From contig CALMMG010000001.1 in assembly GCA_937868185.1 (NCBI GenBank), forward strand, positions 27,585 through 91,584: DNA of 64,000 nucleotides, in the 5' to 3' direction. The position numbers were made by a program, and so were the translations under genes. Positions 1 to 64,000 of the stretch are shown in pieces (within the stretch, counting starts at the first letter, position 1; every line of letters begins with the position of its first letter). The notes under the pieces were generated by a model. It made no database searches. It was given only the letters and a program-made list of their open reading frames with translations, and had not been told where the DNA came from. The stretch comes from an uncultured Pseudomonadota bacterium. Lineage in GTDB: Bacteria; Desulfobacterota; Desulfobulbia; Desulfobulbales; Desulfurivibrionaceae.

Positions 1-1610
1 AGCTCTTCAAGCATTGCCTCGCGCAGACGGGGACAGGCCATACTCAATGATTTGGCCCGGTCCGCGACATCAAGAACATCATAAACGCCGCGACGCCGGA
101 ACTGTTCTGCCAGGTTGACCAACACCGTGAGATTGGCCTGCAGTTCTTTATCTTCCTCGTCTCCGACCCAGGCTTGCAACTGAGCCCAAGCCTCTTGTGC
201 CTGGGCCAAATTTTCCTCCGCCTCCTTGGTTTTCAAATCGAGTAAACCGGACAACACGTTTTCCACCATGTTTTCGGCTGACAACAGGGCCGGATCCATT
301 AGAGCGATGATAAAATACCGACGATCCTCTGCTGCCAGCTTGCGAAGCAACTGCATCTGCGGCTGCTCCAAACCTTCATGCACCTTCTCTTGAATAAGGC
401 TGTATTGAACCTCCGGACAATCGGTATAGTGATTGGCGGTCGAACGCACCAGTTGTTCTGCTTTTAAGGAGTGACCAGCAAGTCTGTGAAACCTGGCCAT
501 AAGAAGATTAATATGGATCTTTTCTTTTTCCGTACTGGCCGTGCTGTTCGCCATTTGCAGAAAATGAAACATGTCCCCCATCCGACCACGCTCAAGGGCA
601 ACAAAGGCCTGGCCCAGGGTAGCGTAAAACTGCTTGCCTCCCAAGGCATGGCTTTCGGCCTTCATAAAATCAAAGGCTTGTTTATATTGGCCTACCCGCA
701 GACAATCGAACCCGGAATGCAAATTACGGCTGTCAATCTTGACCCGATCGGTTTTATTGCCGCCGTCCCAGGACGAAAACAGGGCAAAAGCGGAGTAGGC
801 CAGAAAACGAGGTTGATAGATGAGATATATGTCAAAATAAGCGACGTACACCTGCAAGGCGGGATCGTTACGAATCTGGGCGGCGTCAATGTTGGTGGCC
901 AGCAGCTCCGCCATTTTTTTCTGCTCGGCCATGACCTGTTTAAACAGGCTGTCAATTGTTGCAAGCGGCAGATACCCAACCAGGTTGAGGCCGCGGGTGT
1001 CCATGGTCAGCTGCTTGCTAGGACAATGGGCAGGGGTATGATTGACCATACCGCAATAAAAACACTCTGCACAGGTGCCCTTGGCCGCAAGAAATCTGCC
1101 AGTAAAAAGCCGATCACGTTTCAACTCGCTGAGGTCACCGGAAAAGCAGAGCTGAAACAACCCGTCTCCGGCATCCACAAATTGATGGGGAGGCAGCTTT
1201 TTCCCGGCGAAAAGCTGATTCCACTGTACCTTCAGGGCTCGGGTCACATGGGGAGTTTCCAACTGTACCGCACCCCAGATCGGGCCAGTGGCCTCGCCAA
1301 AATCAACAGGCGGATCTTTTTTTCGGTGCAGATGCAATATAACCTGGAGAGGAACCGCACCCCACTCTGCTTGCCACTGCTGTTTTTTGAGAGACTCCAA
1401 ACTTTCAAAAAAGCTGCTGAGGGCGGCAAAAGGCTCGTCATAATAAATGAGCATCAGTTCTGCAGTGCTGTTCGGAGCCTCGATCCCCACTTGAACAAGG
1501 TGATTGCGCAGGGCTTGCAGAAATGCGGACCACCGGTCCTGAAGAACCTGCTCCCCCTGATACGATAAGGATCGAATGGCCAGCAGGGAGGAATGATCGA
1601 TCTCTTTCAT
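1..1610 (-). CDS. Helical-repeat (TPR-like) protein with internal CCHC zinc knuckle; 3' end truncated by the window edge
   Basis: Manual translation from ATG at 1610 stays open to base 1 (about 536 codons): MKEIDHSSLLAIRSLSYQGEQVLQDRW...GTCAECFYCGMVNHTPAHCPSK...; absent from the ORF track because it has no stop inside the window. Confidence 0.8.
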   Translation of the reverse strand, partial: MKEIDHSSLLAIRSLSYQGEQVLQDRWSAFLQALRNHLVQVGIEAPNSTAELMLIYYDEPFAALSSFFESLESLKKQQWQAEWGAVPLQVILHLHRKKDPPVDFGEATGPIWGAVQLETPHVTRALKVQWNQLFAGKKLPPHQFVDAGDGLFQLCFSGDLSELKRDRLFTGRFLAAKGTCAECFYCGMVNHTPAHCPSKQLTMDTRGLNLVGYLPLATIDSLFKQVMAEQKKMAELLATNIDAAQIRNDPALQVYVAYFDIYLIYQPRFLAYSAFALFSSWDGGNKTDRVKIDSRNLHSGFDCLRVGQYKQAFDFMKAESHALGGKQFYATLGQAFVALERGRMGDMFHFLQMANSTASTEKEKIHINLLMARFHRLAGHSLKAEQLVRSTANHYTDCPEVQYSLIQEKVHEGLEQPQMQLLRKLAAEDRRYFIIALMDPALLSAENMVENVLSGLLDLKTKEAEENLAQAQEAWAQLQAWVGDEEDKELQANLTVLVNLAEQFRRRGVYDVLDVADRAKSLSMACPRLREAMLEE

Positions 1611-1832
1611 GGTGTTTTTTGCCCGAGCATTTTTTTCCCTATTACCGCATTATCGCCACGTACGCTATTGTACGTTTTTTCCACACTCGAAACCACTCCA
1701 GTTTTCCCCTGACGGGAAAAAAGCTGGCCGAGATTTCAAACAATGGTTACTTTGAGAAAAATCAAACGCAGGCAATCTTTTCATTCACCCTCTTGCCCCA
1801 CAGTGCAAAGCATTCCCCTGGAACTCACCACC

Positions 1833-2468
1833 ATGACCTCCGACAATGTAAAACGATTCGATGACGCCGCTGCAGAGTGGGAAGAAAAACCGCAACGCGT
1901 TGCCCTTGCCCGCAAGGTGGCTGAGGCAATCCAACAGGCGATTCCCCTTGCCAGCACCATGCAGGTTCTCGAATACGGCTGCGGCACCGGCATGGTCTCC
2001 AGAGCCTTAAGCCCTTATGTCGCAAAAATCATAGCGGTCGACACCTCGCCGCAGATGCTGGAGGTTCTCCGCCAGAAAGCCAGAGAAGAAACAATCGACA
2101 ACATTGAAACCCTTGCCCATGACCTAACCAAACAACCCTTGCTAGACAAAAACTTTGACCTGGTAATGAGCAGCATGACTCTGCATCATATCCCCGATAT
2201 CGATACACTGTTACAGCGACTTTTTACCACCCTAAAACCAGGTGGCTTTCTGGCTGTGGCCGATCTGCTCACGGAAGACGGTTCCTTTCATGAAGACAAC
2301 AGAGGAGTCGCCCACCACGGGGTCGATCCGAAGGCTGTCCGGGCCATTCTGGCAAAAAACGGCGGCCTGGACATTGGTGTGCACGAGATCCACCTCATTG
2401 AAAAACCACAGAAAAATGGCACCAAGCGGGGATACCCCGTGTTTCTTGCCTGGTGCCGGAAGGCATGA
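1833..2468 (+). CDS. Class I SAM-dependent methyltransferase
   Basis: VLEYGCGTGMVSRAL motif I, DLVMSSMTLHHIPD; start taken at the internal Met MTSDNVKRF. Confidence 0.85.
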   Translation: MTSDNVKRFDDAAAEWEEKPQRVALARKVAEAIQQAIPLASTMQVLEYGCGTGMVSRALSPYVAKIIAVDTSPQMLEVLRQKAREETIDNIETLAHDLTKQPLLDKNFDLVMSSMTLHHIPDIDTLLQRLFTTLKPGGFLAVADLLTEDGSFHEDNRGVAHHGVDPKAVRAILAKNGGLDIGVHEIHLIEKPQKNGTKRGYPVFLAWCRKA

Positions 2469-2498
2469 AACACCCGCGCTTCAAATTTGGGGGGAAAG

Positions 2499-3248
2499 AT
2501 GATTACAACCATTGACGGTGATGCCCGCCATTTCAGTGACTTCGGTTGGCTCAAAACCTACTGGCTCTTTTCCTTTGCCGATTATTACGCCCCGGACAAC
2601 ATCCAGTTTGGCCCGCTTCGGGTTTTCAACGATGACGTGGTGGTTCCCGGCACCGGGTTTCCCACCCATCCCCACGAGGAGATGGAGATCATCACCATTG
2701 TACTGGACGGCGAGATAACCCATAAAGACAGCATGAACAACACCAGCCTCATCAAGGCCGGCGATGTTCAGCGCATGTCAGCAGGCACCGGCCTCACCCA
2801 CTCAGAATACAATGGGGGCAAGGCACCGGTTCATTTCTATCAGATCTGGCTCTATCCGGATAAACACGGCCTGCACCCCTCCTATGACCAGCGCAGTTTC
2901 AAAAAAGAAAACTGGCATAATCAGCTGTTGCCCCTCGCCTCCGGCCAGCATCGGCACAGAAACGTGGTGCATTTCCAAAGCAATGCCACGATCTACCGGG
3001 CTGAACTTGATCCTGGCCGAGCCATCAGCTACGATACCACCGATGACCGCCGCATCTTCCTGTATCTCACTTCCGGCGAGCTGGTGGTCAACCGGACCCG
3101 ATTGTTGCCGAAATACCAAGCCCGCATAGACTTGGAAAAAAACCTTGTACTGCAGGCAGAAAAAAAATCAGATTTTATCCTCCTCGACCTGCCCACTAGC
3201 CGAGGCTGGGGCTACGACGAAAAAACCCTGCGCGGTGGCCGGTTCTAA
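2499..3248 (+). CDS. Pirin family protein
   Basis: FGPLRVFNDDVVVPGTGFPTHPHEEMEIITIVLDGEITHKDSMNN, typical pirin cupin motif. Confidence 0.9.
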   Translation: MITTIDGDARHFSDFGWLKTYWLFSFADYYAPDNIQFGPLRVFNDDVVVPGTGFPTHPHEEMEIITIVLDGEITHKDSMNNTSLIKAGDVQRMSAGTGLTHSEYNGGKAPVHFYQIWLYPDKHGLHPSYDQRSFKKENWHNQLLPLASGQHRHRNVVHFQSNATIYRAELDPGRAISYDTTDDRRIFLYLTSGELVVNRTRLLPKYQARIDLEKNLVLQAEKKSDFILLDLPTSRGWGYDEKTLRGGRF

Positions 3249-3273
3249 CGGGCTGTTACAAAAGGAACTCCCC

Positions 3274-3666
3274 ATGGTACGAAAAATCAGCGGCGCCTTC
3301 ACCGGCGGAGCCATCGGCGCTCTCATCGACAGCATCAACATCTGGATCTTGGGTCAGGCAGGGGTAACGGCCATGCTTGGTATCAGCCTGCACCCACAAT
3401 TCACCCCTGCCTGGCTCTATCCCCGTTTGGTCTGGGGCGGGCTCTGGGCCATGCTGCTGATCCTGCCGTTTTTCCGACAAAAAACAGCCCAGCGCGGCAT
3501 TCTCATGAGCCTGGTGCCCACCACCATGATGCTTATCATGGTCTTGCCAGAAATGGGGCTGGGTCTCCTCGGCCTCAAGGCCGGACTCCTGACGCCGCTT
3601 CTCGTGCTGCTCCTAAATTTCATTTATGGGATAGTGGCCTCTTTTTGGTACAAGAAGTGTGCCTGA
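3274..3666 (+). CDS. Small hydrophobic membrane protein, unknown function
   Basis: ORF with several hydrophobic segments; internal start MVRKISGAFTGG. Confidence 0.6.
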   Translation: MVRKISGAFTGGAIGALIDSINIWILGQAGVTAMLGISLHPQFTPAWLYPRLVWGGLWAMLLILPFFRQKTAQRGILMSLVPTTMMLIMVLPEMGLGLLGLKAGLLTPLLVLLLNFIYGIVASFWYKKCA

Positions 3667-3701
3667 GCTGATTTTGCTCACTTCTTCACGGGACAGCACA
3701 C

Positions 3702-4358
3702 ATGAACGGTAAGATTTTCGCCATTGGCGACATCCACGGCTGCTCGGCAAAGCTGTCGCTGCTGCTCGAACGGCTTCCCTTTGACCCAAGGCACGACACC
3801 CTGGTTTTTCTCGGTGATTATTTAGACCGCGGACCGCAGGTCAAAGAGGTGCTGGATCAGATCTGCCGTTTGCGGCAGGAAGGAATCCGCATTGTGCCGC
3901 TCATGGGCAACCATGAATATCTGCTCCTTGAATACCATAAGACCGGGGATCAAGCCCTACTCCCCTACCTGCGAGGCCTTGGCCTGGAAAACACCCTGGA
4001 AAGCTACGGTGGCGCCAGTCTCTCCCAGCTCACCGCCCTTACTTTCATGCCTCCCGAGCACCGAGCCTTTCTCAATGCTCTGCTGCCCTACTGGGAAACA
4101 GAGGAGTATATCTTTGTCCATGCCGGCCTGCGGCAGAATCAGTCCTTGGCCGATCAGGATATTTCCGACCTCTGCGAGATTCGCGAACCGTTCCTCAGCA
4201 CCGAGATCAACTACGGTAAGCGGGTGATCTTCGGGCATAACGCCTTTGCCACCCCCCTCGTCACCCCATTTAGAATCGGTATCGACACCGGCGCAACCTA
4301 CGGCAATCTTCTCACCGCCGTGGAGCTGCCAAACCTCCGCTTTTATCACGCAGCCTGA
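3702..4358 (+). CDS. Metallophosphoesterase, PPP-family serine/threonine phosphatase-like
   Basis: GDIHGC, GDYLDRG, GNHE motifs. Confidence 0.92.
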   Translation: MNGKIFAIGDIHGCSAKLSLLLERLPFDPRHDTLVFLGDYLDRGPQVKEVLDQICRLRQEGIRIVPLMGNHEYLLLEYHKTGDQALLPYLRGLGLENTLESYGGASLSQLTALTFMPPEHRAFLNALLPYWETEEYIFVHAGLRQNQSLADQDISDLCEIREPFLSTEINYGKRVIFGHNAFATPLVTPFRIGIDTGATYGNLLTAVELPNLRFYHAA

Positions 4359-4371
4359 TCACTCAAACAGA

Positions 4372-6948
4372 TCACAACTCGAGACGATAATCCCCGGCTA
4401 AGAAACGGCGGGCAAGAATGGCCACCGTCTCATCGGAATCAAGGCGGGCATCGAGCTGCCGGGTATAACCGATCAATTGGCCGATTTGGTTGAGAATCTT
4501 CTCGATTTCCTCTCGACTCAGGCCGGAGAGGCGGCCGACCAGTAAATCGCCCTTGGCCTTGAGGGCAAAGCCATATTCCCCCAGCACCTGGGCCATGAGC
4601 GAGATGCGGCGGGAACGGTTGGTAATGGCGGCGGCTCCGCCCACAAAACGAAAATAGATATGGTTATTGCGCGGGGTATCGCTGCAATAGCAGTCCAGCA
4701 TATTGAAGTGATACCCAAAGCGCAGGCTCATGTTCACATACTCCTTGCTGGCCAAGGCTACATTATAACCGGCCAGCCCATCCCCACCGCCGCCAAGATC
4801 CGCAGCCCTGGTCATCCCGGAAAGAAAATCAGCGCCGCGCAGGGCTGCCCCCTCATTCTGCCAAACCCCAGGAGAAAGCATGCCCGCAAGCACTGCCCGC
4901 AGCGGCACGGAAGCCACCTGGGCAAACTCCGCCTCCTTTTTGCCTGTGCCGCTGCGCAAACCACCGCCCAGATCGATCACCAGGAGCTGAACCGGAATGG
5001 GTAGGGCCAGACGGTGCAAGGCGCTCTGCCCCCCAAAAAATCGACCCAGGCCACTCCCCTGCCGCTCGGCATTGGCAACCAGCGCCTGCACCGATTTTTC
5101 GTGCATGAAGCGGACGAGATCGTGCACGGTTTTGCATTTCTCCGGAGCAAATTCCTGTTCAAGGGAATTGACCAGGTTGAGCGGCGCGATATAGCGCATG
5201 ATATATTTCTGCCGCCTAAACTCATAGAGTTCCCGGAGCTTGGCCCCGGTCTGCCGCTCCTCCCGGAGTAGACTCTGGACAATCCCTTCATAAACGACAA
5301 ATTCACCGCTCTCCCCGGCTTGCAGGGTAATTTCCTGGCCATGCTTGAGGACGACGGTGGCTTGACCGGTGTTGACCACGGTGGGGATATTAAACTCGCG
5401 GCAGATGGAGGCCATGTGGCTGGTTGAGGCGCCGATATCGGTGATGATAGCGTGTAAAAAGGGAATGGCCTGCACAAAAATGGGGGAATCATGCCTGGCT
5501 ACCAGCACACACCCCTTGGGTATCTTTTCGAGTTCATCAAGATGTTGCAAAAGAAAGACCTTTCCCGCCGTAGCGCCCCGCTGCACCACGACCCCTTGGT
5601 TGCGCAGTAACACAGGATAACCTGTCGGCTCCGTCGGTTTGGGGCTTTGCGCCGTCTCCTCCGCCAATTCTTCCACCCGCAAGGCCCGAGCCTGGAGGAT
5701 ATAACACCGGCCAGCTTTATCAATGGCCCATTCGATATCCTGCGGGGTCTTGAAATGGACCTCAATGGCCTGGGCCTGTCGGGCAAGATCAAGAACCTCC
5801 GCCTCCTTGAGGCAGGCTATTTGCCGCCGATCCACCGGGGTTTCCAAGATCTCGATCCCTTCTTTGCCCCGGTTGACCACCATCTGCGCCTTGTTACCGA
5901 TCCGATGCTCAACAAGCCGCGGCGTTTCGCCCTTAGCCACCGTGTAGAGATCGGCATCAATCAAGCCATCCACCACCCCCTTGCCCAATCCCCATGCGGC
6001 ACTAATCGCCATCCTGGCCCGGTCCTTGCCCGAAGCAACGGTATAGATGACCCCGCTGGTTCTCGCCTCAATCATGGCTACGCAGCCCACCGCCATTCTC
6101 AGCTTCCCGAGTTCGTATCCAAGCTGACGCTGGTAGGCGGTGGCGTTGACCTGAAAAAGACTGGCCACCACCTCTTTATAGGCGACCAGAACCGCCTCAA
6201 TTCTGCAGGGCACATTGAGCACCGTCTCGAACTGACCAGCAAAGGAAAAGTCGCCGTCTTCCTCTTCGGCACTGCTACGGACCGCCAGGGTTGCACTCTC
6301 GCCCAACCGGGTCCGCATCTTTTCCAGAGCGACGGTAAGCGAAGCCCTGAAATCATCAGGAAAATCCCCGGCAAGAATGGCGGCGCGCAATTCGGCCAGG
6401 TCGGTATCATCGGCTTTGGCCAATCCGACCAGCCGCTCTTCCAGGCCATTGTGGCACAAAAAAGCGGCAAAGGCGGCAGTGGTGAGGGCAAAGGCTTCAG
6501 GAACCCGCAGATGCAGGCTGTTGGCCATTTCGGCCAGATGATAGTTCTTGCCGCCTACATCTTCCGCTATATCCCACGTGATCTCCGGGTAAAAAACCAA
6601 CAAAAGATTGGAAAGCGGTGCGGCGCTGGTCAGCATCCGCTGCACCAAGCCGTCTATGCGAGCCAGTGTTTTGTCGAGTTGCGGGTACTGGTGATCGGTG
6701 AGCTGATTGAAATTTCGGAGGGAATCAGAGATCGCCGTATGAAGATGGGCATAAGCCCCCTTAGTGTAATTGACATCAAAGAGATAGTCCCCACCGAGCT
6801 TTTCCCCCATCTCCGTCATGGCTTCCAGGGTACGATTGTTGCCGTCGAGCACCGCTTGGAAAGCGCGGAACCGCGCCGCCAGGTCGGACGCAGCAATACG
6901 GTCACGACCGAGAATCTCTTTGATTCTACGGAAAATATTTTTTTGCAT
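4372..6948 (-). CDS. PPDK_N/ATP-grasp + PEP-utiliser phosphohistidine domain protein with non-canonical C-terminal domain (paralogue D)
   Basis: VGGKNYHLAEMANSLHLRVPEAFALTT, LAVRSSAEEEDGDFSFAGQ, PQDIEWAID, IGASTSHMASICRE (His511), then HDLVRFMHE...LRFGYHFNMLDCYCSD...NNHIYFRFVGG C-terminal domain. Confidence 0.85.
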   Translation of the reverse strand: MQKNIFRRIKEILGRDRIAASDLAARFRAFQAVLDGNNRTLEAMTEMGEKLGGDYLFDVNYTKGAYAHLHTAISDSLRNFNQLTDHQYPQLDKTLARIDGLVQRMLTSAAPLSNLLLVFYPEITWDIAEDVGGKNYHLAEMANSLHLRVPEAFALTTAAFAAFLCHNGLEERLVGLAKADDTDLAELRAAILAGDFPDDFRASLTVALEKMRTRLGESATLAVRSSAEEEDGDFSFAGQFETVLNVPCRIEAVLVAYKEVVASLFQVNATAYQRQLGYELGKLRMAVGCVAMIEARTSGVIYTVASGKDRARMAISAAWGLGKGVVDGLIDADLYTVAKGETPRLVEHRIGNKAQMVVNRGKEGIEILETPVDRRQIACLKEAEVLDLARQAQAIEVHFKTPQDIEWAIDKAGRCYILQARALRVEELAEETAQSPKPTEPTGYPVLLRNQGVVVQRGATAGKVFLLQHLDELEKIPKGCVLVARHDSPIFVQAIPFLHAIITDIGASTSHMASICREFNIPTVVNTGQATVVLKHGQEITLQAGESGEFVVYEGIVQSLLREERQTGAKLRELYEFRRQKYIMRYIAPLNLVNSLEQEFAPEKCKTVHDLVRFMHEKSVQALVANAERQGSGLGRFFGGQSALHRLALPIPVQLLVIDLGGGLRSGTGKKEAEFAQVASVPLRAVLAGMLSPGVWQNEGAALRGADFLSGMTRAADLGGGGDGLAGYNVALASKEYVNMSLRFGYHFNMLDCYCSDTPRNNHIYFRFVGGAAAITNRSRRISLMAQVLGEYGFALKAKGDLLVGRLSGLSREEIEKILNQIGQLIGYTRQLDARLDSDETVAILARRFLAGDYRLEL

Positions 6949-6984
6949 TATAAGCGATTCCGCAGGAGGATTACCCTGCCGGGA

Positions 6985-7353
6985 TCATGCCTCCCCCAGA
7001 GCCCTTTTAACAGAGGTCTTCAATTCCTTGATCTTGACCGGCTTGGGGAAAAAATCGTGGACATCGTCCCGCAACGCCTCGATGGCCACATCCAGGTTGG
7101 CAAAGGCGGTGATCATGATCACCTTGATCCCGGGATACAGCTTCTTGACCGTGCGCAGCACTTCAAGGCCATCAATCCCCTTCATCTTCATGTCGGTTAC
7201 CACCACATCGAACCGCTTTTCCTGCAGCCGCGCCAAAGCAGACTCCCCGTCGAGAAAGGTTTCCACTTCATAACCATCCTGCTCGAAGGAGAGTTTTGCC
7301 ATATCCCCCACGATCTTCTCATCATCAATGAACATAATGCTATGCTTCGTCAT
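6985..7353 (-). CDS. Stand-alone receiver-domain response regulator
   Basis: IMFIDDEKIVGD, VVVTDMKMKGIDG, VIMITAF; no output domain. Confidence 0.92.
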   Translation of the reverse strand: MTKHSIMFIDDEKIVGDMAKLSFEQDGYEVETFLDGESALARLQEKRFDVVVTDMKMKGIDGLEVLRTVKKLYPGIKVIMITAFANLDVAIEALRDDVHDFFPKPVKIKELKTSVKRALGEA

Positions 7354-8761
7354 CCATACACCTCTTTAACTTTTTGCAACTGGGCAAGGTTATAATAAAA
7401 GTTGTGCCAATTCCTATCTGACTTGTCACCCGGATGTTTCCCTGGTGGTTTTTTATAATCCCGTAGCTGACCCACAGGCCGAGACCGGTGCCGCTCTCCC
7501 CTTTGGTGGTAAAAAACGGATCAAAGATGTGGTCGAGAAATTCCGGGGCAATACCCTTGCCCTTATCACCGATCTCGATCTCGATCTCGTCCTTATCGGG
7601 TACATAGCGGGAACCAATCCGCAGCTCGCCGCCCTTGTCCATGGCCTGAATGGCGTTGGTGGCCATATTAACCAGCACCTGTTGAATCTGGTGCTCGTCG
7701 ATATAAATATCCGGCAGATCCTCGGCCAGGGTGAGCTTGATTTTGATGTTGGAGATGTCGAGCATATTTTTTACCAAGGCCAGGATCTTCTGGATAACCT
7801 GGTTAGTGTCCGCCCTGGCCAGATGCTGCTCCTTGGGCTTGGCATAGTCAAGCAGGTTATGGATGATAACCCGCAACCGCTCGGTTTCCTCATCAACCCG
7901 CTCCATGAAACTGATCCGATCCTCCTTGCCGAGCCCATCATACACCTCGGCGTAGGTCTGGGCGAGCATGGAGATATTATTGAGGGGGTTATTGAGTTCA
8001 TGGGCCACGCCTGCCACCAACACCCCAATGGAGGCAAGCCGTTTGGACTGGACAATCTCTTTTTCCCGCCTCTGCAGTTCCTCGGCCATGGAGTTAATGG
8101 CGCTGATCACCGCGCCAATTTCGTCATTTGAGGGTTTCGCCTCGATCTTCCGGTAGTTGCCCTCGGAAATGGCGCGGGTAAGGTTGACCACTTTACGCAA
8201 CGACTGGCCGATATTGCGAACAATGAGATTGCTGAAGAGAAAGGCGAAAAGCACCACCGCCCAAAAAGAATAGAGCAGGATGTTCTTGGAACGAACAATG
8301 ATCGCGCCGATCCGGTCACTCTCAAGGGCGGTGATATCTTCGGAAAAAGTTTTCAGGCTCTGGCCCACCTCCCGCAGCTTTTTCTGTACCGTAGCATCCC
8401 GGTGCTTGGTATTGTTGATCGAATCAACCAGCTGCGCATAGGTATGGAGATGGCCTTGAAGGGTTGTGTACTTCTCGGAACCCACGGCCCGGATGATGTC
8501 AGGGCGAACCTGCAGCAGGGTTTCACTGGTCTGATTGATCCTGGTCCTGATGTTGTCCAGGGCGCTATCATCGCCATAGAGGAAATAATTTTTTTCCGCC
8601 AGCCGCATCTCAAGAAAATTGGCATTGAGCCCCTCGGCAATCACGGTAAAGCGAAACTTGGTTAGAATCTCATTGAGGTTTTGCAAGGCGAACATGCCGA
8701 TCAGGACAATGAGCACAATATGGACCGCATTGGAGAGATAGATTTTGTGTTCGATTTTCAT
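7340..8761 (-). CDS. Membrane sensor histidine kinase with HAMP
   Basis: Two TM segments, [11 protein letters not shown] sensor motif, [15 protein letters not shown]-box, [13 protein letters not shown]-box. Confidence 0.92.
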
Positions 8762-10026
8762 CCGATTTTCCCTCCCGCCAGCCCGGCGCTCCGGGTTTTA
8801 GGCAGTTCTGCCTGCTCCTTGCGAACCGGCAGATACCAAAGTCCGCCGTCAATGATCATCAACAACCCTGCCACAATCAACATCCCGTCAAAAAGGGTGC
8901 TGAACCCAAAGCCAAAGTAACCAATCAGGCCGATACCTATACTCACAAAGGAAACACCAGTGCGGATAAAGGCAAGACCGGTGCGGGCCCGCGAGTAAAT
9001 GGTCCGATAGCAGCCGGCGATGGTGCGCTGGGCCGCGAGCACGTTCCGCTCTCGGGCAAGGTGAGTGCGCTCCCGACTGGCTGGGGAGGGATAAAGAATG
9101 GTGCAGTAGTTCCCGAGCAGATCGCCAAGCCGAGCCAGCATGGTCTCCTTGGTTTTCTTTTCCATCCCAGCCTGCTCCAAGCTCTGATAGTTTTCAAGAA
9201 AGCTCAGGGTGGCGGCTGTCACCTCAACCAGGGTTTGATGCTGCGGCGGCGTCATCCGTGAGCGCCGCACCCGGAGGTAGGTAGGGAGAGCGCCAAAAAG
9301 AAGAAACAGACCGAGGGCCAAGATGCCATAGGCCAGAGAAGGATGGGCGGCAAACCGTTTGCTGTCCAAGAGTGTCCGGGAAATGGCGCCAAGGCCGAGC
9401 CCTGTCCGAGCAAAGGCTAGGGCGGTGCGAGCTCGGGCCATATCGGTGCGGTAACAGGCCAGCCGGGTTCGCCATTGGGCCATGGTATTGCGCCACAAGG
9501 CCAGACCGGTCCGCTCAGTGCCAATCAGGCATCCCACCTTATCATGGAGAAAATCCTGGATAAACCAAGAGATCTCATCGGGCAGGGCCACCCGAAACTC
9601 ATAGCGTCCCGGGCCCAAAATGCTCTCCACCTCCGCCCGCATGGCGGAGTCCGATGGATCGCGGGCCGCGATCACCACGGTGCCATCATCGTCCTTAATC
9701 ACCGGGAACCAGCCGCTTTGCGCCAACTTATTGCCCTGCAAACCGGTGAGCAATTCGGGCGGGATGGGCAACCGCTCATCATATTCGATAACTTCGCACT
9801 GGTAATAGGCGCTCAAGGCCACCAGCAGCGTCTCCCGAGGCACGCCGTACTCGGCCTGCAGAATCCGAGCCAGCGGTATCCCTCGCAGCACAGCGGCTTG
9901 GGCCGCATCGGCAAGCAACTCAGGCCCGAGCCTGTCGATCCCGGTAAAGGGCGACATCAGAGTCTCTGTCTCAACCTTGGTCATTGCTGAACACCACTTT
10001 CTGCCAAAATCTGGCTGGCACGCCAT
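8758..10026 (-). CDS. MshEN/GspE-N-like N-terminus followed by two DUF202-like R-T heptad blocks and TM segments (internal start possible at 9984)
   Basis: RGIPLARILQAEYGVPRETLLVALSAYYQCEVIEYD...ARDPSD region; RTGLALWRNTMAQWRTRLACYRTDMARARTALAFARTG and RTHLARERNVLAAQRTIAGCYRTIYSRARTGLAFIRTG blocks. Confidence 0.75.
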   Translation of the reverse strand: MACQPDFGRKWCSAMTKVETETLMSPFTGIDRLGPELLADAAQAAVLRGIPLARILQAEYGVPRETLLVALSAYYQCEVIEYDERLPIPPELLTGLQGNKLAQSGWFPVIKDDDGTVVIAARDPSDSAMRAEVESILGPGRYEFRVALPDEISWFIQDFLHDKVGCLIGTERTGLALWRNTMAQWRTRLACYRTDMARARTALAFARTGLGLGAISRTLLDSKRFAAHPSLAYGILALGLFLLFGALPTYLRVRRSRMTPPQHQTLVEVTAATLSFLENYQSLEQAGMEKKTKETMLARLGDLLGNYCTILYPSPASRERTHLARERNVLAAQRTIAGCYRTIYSRARTGLAFIRTGVSFVSIGIGLIGYFGFGFSTLFDGMLIVAGLLMIIDGGLWYLPVRKEQAELPKTRSAGLAGGKIG

Positions 10027-11500
10027 AATCGGGGATGGGAATCTCTATCTCGCCGTAACAGTAGGGGAACTGCCGGCGCATCTTCTCCGCCGGAATACTC
10101 CAAGCAAAGCCATCCGCCACCAAAAAAATACCAAACGTCATCATCGAATAACTGAACATGTTCCAGCTGAGGCCGCCCCCGTTGTCAAAGAAAAGCAGGA
10201 AGACAGCGCCGATCAGAAAAAGGCTCAAGCCGGTGCGGATAAAGGCAAAACCAGTCCGGGACCTGGCCATCACCGTCCGCAACCGGGCCATGACGTTACG
10301 CCGCTCGGCCAGAACCGTACGCTCCAAGGCAACACCAGTGGTGGCCCAAATGCCCGGCACATGAGAGCTACGAACAGGCAAGGTCATAGGATTCCTGCCC
10401 GGTCCGGGCAAGGCATAGCTGTGGGGGAAGTAATAATCCCAGATGGTGGACATCCTCGTCTTTTCCCGTACCGAAGCCAGCCCCTCCACCCCTGCCCTCC
10501 GACCACGGAAATACCAGAAAAATCCCTCCAGGGCCATAAGGGCACCGACCCCAATGAGGCCGAGGTCTAAGGCGACCCAGCGGCTGGCATGAAACTGGCG
10601 CAGCAGACCGAGGCCGAGACTAACAAAGGCAAAACCCGTCCGGGTAAAAGCCAGACCGGTACGGGCCTTGGCCATTCTGGTCCTGAAACAGGCGAGCACC
10701 GTGCGTTCCTCAGCCATATCGGTCCGGTCGCTGGCCAGATAACGCCGACGCATCACCGGCGACATGCTGGCCCACTCTGCCCGCAGTTGGGCCGCACCAG
10801 AAACAACACCACTGCGTCGGAATTCCGGGGCAATTTCCTCGTTATAGGCCTCAAGTACGCTGGTCCCGCCGGTGGCGCGTGTATCGACACAGGAAGGCAG
10901 GGTTGCGTAAATCGCCCGGGCCGGGAGATACCATTTGAGACCGTCATAGACCATGATCATGCCGCTGAACAGGAGGGGAACCTCCAGAAGCAGGTAATAA
11001 CCACCGCCGACCAGTCGAAGAAAAAGCAGGGCAATGGTGATAAAGGAAAGCCCGGTCCGGATGAAGGCCAGTCCGGTGCGGCTCTTGGCCAGCAGAGTCC
11101 GGTAATGGGCGAAAAGGGAGCGCCAGCCAGCCAGATAGGTACGGACCTTGGCCAAAGGGGTCCGCCCGGCAGTGGCAGGAAAGCCCGGATTAAGATCCCG
11201 GTTGTGCTCAATGATCCGGATGAGGTCGGCCGGTAAAGTGACCTGGAACTCAATCTCCCCCACCCCCAGAGTTTCGCGGACCTTGGTGGCCAAGTCTGGA
11301 CTGGGCGCAGTGGCGATCACCGTCGCCCGTCCATCAATAACCGCCCGCGGAAACCAGCCCTCCGCCAAGAGTTGCTCCATATCCAATCGCCACAGCAGAA
11401 ACTGAGGCCCGGTCACCGACTCTTGATACTCGACCCACGGACAACCATACTGCTCAGCAAGCGCAATCAACCTGTGCAATTTTTCAAGACCTGTATTCAT
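9971..11500 (-). CDS. Membrane protein with three DUF202-like R-T heptad blocks
   Basis: RTPLAKVRTYLAGWRSLFAHYRTLLAKSRTGLAFIRTG plus two further blocks, each followed by hydrophobic segments. Confidence 0.75.
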   Translation of the reverse strand: MNTGLEKLHRLIALAEQYGCPWVEYQESVTGPQFLLWRLDMEQLLAEGWFPRAVIDGRATVIATAPSPDLATKVRETLGVGEIEFQVTLPADLIRIIEHNRDLNPGFPATAGRTPLAKVRTYLAGWRSLFAHYRTLLAKSRTGLAFIRTGLSFITIALLFLRLVGGGYYLLLEVPLLFSGMIMVYDGLKWYLPARAIYATLPSCVDTRATGGTSVLEAYNEEIAPEFRRSGVVSGAAQLRAEWASMSPVMRRRYLASDRTDMAEERTVLACFRTRMAKARTGLAFTRTGFAFVSLGLGLLRQFHASRWVALDLGLIGVGALMALEGFFWYFRGRRAGVEGLASVREKTRMSTIWDYYFPHSYALPGPGRNPMTLPVRSSHVPGIWATTGVALERTVLAERRNVMARLRTVMARSRTGFAFIRTGLSLFLIGAVFLLFFDNGGGLSWNMFSYSMMTFGIFLVADGFAWSIPAEKMRRQFPYCYGEIEIPIPDYGVPARFWQKVVFSNDQG

Positions 11501-14082
11501 TCGGTTTTCGTCTCCAGGCGGCTCAAGGCATAATCGCCATCCAGAAAGGCCTGGGCAATTACGGGGATCATCTCGTCAGTGACCATGGCTGCATCCAATA
11601 GCCGGGTAAAGCCCAGGATCCTGCCCACCACCACCAGTTTCTCCTCAATGGCTGCCCTGGCTGCCCCTTGGAGCGAAGCATTGACCAGATCATCTTTAAC
11701 ATCGACAAGAAATCCATAATGCTCAAAGATCTCCCCAATGCACAAGGCCCGCCGCTGCCGCCGAGTAAGATTGGTGCCTCCGCCCTTGAAGCGGAACCGG
11801 ATATGATTGCTCCGCGCCTCCGGGGAGCAAACCGTGTCGATCATGATAAAATGAAAATCCATGCGTGCATTCATATTGCAATAATCCCGGCTGACCATGC
11901 AATAGTTGGGCATACCGATGGGCCGTTCCGATTTCTGGTCGGTAAGAAAGGAGGACATCACCGAACCCATGGGCGTCCCGCCCGGCGGCGGTCCCCAGTG
12001 CAGGCCTGGGGTGGTGATGCCGCGCCACAGGGCCTGAAAGGGACGGGAGATGACCATCTCCGGAGGGATTCTTCTTTTTTTCGATCCAGTCAAGGCCAGC
12101 CCCCCTCCCATGTCGATGACGCTGACAAAAAAAGGGACCGGCGAGTCAATGGCATGCACCGCGCTCAGGTTCCCCTCCAAAACCTCGTCACCGGCCTCAA
12201 ACATGGAGAGCACCGCCTTTTCATGGACAAAGCGGACGATATCGTGGAGTGACTTGCATTCCATGATAGAAAAGGTCGGCCCATAGGCATCGGTAAGATG
12301 CAGGGCCGTGATCAGCTCCCGAAGTTCCTGGTAGAGGGGGGGGAGACTCGTAGCCACGGACTGGGTCACTGGCGGACCTTTTTGCCAGGCCTCCAAAGCC
12401 GCGCTAATTTCCTCGGCGGTGGCCGCGTACACCCGGCCATGGCTGCCGTCCACCGTAAGCCACTGCCCCGGGCGCAACTTGTTCCCCGCATCCGCCAAGC
12501 CGCAAATCAAAGGGGTTCCCTGTTCGCGGGCCACACAGGCCAGGTGGTCGGCCGGGCTGCCGAGATTCACCAGCACCGCAGCCACCATCCCCAAGAGGTT
12601 TGCCGCATCGACAAAACTCTGGGGCATAACCAGCACCACCGGCTCTTGCGGAAGCGTTTCCAGATCCCGGCGATTTTTTACCAGAAGCACCCGGCCGGTG
12701 GCCCGCCCCCCCGAAGCCATGCTCCCTTGGGCAAGGGGCGGAGTTTTACCCTGCCATTCCTCCCCGCCCTGCACCCCCATGGTGGTAAGGGGCCTGACCT
12801 GGAGCAGAATCGCCTGTCCATCCTTATCCACAGCCCATTCAATGTCCTGCGGCATCCCCTCCTCTTCTTCCAGGGCCTTGCCCCAGTCGGCGAGAATCCG
12901 CAACTCTTCCTCGTTGAGCACCGGCTTTTGCCGGTCCTCCGGGGCAAGATCCTGCCAGTGCACCCCGCCTTCGGCATCGCTAACCAGAAACTTCTCCTTG
13001 TCGGCGATACTGGAGCGCTGCCAGTTCACAGCACCGTTGCGTCCGACCAGATAGATATCCGTTGCAGCACTGCCTGAAACCGCAGCCTCGCCAAGGCCCG
13101 GCACGGCGCTGACCAACATCATGCCGCTTTCCGGCTCCTGTGGGGAACGGGTGAGCAAGATGCCGGCGGCGCGGGCATCCACCATCTCAAGACAGAGCAC
13201 GGCCATCTCAAAACTTAAGGGATCAAGACCGGCGTGCAGCCGGTAGGCAAGGCTGCGCACGTTGAAATTGCTGGCCACTACCTCGGTGAAAGCCTTAAGA
13301 AACTGAGCTTCGTCCCGAACATTGAGTACCGAGCTGAACTGTCCGGCAAAGGAATGACGTTCACCATCCTCGCTGATACTGCTGCTCCGGACAGCCAACG
13401 CCTTACCACCTTGAAAAAAAGGCCGGGCATGGGCGAGAATCTCCTCAGCAAGGGTCGGGGGGAGCGGGGCATTCCGAATGAGTTCCTGCACCTGGTGCGC
13501 CGTTTCCGGGGGGATAGCCTTATCGGTCCCGGCCCCGTGTACCGCCAAAAGATGGACCAGCTGCAAGGAGAGTCCTTGGTGCTCCAAAAAGAAACGACAA
13601 CCGGCCAGGGTCACCACAAAACCGTCAGGAACCCGGAACCCTTTTTTCTTGAGCTCGGCCAGGGCTGCAGCCTTGTTGCCGGTCAGAGCCCGGTGTTCTG
13701 GCGCCAGCACGGCAAAAGACAAAGAAAAAGGAACCGCTTCAGGATGGGAAAGAGGCCCGAGCTTTTTCCGGATAGTACCGGCCAGGGCATACTGCACGCC
13801 CCGAAGCGGGCGGTATCGCCCCACGGCCAGATGCTCCAAACGGGCCACCATCTCCTCGGTTTCCTCGATCAGCTTTTCCGTAAGCCGGGCCAGGCCTGAC
13901 TGATCCCCCTGCAGGCGAAGGTGGATGCCGATCTCGGTGAGGCGGTCAACCGCACGGTTGTTGCTGGCTAGCAAGGAGCGAAATATTTGATAACGGGCGG
14001 TGAGGAGATCGTGCACCTCAGCCTGCCGCTGTTTCCGATTTGCCTGCAATCTGGCGTTCTGTTTTTTAAACCAGCGCAACAT
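11497..14082 (-). CDS. PPDK_N/ATP-grasp + phosphohistidine domain protein with non-canonical C-terminal domain (paralogue C)
   Basis: TGNKAAALAELKKKGFRVPDGFVVT, LAVRSSSISEDGERHSFAGQ, PQDIEWAVD, GSPADHLACVARE (His513), SNHIRFRFKGG. Confidence 0.85.
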   Translation of the reverse strand: MLRWFKKQNARLQANRKQRQAEVHDLLTARYQIFRSLLASNNRAVDRLTEIGIHLRLQGDQSGLARLTEKLIEETEEMVARLEHLAVGRYRPLRGVQYALAGTIRKKLGPLSHPEAVPFSLSFAVLAPEHRALTGNKAAALAELKKKGFRVPDGFVVTLAGCRFFLEHQGLSLQLVHLLAVHGAGTDKAIPPETAHQVQELIRNAPLPPTLAEEILAHARPFFQGGKALAVRSSSISEDGERHSFAGQFSSVLNVRDEAQFLKAFTEVVASNFNVRSLAYRLHAGLDPLSFEMAVLCLEMVDARAAGILLTRSPQEPESGMMLVSAVPGLGEAAVSGSAATDIYLVGRNGAVNWQRSSIADKEKFLVSDAEGGVHWQDLAPEDRQKPVLNEEELRILADWGKALEEEEGMPQDIEWAVDKDGQAILLQVRPLTTMGVQGGEEWQGKTPPLAQGSMASGGRATGRVLLVKNRRDLETLPQEPVVLVMPQSFVDAANLLGMVAAVLVNLGSPADHLACVAREQGTPLICGLADAGNKLRPGQWLTVDGSHGRVYAATAEEISAALEAWQKGPPVTQSVATSLPPLYQELRELITALHLTDAYGPTFSIMECKSLHDIVRFVHEKAVLSMFEAGDEVLEGNLSAVHAIDSPVPFFVSVIDMGGGLALTGSKKRRIPPEMVISRPFQALWRGITTPGLHWGPPPGGTPMGSVMSSFLTDQKSERPIGMPNYCMVSRDYCNMNARMDFHFIMIDTVCSPEARSNHIRFRFKGGGTNLTRRQRRALCIGEIFEHYGFLVDVKDDLVNASLQGAARAAIEEKLVVVGRILGFTRLLDAAMVTDEMIPVIAQAFLDGDYALSRLETKTE

Positions 14083-14088
14083 CGAAAC

Positions 14089-16644
14089 TCACCTTTCACT
14101 CCCGGTCTGGTCCTGCTTGACCGAGGCGAGGAACTGTTCGAAAAACCGTTCAATGGCCGTCTCATCGCGCATCTGCACATCAAGCTGACGGGTAAAGGAA
14201 ATCAGCTCGCCCAACCGGGTAAGAACCCTTTCCATTCGCGGGACGTCGAGGTTTCTGGCCTTAGCGATCACCAGATCTCCCATGCGATCCACCTTGAAAT
14301 AGAGGCCGGTCAGAATAGCGCTGATCAGCCGGGCGCGTCGCTTCCGTTTTGTCGGGTTGGCAATGCCGCCGACAAAACGGAAATAGATATAATTATTATC
14401 CGGCTCTGGAGAGAAGAAGGCATCCACCACATTGAAGTGATAGCCGAGGCGCAGGCAGAGATTGCAGTAATTATCAGCGATAATCGCGAGATTGTCGCCG
14501 GGGTAGGAGGACCGGTTGGCCAGCACGACCAGCGGCTTGCCAATCCCGGCAAGGATTTCCCTCAACCCCAGGACAACCGGCTCCCGCACCTGCGCCGCCT
14601 CGCTGAAAAACCCGGCAAGAATGGGCGTAAGCGGCCGGCAATTCAGCATCTCCAGGGTAAGCTCCTCGCCTTTTTTGGGTATTTTCCCCTTGATGCCCGA
14701 GCCGAGATCAATGACCCGTAATTTGAGCGGGGCCGGCAACCGCACCGGATAACTCGGCAGCCCTGCCCGACCGGGGTACTCTTCATGGAAATGGATGAGG
14801 CCGTCGATGGCCTTTTCGTGGCTGAAGCGCAGGATATCATGAAAGGTCCGGCAATTTTCCGGAACAAAGTCGGCGGCTGCGGGGTTGGCCAGGGTGATCG
14901 GCGCTATCCAGCGCAGAAGTCTCCGGAGAATCCGCAGCTCCGGGGCGCTGCGGTAAGAGAAATCTTCCGTTGCCTGCAGGCGCAGCAAGCCTTTGATGAT
15001 GCCCCGGTATACCTTCTTGTTTTCAACATCGATGGTTATTTCCTCACCCTCGGGCAGCAGGCTGGTGGCCTCGCCGGTCCCGAAAAGGGCTGGGGTCCGG
15101 TATTCGCGGGCAATGGTGGCCAGGTGGCCAGTGGGCCCGCCAATGTCCGTAATGATGGCGGAAGCCTTCCAGACAATGGGGCTGAGCCGGGGATCGGGAA
15201 ACCGGGCTACGGCAACAGCGCCCATGGGGAACTGCTCGGGGTCGGTATCCTGGTCCACATGCACGACCAGGCCGGCACCAATACCGAGCTGGGCGATCTG
15301 CCCTCTGTCTTCCATGATCGGTGCGGAGGCCTGCAATTCAGCGGCAATCTCGCTCGGCAGGGGCAAGGGCTTAGTCGGCAGGGTAAACGGCCTGCTCTGC
15401 AGAATGACCAGCTCACTGCCCAGGGCCCATTCGATGTCCTGTGGGCCATCAAAGGCTTTTTCCAGAAGAAGGGCCTGCTCGGCCAATTTTCTGATTTCCT
15501 CCGGGGTAAGCGAGCTTGAGCCGCGCCGCAACCCGTTGGCCAGAAAAGCCAGCGGCTCTTCCCCACCCGCCGTGGCCATTGGAGCCATTGGGGTAAGCAG
15601 CTCGCTTTCCAGAAGAGGAAAAGGCCAGGTCCGGCTTACGGTGAAATGGTCTGCGGTGGTGCGGCCGGCAACCAAGCCCTTGGCCGCGCCCCGGACCGAG
15701 GTGATGAGCAGGCTATTTTCTTCCCGGGCATCGGGGCTGCGGCTGTAGGTTACCCCGGCAACCCGGGAAGGACTCATCACCTGGACCCCGACCGCCATGG
15801 GAACGGCATGGTTATCGCTACCAGAACCGAGGTATTCCAGGGCGGCAAGGGAAAAACGGGAGGCTAGCACCTGGAGGTACGCGGCCAGTACTGCGGGAAG
15901 CTTGGGAGCGACCTCAAGAACCGAGCGGAATTGCCCAGCAAAACTCCTGGTTTCCCCATCTTCGCCCACTGCGCTGCTGCGCACGGCCAGAACCGCATCA
16001 GGCCCACACCCTGCCAGAAGCTGAGCCATCTCCTCCTCTATGGCCACAGCGAGACCGTGGGGCAGACGGGCCTTGCTGAAAAGCAGCTCCATTTGTTGCA
16101 CCTGCTCTTTTTTTGGCATCCCAGCGGCGCAGACCGCATCTATCTGGGCAAAAAGATCGTTTTCCTGCATGAAAAGCCGATATGCCGCCACGGTAATAGC
16201 AAAACCAGCGGGAACCGGAAGATGGAGATGGTTGTGAATCTCGCTGAGGGTGGCGTTCTTACTGCCGACCAACCCGTCAAAATCGCTAGTTATCACGGCG
16301 TAAGGCAGGGTAAGACTTTGGTCGTAGGGCCCGGCATAGCCCACGGCCAGCACGGACAGCTTTCCGGCAATCTCCTCATAACGGTCATAGAGGCCGAGAT
16401 AGCCATTGCCGGTCAGATTGTTGAGACAATAGATGACCTCGCGCACCAGATCGTTGAGCTCGCTCACCACCTCGCCCAGGAATTTTTTGTCAAAAACATA
16501 TTCGCCGGCCAGGGCGCTTTCCATGTAAGAAATCTTCTCAAGCACCTCGTTGTTCAAGGAAAGCAGCCGGCGGAAGAGCTGGAAGATCGCGGCAAACGCG
16601 GCGGTTTTTTCGATACTTTCTGGCAGATCTGGGAGAGAACTCAT
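14089..16644 (-). CDS. PPDK_N/ATP-grasp + phosphohistidine domain protein with non-canonical C-terminal domain (paralogue B)
   Basis: VGSKNATLSEIHNHLHLPVPAGFAIT, LAVRSSAVGEDGETRSFAGQ, PQDIEWALG, GGPTGHLATIARE (His507), NNYIYFRFVGG. Confidence 0.85.
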   Translation of the reverse strand: MSSLPDLPESIEKTAAFAAIFQLFRRLLSLNNEVLEKISYMESALAGEYVFDKKFLGEVVSELNDLVREVIYCLNNLTGNGYLGLYDRYEEIAGKLSVLAVGYAGPYDQSLTLPYAVITSDFDGLVGSKNATLSEIHNHLHLPVPAGFAITVAAYRLFMQENDLFAQIDAVCAAGMPKKEQVQQMELLFSKARLPHGLAVAIEEEMAQLLAGCGPDAVLAVRSSAVGEDGETRSFAGQFRSVLEVAPKLPAVLAAYLQVLASRFSLAALEYLGSGSDNHAVPMAVGVQVMSPSRVAGVTYSRSPDAREENSLLITSVRGAAKGLVAGRTTADHFTVSRTWPFPLLESELLTPMAPMATAGGEEPLAFLANGLRRGSSSLTPEEIRKLAEQALLLEKAFDGPQDIEWALGSELVILQSRPFTLPTKPLPLPSEIAAELQASAPIMEDRGQIAQLGIGAGLVVHVDQDTDPEQFPMGAVAVARFPDPRLSPIVWKASAIITDIGGPTGHLATIAREYRTPALFGTGEATSLLPEGEEITIDVENKKVYRGIIKGLLRLQATEDFSYRSAPELRILRRLLRWIAPITLANPAAADFVPENCRTFHDILRFSHEKAIDGLIHFHEEYPGRAGLPSYPVRLPAPLKLRVIDLGSGIKGKIPKKGEELTLEMLNCRPLTPILAGFFSEAAQVREPVVLGLREILAGIGKPLVVLANRSSYPGDNLAIIADNYCNLCLRLGYHFNVVDAFFSPEPDNNYIYFRFVGGIANPTKRKRRARLISAILTGLYFKVDRMGDLVIAKARNLDVPRMERVLTRLGELISFTRQLDVQMRDETAIERFFEQFLASVKQDQTGSER

Positions 16645-18155
16645 ACGTCAGTCCCTATGCGGGGCAGTCTGATCCGGAAGGTCGTACCCTTGCCCTTTTC
16701 GCTCTCCACCTCTATCTCGCCGTGGTGGTCCTTAACAATGGCGTAACTCAGCGACAGGCCAAGGCCGGTGCCTTCATTCTTGGTGGTGAAAAAAGGATCG
16801 AAGATATGGGCCAGGGTCTCCGGAGCCATGCCAGCGCCGGTATCTCTTACTACAATAATCGCTTCTTTCCCGGCCATCTGGACGACAAGATCAAGGCGAC
16901 CTTCAGGGGGCATGGCCTGGACCGCATTGAGCATCAAGTTGACCAGCACCTGCTGCAAGTGGTTGGGGTTGCCGTTGACCAGCACCGACCGATCGGGATG
17001 GTCGTAATGATACACGATGCCACCTAGGCGGAACTGATTCTTCACCAGGGTAATGGAGCTTTCCACCAGCGCAACAAGATCCACCGGCTCCATGGTATTG
17101 GATTTGCTGGTCCGAGAAAACTCAAGCAGGTGGTGTACCACCTCCCTGGCTCTGTCCGACTGAACGAGGATATCCCGCACCATGTCCATTCGCTCACTGC
17201 AAGCCAGATTTGGCAGATCTTCCAGCAGCACCTCGGCAGTGAGCGAGATATTATTAAGCGGATTGTTGATCTCGTGGGCGATGCCCGCCGTTACCTTGCC
17301 GATAGCCGCCAATTTTTCCGACTGAACAAGCTGAACCTGTTTGGTATTGAGGGCCTTGAGCATCAGATTCAGCGAGTTGACCAGCTCGATTCCCTCCACC
17401 GAGCACCTGATCTCCTCCCCCACCGGAATCGAGTTCATCTCCCCCTGCATGATCCTGGCCGAGGCCACACGGATGGCGCTGAGAGGACGCAGGATCCAAC
17501 GCATCATGTAAAAGATGAGGACGGCGCCAAGCATCACAGCCAAGGCCAGGATCAGAACCGCTGATTTCTGGTATCGGGCAACCTCACGCTCCACCTGAAG
17601 CCGAGCCCGGGCGTCCATGTCAAAAATAATTTTGGTAAGATCCTGACCATGTTTGCGCAGGGCACTCTCCAGGGATTTTTTCCTGAGTGGCGCAAGCTCT
17701 GCCTCCATCAATTGTCGGGAAAGGAATTCGTACCGACCAAGCTCCTTGTCATAAAAGGATTGCAGCTCGTCCTGGTTACCAGGCAAGGTCGCCTTTACTC
17801 CGACAATCGCGGCCCTAACCTGATCGACATAGTCAAGGGCGCTTAACAGATCCTTTTTATCATTGAACAAAAGATAGTTCTTTTCGTAGCGTCTGACCTC
17901 AAGAACGTTCTGGTTCAGCTCATAGAACGACTCGATGATGCGGATCTTGTCCTCTATGCGCCAGAGGGCATAGCTGGCAGTCAGCGTGGCCACGATACCG
18001 AGACCGGCGACAATGCCGATGGTCATCAGGAGCTTGCCCTTGATGGAACGGATTGCCGGAAACAAGAAGCGGCAGGGCAAGAGCTTTGAGGAGGGGATAT
18101 CTTCCAGCCTGCCCGACGGCTCTTGGGCAACAGGAGGGATGCGGGAGCCGTCCAT
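16641..18155 (-). CDS. Membrane sensor histidine kinase
   Basis: RRYEKNYLLFNDKKD sensor motif, [15 protein letters not shown]-box, GTGLGLSLSYAI G-box; HAMP-like linker. Confidence 0.92.
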   Translation of the reverse strand: MDGSRIPPVAQEPSGRLEDIPSSKLLPCRFLFPAIRSIKGKLLMTIGIVAGLGIVATLTASYALWRIEDKIRIIESFYELNQNVLEVRRYEKNYLLFNDKKDLLSALDYVDQVRAAIVGVKATLPGNQDELQSFYDKELGRYEFLSRQLMEAELAPLRKKSLESALRKHGQDLTKIIFDMDARARLQVEREVARYQKSAVLILALAVMLGAVLIFYMMRWILRPLSAIRVASARIMQGEMNSIPVGEEIRCSVEGIELVNSLNLMLKALNTKQVQLVQSEKLAAIGKVTAGIAHEINNPLNNISLTAEVLLEDLPNLACSERMDMVRDILVQSDRAREVVHHLLEFSRTSKSNTMEPVDLVALVESSITLVKNQFRLGGIVYHYDHPDRSVLVNGNPNHLQQVLVNLMLNAVQAMPPEGRLDLVVQMAGKEAIIVVRDTGAGMAPETLAHIFDPFFTTKNEGTGLGLSLSYAIVKDHHGEIEVESEKGKGTTFRIRLPRIGTDV

Positions 18156-18157
18156 GG

Positions 18158-18556
18158 TTATTTTCCTTGGTTCTGCGTCTCGATGGCACGGAAGATCACC
18201 TGCTTCAGCTCATCCAGGCGAAAAGGCTTGGCAAGAAAGGCAAAAACCCCCTCCTGTTGCGCCAATTCGGCGGTATCCGGCGAGGCATATCCGGTGATGA
18301 TGATCACTTGGGTGGCAGGATTATGGCGCCGGACCCGTTTCAACACCTCGATACCGTCGATGCCCTCCATTTTCAGGTCGGTTACCACAACATCAAAAGG
18401 CCTTTCAGCTATGGCGTCCAGGGCAGTGGCCGAGTCGGTGTAGGTCTCTATCTCAAAGCCGATTTTGGTGAAAACCTGATGAAGACGCTTGCCCACAATG
18501 GGTTCGTCATCCACAACCAGCAAACGGCGAACGACACCGGGATTATTCTCATTCAA
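18158..18556 (-). CDS. Stand-alone receiver-domain response regulator
   Basis: LLVVDDEPIVGKRL, VVVTDLKMEGIDG, VIIITGYAS; no output domain. Confidence 0.92.
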   Translation of the reverse strand: MNENNPGVVRRLLVVDDEPIVGKRLHQVFTKIGFEIETYTDSATALDAIAERPFDVVVTDLKMEGIDGIEVLKRVRRHNPATQVIIITGYASPDTAELAQQEGVFAFLAKPFRLDELKQVIFRAIETQNQGK

Positions 18557-18590
18557 TGGACTACCTCCTACAATCTTAACTGTTCATGCC

Positions 18591-21185
18591 TTAACGGCCC
18601 TGCCTTGCGACAATGCCGTAATCACCCATGAGAAATGCTTCGACATATTGGGCGACTGTTTCATCATCCGTCATCTGTACATCCAGTTGCCGGGTAAAAC
18701 CAATCAGCCGACCAAGAATATCCAGGGTTCGTTCCATTTCCGGCTGCGCCAGATTGCTGGTCCGGGCGATGACCAGATCCCCCTTGGTCTGGATGCTAAA
18801 ATCAAAGGCCTCCAGAATCGAGGCGATGAGGGTCGCCCGCCGTGAACGCTTGGCAATATCGGTGGCCCCGCCCAAAAATCGGAAATAGATATGATTGTCC
18901 CGCTCCACATCGTGGCAAAAGGCATCGATGATATTGAAGTGATACCCGAACCGGAAACAGAGATTGACATACGTTTCGCTGATAATAGCAATGTTGTGCC
19001 CGGTGTACTGCCCGGAAAGAGTATCCTGCGGAGTGGTCATCATGCTGTGCATCATGTCTCGAAAACTCACCGACATGGCCTCCTGATGCCAGGCCCCGGG
19101 GAAAAGCATCCCCTGGAGAATAGCCCGAAAGGGGATCGAATGGATGGCGGAAAAGGGGATCTGGTCCCGCGGGGCGTCCGGAGCAAAACCGCCGCCGATG
19201 TCGATGGCAAGGATACCTGCCTGAATAGGCAGGTCCAGCCGTCTAGCCAGGCCGCCGGGAAAACAATGGTCGTCACGCCCCAACTCCACCAGATGCAGCA
19301 CTGCGGTTTCATGAATAAAGCGAAGCACATCGTGGAAGGTTCGGCAACCTTCTGGCCTGAATTCCTGCATCAGCGGGTCAACCAGATTCAAACGGGAAAC
19401 CTCCCGGAGAATACGGCGCAGCATTCGGAACTCCGGGGCCATATGCAGATCCATGGTGGTGGTCGCCTGATAGGTGAGGAGTTCCACTACCCTGCCCCGG
19501 TAAATCCGGCGATCTTCAGCATCCACAGTTATTTCCTCACCGGGAGCTACCTTGGCCATGATATCTGGCACCCCGACCAGGCAGGGAACCCGCAACTCGC
19601 GGCAGAGGGTGGCCATGTGACTTGCCGGGGTACCCACCTCGGTGACAATGGCGGCGGCCCGATGCATGACCTGGACAAATTGGGAGGAATCGCGGTGGCT
19701 GATGAGCACCGCACCCTCGGGAAAATCCTTGAGATCGGCAAGGGTCTCCACCCAGAAAGCCGGGCCGGCACCGATGCCCTGCTGTGCCACCCGTCCTGCA
19801 TCCACCGCGATAAGTTCATACCCTTCGAGTTTTTCGGAAAGCTTTGGTTTTCCACGTTCGCTCTCCGTGATCAACAGAGGTCTGGACTGTAGGATACAAA
19901 GAGCACCCTGGGAGTCCAGAGTCCATTCGATGTCTTGGGGCCGCTTAAAAAACGTTTCCAGATGAATGGCAACTCCGGCGAGTTCCAAAAGGGTTTGCTC
20001 ATCAAGACAGGGAGCCTCGACCTGCCCGTTCGCCACCGCTTGCATCGCAAGCCCGCCATCGGCCTCACCTGTTGGCAGCAGGGCTTCATGTTTAGGCGCG
20101 ATTACCCGTTCAAGAACCTGCGGCGGCTCACCCTTACTGATCCGGAAAAAATCCGTGGGCACCTGTCCCTCAACCACCGCCTGCCCCTGTCCCAAGGCAC
20201 CAACCACTACCATGCTCTGCGAACCGGGCTCCATTGGATCAATGGAATAGATGATACCGCTGGCCATGGCCCGAATCATGCGCTGGCAACAGGCGGCAAT
20301 GGACATGGGACTGCCTTCGGGAAAAACCTGCCGCCGATAACGAATGGCCTTGGAGCCAAAGAGACTGGCCGCCACCAGCAGATAGGCGCGATACACCGCC
20401 TCGGCCTGGGGAGGAACCTGCAATTCGGAATGAAACTGCCCGGCAAAGGAAAAATCCATGTCCTCTTCCTGGGCACTGCTGCGGACCGCAAGAAAAAGAG
20501 GGAGTTCGTTATTGGCCGCAAGCCGCGTAATAGACTCGGTCAGCATCTCAAGCAAACCCAAGGGCGGCTCGGCGCGGAGGACCTTCTCCCGGAGAAGACG
20601 GCGCAGCGCCTCAAGCTCCTCTTCATCGGGAAGATGTTCGGAAAGCAGCAGCTCAAAACGGTCAAACTCCGGCCGCAGCCCGTTCAGGTCGAGGAGATCG
20701 TGAAACAGCCTGGTGGTGATGACAAACCCTTCCGGCACCCGAACCTTGGGGTTGTGGAGCAGCTCGGAAAGATGCGCGGCCTTGCCGCCCACCAAAGGCC
20801 AATGACGGGTTTCGACCTCCGCAAGCCAGAGCAGAGCCGGGCCTTCCCGGTCATCGCGTTTGTTGAGGATTGCCCGGACCCGTTCTTCCATGGGGGTAAA
20901 CACCTCATGCAGGGCCACACACTGATCTTGGGTCAGGATATTGATTGCATCAAGGGCGCGGCGCATAGCTGCGATCATCTCCTCAACCGTAGCTTCCACA
21001 TAACGGAGATCAAAAAGATACTCGCCGCTCAGCTTCTCGCCCATGTCAGCGATGATCTCAAGGGCCAGATTGTTTGCCTTGAGTACCTCGCGAAACTGGG
21101 AGAACACAAGGGGCAGAGGACGGCAGACCTTGGGCGTGAACCAGCTGTGGGCGGAAAAACCTTTCAGGAAATCACGGAGGGCCAT
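18591..21185 (-). CDS. PPDK_N/ATP-grasp + phosphohistidine domain protein with non-canonical C-terminal domain (paralogue A)
   Basis: VGGKAAHLSELLHNPKVRVPEGFVIT, LAVRSSAQEEDMDFSFAGQ, PQDIEWTLD, GTPASHMATLCRE (His523), DNHIYFRFLGG, LGRLIGFTRQLD. Confidence 0.85.
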   Translation of the reverse strand: MALRDFLKGFSAHSWFTPKVCRPLPLVFSQFREVLKANNLALEIIADMGEKLSGEYLFDLRYVEATVEEMIAAMRRALDAINILTQDQCVALHEVFTPMEERVRAILNKRDDREGPALLWLAEVETRHWPLVGGKAAHLSELLHNPKVRVPEGFVITTRLFHDLLDLNGLRPEFDRFELLLSEHLPDEEELEALRRLLREKVLRAEPPLGLLEMLTESITRLAANNELPLFLAVRSSAQEEDMDFSFAGQFHSELQVPPQAEAVYRAYLLVAASLFGSKAIRYRRQVFPEGSPMSIAACCQRMIRAMASGIIYSIDPMEPGSQSMVVVGALGQGQAVVEGQVPTDFFRISKGEPPQVLERVIAPKHEALLPTGEADGGLAMQAVANGQVEAPCLDEQTLLELAGVAIHLETFFKRPQDIEWTLDSQGALCILQSRPLLITESERGKPKLSEKLEGYELIAVDAGRVAQQGIGAGPAFWVETLADLKDFPEGAVLISHRDSSQFVQVMHRAAAIVTEVGTPASHMATLCRELRVPCLVGVPDIMAKVAPGEEITVDAEDRRIYRGRVVELLTYQATTTMDLHMAPEFRMLRRILREVSRLNLVDPLMQEFRPEGCRTFHDVLRFIHETAVLHLVELGRDDHCFPGGLARRLDLPIQAGILAIDIGGGFAPDAPRDQIPFSAIHSIPFRAILQGMLFPGAWHQEAMSVSFRDMMHSMMTTPQDTLSGQYTGHNIAIISETYVNLCFRFGYHFNIIDAFCHDVERDNHIYFRFLGGATDIAKRSRRATLIASILEAFDFSIQTKGDLVIARTSNLAQPEMERTLDILGRLIGFTRQLDVQMTDDETVAQYVEAFLMGDYGIVARQGR

Positions 21186-21215
21186 GTGCTGCGGTCCTGG
21201 GGGGGGAAAGATCGA

Positions 21216-21251
21216 CGCAGGACAGATCAGGATACCCTTTTCTGCCCTGCG
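21216..21251. promoter_or_regulatory. Intergenic inverted repeat CGCAGGACAG-N16-CTGCCCTGCG (9 of 10 bp) ahead of the dikinase-like run
   Basis: Direct reading; no T-tract follows on the minus strand, so not a canonical terminator. Confidence 0.45.
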
Positions 21252-21277
21252 CCTTGCAACAAAGCGGGGAAATAAAA

Positions 21278-22072
21278 TCAGTGGCTGCCGCCGCCTTTCT
21301 TGAAGATTGCACCCACACCCAAGCCGGCGAGCAGAGCGACAATAACAGCCATTATGCCATACAATCCAGCTTGGTCAAAGGCCATTTTTGATAGGGCCGC
21401 AACCAGCCCTGTACTCTTGACTTCAATATTGGCCGAAGCCCGCTCCACCACCTTGCCGTTCCTGACGGCAAGCACATTCACCGTATATATTCCCGGAGGC
21501 GCCTGATACGGCCAGGCAACGTCCACCTTATAGGTGTTGCCATTTTCCCCATGCTGGCGGACAATGGCCCCCTCCCGCATGTCATAGACATTCTCATGCT
21601 TCTTGAATTTGAGATACTCGTCAAACCATTTTCCGTCCGCAGGATTCCCCTTGCTGTCTTCAATCCGGATATGCCCGCGCAGGGCGTCAAAGCCGAGCAG
21701 ATTCTGGTTGAGTTCCGCCGCGTCCAGAATACGGGTCAGCTCGGCGGTGCTGCTTAACAGATACACGCGAGGTGCATCCTTAAATTCAAGGGACCCCTTT
21801 TTCATCCAGACCAGACCGCCTACTTTTTCATAATTTTTCAAAGCAGTATCAACAGGTTCGCTGGTGATGGTGACGACCAGGTCATCGGTGCTCGCGCTCT
21901 GGCCGGTGATTGCCAATTGCGCCCCATGATAGGTAAAGGTTATGGGAATATTGTCCGGAGTGACCGAGCAGGTAAGCGCTTGGGCCGCAGGAACAGAGAC
22001 GGTGGCAAGGCCGAACAGCACCAAAGCCATGGCCATAAAAAATCGAGTGGAATTCATGATGGCACGTTTCAT
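21278..22072 (-). CDS. TIGR02186-like (Alph_Pro_TM-type) membrane-anchored protein
   Basis: Signal peptide, TCSVTPDNIPITFTYHGAQLAITGQ, C-terminal TM; start placed at MKRAIMNSTRF, close to the upstream stop. Confidence 0.7.
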   Translation of the reverse strand: MKRAIMNSTRFFMAMALVLFGLATVSVPAAQALTCSVTPDNIPITFTYHGAQLAITGQSASTDDLVVTITSEPVDTALKNYEKVGGLVWMKKGSLEFKDAPRVYLLSSTAELTRILDAAELNQNLLGFDALRGHIRIEDSKGNPADGKWFDEYLKFKKHENVYDMREGAIVRQHGENGNTYKVDVAWPYQAPPGIYTVNVLAVRNGKVVERASANIEVKSTGLVAALSKMAFDQAGLYGIMAVIVALLAGLGVGAIFKKGGGSH

Positions 22073-22073
22073 T

Positions 22074-23003
22074 TTAGTGGCCTCCCGCGTAGGAGAGAAG
22101 AATGGAAGGCTCCAGCACCAGTTCAAGAATAATCTTAACGGTGACGGCAAGGACGATGATGGAAAGAAGGATTTTCAACTGATCGCCATGGAGCTTACGA
22201 CCCAAAACGGTGCCGATCTGGGCGCCGAACACAGAACCCACCAGAAGAATAATGGCCAGGATAAAATCAACCGTGTGATTGGAGTAGGCCTGGAGATAGG
22301 TCACTTCGATGCAAGTAAAAAGAATCTGAAACAAGCTGGTTCCAACCACAACATGCATGGGCATCCGCAGCATGTAGATCATTACCGGCACCATGAGAAA
22401 GCCACCGCCGACCCCCATGATGGCGGCAAGCACGCCGACAAAGGTGCCAAGAAAAAGCGGGACCAGGGCCGAATGGGTGACCCCTGATTTTTCAAAGTAG
22501 GTCTGCATCGGCAGGGCCGCAAAGAAGCCGCCCTTCTTTTCCTTCTGAGCAGCTGCCGGAGCAGCTACCGCTGAAGACTTCTTGGTTTTCCGCATGGCAT
22601 TGAGGCTTTCAACGAACATGAAACTGCCGACGCCACCCAGCATAACCACATAGGTCATCTTGATGAGAAAATCCGCGCCGCCAGTGGCACGCAAAAATTT
22701 GATAACCTGTACTCCGCCTGCACCGCCGACAAACCCGCCGATCAAAAGATAGAGGCCCATCTTGAAATCCACGTTGCCGAGGCGCCAGTGAGAAATGGTT
22801 CCCGAAGCGGAAGCTGCCACGATCTGGTTAGCGTCCGTTGCCGCCGCAATGGTTGGCGGGATGCCGACCATCATCAGAAGCGGGGTCATAAGAAACCCCC
22901 CACCCACACCAAAGAGACCGGACAACAACCCGACCCCCAGTCCCAGGCCCATTACCACCAGATAATTAACACTGGTGAGCGCTATTGGCAGATACATGTA
23001 CAT
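22074..23003 (-). CDS. TauE/SafE family sulfite exporter / membrane permease
   Basis: LSGLFGVGGGFLMTPLLMMVGIPPTIAAATDANQIVAASASG and repeat LAAIMGVGGGFLMVPVMIYMLRMP. Confidence 0.92.
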   Translation of the reverse strand: MYMYLPIALTSVNYLVVMGLGLGVGLLSGLFGVGGGFLMTPLLMMVGIPPTIAAATDANQIVAASASGTISHWRLGNVDFKMGLYLLIGGFVGGAGGVQVIKFLRATGGADFLIKMTYVVMLGGVGSFMFVESLNAMRKTKKSSAVAAPAAAQKEKKGGFFAALPMQTYFEKSGVTHSALVPLFLGTFVGVLAAIMGVGGGFLMVPVMIYMLRMPMHVVVGTSLFQILFTCIEVTYLQAYSNHTVDFILAIILLVGSVFGAQIGTVLGRKLHGDQLKILLSIIVLAVTVKIILELVLEPSILLSYAGGH

Positions 23004-23024
23004 TGTGTTCCTCCTTTCCCTTTT

Positions 23025-23573
23025 TTACTTTGTTTCAATACCATTAAAGTTGTATCGATCCTTTCGCAGACTGTCAATGAGCATTTCCATGACCGCACTG
23101 CTGGGGGCCGACTGTTTGCATCGGGTAATAATGCGCTCGAGGTCTGGATCGTCCCAAGGCGTTACAACGACAGACCAAAGGACTGGCAGATACCAGTTAT
23201 CTCTGGCCACAAGCTGTTTGCGGAGCAAGTCTATCCAAGCGGTCTTCCGTTCGAACGCCTGTTGATCACTAACCCCAAGGACAAGACAAAAAATACGCTG
23301 GGCGCAGAGAAAGCCGACCAGCGGCTCACCCGACAACCTTTCCAAAATGTGGGCGTGGATGCTGACCCCCTCCTGGCTACCGAGCCCAGTTGCCAGCGAG
23401 ATGATTTCTCCCCGTGTCTCCCCAAAGACCTTGTTTTTTTTGTCCGCGTTCCGCTCAGCCCGAAAAACAGCATGGACAATCCCAGTGGTCCGCTTGGCAA
23501 GATCAATGGCATGGACAACGGCCGGGAGATCGGCGCAAGCGCCGGTCAAAAGAAGGGCAATACCAGCTTCCAT
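23025..23573 (-). CDS. UspA-like alpha/beta protein, unknown function
   Basis: MEAGIALLLTGACADLPAVVHAIDLAKRTTGIVHAVF resembles the UspA beta1-alpha1; GAGGAG upstream of the 23573 start. Confidence 0.55.
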   Translation of the reverse strand: MEAGIALLLTGACADLPAVVHAIDLAKRTTGIVHAVFRAERNADKKNKVFGETRGEIISLATGLGSQEGVSIHAHILERLSGEPLVGFLCAQRIFCLVLGVSDQQAFERKTAWIDLLRKQLVARDNWYLPVLWSVVVTPWDDPDLERIITRCKQSAPSSAVMEMLIDSLRKDRYNFNGIETK

Positions 23574-23620
23574 GAACGCTCCTCGGATGCCCTGATCAGG
23601 CAACCATTGCCGGCCCATTA

Positions 23621-23636
23621 AGCATTAAGCGTGCCA
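23621..23636 (-). promoter_or_regulatory. Sigma-54 (-24/-12) promoter
   Basis: Minus strand TGGCACGCTTAATGCT matches TGGCACGNNNNTTGCW at all but one constrained position; GG-N10-GC preserved; upstream of the 23573 start. Confidence 0.75.
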
Positions 23637-23701
23637 CTAAACACATCTTGTTGTTTACAGGTTCTTTTCATGATTTGCGCAAAAGAAACAGATAATCCAA
23701 C

Positions 23702-23785
23702 TGTTCACCGTTGAAACACTATTTTCGCAACAACCTGTTATTGCATGATTTTCTACAGTTGAAACAACTGTTCACAACTGAAACA
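23702..23785. promoter_or_regulatory. Three 17-bp repeats, candidate enhancer sites for an NtrC-family activator
   Basis: TGTTCACCGTTGAAACA (23702-23718), TTTCTACAGTTGAAACA (23750-23766), TGTTCACAACTGAAACA (23769-23785). Confidence 0.65.
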
Positions 23786-23824
23786 ACATGATTGGGAAAC
23801 CCGGAAAACAAGAAGAGAAGAGGA

Positions 23825-25189
23825 CTACTTCTCAAAAAGCAAATTGAGGTCTTTAAGGCGACGCCACAAGGTAGTGCGGGAGATGCCGAGCTGACGGGCT
23901 GTTTCCGTCTGATTGAAGCCGGTGCGCCGGTACATATCAACAATATGTTCCTGCTCCAGGACCTTCAGGTGGCTCGCAGATTTTTCCGGAGGGATGGGCT
24001 GGGTTTCAGCAAAAAAGATATCGGGAGGAAGATCCCTGGCAGTAAGAACCGGATCCCGGGAAAGGGCAATGGCGCGTTCGACAATATTCTGCAATTCCCT
24101 GACATTGCCCGGAAAGGCATAAGCGGAAAGCATCCCGAAAAAATCAGCGGCAATCTCCGGCACGGGTTTGCCGAATTGAGTGGCAATGAGAGTGACAAAA
24201 TGATCGACCAGCAGAGGTATATCCTCCTGCCGTTTGCGCAGGGGAGGGATATTGATCATCACCACCTTCAACCGGTAAAAAAGATCCTGCCGGAACTCGC
24301 CGGCAGCGATCATCTTGTCGATATCCCGATTGGTGGCGGCAATGAGCCGGACATTGATACTGACCGGGGCAACGCCACCCACCCGGAGCAAGGTGCGCTC
24401 CTGGATGACCCGCAGCAGCTTGATCTGCATGGGGATGGGCATCTCACCAACCTCATCGAGAAAAACTGTGCCACCCTGCGCCGCCTCAAGCAACCCAAGC
24501 TTGGTGCTGACCGCGCCGGTGAAGGCCCCCTTTTCATGACCAAAGAGCTCATTGGCCACCAGCTCTTCGCTGAACGCCCCGCAATTGAAGGGGATAAACG
24601 GATGCTGGGCGCGATCGCTGGTGTTGTGGAGCGCTCTGGCTACAAGCTCCTTACCGGTGCCGCTTTCCCCCTGGATGAGGACGTTGCAGTTGAGCGGGGC
24701 AATCTGGCGGATGGTCTTAAAGATTTCCTGCATGGCAGGAGAGGTGCCGATGATCCCGGCAAAACGGTCAACCGGGCCGGATTCCGCCAGATCTGGGCCG
24801 GATTTGCCGGGATGACGTAAGGCGTCGCTGATGGTGTTGCGCAACTCTTCAAGCTTAAACGGCTTGGCCAGGTAGTGAAAGGCCCCAGCCTTCATAGCCA
24901 GGACCGCATGATCAACAGCGGCATAGCCGGTCATCAAGATGACCTTTGTCTGAGGGGCCAGCATGCTCACCCGCTGGAGGATTTCCATGCCGTCTGCATC
25001 AGTAAGCCGGACATCCGTGACCAAGACCTCGGGCGGATGTTCGGCAATCCGGGACATTGCCTCCCCTGCTGAGATAAAACCTTCCACCTCGTAGCCATCC
25101 TTGGCCAAAGCCTGGACAAGGCGACGGACCGTGACGATTTCGTCGTCAAGGATATAGATCCGAGGTTTTGGAGGGACGGTATCTGACAT
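23825..25189 (-). CDS. Sigma-54-dependent response regulator (REC-AAA+-Fis HTH)
   Basis: VTDVRLTDADG receiver, GESGTGKELVARALH, GAFTGA, FNQTETARQLGISRTTLWRRLK. Confidence 0.95.
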   Translation of the reverse strand: MSDTVPPKPRIYILDDEIVTVRRLVQALAKDGYEVEGFISAGEAMSRIAEHPPEVLVTDVRLTDADGMEILQRVSMLAPQTKVILMTGYAAVDHAVLAMKAGAFHYLAKPFKLEELRNTISDALRHPGKSGPDLAESGPVDRFAGIIGTSPAMQEIFKTIRQIAPLNCNVLIQGESGTGKELVARALHNTSDRAQHPFIPFNCGAFSEELVANELFGHEKGAFTGAVSTKLGLLEAAQGGTVFLDEVGEMPIPMQIKLLRVIQERTLLRVGGVAPVSINVRLIAATNRDIDKMIAAGEFRQDLFYRLKVVMINIPPLRKRQEDIPLLVDHFVTLIATQFGKPVPEIAADFFGMLSAYAFPGNVRELQNIVERAIALSRDPVLTARDLPPDIFFAETQPIPPEKSASHLKVLEQEHIVDMYRRTGFNQTETARQLGISRTTLWRRLKDLNLLFEK

Positions 25190-25503
25190 GGCAAAAAATA
25201 ATCCTAAAAAATGTTGGAGGCCGAAAGTCACAGGATATGTGGCAAGAAAGATATCTCCCCTGGCAGCTGCATCCTCCAAGAATTTTTTTCCGAAGAGGAC
25301 CACGCCAACCTAGCATGCTCCCCATCACCTTGCAAATTGATTTTTTTCATCCAAGTCATGGCAACCAGCGAATATCAATCCCCAAAACTCTGTGGAAAAA
25401 AACCTTTCCAGTCCTAGGGGGTTGACGATCGCTCCTCAAAGGTCCATAGTCTATCACTATACATGCGCACAACCGCAACTAAAAATACGAGCCCTCTGAA
25501 CCC

Positions 25504-25731
25504 ATGCCTTCAAACAACCAATCAAACAACACCACCGCAATCGATTGCCTGAACCTTCCTCTTGCCTGCCTCTTCTGCGGGGGCAAGGCGGTCCTTTCCG
25601 GACGCTGACACAACGCCACTGTACTCTGCACGGTGTGCGGAATGGGATCTTCGGCAAAGCTTTATCGGGAGCAGATTGAACAGTGGCAGGAGGATATCTG
25701 TCGTAGCCTGGAACACAGACGGGACCCATAA
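25504..25731 (+). pseudogene. Small zinc-ribbon ORF interrupted by in-frame TGA at 25606-25608 (selenocysteine or nonsense mutation)
   Basis: MPSNNQSNNTTAIDCLNLPLACLFCGGKAVLSGR-TGA-HNATVLCTVCGMGSSAKLYREQIEQWQEDICRSLEHRRDP; CxxC pairs on both sides of the TGA in one frame. Confidence 0.5.
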
Positions 25732-25810
25732 ACGGGACAAAGGTCCGGCGTGTGGATTACAGGTGAATTTGAACTAAAGAGGAGACGAGACTAACTCGAA
25801 GGGAAGAGGC

Positions 25811-26035
25811 CTAGATTTTATAACGCTGATAAATGTCCAGCCGTACCGGGCAACCACAGGTGTGCAGACTGCCGTATTCTTTCATGTAAGGACAATCTCC
25901 ATCCCCCTGATCCTGGCTAACGAAATAAAAATTATCGCCATCGATGGGAAAAGCCGGTCGGCAATAAGTGTGTGACTCCCGGCAGGCATAGGCCCGTTTG
26001 CACAACGGAGCCAGTGGAGTCTTCTTGTCATTCAT
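25811..26035 (-). CDS. Small cysteine-rich protein, unknown function
   Basis: MNDKKTPLAPLCKRAYACRESHTYCRPAFPIDGDNFYFVSQ...CPYMKEYGSLHTCGCPVRLDIY. Confidence 0.6.
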   Translation of the reverse strand: MNDKKTPLAPLCKRAYACRESHTYCRPAFPIDGDNFYFVSQDQGDGDCPYMKEYGSLHTCGCPVRLDIYQRYKI

Positions 26036-26145
26036 GTATCTTTCTCCCTGCCGCATGGGTTGTAAAGTAATGCACCCTATCACACGACAGCCACACGAGA
26101 CAATACGGAAAAAATACGGGGCGAGACGCCCCCCCCTGAAGACCC

Positions 26146-26757
26146 TTATTTTTTGTGCTCGAACCTATACGTCTCCACCTCCTGCATCGCCTTCTCATAA
26201 CAGTCCGGACAATAGGAGTGCGACGGCAATACCCCTGCTTCTCTGTGCAGATATGCCTCAATACTCTCCCAATCCCCGCTACCAGGCTCTTTCCCCTTGT
26301 CGTTTCTAATTTTTTTACACACCGAACAGATGGGCAGAAAACCCTCATAGATCTTCAGCCGTTTTTTCATCTCCTGCTTTTCAAAACAATTTTGGAGACG
26401 CAAGGCCAAATCTTCGTAGACATAGGGCTTGAGCAGATAATCATCAGCCCCGCTTCGCAACGCCTCGATGGCAGAAGAAATATCCCCAAATCCCGTAAGG
26501 ATAATCACCCCAACCTCTGGGCTCCTTGCCTTGGCCCCATGCAGTACTTCTATTCCTGAGATTCCTTCCATGCGCAGGTCAGTTAGCACCAGATCGTAAT
26601 AATCCTCCTGCAAGGCAGCAAGGGCTGTTTCTCCATCGGCGACAGCGGTGGCGCTGTATCCCATCTCCTCGATATCCCGGCGCAGGGTACAACGGATGAT
26701 CTCTTCATCATCGACCAAGAGGATGCTTTTGCGCCAAAGACCGCCCGTTTCTCCCAT
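26146..26757 (-). CDS. Response regulator with cysteine-rich C-terminal module
   Basis: LVLTDLRMEGISG receiver; tail CSVCKKIRNDKG...W...SHSYCPDCYEKAM. Confidence 0.85.
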   Translation of the reverse strand: MGETGGLWRKSILLVDDEEIIRCTLRRDIEEMGYSATAVADGETALAALQEDYYDLVLTDLRMEGISGIEVLHGAKARSPEVGVIILTGFGDISSAIEALRSGADDYLLKPYVYEDLALRLQNCFEKQEMKKRLKIYEGFLPICSVCKKIRNDKGKEPGSGDWESIEAYLHREAGVLPSHSYCPDCYEKAMQEVETYRFEHKK

Positions 26758-28826
26758 TATCTCCGCCCCTCCACTGGCAACAAGACTGTAAAGGTTGAGC
26801 CGAGGCCGGGGGTACTCGCCACCTCGATTTTTCCGCCATGCCTGGCCACAATGCCGTAGCTTACCGAGAGGCCAAGTCCCGTACCTTTGGCCGCTGGCTT
26901 TGTGGAAAAAAACGGCTCAAAAATCCTTTCCTGGTCCTCCGGGGCAATCCCATGACCGCTGTCTTGAAACTGCACCGCAACATAGCCTTCCCGCACCTCA
27001 GTCCTTACGGTTATTGCCCCAGTTTCCGAAACAATCGACTCCTCGGCATTAGTGAGAAGATTGAGGAAAACCTGCTTGATCTGATCATCCACCGCCTGTA
27101 TTTTCGGCAAAGACGGAGCGAACTCCTTTATGAGAGAGATCTTCTTATTCTTCAGCTCTTTTCGGCAGAGCAAAAGAATATCCTCCAGGGCGGCATGCAC
27201 ATCCACCGGAGCCTCTATGCCGTTGGTCGGACGATTAAAACTCTGCAAATCTTTGGTAAGTCTGGCTATACGTTCACACTCCCGAATAGCAAGTTCAACC
27301 ATCTGGAGGTCCTCGCCTTCAAGCTTGTCCCTCCGTTTCAAGCCATCCAACACGTTGCGGATGCCGCAAATTGGGTTATTGAATTCGTGGGCAATAGAAG
27401 CGGACAGCTTGCCCACCGCGCTTAATTTTTCCGAATGCAACAACTGCCGGTGGGTCTTTTCCAGTTCCGCCGTGCGCTGGCTGACCCGCAACTCCAGCAA
27501 TTCTCGAGCTTCCCGCTCCATCATTTCTTTGTTCTTCCGTTCCGTGATCTCGGTGCCAATACTAATTTTTGCCTGGACTTCCCCCATCCACTTGATGACC
27601 CGATCATGATACTCATACCAGCATCCGTTCACGCTGTTCTGATTTTCCCAGATATACACGCCACCCGGGCTACGGTTGTCACCATTGACAGCAAGAACCT
27701 TTTCATTGCTACAAAAACTACAAGGGCCATTCTGCCCGCACTGCATGACCGACCAACAAAGCCGACCGGCGCCCTCCCCGAAAACCTCCCGAGCCTGACG
27801 ATTCATGAAAAGAATCTGATAGGTGCCCATGTTGACCACATAGATAATTGCGTCAAGGCTATCGAGCACAGTGAGCAGACGACGGTGCGCCTTGGCTAGA
27901 TTCGTTTCGACCTTGATCCGCTCGTCAATCTCCTTATGCAATTGTTCATTTGTTTTGGTCAGACTGTCTGTCCGTTCCTCAACGAGCCGGGCAAGATACG
28001 CACCATTCTCCCGCATCCGTGCTTCAGCCTCCTTACGTTTGGTGATATCGCGAACCAGGGCAAGGATAGTGCCGCTTTCGTCTTCGGGAATGGAGAGAAA
28101 ATTAAGCAGCAATCGCTTCCCGCCAAGGAAAATTTCCTCATCCTCCCCCGCGCACACCGGTTGCTGCGGATCGACCGCCTCGGCAAGAAGGCGCACTTCA
28201 GAGGCATACGGTTCCTGGAAAAGCCCGGAAAAAAAGTTCGCGCCCAAAAGTTTTTCTTCGGGCTGACCAAACAAAGCGATGGCGCTGGCATTTACATAGA
28301 TGATCTTCTGGGCACGGGTAAAATGGACCACCCCTTCGGACATATGATCAAGGACCAGTTCCAGATGCCTTTGCGAGCGCAACAGCTCTTTGGTAACTTC
28401 ACGCTGATAGATTCCGTCAAGCCCAAGAATCCTCGACTCCGCATCTCCCGCTGCCTTTTTGTCGGAATTTGCGATGAGTTCTTGGACATGGAGGAAGATG
28501 TTCTTGAATGAGCCTTTAGCAATACAGGCATCGGCACCGTAGGAGAGAAAATCTGTTTCGCCTTCGCTGGCGATGGCGGAAAGGATGACAATAAAAACAT
28601 GTTGCAGGTGGGGCATGCTACGGACAATACGGCACAACTTGTCCCCACGGATATTGGGCATAACCAGGTCGACAAACATGATATCCGGGACAAATTCCTC
28701 AAGGACATCAAGGGCCGCAAGGCCATCCTGGGCTACCCGCACCTCATGTCCTTCCTTTTCCAGGAAATTGGACATAAGTTCAAGGATAAGCGGATGGTTG
28801 TCCACCGCCAGAATCTTTTTAGGCAT
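26757..28826 (-). CDS. REC-PAS-PAS-histidine kinase
   Basis: [43 protein letters not shown]. Confidence 0.9.
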   Translation of the reverse strand: MPKKILAVDNHPLILELMSNFLEKEGHEVRVAQDGLAALDVLEEFVPDIMFVDLVMPNIRGDKLCRIVRSMPHLQHVFIVILSAIASEGETDFLSYGADACIAKGSFKNIFLHVQELIANSDKKAAGDAESRILGLDGIYQREVTKELLRSQRHLELVLDHMSEGVVHFTRAQKIIYVNASAIALFGQPEEKLLGANFFSGLFQEPYASEVRLLAEAVDPQQPVCAGEDEEIFLGGKRLLLNFLSIPEDESGTILALVRDITKRKEAEARMRENGAYLARLVEERTDSLTKTNEQLHKEIDERIKVETNLAKAHRRLLTVLDSLDAIIYVVNMGTYQILFMNRQAREVFGEGAGRLCWSVMQCGQNGPCSFCSNEKVLAVNGDNRSPGGVYIWENQNSVNGCWYEYHDRVIKWMGEVQAKISIGTEITERKNKEMMEREARELLELRVSQRTAELEKTHRQLLHSEKLSAVGKLSASIAHEFNNPICGIRNVLDGLKRRDKLEGEDLQMVELAIRECERIARLTKDLQSFNRPTNGIEAPVDVHAALEDILLLCRKELKNKKISLIKEFAPSLPKIQAVDDQIKQVFLNLLTNAEESIVSETGAITVRTEVREGYVAVQFQDSGHGIAPEDQERIFEPFFSTKPAAKGTGLGLSVSYGIVARHGGKIEVASTPGLGSTFTVLLPVEGRR

Positions 28827-28943
28827 GGGCGCTTCCCCCATATGACAAACGCCAAAAACAGCCTTCCCTCTCTGGAAAAACAAGAGGATGAAGACCTTAT
28901 TTCTTTATAGGTTAATCGCCCTATAAAGTCAAAGGCTCAAAAG

Positions 28944-30731
28944 TCACTGCTCCCCGGAGATAGAACAAAATGGGGCGCCGTCGCTCCGTTCGCAGATCCC
29001 CCGTCTGATCACCTCCTTGTTGTAGGCGGCAATTGCATCTCCGCGCTTGAGCATCCCCACCACCCAGCGGTCGTTCGTGTCCTCCACCACCGGAATCTCT
29101 TCCACCCCTTTGGCATCAAAAAGGGCCATGGCTGTGAAGAGATTGTCGTCCGGAGTGAGCACCACAACCTTGCGGGTACAGATGTTGCCCACTCGGGCAG
29201 AAAGCCGCAACTCCTCGTCATGCAGGATGCTTTTCACGTCCTGAAGGGAAACAATCCCGGTCATCCTGCCGCTCTGATCGACCACCGGAAAATAAAAGCT
29301 GTCCCGGGCCATACTGAAAATGGTCAGCAATTGGTCAACGTTGGCCTGTTCGCTGATAAAATCCACATCCTCGCTGACAACCCTGCCAACCTTAATGGAT
29401 TTCATCACCGAAATTTCCCTCCCTTCGTGGAGATCGATGCCGTCCCGGCTAAAATCCACGGTATCTATGGAGTCGGGGTTCAAGTGGGAAGCCACCACTG
29501 TGCCGATGATACTTGCAAGCATAATGGGGATGATGATGCGATAGTTACCGGTCATCTCAAAAAGAAGAAAGATGGCGGTGAGCGGGGCATGGGTAGAGGC
29601 GGCAAGAAAGGCACCGATGCCCACTGCGGCATAAGCGCTGGAATTGGCGGTATACCGGGGCAACAGGGTATGAGCCAGGTCGCCGAAGGCCCCACCAATT
29701 ACAGCCCCGATAAAAAGCGCCGGGGCAAACACCCCGCCCGCTCCGCCGGAGCCAAGGGTAATGGCGGTTGCCGCTATCTTGACAAAAATCAGCGCTGCCA
29801 TCACCCAAAGCACGCCTCGTCCGGCAAGGACATCTTCCAGATAATGATAGCCATCTCCCATAACCTGAGGAAAGCCGATGGCCAGGAGGCCAAGGACCAA
29901 CGCGCCGAGCAGGGGCTTGAGTTGTGGGTGGAAGCCGAATGCGGCAAAGCGGTCGCGGATTTTATAAAACACTTCAATATGCAGCACCGCGATCAACCCC
30001 ATGACCACGCCCAGTAACGAATAGAGCGGGATTTCGACCAGGGAATTGACAATCTCATAGGCAGGAATGGGGAAGGCCGGAGAAACACCATAGTAGCCCC
30101 GGGAAACAACAGTGGCCATGGCCGAAGAAATCACCAGGGCAGCAAAAGAGCCGATTTCGTAGGTACCCAGCAAAACGATCTCGGCGGCAAAAAAAACCCC
30201 GGCAATGGGGGCGTTGAACATGGCCGCCACACCGCCAGCGCACCCGGCGGCGATAAAAATCTTCATCCTGCTCCCGGAGACCCGGAAGAACTGCCCGAAC
30301 TGCGAACCCACCGCCCCGCCCACTTGAGCAATGGGCCCCTCGACCCCGGCGGAACCGCCGGTGCCGATGGTCAGGGCGCAGGAAAGAATCTTGAGGATAA
30401 TGGTTCGAAATCGGACAATACCGCCTTCCAGATTGACCTGGCGCAAAAATTTCGGGAAACCGTAGCCGTTTACCTCCCCGGGAAAAATCAGGGACAGGGG
30501 GATGAGCAACACCATGCCGCACAGAGGTATCAGGGGAAGGAGCAGAAGATGCAGCCCGCCTTTGTCCAGGCCGAGCAGCGCCGAGCCACCGACAAAAATA
30601 TTGTCATGGACAAAGGCAACGGTGGTGCGAAAGAGAATATTTGCCGCCCCGGCCATCAGACCGATACAGGCAGCGATGGCAGTTACCCGGAAATTCTCAC
30701 CCGGCAGGATTCTTCTGATCTTTGTCTTCAT
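28944..30731 (-). CDS. ClC family chloride channel/antiporter with C-terminal CBS pair
   Basis: GTGGSAGVEGPIAQVGGAVGS, GSGGAGGVFAPALFIGA; CBS-like C-terminus. Confidence 0.92.
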   Translation of the reverse strand: MKTKIRRILPGENFRVTAIAACIGLMAGAANILFRTTVAFVHDNIFVGGSALLGLDKGGLHLLLLPLIPLCGMVLLIPLSLIFPGEVNGYGFPKFLRQVNLEGGIVRFRTIILKILSCALTIGTGGSAGVEGPIAQVGGAVGSQFGQFFRVSGSRMKIFIAAGCAGGVAAMFNAPIAGVFFAAEIVLLGTYEIGSFAALVISSAMATVVSRGYYGVSPAFPIPAYEIVNSLVEIPLYSLLGVVMGLIAVLHIEVFYKIRDRFAAFGFHPQLKPLLGALVLGLLAIGFPQVMGDGYHYLEDVLAGRGVLWVMAALIFVKIAATAITLGSGGAGGVFAPALFIGAVIGGAFGDLAHTLLPRYTANSSAYAAVGIGAFLAASTHAPLTAIFLLFEMTGNYRIIIPIMLASIIGTVVASHLNPDSIDTVDFSRDGIDLHEGREISVMKSIKVGRVVSEDVDFISEQANVDQLLTIFSMARDSFYFPVVDQSGRMTGIVSLQDVKSILHDEELRLSARVGNICTRKVVVLTPDDNLFTAMALFDAKGVEEIPVVEDTNDRWVVGMLKRGDAIAAYNKEVIRRGICERSDGAPFCSISGEQ

Positions 30732-31963
30732 ATCTTTTCCGGGGTCTCGCAACCCAATAGCCGCGCCTGTCGAAGAAAATACGCATCCGTCATCCCGGCG
30801 ATAAAATCCCGCACCATGATCGCTGGCTGCTGAGCCTCGACGTATTCCTGACCCTGTTCATGCAAAAAATTTGCATACATTTCAGCCTGGCGCTCCTGCT
30901 TGGCAAACTGATCAAGACAGGAGGCGAACAACACCCTATAACAATCGGTAATCTTGGCAAGCCCCTTCTTGATGGCCGGGTTCAGATATATCCGCTCGTA
31001 GTTGAAACCTTTCAGCTCTTTCAACCCCTCTGAGACCTCATCGCTGAAAGCGATGGCCCCAGCATCAAGGCCATTGGCGATCAAATCAGTCACCAGACGG
31101 TAGACCATGCTGCCATTGGTCCGGCCAAAAATCTCCTGACAGCGGGCCGGGATATCATCCCGGCCGATCAGCCCAAGCTCAATAGCATCCTCGATGTCCC
31201 TGCCGATATAGGCAATGGTATCCGCAAAACGAACCACACACCCCTCCATGGTCATGGGGACAAGTTCCTGCCGACGATCAAGGGCTTTTGCCGCACCCTG
31301 CCGGTCAAAGTCGGCAAAGGTCTTGCCGGGCTGGGGAGCGAGTTTCCGGTTGTGGATCTCGCCATCGTGGCACATAATACCGTCCAGGGTTTGCAGGGTT
31401 AGGTTCCAGCCCTTTCCCTGCCGTTCAATGCCTTCTAAAAAGCGAACACTTTGCAGATTATGTTGAAACGAGGGCAACCCATACCCGCGGCAGAGCGCAT
31501 CCAGCACCTTTTCCCCATCATGGCCAAAGGGCGGATGCCCTATATCGTGGCCCAAGGCAATGGCCTCAATGAGATCCTCATTCAAGCGGAGATAGCGGCC
31601 AATGGTCCGGGCAATTTTCGAGACCAGCTGCACATGCAAAACCCGATGGGTGATATGGTCATTCTCAACCATGTAAAACACCTGGGTTTTATCGATGTAC
31701 CGGGTATAGGCCCGCGAATGCAGAATCCTGTCACCATCCACGGCAAAGGACTGCCGATGGTCCTCCTCCTGCCCGTCCTCACCCCGCCGCCTGACTCCCT
31801 CCTTGCTTAAACTGGCAAACGGCGACAAACGCTCGGCCTCAAGTGCGTCCAGCTGATCTTTCAAGACAAGCAAATGAGAAGAGGTCATATAACGCATGGC
31901 TGTGTGGTCCGAGGGTATAGTGGATGATGCAAAAACAAAGTATATCCCAGCAATCCCATCCAT
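30728..31963 (-). CDS. dGTPase-like HD-domain deoxynucleoside triphosphate triphosphohydrolase
   Basis: SRAYTRYIDKTQVF, ALGHDIGHPPFGHDGEKVL, CVVRFADTIAYIGRDIEDA. Confidence 0.9.
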   Translation of the reverse strand: MDGIAGIYFVFASSTIPSDHTAMRYMTSSHLLVLKDQLDALEAERLSPFASLSKEGVRRRGEDGQEEDHRQSFAVDGDRILHSRAYTRYIDKTQVFYMVENDHITHRVLHVQLVSKIARTIGRYLRLNEDLIEAIALGHDIGHPPFGHDGEKVLDALCRGYGLPSFQHNLQSVRFLEGIERQGKGWNLTLQTLDGIMCHDGEIHNRKLAPQPGKTFADFDRQGAAKALDRRQELVPMTMEGCVVRFADTIAYIGRDIEDAIELGLIGRDDIPARCQEIFGRTNGSMVYRLVTDLIANGLDAGAIAFSDEVSEGLKELKGFNYERIYLNPAIKKGLAKITDCYRVLFASCLDQFAKQERQAEMYANFLHEQGQEYVEAQQPAIMVRDFIAGMTDAYFLRQARLLGCETPEKI

Positions 31964-32110
31964 ACAATGCTTTGTCTTATTTTGGCAAGAAACAGACTGC
32001 CAAGCTCCACCGTATCATTTTCCCCGTGCGATTTTTATATAATTAGGTAACAATACCTAGACAGCAGTCGATCGAATGCCCTGCAATCTTCTCCCTGATA
32101 AGGATGCCCG

Positions 32111-33082
32111 GTGCCTGACTCCCGCCCGATAACCATTGTTACCCATCCTCTTTATCTTGCCCATGACACCGGTGGTGGTGAACATCCGGAAGCGCCAGCC
32201 CGCCTCACCTCATTGCTGGCAAAGCTGCATGGTTCTCCGCTCAGGGACCAACTCACCACTGTCGAGCCCCGCAAGGCGGAACGGCATTGGCTGACAACCT
32301 TTCATGACGAGCATTATCTTTTCCGTCTGGAAGAATGCGCCCTTTCAGGAAAGACCCATCTCGACCACCAGGACAATCAGCTCTGCTTCGATTCCTACGA
32401 GGCCGCCCTGCTTTCAGCGGGTGCAGGGCTCACCGGCATCGACTTGCTGGAAGGCACAGAAAATCTGGTTTTTTGCGCGGTGCGACCGCCGGGGCATCAC
32501 GCCGAAAGTAATCTCGCCCTGGGTTTTTGTTTCTTGAACAACTGCGTGCTGGCTGCCCGCTACTGGCAGCAGCAGTATGGCCGCCGGAAGATTTTAATCA
32601 TCGATTTTGATGCCCATCACGGCAACGGCATCCAGAGCGCCTTTGAGGAAGACCCGGAGGTCTTTTATCTTAGCCTGCATGAGCATCCCACCTTCAGCTT
32701 CCCCGGCAGCGGCTATGCGGAAGAGAGTGGCACCGGACCAGGACGCGGGGCCACCCTGAATATCCCCTTGCCCCCCGGCGCAGACGACCAGATGGTGCTC
32801 AATGCCTTTGCCCGAAGAATTGAACCGACCCTGGTCGCTTTCGCACCGGAACGGATCATCGTCGCCGCAGGCTTTGACGGACACCGCGCCGATGACATGT
32901 CCGGCCTTGCCTATTCCACAGAACTCTACGGCAAGTTTGGCGAATACCTGGCTGTCTGGGCACAAAGATTCTGCCAAGGCAAGCTGTTGTCCATTCTCGA
33001 AGGCGGCTACCATCTGGAAAGCCTGGGTGACAGCGCGACCAGCTATCTCACCGCCTTAAGCAACCATAGTATTGAGGAATAA
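32111..33082 (+). CDS. Histone deacetylase / AcuC family protein
   Basis: RPPGHHAE, IDFDAHHGNG, LEGGYH motifs. Confidence 0.93.
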   Translation: MPDSRPITIVTHPLYLAHDTGGGEHPEAPARLTSLLAKLHGSPLRDQLTTVEPRKAERHWLTTFHDEHYLFRLEECALSGKTHLDHQDNQLCFDSYEAALLSAGAGLTGIDLLEGTENLVFCAVRPPGHHAESNLALGFCFLNNCVLAARYWQQQYGRRKILIIDFDAHHGNGIQSAFEEDPEVFYLSLHEHPTFSFPGSGYAEESGTGPGRGATLNIPLPPGADDQMVLNAFARRIEPTLVAFAPERIIVAAGFDGHRADDMSGLAYSTELYGKFGEYLAVWAQRFCQGKLLSILEGGYHLESLGDSATSYLTALSNHSIEE

Positions 33083-33085
33083 GCC

Positions 33086-33751
33086 ATGTTCATCACCCAA
33101 CACATGACCAGAAACCCGGTGACCGTTTCCCCCGAAACCCTCCTCCCCGCAGTACGGGAAATTCTAAAAAGTGGCAAATTCCGCCATCTGCCGGTGGTGG
33201 ACGCGGAAAACCATCTGGTCGGCATTGTTACCGACCGGGATTTGCGCTCGGCCTCCCCTTCCTCGGTGCTCTCCGGAGAACGGCTCAAGGCCTGCCATGC
33301 GGATTTCGACCAGACCGCGGTCAGCGCCATCATGAGCCGCGCTTTTTTCACCTTAAACCCCATGTCCACCCTGGACGACGCCCTGATCCTCCTCGACCGG
33401 GAGAAAATCGGCGCTCTGCCCGTGGTGGATCAGGAACAACGGGTCATCGGTATGTTTTCCATGCGCGACCTCATGGGTGCCTACCGGCGGCTTTTCGGCC
33501 TTGGCGAACGAGGTTCCGCCATGATCGTGGTGGAGCATGACGGCAAACGCAAACCGCTTTCCCGTATCGCCAAGGTGCTCGAAGAACACAATATCCGCTT
33601 CACCCGGCTGATCCGCACCGAGGCGGAGGGGACCGCGGCGGAACGCATCTATCTGCGGGTCAACACTTACAATATCAGCGCCGTACACCAGGCCCTCGGT
33701 GAGGCGGGCTTCAGCGTGGTTTTACCCGAAATTCCCGAATTTGTTGGGTAG
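33086..33751 (+). CDS. AcuB-like tandem CBS protein with ACT-like C-terminus
   Basis: MTRNPVTVSPETLL...LPVVDAENHLVGIVTDRDLR; second CBS; C-terminal IAKVLEEHNIRFTRLIRTEAEG. Confidence 0.88.
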   Translation: MFITQHMTRNPVTVSPETLLPAVREILKSGKFRHLPVVDAENHLVGIVTDRDLRSASPSSVLSGERLKACHADFDQTAVSAIMSRAFFTLNPMSTLDDALILLDREKIGALPVVDQEQRVIGMFSMRDLMGAYRRLFGLGERGSAMIVVEHDGKRKPLSRIAKVLEEHNIRFTRLIRTEAEGTAAERIYLRVNTYNISAVHQALGEAGFSVVLPEIPEFVG

Positions 33752-33781
33752 CATCCCCTCACTTCTTCACAGGAAAACACC

Positions 33782-35887
33782 ATGCTCAAGCCCCTTTTCT
33801 ATCCGAATTCCATCGCCGTGCTCGGCGCTTCCCGCACTCCGGGCAAAGTCGGCCACGATATTGTCGCCAACCTGCTGGCCAGCGGCTATGGTGGGCGGAT
33901 CATCCCGGTAAATCCAGCGGCCCCGGAGGTGCTGGGGTTGCCCTGTCTGACCGAGATCAAAAAGACGAAAGAAAAAATCGATCTCTGCATCATCGCCCTT
34001 CCCAGCGCTCTGGTTCTGGAGGCGGTACGGGATTGCCTTGAGGCCCAGGCCGGGGCAATCACCGTAATCAGCTCGGGCTTCAAGGAAACCGGGCCACAAG
34101 GCGCCGAAATCGAGCACCGGATCGCCGAGCTCTGCCAGAGCCACAAGGTGCCTCTTCTTGGCCCTAATTGCCTTGGGCTCATCAACACCGAACACCGGAT
34201 GAACGCTTCCTTTGCCAGCCACATGCCGCAACCGGGCTGCATCTCGGTGATCTCCCAGTCCGGGGCCATCTGCACTGCCCTGCTGGACCTGGCCGCCGCC
34301 CGCCACACCGGCATCGCCAAGATGGTGAGTATGGGCAACAAGGCCGACCTCAACGAGGGCGATCTGTTGGTTGCCCTGGCCGCTGACCCGCAAACCAAGG
34401 TGATTGTCGCCTATCTGGAAGACATTGCCTGCGGCGACGAGTTTGTTAAGGCCGCCACCGAGGCCTCGAGCAAAAAACCGGTGATCATCCTGAAAGCCGG
34501 CACCACCGTGGCCGGACAGAAGGCGGCCTCCTCCCACACCGGGGTCTTGGCCGGAGCGGAGATCGCTTACGGGGCAGCCTTCATGCGCTCAGGGGTCATC
34601 CGAGCCGACAGCTTCGAGGCCCTGGCCGATTATGGAGCCCTCTTTGCCATGCAGCCCCTGCCCAAAGGCAAACGGGTGCTGATCATCACCAATGCCGGGG
34701 GGCCTGGGACCATGGCCGCCGATGCCGTGGAGAAATCCGGGATGATTGTGGCCACCCTGGACCGCAACACCGCCTCGGCCCTGCGCCAAAAACTCCCGCG
34801 TGCGGCCAGTATCGGCAATCCCATCGACGTGCTGGGTGACGCCGAACCGGACCGCTATGTGGCCGCCTTGGAAGCAGCCCAGGAAGACGAGGCCGTGGAC
34901 GCCGTGGTCATCATCCTCACCCCCCAGGCCATGACCAAGCCAGCGGAAACCGCCCGAGCGATTGCCGCCAGTCATAAGGGCGACAAGCCCGTGGTAGTCG
35001 CCTTCATGGGCGGGACCGATGTCATGCCGGGCCGGGATGAGCTGGTGACTGCAGGCTTGCCCGATTACCCTTCGCCGGAACGGGCCGTGGCCGCACTCAA
35101 GGCCATGGTAGAATACGCCGCTTGGCGCAAACGACCGCCCAGGATGGTGGCCCGCTTCCCCGTGAACCGACGCCGAGTGGAACGCATCATCACCCGGCGG
35201 TTGCGGACCAACCGGTTGCAGATCGGCGAGGTCAAGGCAAAGAGCATCCTCCAGGCCTACGGTTTCCAGATTCCCCAGGGCTATCTGGCCACCAATGTGG
35301 GCGAGGCCATTGAGATAGCCGAACGCATCGGCTACCCGGTGGCCATGAAGATCGTCTCCCCGGATATCATCCACAAATCAGACCTGGGCGGCGTCCGGCT
35401 CAACGTGACCAACGGTGATGCAGTAGCGGATGCCTACGACCTCATGATGCTCCGCATCGCCCAACGGGCGCCGGAGGCCTGGATTGAAGGGATCTATGTG
35501 GAAAAGATGTTGAGCCGGGGCTTAGAGGTAATCATCGGCATGAGCCGCGACCCGCAGTTCGGGCCCATGCTGATGTTCGGCCTGGGCGGCATCTTTGTCG
35601 AGGTGATGAAAGACGTTACCTTCTACCTGGCACCCATCACCAACGACGAGGCCGTCCAGATGCTGATGAGTACCCGCTCCTACGAAATCCTCAAGGGAAA
35701 ACGAGGGCATAAGGGCGTCGATCTGGCGGGCATTGCCAACGGCTTGCAGCGAATCAGCCAATTGACCACCGATTTCCCGCAGATCGCCGAGCTTGACATC
35801 AACCCCTTCATTGTCGGAGAAACAGGCACCGAGCCGGTGGTGGCGGACGCAAGAATGACCTTGCAGATCATGGGGGAGCCGCGATGA
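33782..35887 (+). CDS. ADP-forming acetate/acyl-CoA ligase (alpha-beta fusion)
   Basis: CoA-binding Rossmann start, SSHTGVLAGAEIAYGAAFM, ATP-grasp C-half ILQAYGFQIPQGYLATN. Confidence 0.93.
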   Translation: MLKPLFYPNSIAVLGASRTPGKVGHDIVANLLASGYGGRIIPVNPAAPEVLGLPCLTEIKKTKEKIDLCIIALPSALVLEAVRDCLEAQAGAITVISSGFKETGPQGAEIEHRIAELCQSHKVPLLGPNCLGLINTEHRMNASFASHMPQPGCISVISQSGAICTALLDLAAARHTGIAKMVSMGNKADLNEGDLLVALAADPQTKVIVAYLEDIACGDEFVKAATEASSKKPVIILKAGTTVAGQKAASSHTGVLAGAEIAYGAAFMRSGVIRADSFEALADYGALFAMQPLPKGKRVLIITNAGGPGTMAADAVEKSGMIVATLDRNTASALRQKLPRAASIGNPIDVLGDAEPDRYVAALEAAQEDEAVDAVVIILTPQAMTKPAETARAIAASHKGDKPVVVAFMGGTDVMPGRDELVTAGLPDYPSPERAVAALKAMVEYAAWRKRPPRMVARFPVNRRRVERIITRRLRTNRLQIGEVKAKSILQAYGFQIPQGYLATNVGEAIEIAERIGYPVAMKIVSPDIIHKSDLGGVRLNVTNGDAVADAYDLMMLRIAQRAPEAWIEGIYVEKMLSRGLEVIIGMSRDPQFGPMLMFGLGGIFVEVMKDVTFYLAPITNDEAVQMLMSTRSYEILKGKRGHKGVDLAGIANGLQRISQLTTDFPQIAELDINPFIVGETGTEPVVADARMTLQIMGEPR

Positions 35888-37755
35888 GCAACCCAGCATC
35901 CTACGATCCCGACTGGCAGGAAAAATACAGCGACATGATCGCCACGCCTTACCAGGCTGCGGCCAAAATCAAACCGGGCCAACGGGTCTTCATCGGTACG
36001 GCCTGCGCCGAACCGGTGCTACTGGTCAAGGCCCTTACCGAGCGGGCCAGCGAGCTGGCCGACGTGGAGATCATCCAGTTGCTCACCAAGGGCGACGCCC
36101 CGTATGCCAGCCGCAGCCTGGCCGACTGCTTCTCGGTGAACAGCTTTTTCATCGGGGCCAACATTCGGGAGCATATCCAGCAGGGACTGGGCAACTACAC
36201 CCCCACCCTGCTCTCCGACATCCCCATGCTGTTCAACTCCGGCCAGCTACCCATCGATGTGGCCCTCATCCAGGTAACGCCGCCGGACGAGCGCGGCAAG
36301 GTGAGTCTGGGCGTTTCGGTGGACATCGTGAAAAGTGCGGCGGAAAACGCCTCGCTGGTGATCGCCCAGGTGAACCCCATGATGCCCAAGACCCTTGGCG
36401 ACAGCTTTCTCGACATCTACGATCTCGATATTCTGGTACCAGCGGCAAGCCCCATCATCGAACGGGAATCCACGCCGGTTTCCGCAGATACCCGCCGCAT
36501 CGGGGAGCACATCGCCGCCCTGATCGAAGATGGGTCAACAATAGAATTCGGCATCGGCCGCATTCCCCACGCCCTGGTGGAATTCCTGCACAACAAGAAG
36601 GACCTTGGCATCCATACGGAGATGCTCACTGACTCCATCATCGACCTGGTGGAATCGGGCGCTGTTAACGGCCAGCGGAAAACCACGGACAAGGGACGGA
36701 TCACGGCCAGCTTCTGTATGGGCACTAAACGGCTCTACGACTACATCGACAACAATCCAAAATTCTGCTTCCGCCCCACGGAGTACGTCAACGACACCCA
36801 TATCATCGGCAGACAGCACAAGATGGTGGCCATCAACATGGCGCTGGAAATCGACCTCACCGGGCAGGTCTGCGCCGATTCTCTGGGCTCCCTCTTCTAT
36901 TCTGGCATCGGCGGCCAGGTGGATTTCAACCGGGGCGCGGCCCGCTCCATCGGCGGCAAGCCCATCATCGCCATGGAGTCAACGGCCAAGGATAAAACCA
37001 TCTCCCGCATCGTCACCCGTCTGACCCCTGGGGCCGGGGTGGTCACCACCCGAGGCGAGGTGCATTACGTGGCCACGGAGTACGGCATCGCCTACCTGCA
37101 CGGCAAAAGTGTGCAGGAGCGGGCCCTGGCCCTGATCAGCATCGCCCATCCCAAATTCCGGGAACAGCTGTTCAAGGAAGCCATCGAGGCTAAGTATCTC
37201 CGCCAGGATCTCGGCGACGTGGAGGGCCGCTTCATGATCGCCTCCAAGGAGATGAACACCACCATGCTCCTGGAAGACGGCACCCAGATCAATTTCCGGC
37301 CCGTGCATCTCACCGATGAGCCCCGGATGCGGGACATCCTCTACGCCCTTTCCCAGGAAACCCTGTACTACCGCTTCATGACCCACAGTCAGCGCTTCGG
37401 CCACAAGCAGATCCAGAACTTCGTCTACATCGACCACCGCAAGGACGCGGCCATTGTCGGCACCTTACCGGAGGTGCATGGCGAGGAGATCATCGCCATT
37501 GGCCGCTACTATCTCGACGAAAAAACCAACCGGGCCGAGGTGGCCTTTATTGTCCGCGACGAATGGCAAAACAAACGGATCGGCTCCTTTCTTTTCAAAC
37601 ATCTGGTCACCATCGCCAAAAAAAACGGCATTGCCGGCTTTTCCGCCGAGGTGTTGCGGGAGAACAAACGCATGCAGGCTATCTTCCTCCATTGCGGCTT
37701 TACCGTGAAAAGCAGTCTGGAGGAAGACGTTTACAGCTTTCAGATTGATTTCTGA
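35884..37755 (+). CDS. Acetyl-CoA hydrolase/CoA-transferase fused to GNAT acetyltransferase
   Basis: PTEYVNDTHIIGRQHKMVAINMALEIDLTGQVCADS; C-terminal IVRDEWQNKRIGSFLFKHL...AEVLRENKRMQAIFLHCGF. Confidence 0.93.
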   Translation: MSNPASYDPDWQEKYSDMIATPYQAAAKIKPGQRVFIGTACAEPVLLVKALTERASELADVEIIQLLTKGDAPYASRSLADCFSVNSFFIGANIREHIQQGLGNYTPTLLSDIPMLFNSGQLPIDVALIQVTPPDERGKVSLGVSVDIVKSAAENASLVIAQVNPMMPKTLGDSFLDIYDLDILVPAASPIIERESTPVSADTRRIGEHIAALIEDGSTIEFGIGRIPHALVEFLHNKKDLGIHTEMLTDSIIDLVESGAVNGQRKTTDKGRITASFCMGTKRLYDYIDNNPKFCFRPTEYVNDTHIIGRQHKMVAINMALEIDLTGQVCADSLGSLFYSGIGGQVDFNRGAARSIGGKPIIAMESTAKDKTISRIVTRLTPGAGVVTTRGEVHYVATEYGIAYLHGKSVQERALALISIAHPKFREQLFKEAIEAKYLRQDLGDVEGRFMIASKEMNTTMLLEDGTQINFRPVHLTDEPRMRDILYALSQETLYYRFMTHSQRFGHKQIQNFVYIDHRKDAAIVGTLPEVHGEEIIAIGRYYLDEKTNRAEVAFIVRDEWQNKRIGSFLFKHLVTIAKKNGIAGFSAEVLRENKRMQAIFLHCGFTVKSSLEEDVYSFQIDF

Positions 37756-37805
37756 TCGGCTATCATATCCGTGGGGTTAGTAAATATCAGACTACGGAGA
37801 GACAG

Positions 37806-38594
37806 ATGCATTCCCCTGTTGCAAACGATGTTTCCCAAAAATCTGTCAGAATCATGGTGGTCGAGGATGTCGCCTTCAATATGGATATCCTCACCGACAT
37901 CCTTGCCGAGCGTGGCTACCAGACCGTTCCCGCCACCAGCGGCGAAGCCGCGCTGGAGATCCTTGCTCTGGATACCGATTTTCAGATCATTCTGATGGAT
38001 ATCGGCCTCCCCGGCATTGATGGTGTGGAAGCCGCCCGCAGGATCAAAGAAAACCCGGAATGGCGCGCCATTCCGGTCATCGCCCTTACGGCCGAGACCG
38101 CCAGCGAACGGGCTCGTTTTTTAGCCGCTGGCCTTGACGGCTATACGGAAAAAAACTTCGACCCGGACCAACTCTTCACCGTCATTGACCGACATCTTTC
38201 CGCTGCCTGCCCGACTCGACAAGAGGTGAGACCTGCCTTGGCAAACTCTGCGGAGCCTTCCGATCTGGATTTCGAGGCCCTGTTTGCCACTTATGCTGAC
38301 GAGGAAACCCTCTGCCGGATGGCCAAGGCCTTCTTTGCCGATACCGACAAACAGATCATCCTGCTTGGCGAGGCAATGGCCACAGGCAATCAGGCAGGGA
38401 TTCTGGCCTGCTGCCACAGTATTGTCGGGGCATCCGCAATCTTCACTGCGAAAAAGCTAGGCGCGACAGCGAAAGCGCTTGAGATCTGTCTCCGTAACGG
38501 GAAAATCGAAGAGGCCACCTCGGCCTGGCACAGGGTGCTCGCCGCCCATGAGTCGTTGCACACCTCTGTGACAAGCCGGCTCAGCAGCTGTTAA
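37806..38594 (+). CDS. REC-Hpt protein
   Basis: ILMDIGLPGIDG receiver; CCHSIVGASAIFTAKKLG Hpt histidine. Confidence 0.85.
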   Translation: MHSPVANDVSQKSVRIMVVEDVAFNMDILTDILAERGYQTVPATSGEAALEILALDTDFQIILMDIGLPGIDGVEAARRIKENPEWRAIPVIALTAETASERARFLAAGLDGYTEKNFDPDQLFTVIDRHLSAACPTRQEVRPALANSAEPSDLDFEALFATYADEETLCRMAKAFFADTDKQIILLGEAMATGNQAGILACCHSIVGASAIFTAKKLGATAKALEICLRNGKIEEATSAWHRVLAAHESLHTSVTSRLSSC

Positions 38595-38597
38595 TCA

Positions 38598-39023
38598 ATG
38601 CATCCTGACTATTCAACCATTCTAATTGTCGACAATGCAGAATTTATTCGCATGGTTGTCCGCTTACGCCTGGAAGGAGCCGGGGTTGCGCCCAAAAATA
38701 TCCACGAGGCAGGAAACGGGCAGGAGGCTTACGAACTCATCACCACACAGGGAATAGGCAATATCCTGTGCGATTATGAAATGCCGGTTATGGATGGGAT
38801 AGAGCTTGCCACCATACTTCTCCTCACGGAACAGCGTCGGGGTCTTCGTTTTGTTTTATTCAGCGGCACTCCCTTGGCGAAGATCGCGGTAGCGCTGGCC
38901 GAAACCGGACTGGACATCCCGATCATCCCCAAGACAAAACTCAGAGAAAACTGGAGCCAAACCCCCATCCTCAGCGTCTGGTTTCCAGAGCTAGCCATCA
39001 ACCTGTCACCTCAACAAAAATAA
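38598..39023 (+). CDS. Stand-alone receiver-like response regulator
   Basis: ILIVDNAEFIRMVV, NILCDYEMPVMDGIELA. Confidence 0.85.
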   Translation: MHPDYSTILIVDNAEFIRMVVRLRLEGAGVAPKNIHEAGNGQEAYELITTQGIGNILCDYEMPVMDGIELATILLLTEQRRGLRFVLFSGTPLAKIAVALAETGLDIPIIPKTKLRENWSQTPILSVWFPELAINLSPQQK

Positions 39024-39125
39024 CACTGTTCATTTCAAAACCTGTCGATATGTATTATATTAATTACACTACTTAATGGCTCCCGCGTGTTTACCTTTGA
39101 TCAAGATTCACTGAGGAGATAATGA

Positions 39126-39500
39126 ATGAAAATACTCATTGTCGATGATGAAGTAACAGCCAGAACCATTCTCAAGAATCATCTGCTGAAACATGTCCCG
39201 GGGTGTGAGCTCTTTGAGGCGGCAAACGGCACCGAGGCTATCTTCCGCTACCTGAAATACCAGCCGGATGTCGTGCTCCTCGACCTTATCATGCCGGTGG
39301 TGGATGGAGAGACCTTTCTTGTCATCATTGAGGATGCCTATCAAAAGGGGTTCCTCAAGAAGGAACCCAAGGTCATCGTTATCACCAGCTTTGACGATCC
39401 TGCCAAGCTCCTTGAGGTGTCCGGCCGACCATCGGTGGAAACGGTTATCCCCAAACCCATCACCCAGGCCACCATCGAACGGCTGAAACTCCTGCTGTAA
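39126..39500 (+). CDS. Stand-alone receiver response regulator
   Basis: ILIVDDEVTARTIL, VVLLDLIMPVVDGE, VIVITSF. Confidence 0.9.
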   Translation: MKILIVDDEVTARTILKNHLLKHVPGCELFEAANGTEAIFRYLKYQPDVVLLDLIMPVVDGETFLVIIEDAYQKGFLKKEPKVIVITSFDDPAKLLEVSGRPSVETVIPKPITQATIERLKLLL

Positions 39501-39662
39501 GAACCGCCACGCTTTTCTGACCCCAGCATTCTTTCGCAGAAAAGCCTGGCACCCAATTTACTCTCCCACGCACCCTTTATTTTTTTAATGACGCATTCCT
39601 TGTATCCACTATAATAGCGCCAGACCATTCAACAGATTCCCCGCACACCAAGGAGGTTCCCT

Positions 39663-40946
39663 ATGTCTGTCTCCCAGGCAGATTTTGCAGAAGCACTTGC
39701 CGTCGGACGGCCACCCAATATTGTCAGACTGTTTCCCAATTCCAAAGCCCTGATCGTCAGCGGCAAGGTCATCGACCGGGCTTTACAGGCCAAGGGCAAG
39801 GCCATGACCATCGCTGCCAACGGCCGCAACAACTTCATCATCCGCGGGGCCCTACTGGCCGCGCAACGGGCCAACGCCGCGATCATCATCGAGATCGCCC
39901 GCTCCGAGGGCGGGGCAAACGCCTACTGCCCGACAAATTACTGGAACATGGCCATGCAGGTGGATCAGGCTATGAACGAGCTGTCCATCACCGTGCCGGT
40001 TGCCATCCACGCCGACCATTATGGGATCAAGAAAGAAACGGACCTTGATTTCGCCAAGGTCGAGATTCCCACCATCTTCGAGGCGGGCATCACCTCCATC
40101 GCCATCGATGCCTCCCATCTGCCGGATGACAAGAATCTTCTCACCAACCTGGCCCTGACCCAGCTGGTGCCTGCCTGGGCCGGGCTGGAAACGGAGATCG
40201 GGGAGATTAAGGGTGATCAGGGGCTTTCCACCCCGGCGGAAGCGCTCTTCCTCATCCAGGGGTTAAACGCCCACAACATCTTCCCCGACTGGATAGCCTT
40301 GAACAACGGCACCACCCACGGCATTGAAGAAAGCGGCCAGGGTATCCAGGTGGGTCTCACCGCCGAAGTGCACGCCGGGCTTGCCCCATACCATGTCTCC
40401 GGCGCCCAGCACGGCACCTCGGGCAATAGCTCGGAAAGGCTAAGGGAGATCGCCGCCCAGACCTCCACCACCAAGGCCAATGTGGCCACAGCTCTACAGA
40501 TGGTCTCTTGGGGCTTGCAGGTGAACGACTACGGCAACGCCATCCTGGACGCAGACGGCAACTTCATCAAGGTGAAGGACGCCGGAGTCACCGAAAACAT
40601 GTGGCAGCAGATGGTGGCATACGCCGAGACAAACGGCTGGAAAAAAGGCAATTACAAGAGCCTCAATCTGCCTTTTGAACCAAAACTGATGGGGCAGCCC
40701 AAGGCGATCCGGGACCGGATGGTGAAACGGGTGGAAGATTTTGTCTACAATCTCCTGGTCAACGTCTTCAACGCCCAGGACAGTGCTCCTCTGGGGATCA
40801 AGGCCATTTTGGCAAAGGGCTCCTACGACATGGGACCCAAGGTCGGACGCATCGAGGACCCGGCCCAATGGACCGGTGAAAAAATCACCCGAAGAGCGGC
40901 CAGCCTCACCACCGACAAAGGCCCGGCAGGTGATTTTGACGATTGA
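39663..40946 (+). CDS. Class II fructose-bisphosphate aldolase family
   Basis: VPVAIHADHYGIKK, ITSIAIDASHLP, ALNNGTTHGI. Confidence 0.88.
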   Translation: MSVSQADFAEALAVGRPPNIVRLFPNSKALIVSGKVIDRALQAKGKAMTIAANGRNNFIIRGALLAAQRANAAIIIEIARSEGGANAYCPTNYWNMAMQVDQAMNELSITVPVAIHADHYGIKKETDLDFAKVEIPTIFEAGITSIAIDASHLPDDKNLLTNLALTQLVPAWAGLETEIGEIKGDQGLSTPAEALFLIQGLNAHNIFPDWIALNNGTTHGIEESGQGIQVGLTAEVHAGLAPYHVSGAQHGTSGNSSERLREIAAQTSTTKANVATALQMVSWGLQVNDYGNAILDADGNFIKVKDAGVTENMWQQMVAYAETNGWKKGNYKSLNLPFEPKLMGQPKAIRDRMVKRVEDFVYNLLVNVFNAQDSAPLGIKAILAKGSYDMGPKVGRIEDPAQWTGEKITRRAASLTTDKGPAGDFDD

Positions 40947-41004
40947 TCCACTTGGGGCAGGGTTTTCCCAGCCCCAATTTTTCTACCATTTGTTGTAATT
41001 GAGT

Positions 41005-41040
41005 CCGCCGCTGGTCTTCTGACCGGCGGCGTTTTTTTTT
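41005..41040 (+). terminator. Rho-independent terminator of the aldolase gene
   Basis: GCCGCTGGTC-TTCT-GACCGGCGGC followed by GTTTTTTTTT. Confidence 0.9.
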
Positions 41041-41050
41041 TGCGGACCAG

Positions 41051-41524
41051 CTACTGGATCAGACCACTGACCCAGAACGCTGCCAGACAGAGAAAGGGAA
41101 GGACGCTGAACGAAAGCAGGACATCCTTGATCGGATGGTTAAAATCAAAGACACGCAGACTAAAGGCTGCGCCATAGAGCCAGATATACAGAACAATCGC
41201 CAGAGTTCCGCCGCCATCCAGCCAGAGATTGGCCCCGAGATCGAACCAGAACACCAGAGAGGCAACGGCCATGGCGCTGAGAAGCAGCTGAGCCAGTTCA
41301 TAAACAGCCTTGGCCATCACATAGAGGATATTGAAAAAACCAATTCCGCCAAAAAATAAAGCGGCGCAGACCAAGGCGAGGGCCCCGAGCAGGCCTGAAG
41401 TTAGAAGCGCTCCCCGATTGGCGGCAAGAAAGCCGAGCACCTGCGCAAGCACCTCCCCGGAGGAAACCCCTGCGAGATAGAAGGCCGCAACCGCACAGCC
41501 GGAAAAGAAGAAATATCGGCCCAT
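41051..41524 (-). CDS. Polytopic membrane protein, unknown function
   Basis: 157-aa ORF with multiple hydrophobic segments. Confidence 0.65.
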   Translation of the reverse strand: MGRYFFFSGCAVAAFYLAGVSSGEVLAQVLGFLAANRGALLTSGLLGALALVCAALFFGGIGFFNILYVMAKAVYELAQLLLSAMAVASLVFWFDLGANLWLDGGGTLAIVLYIWLYGAAFSLRVFDFNHPIKDVLLSFSVLPFLCLAAFWVSGLIQ

Positions 41525-41565
41525 CTATGCAAATACCATATATGAAGCTCCTGCCAGCCAGGGGT

Positions 41566-41883
41566 TCACTTGCTCACAAAACCGATGGCGCGATCAAGTT
41601 TATGGAGAAACGCGAAGCCCTGCCCCTTTTGCTCAAGCTTGGCTGCCTTGACCACTGCATCAAACACCGCATCGGTCTGTTCATTCTTGGTAATAATCAG
41701 AATGATTTCTTTTTGCGGTTTGATGAACATCCCGGCAAACCCGAGTTTTTCGCGCACGCCGGTGCCCCTCCCATAATACAGCGTCGCTCCTTCCGCCCCG
41801 GCCTGCATCGCCGCCTCGACCACCCGGTCTGCCTCGCCACGCTGGACGACACAGGTTATCAGGTTTGGATTTACCTGTTCCAT
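41566..41883 (-). CDS. P-II-like signalling protein
   Basis: MEQVNPNLITCVVQRGEADRVVEAAMQAGAEGATLYYGRGTGVREKLGF...IIVI-like GlnB fold; start at 41883. Confidence 0.82.
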   Translation of the reverse strand: MEQVNPNLITCVVQRGEADRVVEAAMQAGAEGATLYYGRGTGVREKLGFAGMFIKPQKEIILIITKNEQTDAVFDAVVKAAKLEQKGQGFAFLHKLDRAIGFVSK

Positions 41884-42272
41884 ACACCCCCCCTTCTTCT
41901 GAACTGAACCTTCGTCCGGACATGTCCGTCGGCGCCTGAAAACAATCAGCTGTTCGATGTGAATACAGTCAGACACCGCCAGGCTTTCCCTGGTATTTCC
42001 CTTACAAAGAATTATCGAGCCAGGACTGTACATTGTCAAGCTTTCAATGGTGACAAGAATCTTTTCTCATTGCTAGCCTTCGTTCACAGTGGACGACAAC
42101 ACTCGTTGCTTTGGGCAACACACCGACAGTCGATTTTCAACCATAATACTCGGCCACCAGATCGAGGAGAATCCTGCCTTATACCGTTAGATTTTCCAAA
42201 AGGTTTCTGATACCCTTAAAATAGAACGGCCCAAAGGCTGACCACACACTGGCTAAGCAACGGGAGCGATCC

Positions 42273-45188
42273 ATGGCCCATTCAAACCAAGCGCTAAAAA
42301 CTATACCCTTGCTGGTGGCGGCGCTGTCCGTCCTCGCCGGAGTAATCGTCCTCGTTGGTTGGGCTTTTGATATCACCGCCATCAAGAGCATCCTCCCCGG
42401 CTTGGTCTCCATGAAAACAAACACCGCCCTTGGTTGTATCCTGTTCGGTACGGCGTTGCTGGTTTGTTCTCTGTCCTCATCCACCCGGTCGATTCGCCTG
42501 ACCCGGCTCTTCGCGCTGCTCTGCGGCCTGATCGGCCTGCTGACCCTGGGCGAATATCTTTTTACTTGGAATCCTGGCTTTGACCAGTGGTTGTTTGCTG
42601 AGCCGGCCAGCACGGTGGGCACCTCACATCCTGGCCGCATGACCTTTGACACGGCAGCCTGTTTTGTCTTACTGGCGACAGAACTGACCCTTGCCTGCTG
42701 TGCACGCAAGACGACGATGCGATTCTGGCTCACGGCTATTCTCGGCTCGCTGACCATGGCCGTGGCCCTAGTAGCCCTCCTCTCTCACTGCACGGAGACC
42801 ATCGGCGTGTTTGGCCTTTGGAACCTGACCCTCATGTCTTTTACCACTGCAACCCTGTTTATTCTCCTGAGTACAACGATTGTCCTGCGCGCCTGGCCGG
42901 AAGATACTTCTCTCTGGTCTCTCACTGGAAAAACCGCAGTGGGATTTGCTCTTTGGAGCATGATGCTCAGCGGGTCGCTCAGCTGGAGCTTGCACCAGCA
43001 AGGGCACCACCTTCTGGATTCGGCCACGATCGCCGCTCGGGCCAATATCAGCAAAGATCTCGGTTTCCGCAGGTGGGCAACCTTCCACGGGGGCGTTTAT
43101 GTCCCGCCCACCAAACACACTCCGCCTAACCCGTATCTTAAAGTTCCCTACCGCGATGTGGTCACCACCACCGGCAAACCCCTCACCCTGATGAACCCGG
43201 CCTATATGCTGCGCGAGATGCAACAGGATTTTGGCGACAAGGACGGTACCAGGAGCCGGATCACCAGCCTGAAGCCGCTTAACCCGGCAAACGCCCCCGA
43301 TGCCTGGCAAATCAAAGCATTATTGAGCTTTGAACGAGGCGACAAAGAGTTGCGAGAAATACAGTATTTGGACAATCAGCCCTATCTGAGGATGATGCAA
43401 CCTATCTTCGTGGAAACTGGTTGTCTCAAATGCCATGCCCAGCAGGGTTACAAGCTGGGTGATGTCCGAGGCGGAATCAACACCTCCATCGCCTTGACCA
43501 CTTTCTTGGCACGTAGTCAGGCAAGCAGCATAGAACTGACGTTGTCCCACGCCGTCATCTGGCTTCTCGGCATCTCAAGCCTGCTATTTTTTTACCGACG
43601 CGAACATTTATTGGATGCCGAAAACCAGCAGGCGGCCACCGCCTTGCACAAGAGCGAGCAAAGTCTAAAAAAGGCCCAGAGCATCGCCCATGTGGGGAGC
43701 TGGGAACTTGATCTGACTAGCAACAAGCTTCTCTGGTCCGATGAAATCTACCAGATTTTTGAGCTCGACCAGAAAAATTTCGCTGCCTCTTACGATGCCT
43801 TCCTGGAGACTATCCATCCCGAAGACCGGGAGGCTGTGCACCGGGCATACACCGAGTCGCTCGAAAACAAGATGCCTTACGAGATCATTCACCGACTCCA
43901 GATGAAGGACGGCCGGGTAAAATATGTACATGAACGAGGGGAGACGTTCTACGGTTCGGATGGCCGCCCTCAGCGCTCAGTCGGCACGGTTCAAGACATC
44001 ACCGAACGTAAGTTAGCAGAAGAGGAAAACCAAAAACTTGCATCCCAGCTGCGCCAAGCCCAAAAGATGGAGGCCATCGGCACCTTGGCCGGCGGCATTG
44101 CCCATGATTTCAATAACATCCTCTCCATCATCTTCGGCTATAACGAATTAGCCATGGAGGAAAAGGATCCGGTAACTCGCCAGCACCACCTGGAGGAACT
44201 CCACAAAGGAGCGGAAAGGGCCAAGGAGCTTGTCTTGCAGATTTTGGCTTTCAGCCGTAAGGCAGAACAGCAGCAACATCCCTTACAGATCTCGCTGATC
44301 ATCAAGGAAGCCCTCAAGATGCTGCGCGCCTCCATCCCGACCACCATCGAGATCAAACAAAATATCGCTTCCTCTGGCCTGGTAATGGCCGATCCCACCC
44401 AGATCCACCAAGTCATCATGAATCTCTGCACCAACGCTTATCACGCCATGCGAGAAACAGGGGGAACCCTTGCCGTTTCGCTCGAAAACGTGACAATAGG
44501 GCCGGAAGATTACGGCTATGCCTCGCTCACCCCGGGAAGCTACCTGAAGCTTGAAGTAAGCGATACTGGTTGCGGCATTGAGCCGAAGATACAGGAGAAG
44601 ATCTTTGAGCCCTACTTCACGACCAAAAAGCTCGGGGAAGGAACCGGGATGGGCCTTGCCGTGGTGCACGGCATTGTAAAAAGCCACCATGGCCATATTA
44701 CAGTGTACAGCGAACCGGGAAAAGGCACGAGCTTTCATGTCTATCTGCCACTGACCGAACAGAGTGCCGTTGCTCTGCCGCTCGAAACCGCCCCCCAAGA
44801 GCTTCGGGGAAAAGGCGAACGGGTTTTGTTTGTTGATGACGAAGAGCCTATCCGTGCGGTTGTTGATGCTATTTTGTCAAAGAACGGCTATCAGGTGGCA
44901 ACCTTTACCGATGGGATGCAGGCCTGGGCAGAATTTCAGAAAAATCCGGAGCAATTTGATCTGGCAATCACCGACATGACCATGCCTTCCATAACTGGGG
45001 CTGAACTGGCGCAAAAAATCCTGGCCTTACGTCCTCAGACCCCGGTCATTCTCTGCACTGGCCAGAGTGAACTCATCAACAGAGAAAAAGCCTTAGCCAT
45101 GGGGATTTGCGACTATCTCAACAAACCGATCCGGAAGGAAACCCTGCTTAGGGCTGCAAGAAAAGCCCTGGAAAAAACCGAGAGATGA
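42273..45188 (+). CDS. Hybrid sensor kinase: TM region, DUF3365/Tll0287-like heme-motif sensor, PAS, HisKA/HATPase, REC
   Basis: [24 protein letters not shown] (CxxCH 43422-43436), [34 protein letters not shown]. Confidence 0.9.
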
Positions 45189-45240
45189 ATTCTGGCTGAT
45201 TCTGAACGGACCGATGCATGCACAGAATAGGAATTAGGGA

Positions 45241-46215
45241 ATGATTTTTCGACATCACATGATCTTCTTGTTGGGTTGCCTGGCTCTCGCACTGGCATTA
45301 CCAGGTTGCGAATGGCTGGCGGACAAACCCATTACCATTGCTGCCTATGTTTGGCCAGGGTACGAGCCAATTTTTCTTGCCCAAAGCGAAGGCTGGCTTG
45401 ATCCACAGCGGGTGCATCTGGTTGAGACGACCTCAGACACAAATTCCTTAACAGCGTTAGCCGAAGGTAAGGTGGACGGGGCCGCGCTGACCTTGGATGA
45501 GGTGTTGCGAGCGCGCGCGCAAGGGCTGCCACTTTCTGTGGTGATGATCTTTGATCTCTCGGCTGGTGCCGATATGGTGGTGGCGCGTTCCAGTATCAAG
45601 ACCCTCGCTGATCTCAAAGGCCGCCGCATCGGTTTTGAGCAAGGCGCCGTGGGGGAGTTGATGTTGACTGAATCCCTCCGGGCTGCTGGTCTGACAAAAG
45701 AAGACGTCACCCTGGTGATGCTCCCCGTCGACCAACAACGCCAAGCTTGGCAGAACGACCAAGTGGATGCTGTTGTCACCTTTGAGCCGATTGCCAGTCA
45801 ATTGCTGGCGCAAGGTGGGCGCAAGGTGTTCGATAGTGGGCAAATCCCCAACACCATCGTTGATGTCCTGGCAATTCGCAGCGATACACTCGACCGGAAC
45901 CACGCAGCCGCGATTCGCCACCTGCTTGCTGCGCATTTTCGCGCGCTTGACCACCTGAACCGAAACCCACAGGATGCTGCCTACCGCATAGCTCCCCGTC
46001 TTGGTGTGTCGGCAGAAAATCTTCTTTCTCTTTATAAGGGGTTGCTTTTGCCTGACGCCGCCGAAAATTATCGCCTGCTCGCCGGAGCTTCGCCCGAGTT
46101 GCTCGCCAGTGCCCGCAAGCTGTCTGCCATCATGATCAAAAACGGATTGCTCAAACAGGATGCCCCACTCAGCTCACTGATCCGCGCTGATTTTCTGCCC
46201 ACTGATTTTCGCTAA
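45241..46215 (+). CDS. SsuA/THI5-like ABC solute-binding lipoprotein
   Basis: Lipobox-like LPGC; KPITIAAYVWPGYEPIFLAQSEGWLDPQRVHLVE...SDTNSLTALAEGKVDGAALTLDEVL. Confidence 0.88.
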   Translation: MIFRHHMIFLLGCLALALALPGCEWLADKPITIAAYVWPGYEPIFLAQSEGWLDPQRVHLVETTSDTNSLTALAEGKVDGAALTLDEVLRARAQGLPLSVVMIFDLSAGADMVVARSSIKTLADLKGRRIGFEQGAVGELMLTESLRAAGLTKEDVTLVMLPVDQQRQAWQNDQVDAVVTFEPIASQLLAQGGRKVFDSGQIPNTIVDVLAIRSDTLDRNHAAAIRHLLAAHFRALDHLNRNPQDAAYRIAPRLGVSAENLLSLYKGLLLPDAAENYRLLAGASPELLASARKLSAIMIKNGLLKQDAPLSSLIRADFLPTDFR

Positions 46216-46223
46216 AACTGATC

Positions 46224-48419
46224 ATGGAGAAATACATGCGCATAACGCCATTCATTCGCGTGCTGATACTCATTGCCTGCCTGGCCAGCGCTGCCCAACC
46301 ACCCCTCTTGGCCTACGGCGCGGAATCGGTAAAAATCGGCGTGCTGGCTTTCCCCTCCAAAGCGCAAGCACTGGCCCAATGGCAACCGTTGGCAGGCGTA
46401 TTCAAACAGGCGATGCCCAAGCGCAATTTCGAGGTGAAAGCGTTCAATTTTTCCGAGTTGGAGCAGGCCGTTGCCGCCCGCCAATTAGATTTTGTCCTGA
46501 CCAATCCCGGACATTACCTGCTGCTGAGAAACCGTAGCGGATTGTCTTCACCACTCGCCACAGTTGCCTCCGATTTAGCTGGTCACACAACAACTGTTTA
46601 TGGCGGGGTCATCTTCACTCGTGCGGGACAAGACAATATCAACACCCTGAGCGACATCAAGGGCAAAACCGTCACAGCCCCCGACATTAAATGTCTGGGG
46701 GCTTATCAAATGCCGACGTATGAACTCAACCGAGCGGGAGTTCATCTGCCAAAAGACGTCAAACTGATCTTCACTGGAAATCCACAAGACAAGACCGTTG
46801 CGGCCGTGCTGGCCGGTCGAGCCGAGGTAGGGTTCGTGCGCAGCGGGGTGTTGGAAGGTATGGCGCGGGAAGGCAAACTCGATATCAAACAGCTCAAGAT
46901 TCTCAATCGTCAGAATCTGCCTGGTTTTCCGCTCCAAGTTTCCACCCGACTTTACCCGGAATGGCCGTTTGCCGCCATGCCACTTACCGACGAAAACCTT
47001 GCCAGGCGGGTCGCTTCAATCCTTTTCTTGTTGGAAGATAACAAAGAAGCTACGCGCGCTATGGCTATCCACGGTTTTGTGGTGCCTGCCGACTACAGCC
47101 CAGTGGAAGACATGTTGCGGGAACTGCGTATGCCGCCCTTCGATACTACCCCCTCTTTTACCCTGCAAGACATCTGGACGCTCTATCGCTGGCAAATGAC
47201 AGGGGGCTTGCTTGTCGGCGGAATGTTCTTACTCTTGGGGATGGGGTTACTGTACCTGTACCGACAATTGGCAGCAAATAATACGGTTTTGCTGCTGCAA
47301 CAGCACAAGCTGCATGAGAGCGAGGAGAAATTCCGTGCACTGGTCGAATCGACCAGCGACTGGATCTGGGAAGTAGACCGGAACGGTCGCTATACCTATG
47401 TCAGCCCCAAGGTTGAAGCCCTGCTGGGCTATACGCAGGCCGAGGTAATGGGCAAATCGCCGCTTGACTTCATGCCGTACGAGGAGGCACAACGCATCAG
47501 TCCGGTGTTCAGCAAGATTGTTGCGGCTCATGCACCTTTTGTCACACTGGAGAATACCAACCTTCACAAGGAAGGGCGGCGGGTAATTTTGGAAACGAGC
47601 GGAATTCCTTTTTTCGACGCAAAGGGGGAATTTGCCGGGTATAGGGGGATTGACCGCGACATCACCGAGCAAAAGAACTTGAAAGCCGAGGCCGAAAAGG
47701 CCAGAAATCTTGAGTCCCTTGGCATCCTGGCTGGCGGCATCGCCCACGATTTCAACAACCTGTTTCAGGGGCTCATCGGCAACATCGAGCTTGCCAAGAT
47801 GAATATAGAAGAATCAAGCGAGGCCTTCCAGTTTCTGGAAAAAGCTGAGCAGACATACGAATTGGCCACCAAGCTTACAAGCCAGCTGATCACCTTCTCT
47901 CCTGGAGGCAATTCACTTCCGAGAAACATCCCGCCAGCAAAGTATATCAAGGAAGAGGCGGATTCCGCTTTGGCAGGTTCTCGCCTGGTACCCGAATTCA
48001 ACTTGGCCGACACCCTCTGGGACATCACGGTTGACCCTACCCAATTTCGTAACGTCATTAAACAGTTGGTGCTGAACGCTAGGGAGGCAATGCCCTCGGA
48101 ATCAGGCGGCACGCTCAAGATAATGGCTGCCAATGAACCCTTGCCCGAGCAGCATGGCAAGCACCCAAGCTTGGCCCCTGGTAACTATGTGAGGATTTCG
48201 ATCGAGGACCATGGTTGCGGCATCAGCAAGGAGAATCTGCCCCATATTTTCGACCCCTATTTTTCCACCAAACAACGAAGTACACAGAAGGGTATGGGGC
48301 TAGGGCTTGCATTATGTGACACGTTAATAAGAAAACACAACGGAGCGATCACGGTGGAGTCTGAACTGGGCAAGGGAACCACCTTCCATCTCTACCTCCC
48401 TGCCGCTGGGGGGAGGTAG
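46224..48419 (+). CDS. PhnD-like periplasmic-binding domain fused to PAS and histidine kinase
   Basis: VKIGVLAFPSKAQALAQWQPLAGVFKQ...[37 protein letters not shown]. Confidence 0.92.
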   Translation: MEKYMRITPFIRVLILIACLASAAQPPLLAYGAESVKIGVLAFPSKAQALAQWQPLAGVFKQAMPKRNFEVKAFNFSELEQAVAARQLDFVLTNPGHYLLLRNRSGLSSPLATVASDLAGHTTTVYGGVIFTRAGQDNINTLSDIKGKTVTAPDIKCLGAYQMPTYELNRAGVHLPKDVKLIFTGNPQDKTVAAVLAGRAEVGFVRSGVLEGMAREGKLDIKQLKILNRQNLPGFPLQVSTRLYPEWPFAAMPLTDENLARRVASILFLLEDNKEATRAMAIHGFVVPADYSPVEDMLRELRMPPFDTTPSFTLQDIWTLYRWQMTGGLLVGGMFLLLGMGLLYLYRQLAANNTVLLLQQHKLHESEEKFRALVESTSDWIWEVDRNGRYTYVSPKVEALLGYTQAEVMGKSPLDFMPYEEAQRISPVFSKIVAAHAPFVTLENTNLHKEGRRVILETSGIPFFDAKGEFAGYRGIDRDITEQKNLKAEAEKARNLESLGILAGGIAHDFNNLFQGLIGNIELAKMNIEESSEAFQFLEKAEQTYELATKLTSQLITFSPGGNSLPRNIPPAKYIKEEADSALAGSRLVPEFNLADTLWDITVDPTQFRNVIKQLVLNAREAMPSESGGTLKIMAANEPLPEQHGKHPSLAPGNYVRISIEDHGCGISKENLPHIFDPYFSTKQRSTQKGMGLGLALCDTLIRKHNGAITVESELGKGTTFHLYLPAAGGR

Positions 48420-48463
48420 ACTTTGAAATAAGGGGGCAGCACCCGCTCTGTTTCCCGGCAAGC

Positions 48464-49633
48464 TTACCCCTTGATCACTGCCAAGGGGTGAAGTTCAACC
48501 AACACCTCCACCAGATCCAGCTGGTTGTCGATCACCTGATCAATGTCCTTGTAGGCGCCGGCCGCCTCTTCCAGATCCCCCACCGAACGAATGGCGTGGA
48601 TGATGCCCTGGTCATCCAACCGTTTCTTTTCCTGCTCCAGGTTCAGCTGGCGCTGGGCCTGCTTGCGTCCCATCTTCCTGCCGGCACCATGGGCGCACGA
48701 GGCAAAGCTCTCCCTGTTGCCCAAGCCCCGCACGATATAGCTGGGAGTACCTTGGGAGCCTGGGATAATGCCGATCTCCCCATCCTGGGCCCTGGTTGCC
48801 CCTTTGCGATGGACCATGACATTCTTTTCGTAATGCACCTCCATGGCCGCATAATTGTGGGCAATATTGATGATCGGCTCAAAGAATACCGGCGGCGTCA
48901 CGGCCAAGACAGCGTCCTTGATCCGCTCCATCATTATCTTCCGGTTGGCATAGGCAAAATCGACACAGTAGCGCATCTCCTGCAGATACTGCTGACCGGC
49001 TTCGCTGGCAATGGGCAAATAGGCCAGCTGCCAGTTTGAGGGGATCTTTGAGCCCCACCGCTTGTTCAGCTCCATGGCCAGACGATTATAATAATTGGCC
49101 ACCTTAAAGCCGATATTGCGGCTGCCGGAATGGACCATCAGCCAGACATGGCCATCGTTGCCCTTCTGGATCTCGATGAAATGGTTGCCTCCCCCCAGGG
49201 TACCAAGCTGAGTCAGGGCACTTTGATACTCCCTGGAAACTATAGGAAGATCGGCCAAAGGGACATCCGTCTGCGGCATCAGGCTTGTTTTTTGCCGATG
49301 CTGGTGGTGCTTGAAACCAAGGGGGACGGTTCTTCTGATCTCAGCAAGCACCATTTTCAACTTTTCCGGGGAGATGGAGGAAAGTGAAGTCCGCACCGCG
49401 CACATGCCGCAGCCAATATCCACCCCTACCGCATTGGGGATCACCACCTCTTCCGAAGCCATCACTCCGCCGATGGGCATGCCATAGCCCTGATGGGCAT
49501 CGGGCATCACCGCAACATGGTGGAAGACAAAAGGGAGATTGGCAAGATTTCTGGCCTGGGCAAAGGCCCCGGCCTCAATATCGTCAAGCCAGAGCTTGAT
49601 CGGCTGCTTCTCTGTGGTGATTACCTGTTTCAT
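48464..49633 (-). CDS. rtcB: RtcB family RNA ligase
   Basis: AVMPDAHQGYGMPIGGV, GVDIGCGMCAVRT, GGGNHFIEIQ, MVHSGSRNIG, SCAHGAGRKMGRKQA. Confidence 0.93.
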   Translation of the reverse strand: MKQVITTEKQPIKLWLDDIEAGAFAQARNLANLPFVFHHVAVMPDAHQGYGMPIGGVMASEEVVIPNAVGVDIGCGMCAVRTSLSSISPEKLKMVLAEIRRTVPLGFKHHQHRQKTSLMPQTDVPLADLPIVSREYQSALTQLGTLGGGNHFIEIQKGNDGHVWLMVHSGSRNIGFKVANYYNRLAMELNKRWGSKIPSNWQLAYLPIASEAGQQYLQEMRYCVDFAYANRKIMMERIKDAVLAVTPPVFFEPIINIAHNYAAMEVHYEKNVMVHRKGATRAQDGEIGIIPGSQGTPSYIVRGLGNRESFASCAHGAGRKMGRKQAQRQLNLEQEKKRLDDQGIIHAIRSVGDLEEAAGAYKDIDQVIDNQLDLVEVLVELHPLAVIKG

Positions 49634-49675
49634 CGGAAAGCACCTCCTGCCCTGCTGTTTGCGCCGGAGCCAGAA

Positions 49676-51475
49676 CTACCCCCGCCGTGTCGTCCGCTTC
49701 TTCGAGGGGGGCGAGCCCTTCTCGCCAGCCGATCTTGCTCTTCCCGACGCTGCTGCTGGTCGGGGTTCCAAAACCTGCCGCTGCCGACGCCGCTCGCCGG
49801 TACTCTTGGCCACCGGGATGGCTTGGCGGGTTTCGGGATCCAAGCCGGTGACATACATGGCCGTGGAAATCGTCCCCGGCGTGGGGGTAAAATCCTGAAA
49901 CTGCCGGACCGCAAGCCCGAGCATCCCAAGGCGCGTTGCCATCTTCTCCGTGTCGGCAAGGGTGCAGCCGGGATGGGAGGCAATCAGATAGGGAGTAAAA
50001 TAGAAATTCTTTCCCTCCTTTTTGCCGATCTCCCGGCATAGGGCGAGAAACTCCTCCAGCACCGCAACGCCCGGTTTGTGCATGAGGTGCAGCACTTTGT
50101 CCTCAGTATGTTCCGGCGCAATCTTCATCGCCCCTGGCGTATGGTGCAGGAGCAGTTTCCGCAATAGCTGCGGCGTCCTGATCAACAGTTCCATCCGCAG
50201 CCCGGAGGAGACAAAAAGGTGTTTGATCCCACCGCAGTCTGCCACCGAATCCAGCAGACCGAGCATGGCCTGCTCATCAACCTTGAAGAACTTGCAGACC
50301 TTAGGAAACAGACAATCATGGCGTTTGCAGGGCTGGGGGCTGCTGCAACCGGTGCCATACAGATTGGCCGTGGGGCCGCCCAGATCGCTGATGGTGCCAG
50401 AAAAACCCCTCTGCCCGGCCAGTCTTTTTGCCTCTTGGACCACAGAATCACGGCTGCGGCTGATGATCTTTGGTCCCTGGTGCCGAGAGATGGCGCAGAA
50501 GGAGCAATTACCGCAACAGCCGCGAACGATGGTGATCGAATCCCGGATCATCCGGCAGGCCGGAACATCGCCACAGACTGGATGGGGTTGGCGGGTAAAA
50601 GGCAGGCTGTAGAGAGCATCCAGCTCTGCCGTGGTAAGTGGAGCGGCTGGCGGGTGCTGCACAACCCAAGCTGCCTGCTGGTACTGTAACAAAGGCTCCG
50701 GGGCATACCCCCTGGCCTGACGATCCACAATGAGTTCGGCCTCAAGAAACAGAGGCAACTCCGCCTGAATCTCAGACCAGGAAGGGAGAAGCACGGACGC
50801 GGAAAGACCCCGCGCCTCCAGTTCCTTTTGCGTCAAGCGTTCGCAGGTGCCGGGAATATCGGCCAAGCCCTGGCCTTTGGTCAGCCGGGCCGCGGTTTCC
50901 AGCACCGCCCGCTCCCCCATGCCATAGATCAACAGATCAGCCTTAGCATCGGTGAGAACCGAGCCCCGAAGCCGTTGCTGCTGATAATCATAATGCACAA
51001 ACCGCCGCAACGAGGCTTCCAGACCGCCCAGAACCACCGGGGTCGCAGGATAGGCGGCATGCGCGAGGTTGCTATAAAGGATGGTGGCCCGATCCGGCCG
51101 CCGCCGCAGCTTTTTTTCCGCCTGCTCACCGAAGTAGGGATTGCCGCCGGGGGAGTAATCATCGCGGTCCCGAACCTTGGCGTTGCCGCTGTAATTGGCC
51201 ACGATGGAGTCCAGGTTCCCCGCGGTTATGCCGAAGAAAAGGCGCGGCTCGCCGAACTGCCGGAAATCATCGGAGTTATGGTGGCTGGGCTGGGAGAGTA
51301 CCGCTACCCGGTAGCCGTTGGCCTCAAGCAACCGGCCGATCAAGGCCACGCCAAATGAGGGGTGATCCACATAGGCATCCCCGGTAACCAAGACCACATC
51401 CACATATTTCCAGCCTCGAGCTGCCATCTCCGCCCCAGAGGCTGGAAGAAAGTGTCCTGCTTTTTCGTGGGCCAA
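49676..51475 (-). CDS. YgiQ family radical SAM protein
   Basis: ITIVRGCCGNCSFCAISRHQG (CX3CX2C-type cluster), N-terminal VLVTGDAYVDHPSFGVALIGRLLE. Confidence 0.93.
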   Translation of the reverse strand: MAHEKAGHFLPASGAEMAARGWKYVDVVLVTGDAYVDHPSFGVALIGRLLEANGYRVAVLSQPSHHNSDDFRQFGEPRLFFGITAGNLDSIVANYSGNAKVRDRDDYSPGGNPYFGEQAEKKLRRRPDRATILYSNLAHAAYPATPVVLGGLEASLRRFVHYDYQQQRLRGSVLTDAKADLLIYGMGERAVLETAARLTKGQGLADIPGTCERLTQKELEARGLSASVLLPSWSEIQAELPLFLEAELIVDRQARGYAPEPLLQYQQAAWVVQHPPAAPLTTAELDALYSLPFTRQPHPVCGDVPACRMIRDSITIVRGCCGNCSFCAISRHQGPKIISRSRDSVVQEAKRLAGQRGFSGTISDLGGPTANLYGTGCSSPQPCKRHDCLFPKVCKFFKVDEQAMLGLLDSVADCGGIKHLFVSSGLRMELLIRTPQLLRKLLLHHTPGAMKIAPEHTEDKVLHLMHKPGVAVLEEFLALCREIGKKEGKNFYFTPYLIASHPGCTLADTEKMATRLGMLGLAVRQFQDFTPTPGTISTAMYVTGLDPETRQAIPVAKSTGERRRQRQVLEPRPAAASGRARSAGEKGSPPSKKRTTRRG

Positions 51476-51713
51476 GGGTTATTCTCCTTTTGCAGACAAA
51501 CCGAAAGTACTGATATCCATCCTGGCTTATAATCGAATCCCGATCTGGTATAAAGCAGGAATCAAGAACCGCGCCCTGTTCCTTGCCGATGATCGATATG
51601 GTATGGTCGGCAACTTGCCCAGGAACAAACAGATTGCTTTCCCTTGGCGGGCAGATTTAGTACTATCAGCGTTTAGTTATAATACCAGAAAATCAACCCG
51701 CAGGACACCCGGT

Positions 51714-52760
51714 ATGGATTCAGATAAGCCCCTGGCTGGCGGCATCCCCATGGTCAACATAGACGGCGCCAAGATTCGCCGGATCAGGGAAGAAAAAGGG
51801 TTGACCCAGCTCTATGTCGCCACGGTGGTCGGAGTCACCACCGACACCATTTCCCGCTGGGAAAACCGCCGCTATCCCAACATCAAAAAAGAAAACGCTG
51901 TCAAACTGGCCGAGGCTCTGGAAATCCAGATGGTGGATATTATTGACCACGGCCAACCCACCCCACCACCAGAGCCACCCTCCGTCCTGCCCATTGAGCC
52001 ACCCAGACCGGAAGAAGCGACGGCACGGTCCGATAAGGCTCCAGATGCAGCCGAACCGGTCGCCACGCCCGTGCCGGAATCAGCCGCAGCGTCCACAGTC
52101 CCAACACCCGGCCCCCGGCTTACGCCTAGAACTAAGGGTGTCCTGTTCGGCGCCTTTCTGCTGCTCACCCTTGCCGGTCTCGCCCTGAGCTGGTGGTACA
52201 CCGGAAACGATGGGGAAGCCCAGGTGACGGCCTCCAGAACCCTGCCGGCGCACGCAACCCCCGGTATCCCCTTTCCGGTAGTCATTGAAGTAACCACCAG
52301 CACTGTCAGGCCGTTTTCCCTGATCCTCAAGGAAACCCTACCCCCGGATTGCCTCCCGGCCCAGGGCAAGCCGCAGTTTGTCAACCAGGAAAGCGATCCC
52401 CCTGCACTCAAATGGATTGGCAAGATCACCGGCGAGCATGCCGTGTACAGCTATCTCGCCAAACTTAAACCCGAAGCAAAGATGGAGACCATCCATCAAT
52501 TTACCGGGGGAATCACGGTCCGCTCGGACGACAACCCCAGCATCCCGGTGTCCGGTCCCGACTCCCTGCAAGCAAGCCCCTTCCATTGGGCGGACAGCAA
52601 CAGCGATGGACGGATAGACGATGAAGAGCTGCTTTCCGTGTACGAAACCTACGGCGGGATTGAAGGGCTGCATTTCGGCAAGAAGCTGATCGAAGAGATC
52701 TGGTCGGCCAAAGGCTACCGCTGGAATCCAGAAACGCGCAGCTATGAGATACTCCAGTGA
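51714..52760 (+). CDS. XRE-type HTH, single TM and extracytoplasmic domain with C-terminal EF-hand
   Basis: IRRIREEKGLTQLYVATVVGVTTDTISRWENRR; GVLFGAFLLLTLAGLALSWWY; DSNSDGRIDDEE (52593-52628). Confidence 0.82.
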   Translation: MDSDKPLAGGIPMVNIDGAKIRRIREEKGLTQLYVATVVGVTTDTISRWENRRYPNIKKENAVKLAEALEIQMVDIIDHGQPTPPPEPPSVLPIEPPRPEEATARSDKAPDAAEPVATPVPESAAASTVPTPGPRLTPRTKGVLFGAFLLLTLAGLALSWWYTGNDGEAQVTASRTLPAHATPGIPFPVVIEVTTSTVRPFSLILKETLPPDCLPAQGKPQFVNQESDPPALKWIGKITGEHAVYSYLAKLKPEAKMETIHQFTGGITVRSDDNPSIPVSGPDSLQASPFHWADSNSDGRIDDEELLSVYETYGGIEGLHFGKKLIEEIWSAKGYRWNPETRSYEILQ

Positions 52761-52783
52761 TCACCCAAGAGGAGGAACAGAAG

Positions 52784-53200
52784 ATGACGGCTAAAAAAAT
52801 CCATGCTCAGGCTTCGAGCCTGCTATTGCTGGCGCTGCTTGTGCTTCTCTCCCTGCCGACAAATCTGCGAGCGGGTGAGGGGCTGGTCAGCGGCCAATAC
52901 CTGAGCAGTGGTGGTCAGGATATCCAGCTGCGGATCACCGTTGCCAGCCCTGCCCCCACCACCCTGATTGTGATCCAGAATCTACCGGCCGGCACAGTGA
53001 TCGAATCCGCCTCGCCTGCGTTCAACCAATACGATACGGGCAAAGGGGAGGGAAAATGGCTGCTGACCCATATCACCCCAGGCAGCTACACCTTAAGCTT
53101 GCACCTGCCACTCTCCTTGCCATCTGGAGGAATCAGCGGTGAGATCCGCTACAAGGATCCGGCCAGCGGACGGTTGACAAATCTACCGATCCGGCCATGA
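52784..53200 (+). CDS. Secreted protein resembling part of the ectodomain of the preceding gene
   Basis: Signal peptide; PTTLIVIQNLPAGTVIESASPAFNQYD...KWLLTHITPGSYTLSLHL. Confidence 0.65.
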   Translation: MTAKKIHAQASSLLLLALLVLLSLPTNLRAGEGLVSGQYLSSGGQDIQLRITVASPAPTTLIVIQNLPAGTVIESASPAFNQYDTGKGEGKWLLTHITPGSYTLSLHLPLSLPSGGISGEIRYKDPASGRLTNLPIRP

Positions 53201-53215
53201 GCTAAAACCATTCGC

Positions 53216-56200
53216 TTATTTGCCTGTTTGATCAAGCACACTGCGGCAGATGCAGGCAAGATCATGGATGGAAATGGGCTTCATCACATACCCCCCAATC
53301 CCCAAGGCCTTGGCCTTCTCCTCGGTGAACACCTCGCTGAAACCGGTGCAGAGAACAATCGGCATCCCCGGACGTATGGCAAGGATGTTTTTGGCCAATT
53401 CGCCACCGGTCATATTGGGCATGGTGTAATCGGTAATAACCAAGTCAAAATTATCCGGTTGATCCCGAAACAGCTCCAATGCCTCGACGCTGCTGGTTCT
53501 GGTTGTCACTTGATAGCCGAGGTAGACAAGCGCCCGCGCACCCATTTCGATAAGAGCGCTCTCGTCATCAACCAGCAGTACCCGCTCCTTGCCGGCTGGC
53601 AGGGCATCAGTCACCACCACCGAAACGGTTTCCGAAACGCTTTCCAGCACGGGGAAATAGAGGGTGAAGCTCGTTCCCTGCCCCTGAGTACTCTGCACCT
53701 CAATACCCCCGCCATGGCTAGTAACGATGCCGTGAACTACGGACAACCCCAGGCCGGTTCCTTCGCCACGGCTTTTGGTGGTAAAAAATGGATCAAATAT
53801 TTTCTCAAGGATGGCCGGGGCAATACCTTGCCCAGTATCGCGCACCGTGAGTCGGAGATAGTTCCCAGGATCAAGGGCAAAGGTTCGCAGGACCGGCTCC
53901 TCCTGCAGATGTACCTGGGACAGCCCGACCTCGAGCACGCCTCCTGCCTCCCGCATGGCATGGGCGGCGTTGGTACAGAGATTCATCAATACCTGATGAA
54001 TCTGAGTGGGGTCAGCCAAGATCTTGCCAAGATCCTGGCCCATGGTCTGTTTGATCTCAATGGTCGCAGGTAGGGAGGCCCGCAGCATCTTGAGGGTTTC
54101 TTTGATGATGGGCGCGACATTGACCGGCGCCCTGGCCATCTCCCCCTGTCTGCTAAAGGCAAGGATATGGGCGACCAGATCCTTAGCTCTGCCGCTTGCC
54201 CTGCGCACCTCGGTGAGCATCTCCCGAAGGTTTCCTTCCCCAACCTCAAGCAGGGCCAACTCCGTGTAACCCATGATGGCAGCGAGGATATTGTTGAAAT
54301 CATGGGCAATCCCGCCAGCCAGGGTACCGATGGCCTCCATTTTCTGGGACTGGCGTAGCTGGGCCTGCAAATCTTCCCGCTCCGTTCTTTCCCGCACCCG
54401 TTCCGAGATGTCGCGAACAATGCCAACAGCCCACCACCCCTCGTCCTGATGCAAGGCGGAAAGAGCGAGTTCCACCGGGAACTCCAGGCCTCCCTTGCGA
54501 AGAGCCGTCATCTCCAAGATCTTGCCAATGGCCTTTCCCTCGCCACTGGCCCAAAACCGTGCCAACCCTTTGTTAAACTCTGGAGCAAGCCGAGTCGGGG
54601 TGAGCAGTTCATGAAGATCACGGCCCAAAATCTCACCCTCGGTATATCCGAAGATCCGTTCGGCAGCCGGGTTCCAGTAAGCGATCCGGCCATGGTCATC
54701 CATGAGAATAATGGCATCCTGAGCAGTGCTGGCTATAGCTCGGTACCGATTTTCGCTGGCGACGAGATCACACAGGACCTTCTTTTTCTCCGAGATATCC
54801 TTGAAGCTAACTACAGCACCGGCCAGTCGCCCCTCTTCCAGAATGGGAGTGCTGGTATACTCAACAGGAAAGCCTGTGCCATCCTTCCGCCAGAAAAAAT
54901 CATCCTCAAGATGATGGATCTCGCCATCGCGCAGGGTCTGATAAATCGGGCACTCGATATCCGGAAGATGGGTGCCATCCTGGCGGCTATGGTGCCAAAT
55001 GACATGACTTGGCTGACCGACAAGCTCTCCGGCTTCATAACCGAGCATCCTCGCAGCCTGGGGGTTGACAAAGGTATGATTACCCCGGGAATCAAGGCCA
55101 AAAATCCCCTCCCCCACGGCGTCGAGGATCAACTGGTTCTGTCGGCAGGCTCGCTGAAACTCGCGCTCCACCTCTTCACGCCGGGCAATATCTTGTTGGA
55201 GCAGAGTAGAGCTTTGGGACAGGGCAACATCTTTACTGGCAATGGCCTCCCGGAGATATGTCTGATCCGTGGCCAGTTTGCGATCCAGCCTGGCAATGTA
55301 CCAATAAAAAAACAGAAACAACAAGACCGCGATGGTAAGACCCACCCCCCCGAGATAGAAGGCCATAGCCCAAAGAGACACCACCTCATGGGTAACGTCC
55401 TGCAACATCACCAGGGCGCCTATGGTATGTTTCCCTGGATCAAGAAGATCAATAAAACCACCCCGAAAATGCCTTCCTCCCTCCGCAAAATCAAGGGTTC
55501 TGACAAACCCTTGGGGAGACCCGGCCATGAGAGCCGTGCACAACACCCCTGGCACAACAGGCGCGGTCCGCACCAAAACCACACACTCTGCTAACTCTTG
55601 CCAGCTTCCAGCCCTGTGACCAACTGCCGCCTCCGCCGTCCATTGTTTTTGATCAATCCCGCTTTTCCTCGCCGTAATGAAGATGTCGTAACCAAGACCC
55701 TCTTTCAACCTGGGGGCAAAAAGGCCTATCTCCTGACTCATCTCCACATAACCCGCGCCATCGCCAGCAATCACCCAAGGAACCACAACCCGCAGAAAGA
55801 GTTCGCCATCCCGGTCGAGCTCCAGGCCATAGGCCATACTGTGCGTCCGAGAAGCCTGCTCAATTGCCTGATGTTCCAACACCTCGCCCGAGACTAGGGG
55901 ATGGTCTGCGGAAAAAACAAGTTTCCTCTCCGCATCAACGAGAAGCAGCTGCCCCATCCCGGCGGAGGCTGCCACCTTGGGAGCAAGGCGGGAAAAAATC
56001 TTCTGAAGCCGGATGCTGTCACTAGCCAGAAAGGCTTCCTGCAAGGCCGGATCAGCCTGAAAAATTTCGATCCGCATCTGCAACTGTTTCGCTTCCGTCT
56101 CAAGCAGGGAATGAAACATCTGCTGCCCACGGAGCGCCTCATCATACAGCCGTTGATTGGTGTTCTGCTGCTGCACCCACCGCATCCCATACAACGAGGC

Positions 56201-56284
56201 GGCAAGGCTAAGAACAAGGGCGAGAGCCAGGGGATAAACCAGCGATAGGGTAATACTTTCTCTATTTTTCTGCATTTCGACCAT
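53216..56284 (-). CDS. Hybrid sensor histidine kinase (periplasmic sensor, PAS repeats, HisKA/HATPase, REC)
   Basis: [52 protein letters not shown]. Confidence 0.92.
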
Positions 56285-56467
56285 GGTATTATCTGGGTGG
56301 ACAAGGTTGTCGCCTGCCCGCGCTTCTGAGATTATTCCAGGAGCTGTTTCGAGAAACTCGAACGATATTCGAGTAGTCGCATGCATAGTTCGACACTTTC
56401 ATTGCATACAATCAGCCCGCCGATGTCAAGGGCAAATCAAGGCGTATCCCTTGGGAGGTCAGGAATA

Positions 56468-56956
56468 ATGGAGGATATCCCACCCGAAGATTTGCTGAGT
56501 CGCCGAAGATTTCTCTCCGACTCCGGAAGGCTGCTGGTCATGATCTCCTCCTTCAGCACCTTGGCCTGTTCCTGTACCGAAGAGAATGAGAAAGGAAATC
56601 GACTCGCTGAACTTGCGATTGAACAGGGCAGGATTGTTCTTGATCTGAATGAGAGCCGCTACCATGCGCTCAATACTCTTGGCAATGGCCTGAAAATCGT
56701 AATTACCCGGCAGGAAAGTCCGCTCATCATCACCCGGGTCTCGGAGACGCAGGTCGCGGCCTTTTCCTCGCAATGCACCCATGCCGGTTACGAAGTTCTG
56801 CTGCCGGATCAGGGGGTCCTGGCCTGCTCAAGCGGGCATGGCGGAGCCTTTGACCTAGAAGGCCGAGTGCTGACCGGGCCACCAAAAAACAATCTTCCCA
56901 GCTACCCGACCCAACTGATAGCCAACCGAGTCCATATCGCCTACCCCCTTGGCTGA
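56468..56956 (+). CDS. Rieske-like 2Fe-2S protein with Tat-like N-terminus
   Basis: SRRRFLSDSGRLLVMISSFSTLACSC; CTHAGYEVLLPDQGVLACSSGHGGAFDLEGRVLTGPP. Confidence 0.75.
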   Translation: MEDIPPEDLLSRRRFLSDSGRLLVMISSFSTLACSCTEENEKGNRLAELAIEQGRIVLDLNESRYHALNTLGNGLKIVITRQESPLIITRVSETQVAAFSSQCTHAGYEVLLPDQGVLACSSGHGGAFDLEGRVLTGPPKNNLPSYPTQLIANRVHIAYPLG

Positions 56957-57014
56957 CCGCGTAGAAAAGGGTTACGAGGGACAACCACATTGATCTTGCG
57001 CATCTTTGCCCTGA

Positions 57015-58172
<1,158 letters not shown>

Positions 58173-58240
58173 AAAAAACCTGGCCCAATAACCTGGGCTT
58201 CCGCATTTTTTTATGAACTTCAGCACAAACGAGGACCATC

Positions 58241-58774
58241 ATGAGCGACTTGACCGCCACAATGACAACGAGCAAAGGCACCATCACTCTCAGGCTGTTC
58301 GCCGACAAAACCCCCTTAACCGTAGCGAACTTTGCCAATCTCGCCCGACGCGGCTTTTACAACGGCCTTAAGTTCCACCGGGTTATCCCGGATTTCATGG
58401 TGCAGGGCGGCTGCCCCAAGGGCACCGGCACCAGCGGCCCAGGCTATGATTTTGCCGACGAATTCGACTCCAGCCTCGGGCACACCAAACCGGGCATCCT
58501 CTCCATGGCCAACGCCGGACCTGGCACCAACGGCAGCCAATTTTTCATCACCCATGTGCCCTGCCCCTGGCTGGACGGCAAACACACGGTTTTCGGAGAA
58601 GTTGCCGGGGAAAAGGACCAGGAGGTGATCGACAGCATCAAACAGGGCGACACCATCACCACCGTGATCATCGAGGGAGATGTGAGCGAGATTTTTGAAA
58701 AGGCCAAGGACCAGCTCAAGACCTGGAATCTCGCCATCAGCCAGCGGTTTCCTAACCTTGCCCCTGCAGAATAA
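58241..58774 (+). CDS. Cyclophilin-type peptidylprolyl isomerase
   Basis: [58 protein letters not shown]. Confidence 0.95.
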
Positions 58775-58814
58775 GATCTAGGCCGAAAGCGCACTACCGG
58801 CTGAATACAGACAT

Positions 58815-58847
58815 AAAAAAAGGCGGGGGTTTCCCCCGCCTTTTTTT
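58815..58847. terminator. Bidirectional rho-independent terminator between convergent genes
   Basis: AAAAAAAGGCGGGGG-TTT-CCCCCGCCTTTTTTT. Confidence 0.93.
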
Positions 58848-58870
58848 ATTATTCCCGCGACAAAACCGAA

Positions 58871-60688
58871 TCAGGGCATCATTTTTAAGCTCTGCGCAGC
58901 ATTGATATTGCCATTGGCAGCAGCCTTCTGGTACCACTTTTTGGCCTCGCCCAGATCCTGCTTCACCCCACCACCGATCTCGTACATATAACCAAGATAG
59001 TACTGAGCGTCCGGGTCGTTCTGTTTAGCTGCCTTCTGCCACCAGTTAACCGCTTCCAGATCATTCTTTTTCACACCCTTGCCAAGGCTGTACATGAAGC
59101 CAAGCCGGTACTGCGCCTTAGCCGAGCCCATATCCGCAGCCTCAACAAAAAGCTTATGGGCCTGGGCATAATCCCGGGTTACCCCTTCACCCTTAAAGAA
59201 CCGCAGGCCTTCCTCGTACAAGCTGTTTTTATCCTTGGCAACAGGAGCCTTGGCGACCGGCTCCGGCTTTGGCATCTCCTTCGCCGCGGCCTTAACTTTC
59301 TTATCCTCCGGTTCAACCGCCTTGGGCTCTGGTTGAGCGCGATGCTCTTCGACCTTTGCTTGTGGCTGTGGTGCAACAGCCAAGGCAACCTTCGTCCCCG
59401 TCTGCAACTGCGCCTTGGCCGCGGCATTCCCCTTTTCCGCCGCAAGAGACCACCACTTCTTGGCCTCATCAGGATTTTTGACAACCCCCTTGCCCTGGCT
59501 GTACATGGTACCAAGCCGGAACATCGCCTCGGCTTGGCCATTTTCCGCCGCCTGCTGATAGAGCTTTGCTGCCTGCCCCAGGTCTTGCTCCATGGGATCT
59601 GTTCCTAACTCATATTTCATGGCCTGAGCAAAGAGAGAATCTGGCCCACCCTGACCGGGACCATTCCAGACCCGAATTGTGCCATCCAAGCCTGCGGAAA
59701 TGAGCTGTTTCCCGGAAGAGGGAAAGGCAAGGGAAGTCACAGAAAGCTCGTGCCCTGCATAAAAATTGAACAGCTTGCCCCCGGATTTCTGCCAGGTCAG
59801 AATCTGCCTGCTTTGAGTAGCTGCCAAGACATAACGACCATCAGGCGAATAAATCACACTGTTTACCGGGTCCAATTCCGGATCACGCAAAACCCTGAGA
59901 CGCGCACCGGACTCAGCGTCCCAGACATAGACCGAGCCATCCCTACTGCCAGTGACAAACTCCTTGCCATCAGGAGAAAAGGCCACACACAAAACCCAAT
60001 CAGCATGCGCTTGGACAGAACGGATCAAGCGGACATTCACCGCATCCCACATCTGGATCTTGCCGTCCCAGTTCTCGGTGGCAACAATCTTTTTGCCGTC
60101 CGGGGAATAGGCAAGGGCCAGAAGATTATTCTTGGTTTCCTTCTGGGTGGTTTCAAGGGTGCCGTACTTCACGTTCCAAATCCGGAGGGTATTGTCGTTA
60201 CTTACCGAGGCAATACGATTGCCGTCCGGCGAAAAAGCCAGGTCATTGATCTGTTGGGTGTGCTCCCGCATATCCTGCACAAGTTGACCGTTTGCCAGAT
60301 CCCAGATCTGCACGGCATTGCCGCGACGCCCTCCCGCCATAACCGCGGCCGCAAGCAATCGCCCATCAGGAGAGAAGGCCACAGCATCCGCGCTTTGCAA
60401 ATCCTTGCCCAGGGTAAGTACAACCTTGCCCGAGTTAAGGTCCCAAACCTTGACAGCCCCATCATCTCCGGCAGAGGCGATTTTTTGACCGTCTGGGGAA
60501 ACTGCCACCCCATTGATGATTTCGGCCTTTTGTCCCTGGATGGTTTTGACAAGATCGGGATTGGTCGAAGCACCCGAGGGCGTGGCCCACACAGCAAGGA
60601 AAACACACCCCAGCAACAGGATAAAGCTCTGCCTCTGCCAATCGGGATTCCCCCCCCGGCGCGAAAAAATGCGATGCAACAGGATCAT
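58871..60688 (-). CDS. WD40-repeat plus Sel1-repeat secreted protein
   Basis: FSPDGxxIAS...WDLxxG repeats; AEAMFRLGTMYSQGKGVVKNPDEAKKWW and further Sel1 repeats; start chosen at MILLHRIFSRR. Confidence 0.88.
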   Translation of the reverse strand: MILLHRIFSRRGGNPDWQRQSFILLLGCVFLAVWATPSGASTNPDLVKTIQGQKAEIINGVAVSPDGQKIASAGDDGAVKVWDLNSGKVVLTLGKDLQSADAVAFSPDGRLLAAAVMAGGRRGNAVQIWDLANGQLVQDMREHTQQINDLAFSPDGNRIASVSNDNTLRIWNVKYGTLETTQKETKNNLLALAYSPDGKKIVATENWDGKIQMWDAVNVRLIRSVQAHADWVLCVAFSPDGKEFVTGSRDGSVYVWDAESGARLRVLRDPELDPVNSVIYSPDGRYVLAATQSRQILTWQKSGGKLFNFYAGHELSVTSLAFPSSGKQLISAGLDGTIRVWNGPGQGGPDSLFAQAMKYELGTDPMEQDLGQAAKLYQQAAENGQAEAMFRLGTMYSQGKGVVKNPDEAKKWWSLAAEKGNAAAKAQLQTGTKVALAVAPQPQAKVEEHRAQPEPKAVEPEDKKVKAAAKEMPKPEPVAKAPVAKDKNSLYEEGLRFFKGEGVTRDYAQAHKLFVEAADMGSAKAQYRLGFMYSLGKGVKKNDLEAVNWWQKAAKQNDPDAQYYLGYMYEIGGGVKQDLGEAKKWYQKAAANGNINAAQSLKMMP

Positions 60689-60819
60689 ACCACCTCCATC
60701 AAGTTTCTTTGTGTAACGCGAATCAGAAAACAACGGACTGCTCCGACGACTTATCAGCTCTGTAGCAAGCACCATTGTATATACAGAACATCCAGGAACA
60801 CAAGTAGGATATTACATAT

Positions 60820-60858
60820 AAAAAAAGGCAGACAGATACTGGAGTATCCGCCTGCCTT
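60820..60858 (-). terminator. Rho-independent terminator downstream of the tatA-like genes
   Basis: Minus strand AAGGCAGGCGGATACTCCAGTATCTGTCTGCCTTTTTTT. Confidence 0.8.
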
Positions 60859-60881
60859 ATGCGCTCAACAACCGCCCTTGC

Positions 60882-61115
60882 TTATTTAGCAAATGGACTG
60901 GCCATATCCTTGACCTTACCGACTTCCTCTTTGAGGGAAGCAACCTCTTTTACGCCAGGAACGGTTTCTTCCACTTCGTGGAGTCCTTTCTTAAAAGAAG
61001 AGATGGCCTTACCAAGGCCGGAGCCGATTTCAGGCAGCTTCTTCCCGCCAAAAACCAGAAAGGCGATTCCCAAGATAACAATCAATTCCGGAGTACCCAA
61101 ACCAAACATATTCAT
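60882..61115 (-). CDS. TatA/E family twin-arginine translocase subunit
   Basis: [41 protein letters not shown]. Confidence 0.92.
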   Translation of the reverse strand: MNMFGLGTPELIVILGIAFLVFGGKKLPEIGSGLGKAISSFKKGLHEVEETVPGVKEVASLKEEVGKVKDMASPFAK

Positions 61116-61159
61116 TCTCCTTGTATAAAATCGTTATAAGCAAACGTGCAGTATCGTAA

Positions 61160-61354
61160 TCAGGCGGAGCCGGAGCCCCCTTCCTTATCTTTTTCTTCGA
61201 TTTTTTCCTGTTTGTCAGCATCGCGGGTGGCTTTTTTAAAGTTTTTGATGCCCTGCCCGATTCCTGAGCCGATCTCTGGCAACTTGCCCGCCCCGAAGAT
61301 GATGACGATTATCACCAAAATAACGATGAGCTCCGGCATTCCAAGTCCAAACAT
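61160..61354 (-). CDS. TatA/E family twin-arginine translocase subunit
   Basis: [41 protein letters not shown]. Confidence 0.92.
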
Positions 61355-61522
61355 GAGAAACCCCTTTCAGCTGACAACGTTTTTGGTAGGTTACCCGACA
61401 CTACAACAAGTAAAAAAGCAATTGCTTATTTATACCATAAGGCGACGAAGAAGCAACCCCATTTTCATGCTGGAAATTGCGCACAAACAAGTACCGCTTT
61501 GCTGATATTCCCGTTTACACCA

Positions 61523-61544
61523 GTAATACTTTGTATTACAATAC
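61523..61544. promoter_or_regulatory. Nested inverted repeats, candidate operator of the RHH-znu operon
   Basis: GTAATAC-TTT-GTATTAC perfect 7-3-7 dyad overlapping GTATT-AC-AATAC, 32 bp before the ATG at 61577. Confidence 0.6.
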
Positions 61545-61576
61545 GAAATCCATATCATATGCCGTAAAGGGGAACC

Positions 61577-61852
61577 ATGCGCAGCAAAAAACAGGAAACC
61601 ATCACCTTTAAAGCCGATGAAGCACTGGCTCAAGCCCTACACAAGGTGCCCAACAAATCAGAATTTATCAGAAGCGCCATCCTAAACGCCCTAGAAAACA
61701 GCTGCCCGCTCTGCCAAGGCACCGGCATTCTGACCTCAGAACAGCGCACCCACTGGGCCAAATTTCTCCACACGCATTCCTTGCAAAAATGCGATGAATG
61801 TAAAGCCGTACATTTGGTCTGCGGGACCGACGAAACCCCATGCCGACATTAA
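61577..61852 (+). CDS. Ribbon-helix-helix-like protein with C-terminal Cys/His-rich domain
   Basis: [41 protein letters not shown]...H...H...[12 protein letters not shown]. Confidence 0.75.
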
Positions 61853-62748
61853 ATTTCTCCAGGCTCCTGACCGCCGCTGTTCTTTTCCTGGTCATCCCCG
61901 GCGGGACAACCATTGGCTTCGCCGCAACAACGGCGGTGAAAACGCAAATCTTTGTCACCGTGCCGCCCCAGGCATATCTTGTCCAAAGAATCGGCGGCGA
62001 TGCGGTGGAAGTGCACGCCTTAGTTGGCAAGGGGCAAGACCCGCACACCTTTGAACCAACCCCGCGCCAAGCAGCCGCCCTGGCCTCAGCCAGCCTGTTT
62101 TTCACCGTAGACACCCCCTTTGAGAAGCAGCTGGTGGCCAAGGTTGCTGCCAGCAATCGAAGGTTGCAGATTGTAGACTCCACCAGGGGCATCGTCCGTT
62201 TGCCGCTTACAGAACCCGACCACCATGACGCACACGCCAAAGAAGGGCACTCCGACAATGAAGCAGACCCCCATCTCTGGCTGGCCACGGACAATCTGCA
62301 GATCATGGCCGACAATATGGCTGCAGCCATGAGCACAGCCATGCCGGGCCACAAAGAGATTATACAAAAAAATCTTGCCTCCCTCCAAAACGAGATCAAC
62401 GCCTTAGGCAAACGCCTGACCATTACCCTGGCCCCGCAGCGAGGAAAAACTTTTTACGTGTTCCACCCGGCCTTTGGCTATTTTGCCAATGCCTACGGAC
62501 TGAAACAAAAGGCTGTGGAGATCAGCGGCAAATCCCCTACCCCGAGGCAACTTGCCGCCCTTATCCGCCAAGCCAAGGAGGATCGGGTGCATACCATCTT
62601 TGTTCAGCCGCAATTCGACAGCAAAAGCGCCAACACCGTGGCCCTGGCCATCAACGGGACTGTAGTCGCCATTGACCCCCTGGATCAGGAGGTGTTGCAT
62701 AATCTTGCCGCCATCGCCACCGCCATCGAACAAGCACTGAGACAATGA
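61840..62748 (+). CDS. znuA: Zinc ABC transporter solute-binding protein
   Basis: [37 protein letters not shown], His-rich [21 protein letters not shown]. Confidence 0.9.
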
Positions 62749-62758
62749 AGGACCACCC

Positions 62759-63538
62759 ATGACCGCCACCAGCACACAGGAAGCAGCCATCCGCATCCGG
62801 AATCTTGATTTTTCCTACAACGGTACAGTCATCCTCGAAGGTGTCACCCTGGAGATCATGGCCCGTGATTCTCTCTGCATCGTTGGCCCAAACGGGGGCG
62901 GCAAAACCACCCTGCTCAAGCTCATCCTCGGGTTACTCAAACCAAACCGGGGCGAGATTGAGGTGCTGGGGCAAACGCCGGAGAAAAGCCGGTTGCGCAT
63001 CGGCTATGTGCCGCAGTATGCACGCTTTGATCCGCAGTTTCCAGTGACGGTGCTTGATGTCGTGCTCATGGGCCGGTTGGACCGGATCTTCTGCGGAGCT
63101 TACGCCAAGGCCGACCGGGAGGCTGCCCAGGCGGCCCTTGCGGAAATGGGGCTGGCTGATCTGGCCGGCCGCCTGTTTGCAGAGATTTCCGGGGGACAAA
63201 GGCAGCGGGTCCTCATTGCCAGGGCGCTGGCCGCGGAAGGCGAACTGCTTCTCCTTGACGAGCCCACGGCCAACATCGACGCCGCCTCGGAAGAGCAGCT
63301 CTTTAAACTGCTCGGCAAGCTCAACGAACGACTCACCGTCATGCTGGTCACCCACGATGTCGGCTTTGCCTCGAAGTTCTTCAAAAGCATCGTCTGCGTC
63401 AACCGCCAGGTCGTGCTCCACCCCACCAGCGAACTGACCGGCGACCTGATCCGCAACATGTACGGCGGCGACATCCGCATGATCCGCCACGATCACCGCT
63501 GCTCACCTGAGGGACACTGCAACCATGGAATTTCTTAA
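62759..63538 (+). CDS. znuC: Zinc ABC transporter ATP-binding protein
   Basis: GPNGGGKTTLLKLILGLL, ISGGQRQRVLIARALA, LLLLDEPTANID. Confidence 0.92.
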   Translation: MTATSTQEAAIRIRNLDFSYNGTVILEGVTLEIMARDSLCIVGPNGGGKTTLLKLILGLLKPNRGEIEVLGQTPEKSRLRIGYVPQYARFDPQFPVTVLDVVLMGRLDRIFCGAYAKADREAAQAALAEMGLADLAGRLFAEISGGQRQRVLIARALAAEGELLLLDEPTANIDAASEEQLFKLLGKLNERLTVMLVTHDVGFASKFFKSIVCVNRQVVLHPTSELTGDLIRNMYGGDIRMIRHDHRCSPEGHCNHGIS

Positions 63539-64000
63539 CGCCCTCACCGACCCGGCCATTCCCTTCCTGCGCTACGCCTTTGCCGTCGGCATCATGGCAA
63601 GCCTGTCCTTCGGCATCATCGGCACTTACGTGGTGGCCCGCCGCATCACATACATTGCCGGGGCCATTGCCCATTGCGTTTTGGGCGGCATCGGCGCAGG
63701 TCTTTACTGCCAGCACAGGTTGGGGATCACCTGGTTCGGCCCCCTCACCGGGGCCATCGTCGCAGCGCTTTTAGCGGCAATTATCATCGGCCTAGTGAGC
63801 ATCCACGCCAACCAGCGGGAAGACACGGCCATTGGCGCGCTCTGGGCCATCGGCATGGCCATCGGCTTGCTGTTCATCGCCAAAACCCCAGGCTACATCG
63901 AGCCGATGAGCTACCTGTTCGGCAATATCCTGCTGATCTCGGAGTTTGACCTCTGGATGGTGCTGGCACTGGACGTCCTGGTGGTGGGAATCGCCACCCT
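63525..64000 (+). CDS. znuB: Zinc ABC transporter permease, truncated by window edge
   Basis: Manual translation from ATG 63525: MEFLNALTDPAIPFLRYAFAVGIMASLSFGIIGTYVVARRITYIAGAIAHCVLGGIGAGLYC... Confidence 0.88.
   Translation, partial: MEFLNALTDPAIPFLRYAFAVGIMASLSFGIIGTYVVARRITYIAGAIAHCVLGGIGAGLYCQHRLGITWFGPLTGAIVAALLAAIIIGLVSIHANQREDTAIGALWAIGMAIGLLFIAKTPGYIEPMSYLFGNILLISEFDLWMVLALDVLVVGIAT

Follow-up and report, generated by a model that had tools for sequence, protein, structure and literature searches.

Four paralogous dikinases encoded in a 64,000-nucleotide stretch of DNA from an uncultured member of the Desulfurivibrionaceae (hereafter, the window) carry, in place of the PEP/pyruvate barrel of PEP synthase, a conserved and hitherto undescribed domain that makes up their C-terminal ~300 residues. 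The gene cluster to which they belong is almost entirely restricted to bacteria that use sulfur compounds for respiration. As a tentative reading, we propose that these dikinases are gated by receivers and use ATP to phosphorylate an acceptor, probably a protein, thereby controlling a sulfur-oxyanion permease, with a phosphatase as the reset.

Dikinases A (4372–6948; 858 aa), B (11497–14082; 861 aa), C (14089–16644; 851 aa) and D (18591–21185; 864 aa) are all encoded on the reverse strand. In dikinase A, an N-terminal helical domain (residues 1–120) is followed by the ATP-grasp domain PPDK_N (130–432), the swivel domain (476–544) with the phospho-accepting His511, and the new C-terminal domain (about 560–858). 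A first-pass annotation of the sequence had already described four paralogues with PPDK_N, a swivel histidine and no barrel; this description is real and, if anything, understated in extent, and the motifs and histidine positions quoted in it (523 in D, 507 in C, 513 in B and 511 in A) are exact. The profile searches it suggested identified PPDK_N (E 3e-56 to 4e-76) and the PEP-utilizers mobile domain (E 1e-12 to 5e-18) in each of A–D, and no PEP-utilizers_C domain (PF02896) in any of them at E ≤ 0.1. PEP-utilizers_C was recovered at 9.6e-57 from the PEP synthase of the same genome (contig C164), so the search was able to detect the barrel. The swivel phosphohistidine (511 in A) is invariant in 110/110 full-length relatives, as are the ATP-grasp residues K134, R224, E230, D231, E406, Q419 and R421 (A numbering). 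The proposal that these proteins are dikinases for an undefined acceptor is thus supported: they lack the barrel, and their ATP-grasp and phosphohistidine sites are intact.

The best NCBIfam matches of the PPDK_N and swivel domains are PEP synthase models, as would be expected if A–D were merely diverged PEP synthases or PPDKs. However, the alignment to these models ends at the swivel domain, PEP-utilizers_C is missing despite a control at 1e-56, and the structural models contain no TIM barrel, which makes this explanation extremely improbable. For the N-terminal helical domain, an HPt reading was rejected, as there is no conserved histidine there. A fifth dikinase of the host genome (contig C119, L013:8321–10879) shares the C-terminal domain but is more divergent; it adjoins two TauE genes, two lone receivers and one kinase. 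Another kind of PPDK_N protein, of ~1420 residues, is encoded on contig C169 (L015:4802–9118) and has PPDK_N and swivel domains at its C-terminus, preceded by ~950 unmatched residues.

The C-terminal domain of A (the last ~300 residues; 4375–5274, reverse strand), used as the seed of the family, is homologous to those of the other paralogues, with 27–44% identity to A across A–D and the C119 copy. Residues H609, D610, R613, H616, E617, D659, H747, N762, R781, R830 and D833 (A numbering) are invariant in 110/110 relatives from all clades. No sequence match to the domain was found in Pfam, NCBIfam or PDB, nor in PHROGs and a scan of viral contigs; matches on plasmids all stop close to the swivel domain, as ordinary ppsA genes would. 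An AlphaFold model of the domain from A (80 sequences, pLDDT 83) has an α+β fold, and a model of a Desulfovibrionaceae relative (92 sequences, pLDDT 88) has the same α+β order. Neither contains a TIM barrel. At E ≤ 0.001, neither model matched a fold in PDB, and the recurrent matches to 2plg, DR_1245, ExsC and arginine kinase were too weak for use. Internal stops were reported in some Desulfovibrionaceae matches; the ORFs retrieved from these are complete (853–856 aa), so no recoding is involved. Nitrospirota dikinases of about 1060 aa (L147:4797–7988, L149:7257–10454, L151:564–3806 and L159:7980–11162) have ~200 extra C-terminal residues with a weak match to the lectin-like GH59 C-terminal domain, and several of them adjoin PP2C or LMW phosphatases.

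In PpsA, PPDK and rifampin phosphotransferase (RPH), ATP loads the swivel histidine, and an acceptor at a third domain then takes the phosphate. By analogy, the new domain would be the third, acceptor domain of A–D. The paralogues share with PpsA and PPDK the order of PPDK_N and the swivel histidine domain and the catalytic residues, but differ from them in the replacement of the PF02896 barrel with an unrelated α+β domain, in the extra N-terminal helical domain and in the lone receiver alongside. RPH (PMC4844700) and the prodigiosin ligases PigC and RedH also combine an ATP-grasp, a phosphohistidine swivel domain and a third, acceptor-specific domain. In RPH, the acceptor domain lies between the ATP-grasp and the C-terminal swivel domain, whereas in A–D it follows the swivel domain. 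Only the ATP-grasp and swivel domains of A–D match, with the swivel domain in the middle of the protein and about 300 unmatched residues after it, and no sequence similarity was found between the acceptor domains of A–D and RPH. A functional analogy can be drawn with PTS Enzyme I, in which a swivel histidine of the same family feeds phosphate to proteins that drive and regulate transport, although Enzyme I employs PEP and a PEP barrel, whereas A–D would employ ATP via PPDK_N.

The main rival to a protein acceptor is a metabolic dikinase, the C-terminal domain of which would hold a small molecule, either a sulfur compound or an anion imported by the permease, for phosphorylation by the enzyme, much as RPH and similar PpsA-like enzymes treat their substrates; the two-component proteins would then regulate the enzyme, and the phosphatase would act on the product or be incidental. 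The characterized relatives PpsA, PPDK, RPH and GWD all, to our knowledge, act on a small molecule or a sugar polymer, the best NCBIfam matches of A–D are metabolic enzymes, and the eleven invariant polar residues, among them three histidines and three arginines, resemble a small-anion active site. Nevertheless, the enzyme is usually accompanied by output-less receivers, four unrelated phosphatase families, mostly protein phosphatases, have been recruited beside it, and paralogues with a dead ATP-grasp retain the C-terminal site, so that we consider a metabolic role rather unlikely.

In a tree of the 110 relatives, the A-, B-, C- and D-types form separate clades that recur at the same locus positions in other genomes, so the four paralogues are old and have been kept, rather than being recent duplicates. 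The first-pass annotation had offered different acceptors or a heteromeric complex as explanations for the four copies. Different acceptors are unlikely because the C-terminal site has the same invariant residues in all paralogue clades. Dead-ATP-grasp paralogues (L128:5390–8137, L133:9819–12203, L140:8142–10634 and L144:953–3256) are encoded beside intact copies and keep 13–15 of 16 C-terminal residues in three cases and 10 of 16 in a 767-aa ORF. Their retention of the C-terminal site next to intact paralogues suggests a complex with work shared between subunits, and we favor, from these comparisons, a heteromeric complex of A–D.

The genes from D to A are arranged head to tail on the reverse strand; neighboring genes overlap slightly or are separated by at most a few dozen bases (the M2/M1 overlap, as listed, is 56 bp). 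Besides the dikinases, this segment encodes the lone receiver RR2 (18158–18556), the membrane histidine kinase HK2 (16641–18155), the membrane proteins M2 (9971–11500) and M1 (8758–10026), the membrane histidine kinase HK1 (7340–8761; HAMP, HisKA and HATPase domains) and the lone receiver RR1 (6985–7353). Domain searches recovered both histidine kinases and both output-less receivers of the first-pass annotation, and its two "R-T heptad" membrane proteins each combine DUF202 with MshEN and have two (M1) and three (M2) heptad blocks. R[TN] pairs at an exact spacing of 7 occur 10 and 11 times in the two DUF202 proteins, compared with means of 0.02–0.03 in shuffled sequences. The membrane domain of yeast VTC belongs to the DUF202 family, and one could imagine that the cluster synthesizes or transports polyphosphate or a similar polyanion along a path lined by the R-T heptads. 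The DUF202 domains and their basic heptads are real, but minimal clusters (TauE, dikinase and receiver) and the Desulfovibrionaceae version have no DUF202 gene beside the dikinase, and TauE and the receiver are the more constant partners, leaving a role in polyanion metabolism very improbable.

Upstream of D, the same strand encodes an Alph_Pro_TM (PF09608) protein (21278–22150; E 4e-49), the true start of which is probably 3′ of the listed TTG, and a TauE/SafE-family permease (22074–23003; E 4e-48), both conserved in 44 loci. These are preceded by u3 (23025–23573, likely true start 23573; about 183 aa), which has no Pfam match and has a homologue at the matching position in orthologous loci. 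About 50 bp upstream of u3 is a sigma-54 promoter, TGGCACGCTTAATGC (23622–23636, reverse strand). A sigma-54 element is present at the matching position in 9/10 orthologous loci, compared with 3% of random segments; a window-wide scan at one mismatch was not significant alone. The adjacent gene, for an NtrC-type sigma-54 response regulator with receiver, AAA and Fis HTH domains (23825–25303, reverse strand; conserved in 32 loci), encodes the likely activator of the operon. The core at 4372–21185 that the first-pass annotation delimited stands as to the genes listed, while the unit goes upstream to about 23636 and downstream to a phosphatase gene. That annotation mentioned neither the permease and the phosphatase nor sigma-54 control, and it did not connect the genes with dissimilatory sulfur metabolism or with the Desulfovibrio phenotype. 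Just upstream of the NtrC gene, the window encodes a 203-aa receiver protein and a receiver-PAS-histidine kinase hybrid (26146–28883), which are also found at the same position in several orthologous loci, and at 28944–30752 a CLC-type chloride channel with CBS domains, near the anion-permease cluster described here.

The downstream gene, for a calcineurin-like (PPP-type) phosphatase (3702–4358, forward strand), is convergent with dikinase A, 13–14 bp from its end, and a homologue adjoins the dikinase in 19 further loci. Four unrelated phosphatase families flank dikinases: PPP-type in Desulfobulbales, dual-specificity in Desulfovibrionaceae, and low-molecular-weight and PP2C in Nitrospirota. 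Across 130 loci (2.19 Mb), 38/38 homologues of the four cluster phosphatases lie ≤430 bp from a dikinase; orthology makes many of these dependent on one another, but the four families count as independent. Only 8 Metallophos matches occur in the complete host genome. Because protein phosphatases have been recruited repeatedly, the acceptor is probably a protein.

Gene order was compared across 80 loci of named genomes; wherever a locus bore the NCBI label "Myxococcota", which is an artefact of the name "Deltaproteobacteria bacterium", the label was disregarded. The combination of kinase, receiver and dikinase recurs in Desulfobacterota and Nitrospirota, in most loci together with a TauE permease. 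In Desulfobulbales, the order is NtrC, u3, TauE, Alph_Pro_TM, D, receiver, kinase, C, B, two DUF202 genes, kinase, receiver and A. In Nitrospirota, TauE and Alph_Pro_TM are followed by universal stress proteins, two DUF202 genes, kinase, receiver and A; minimal loci consist of TauE, Alph_Pro_TM, dikinase and receiver. Kinase, receiver and DUF202 genes flank the dikinase in two actinobacterial loci, and a gene of the SLC13-type sulfate symporter family, assigned by Pfam in one case and by sequence likeness in the other, lies near two Nitrospirota loci. The suggestion that the two-component proteins act as regulators is a fair one, given that an output-less receiver and a kinase adjoin the dikinase in loci of three phyla and that receiver and dikinase mutants of Desulfovibrio share a phenotype (see below).

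The domain is present in 145/395 Desulfobacterota and 73/246 Nitrospirota genomes, and only 4 strong matches were found in the phylum to which the actinobacterial carrier belongs (396 genomes), the phylum names in these counts being inferred in part from named loci of the same group. Among the carriers, dsrA is encoded by 142/145 Desulfobacterota (Fisher p 1e-57; 83/84 when counted by genus, p 3e-36) and 67/73 Nitrospirota (Fisher p 1e-21), in counts made by genome and, for Desulfobacterota, by genus and not phylogeny-corrected below or above genus. The domain is lacking in 53 dsrA-containing genomes of Desulfobacterota and 48 of Nitrospirota, or between a quarter and two fifths of all those with dsrA. 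dsrB is encoded by two actinobacterial carriers, and the host genome has both dsrA and dsrB. Two nearly complete Desulfobacterota genomes with 4–7 domain copies and neither dsrA nor dsrB (G287 and G300) are informative exceptions.

ATP sulfurylase generates PPi and APS reductase generates AMP, and PpsA/PPDK chemistry involves ATP, AMP and either Pi or PPi. This chemistry and the tight co-occurrence with dsrA would suit a dikinase that serves as an AMP/PPi or energy-charge sensor or timer near equilibrium with sulfate activation, regulating transport proteins rather than phosphorylating them. Such a sensor accounts neither for the phosphatases nor for a new, acceptor-like domain that has an invariant site of its own, and we regard it as improbable.

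A link to a phenotype comes from Desulfovibrionaceae-like loci (family f41, a family name assigned from synteny and size), which encode TauE, in some cases a small protein, a phosphonate-type binding protein, a kinase, a 119-aa receiver, a dikinase with the new C-terminal domain and a ~360-aa dual-specificity phosphatase. The dikinase-phosphatase pair is present in 13/13 loci, the binding protein, kinase and receiver as well in 12/13, and TauE in addition in 9/13. Their gene order and sizes match the "nitrate cluster" DVU0251–DVU0245 / Dde_0597–Dde_0605, with a receiver gene of 360 bp and a phosphatase gene of 1110 bp (Korte et al. 2014, PMC4001038), a study that covers neither the new domain nor how widely it occurs. 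From synteny and the reported domains, we infer that DVU0246 belongs to the new dikinase family; at 744 aa it is shorter than most relatives (815–876 aa), perhaps because of a start-codon difference. The nitrate cluster has in common with that of the window a permease, a kinase, a lone receiver, a phosphatase and a PPDK-like protein for which no C-terminal barrel has been reported. It differs by its single dikinase (the window has four), by its PtxB-like binding protein and by its lack of DUF202 proteins, whereas the window, with its TauE permease, kinases, receivers and dikinases, has a different phosphatase and no binding protein. A second locus type in some Desulfovibrionaceae-like genomes (L127 and L135–L138) has TauE divergent from a large sigma-54 activator, followed by a dikinase; L127 also encodes a DUF4881 protein and an MFS transporter, and its activator includes a Cache-like stretch.

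In both D. vulgaris and D. alaskensis, insertions in the permease, binding protein, receiver and dikinase genes increased fitness on nitrate; individual nitrate-cluster mutants showed no nitrite resistance (PMC4001038). As the G20 mutants were mildly sick on thiosulfate, the authors proposed a leaky thiosulfate transporter (PMC4001038). Phosphatase mutants behaved oppositely, being nitrate-sensitive in DvH (−6.04) and resistant in G20 (+2.08) (PMC4001038), so the role of the phosphatase is unsettled. Loss of the dikinase has the same effect as loss of the permease, and this is the best hint that the dikinase serves the permease, with polarity a possible cause of the shared phenotype.

In the receiver-gated scheme that we prefer, a membrane kinase would sense a signal and phosphorylate the lone receiver, which would switch the dikinase, perhaps by docking on the N-terminal helical domain. 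The dikinase would pass phosphate from ATP to the swivel histidine (511 in A) and then to the acceptor, most likely one of the system's own proteins, held by the C-terminal domain. Phosphotransfer would turn on the TauE-type (elsewhere perhaps SLC13-type) oxyanion permease of dissimilatory sulfur metabolism, which may carry thiosulfate or sulfite-like anions, and the neighboring phosphatase would reset the system. The four paralogues would be ancient co-operating subunits with the same chemistry. This scheme is limited in that the dikinase mutants could act via polarity or lost permease expression, and in that a site rich in invariant charged residues suits a small anionic substrate equally well. 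It is possible, though we hold this more loosely, that the system amounts to a new phosphorelay, in which receiver-switched dikinases phosphorylate proteins from ATP, by way of the swivel histidine and the new acceptor domain, to control sulfur-oxyanion uptake in sulfur-respiring bacteria and the four unrelated phosphatase families act as off-switch.

PpsA-like dikinases and the nitrate cluster, as a genetic entity, were known before; the acceptor domain and the multi-paralogue version were hitherto undescribed, and there is a fair chance that the chemistry or the signaling role is new as well. In roughly one third of the sampled Desulfobacterota and Nitrospirota, the domain is joined to phosphotransfer machinery that is well understood, and nearly all of these carriers are dsrA-positive. 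The poorly annotated nitrate cluster of the Desulfovibrio model sulfate reducers gains a testable mechanism for why loss of a PEP-synthase-like protein, a receiver or a permease leads to nitrate resistance. If the acceptor is a protein, these dikinases would represent a route of protein phosphorylation apart from the histidine-kinase, Hanks-type and PTS systems.
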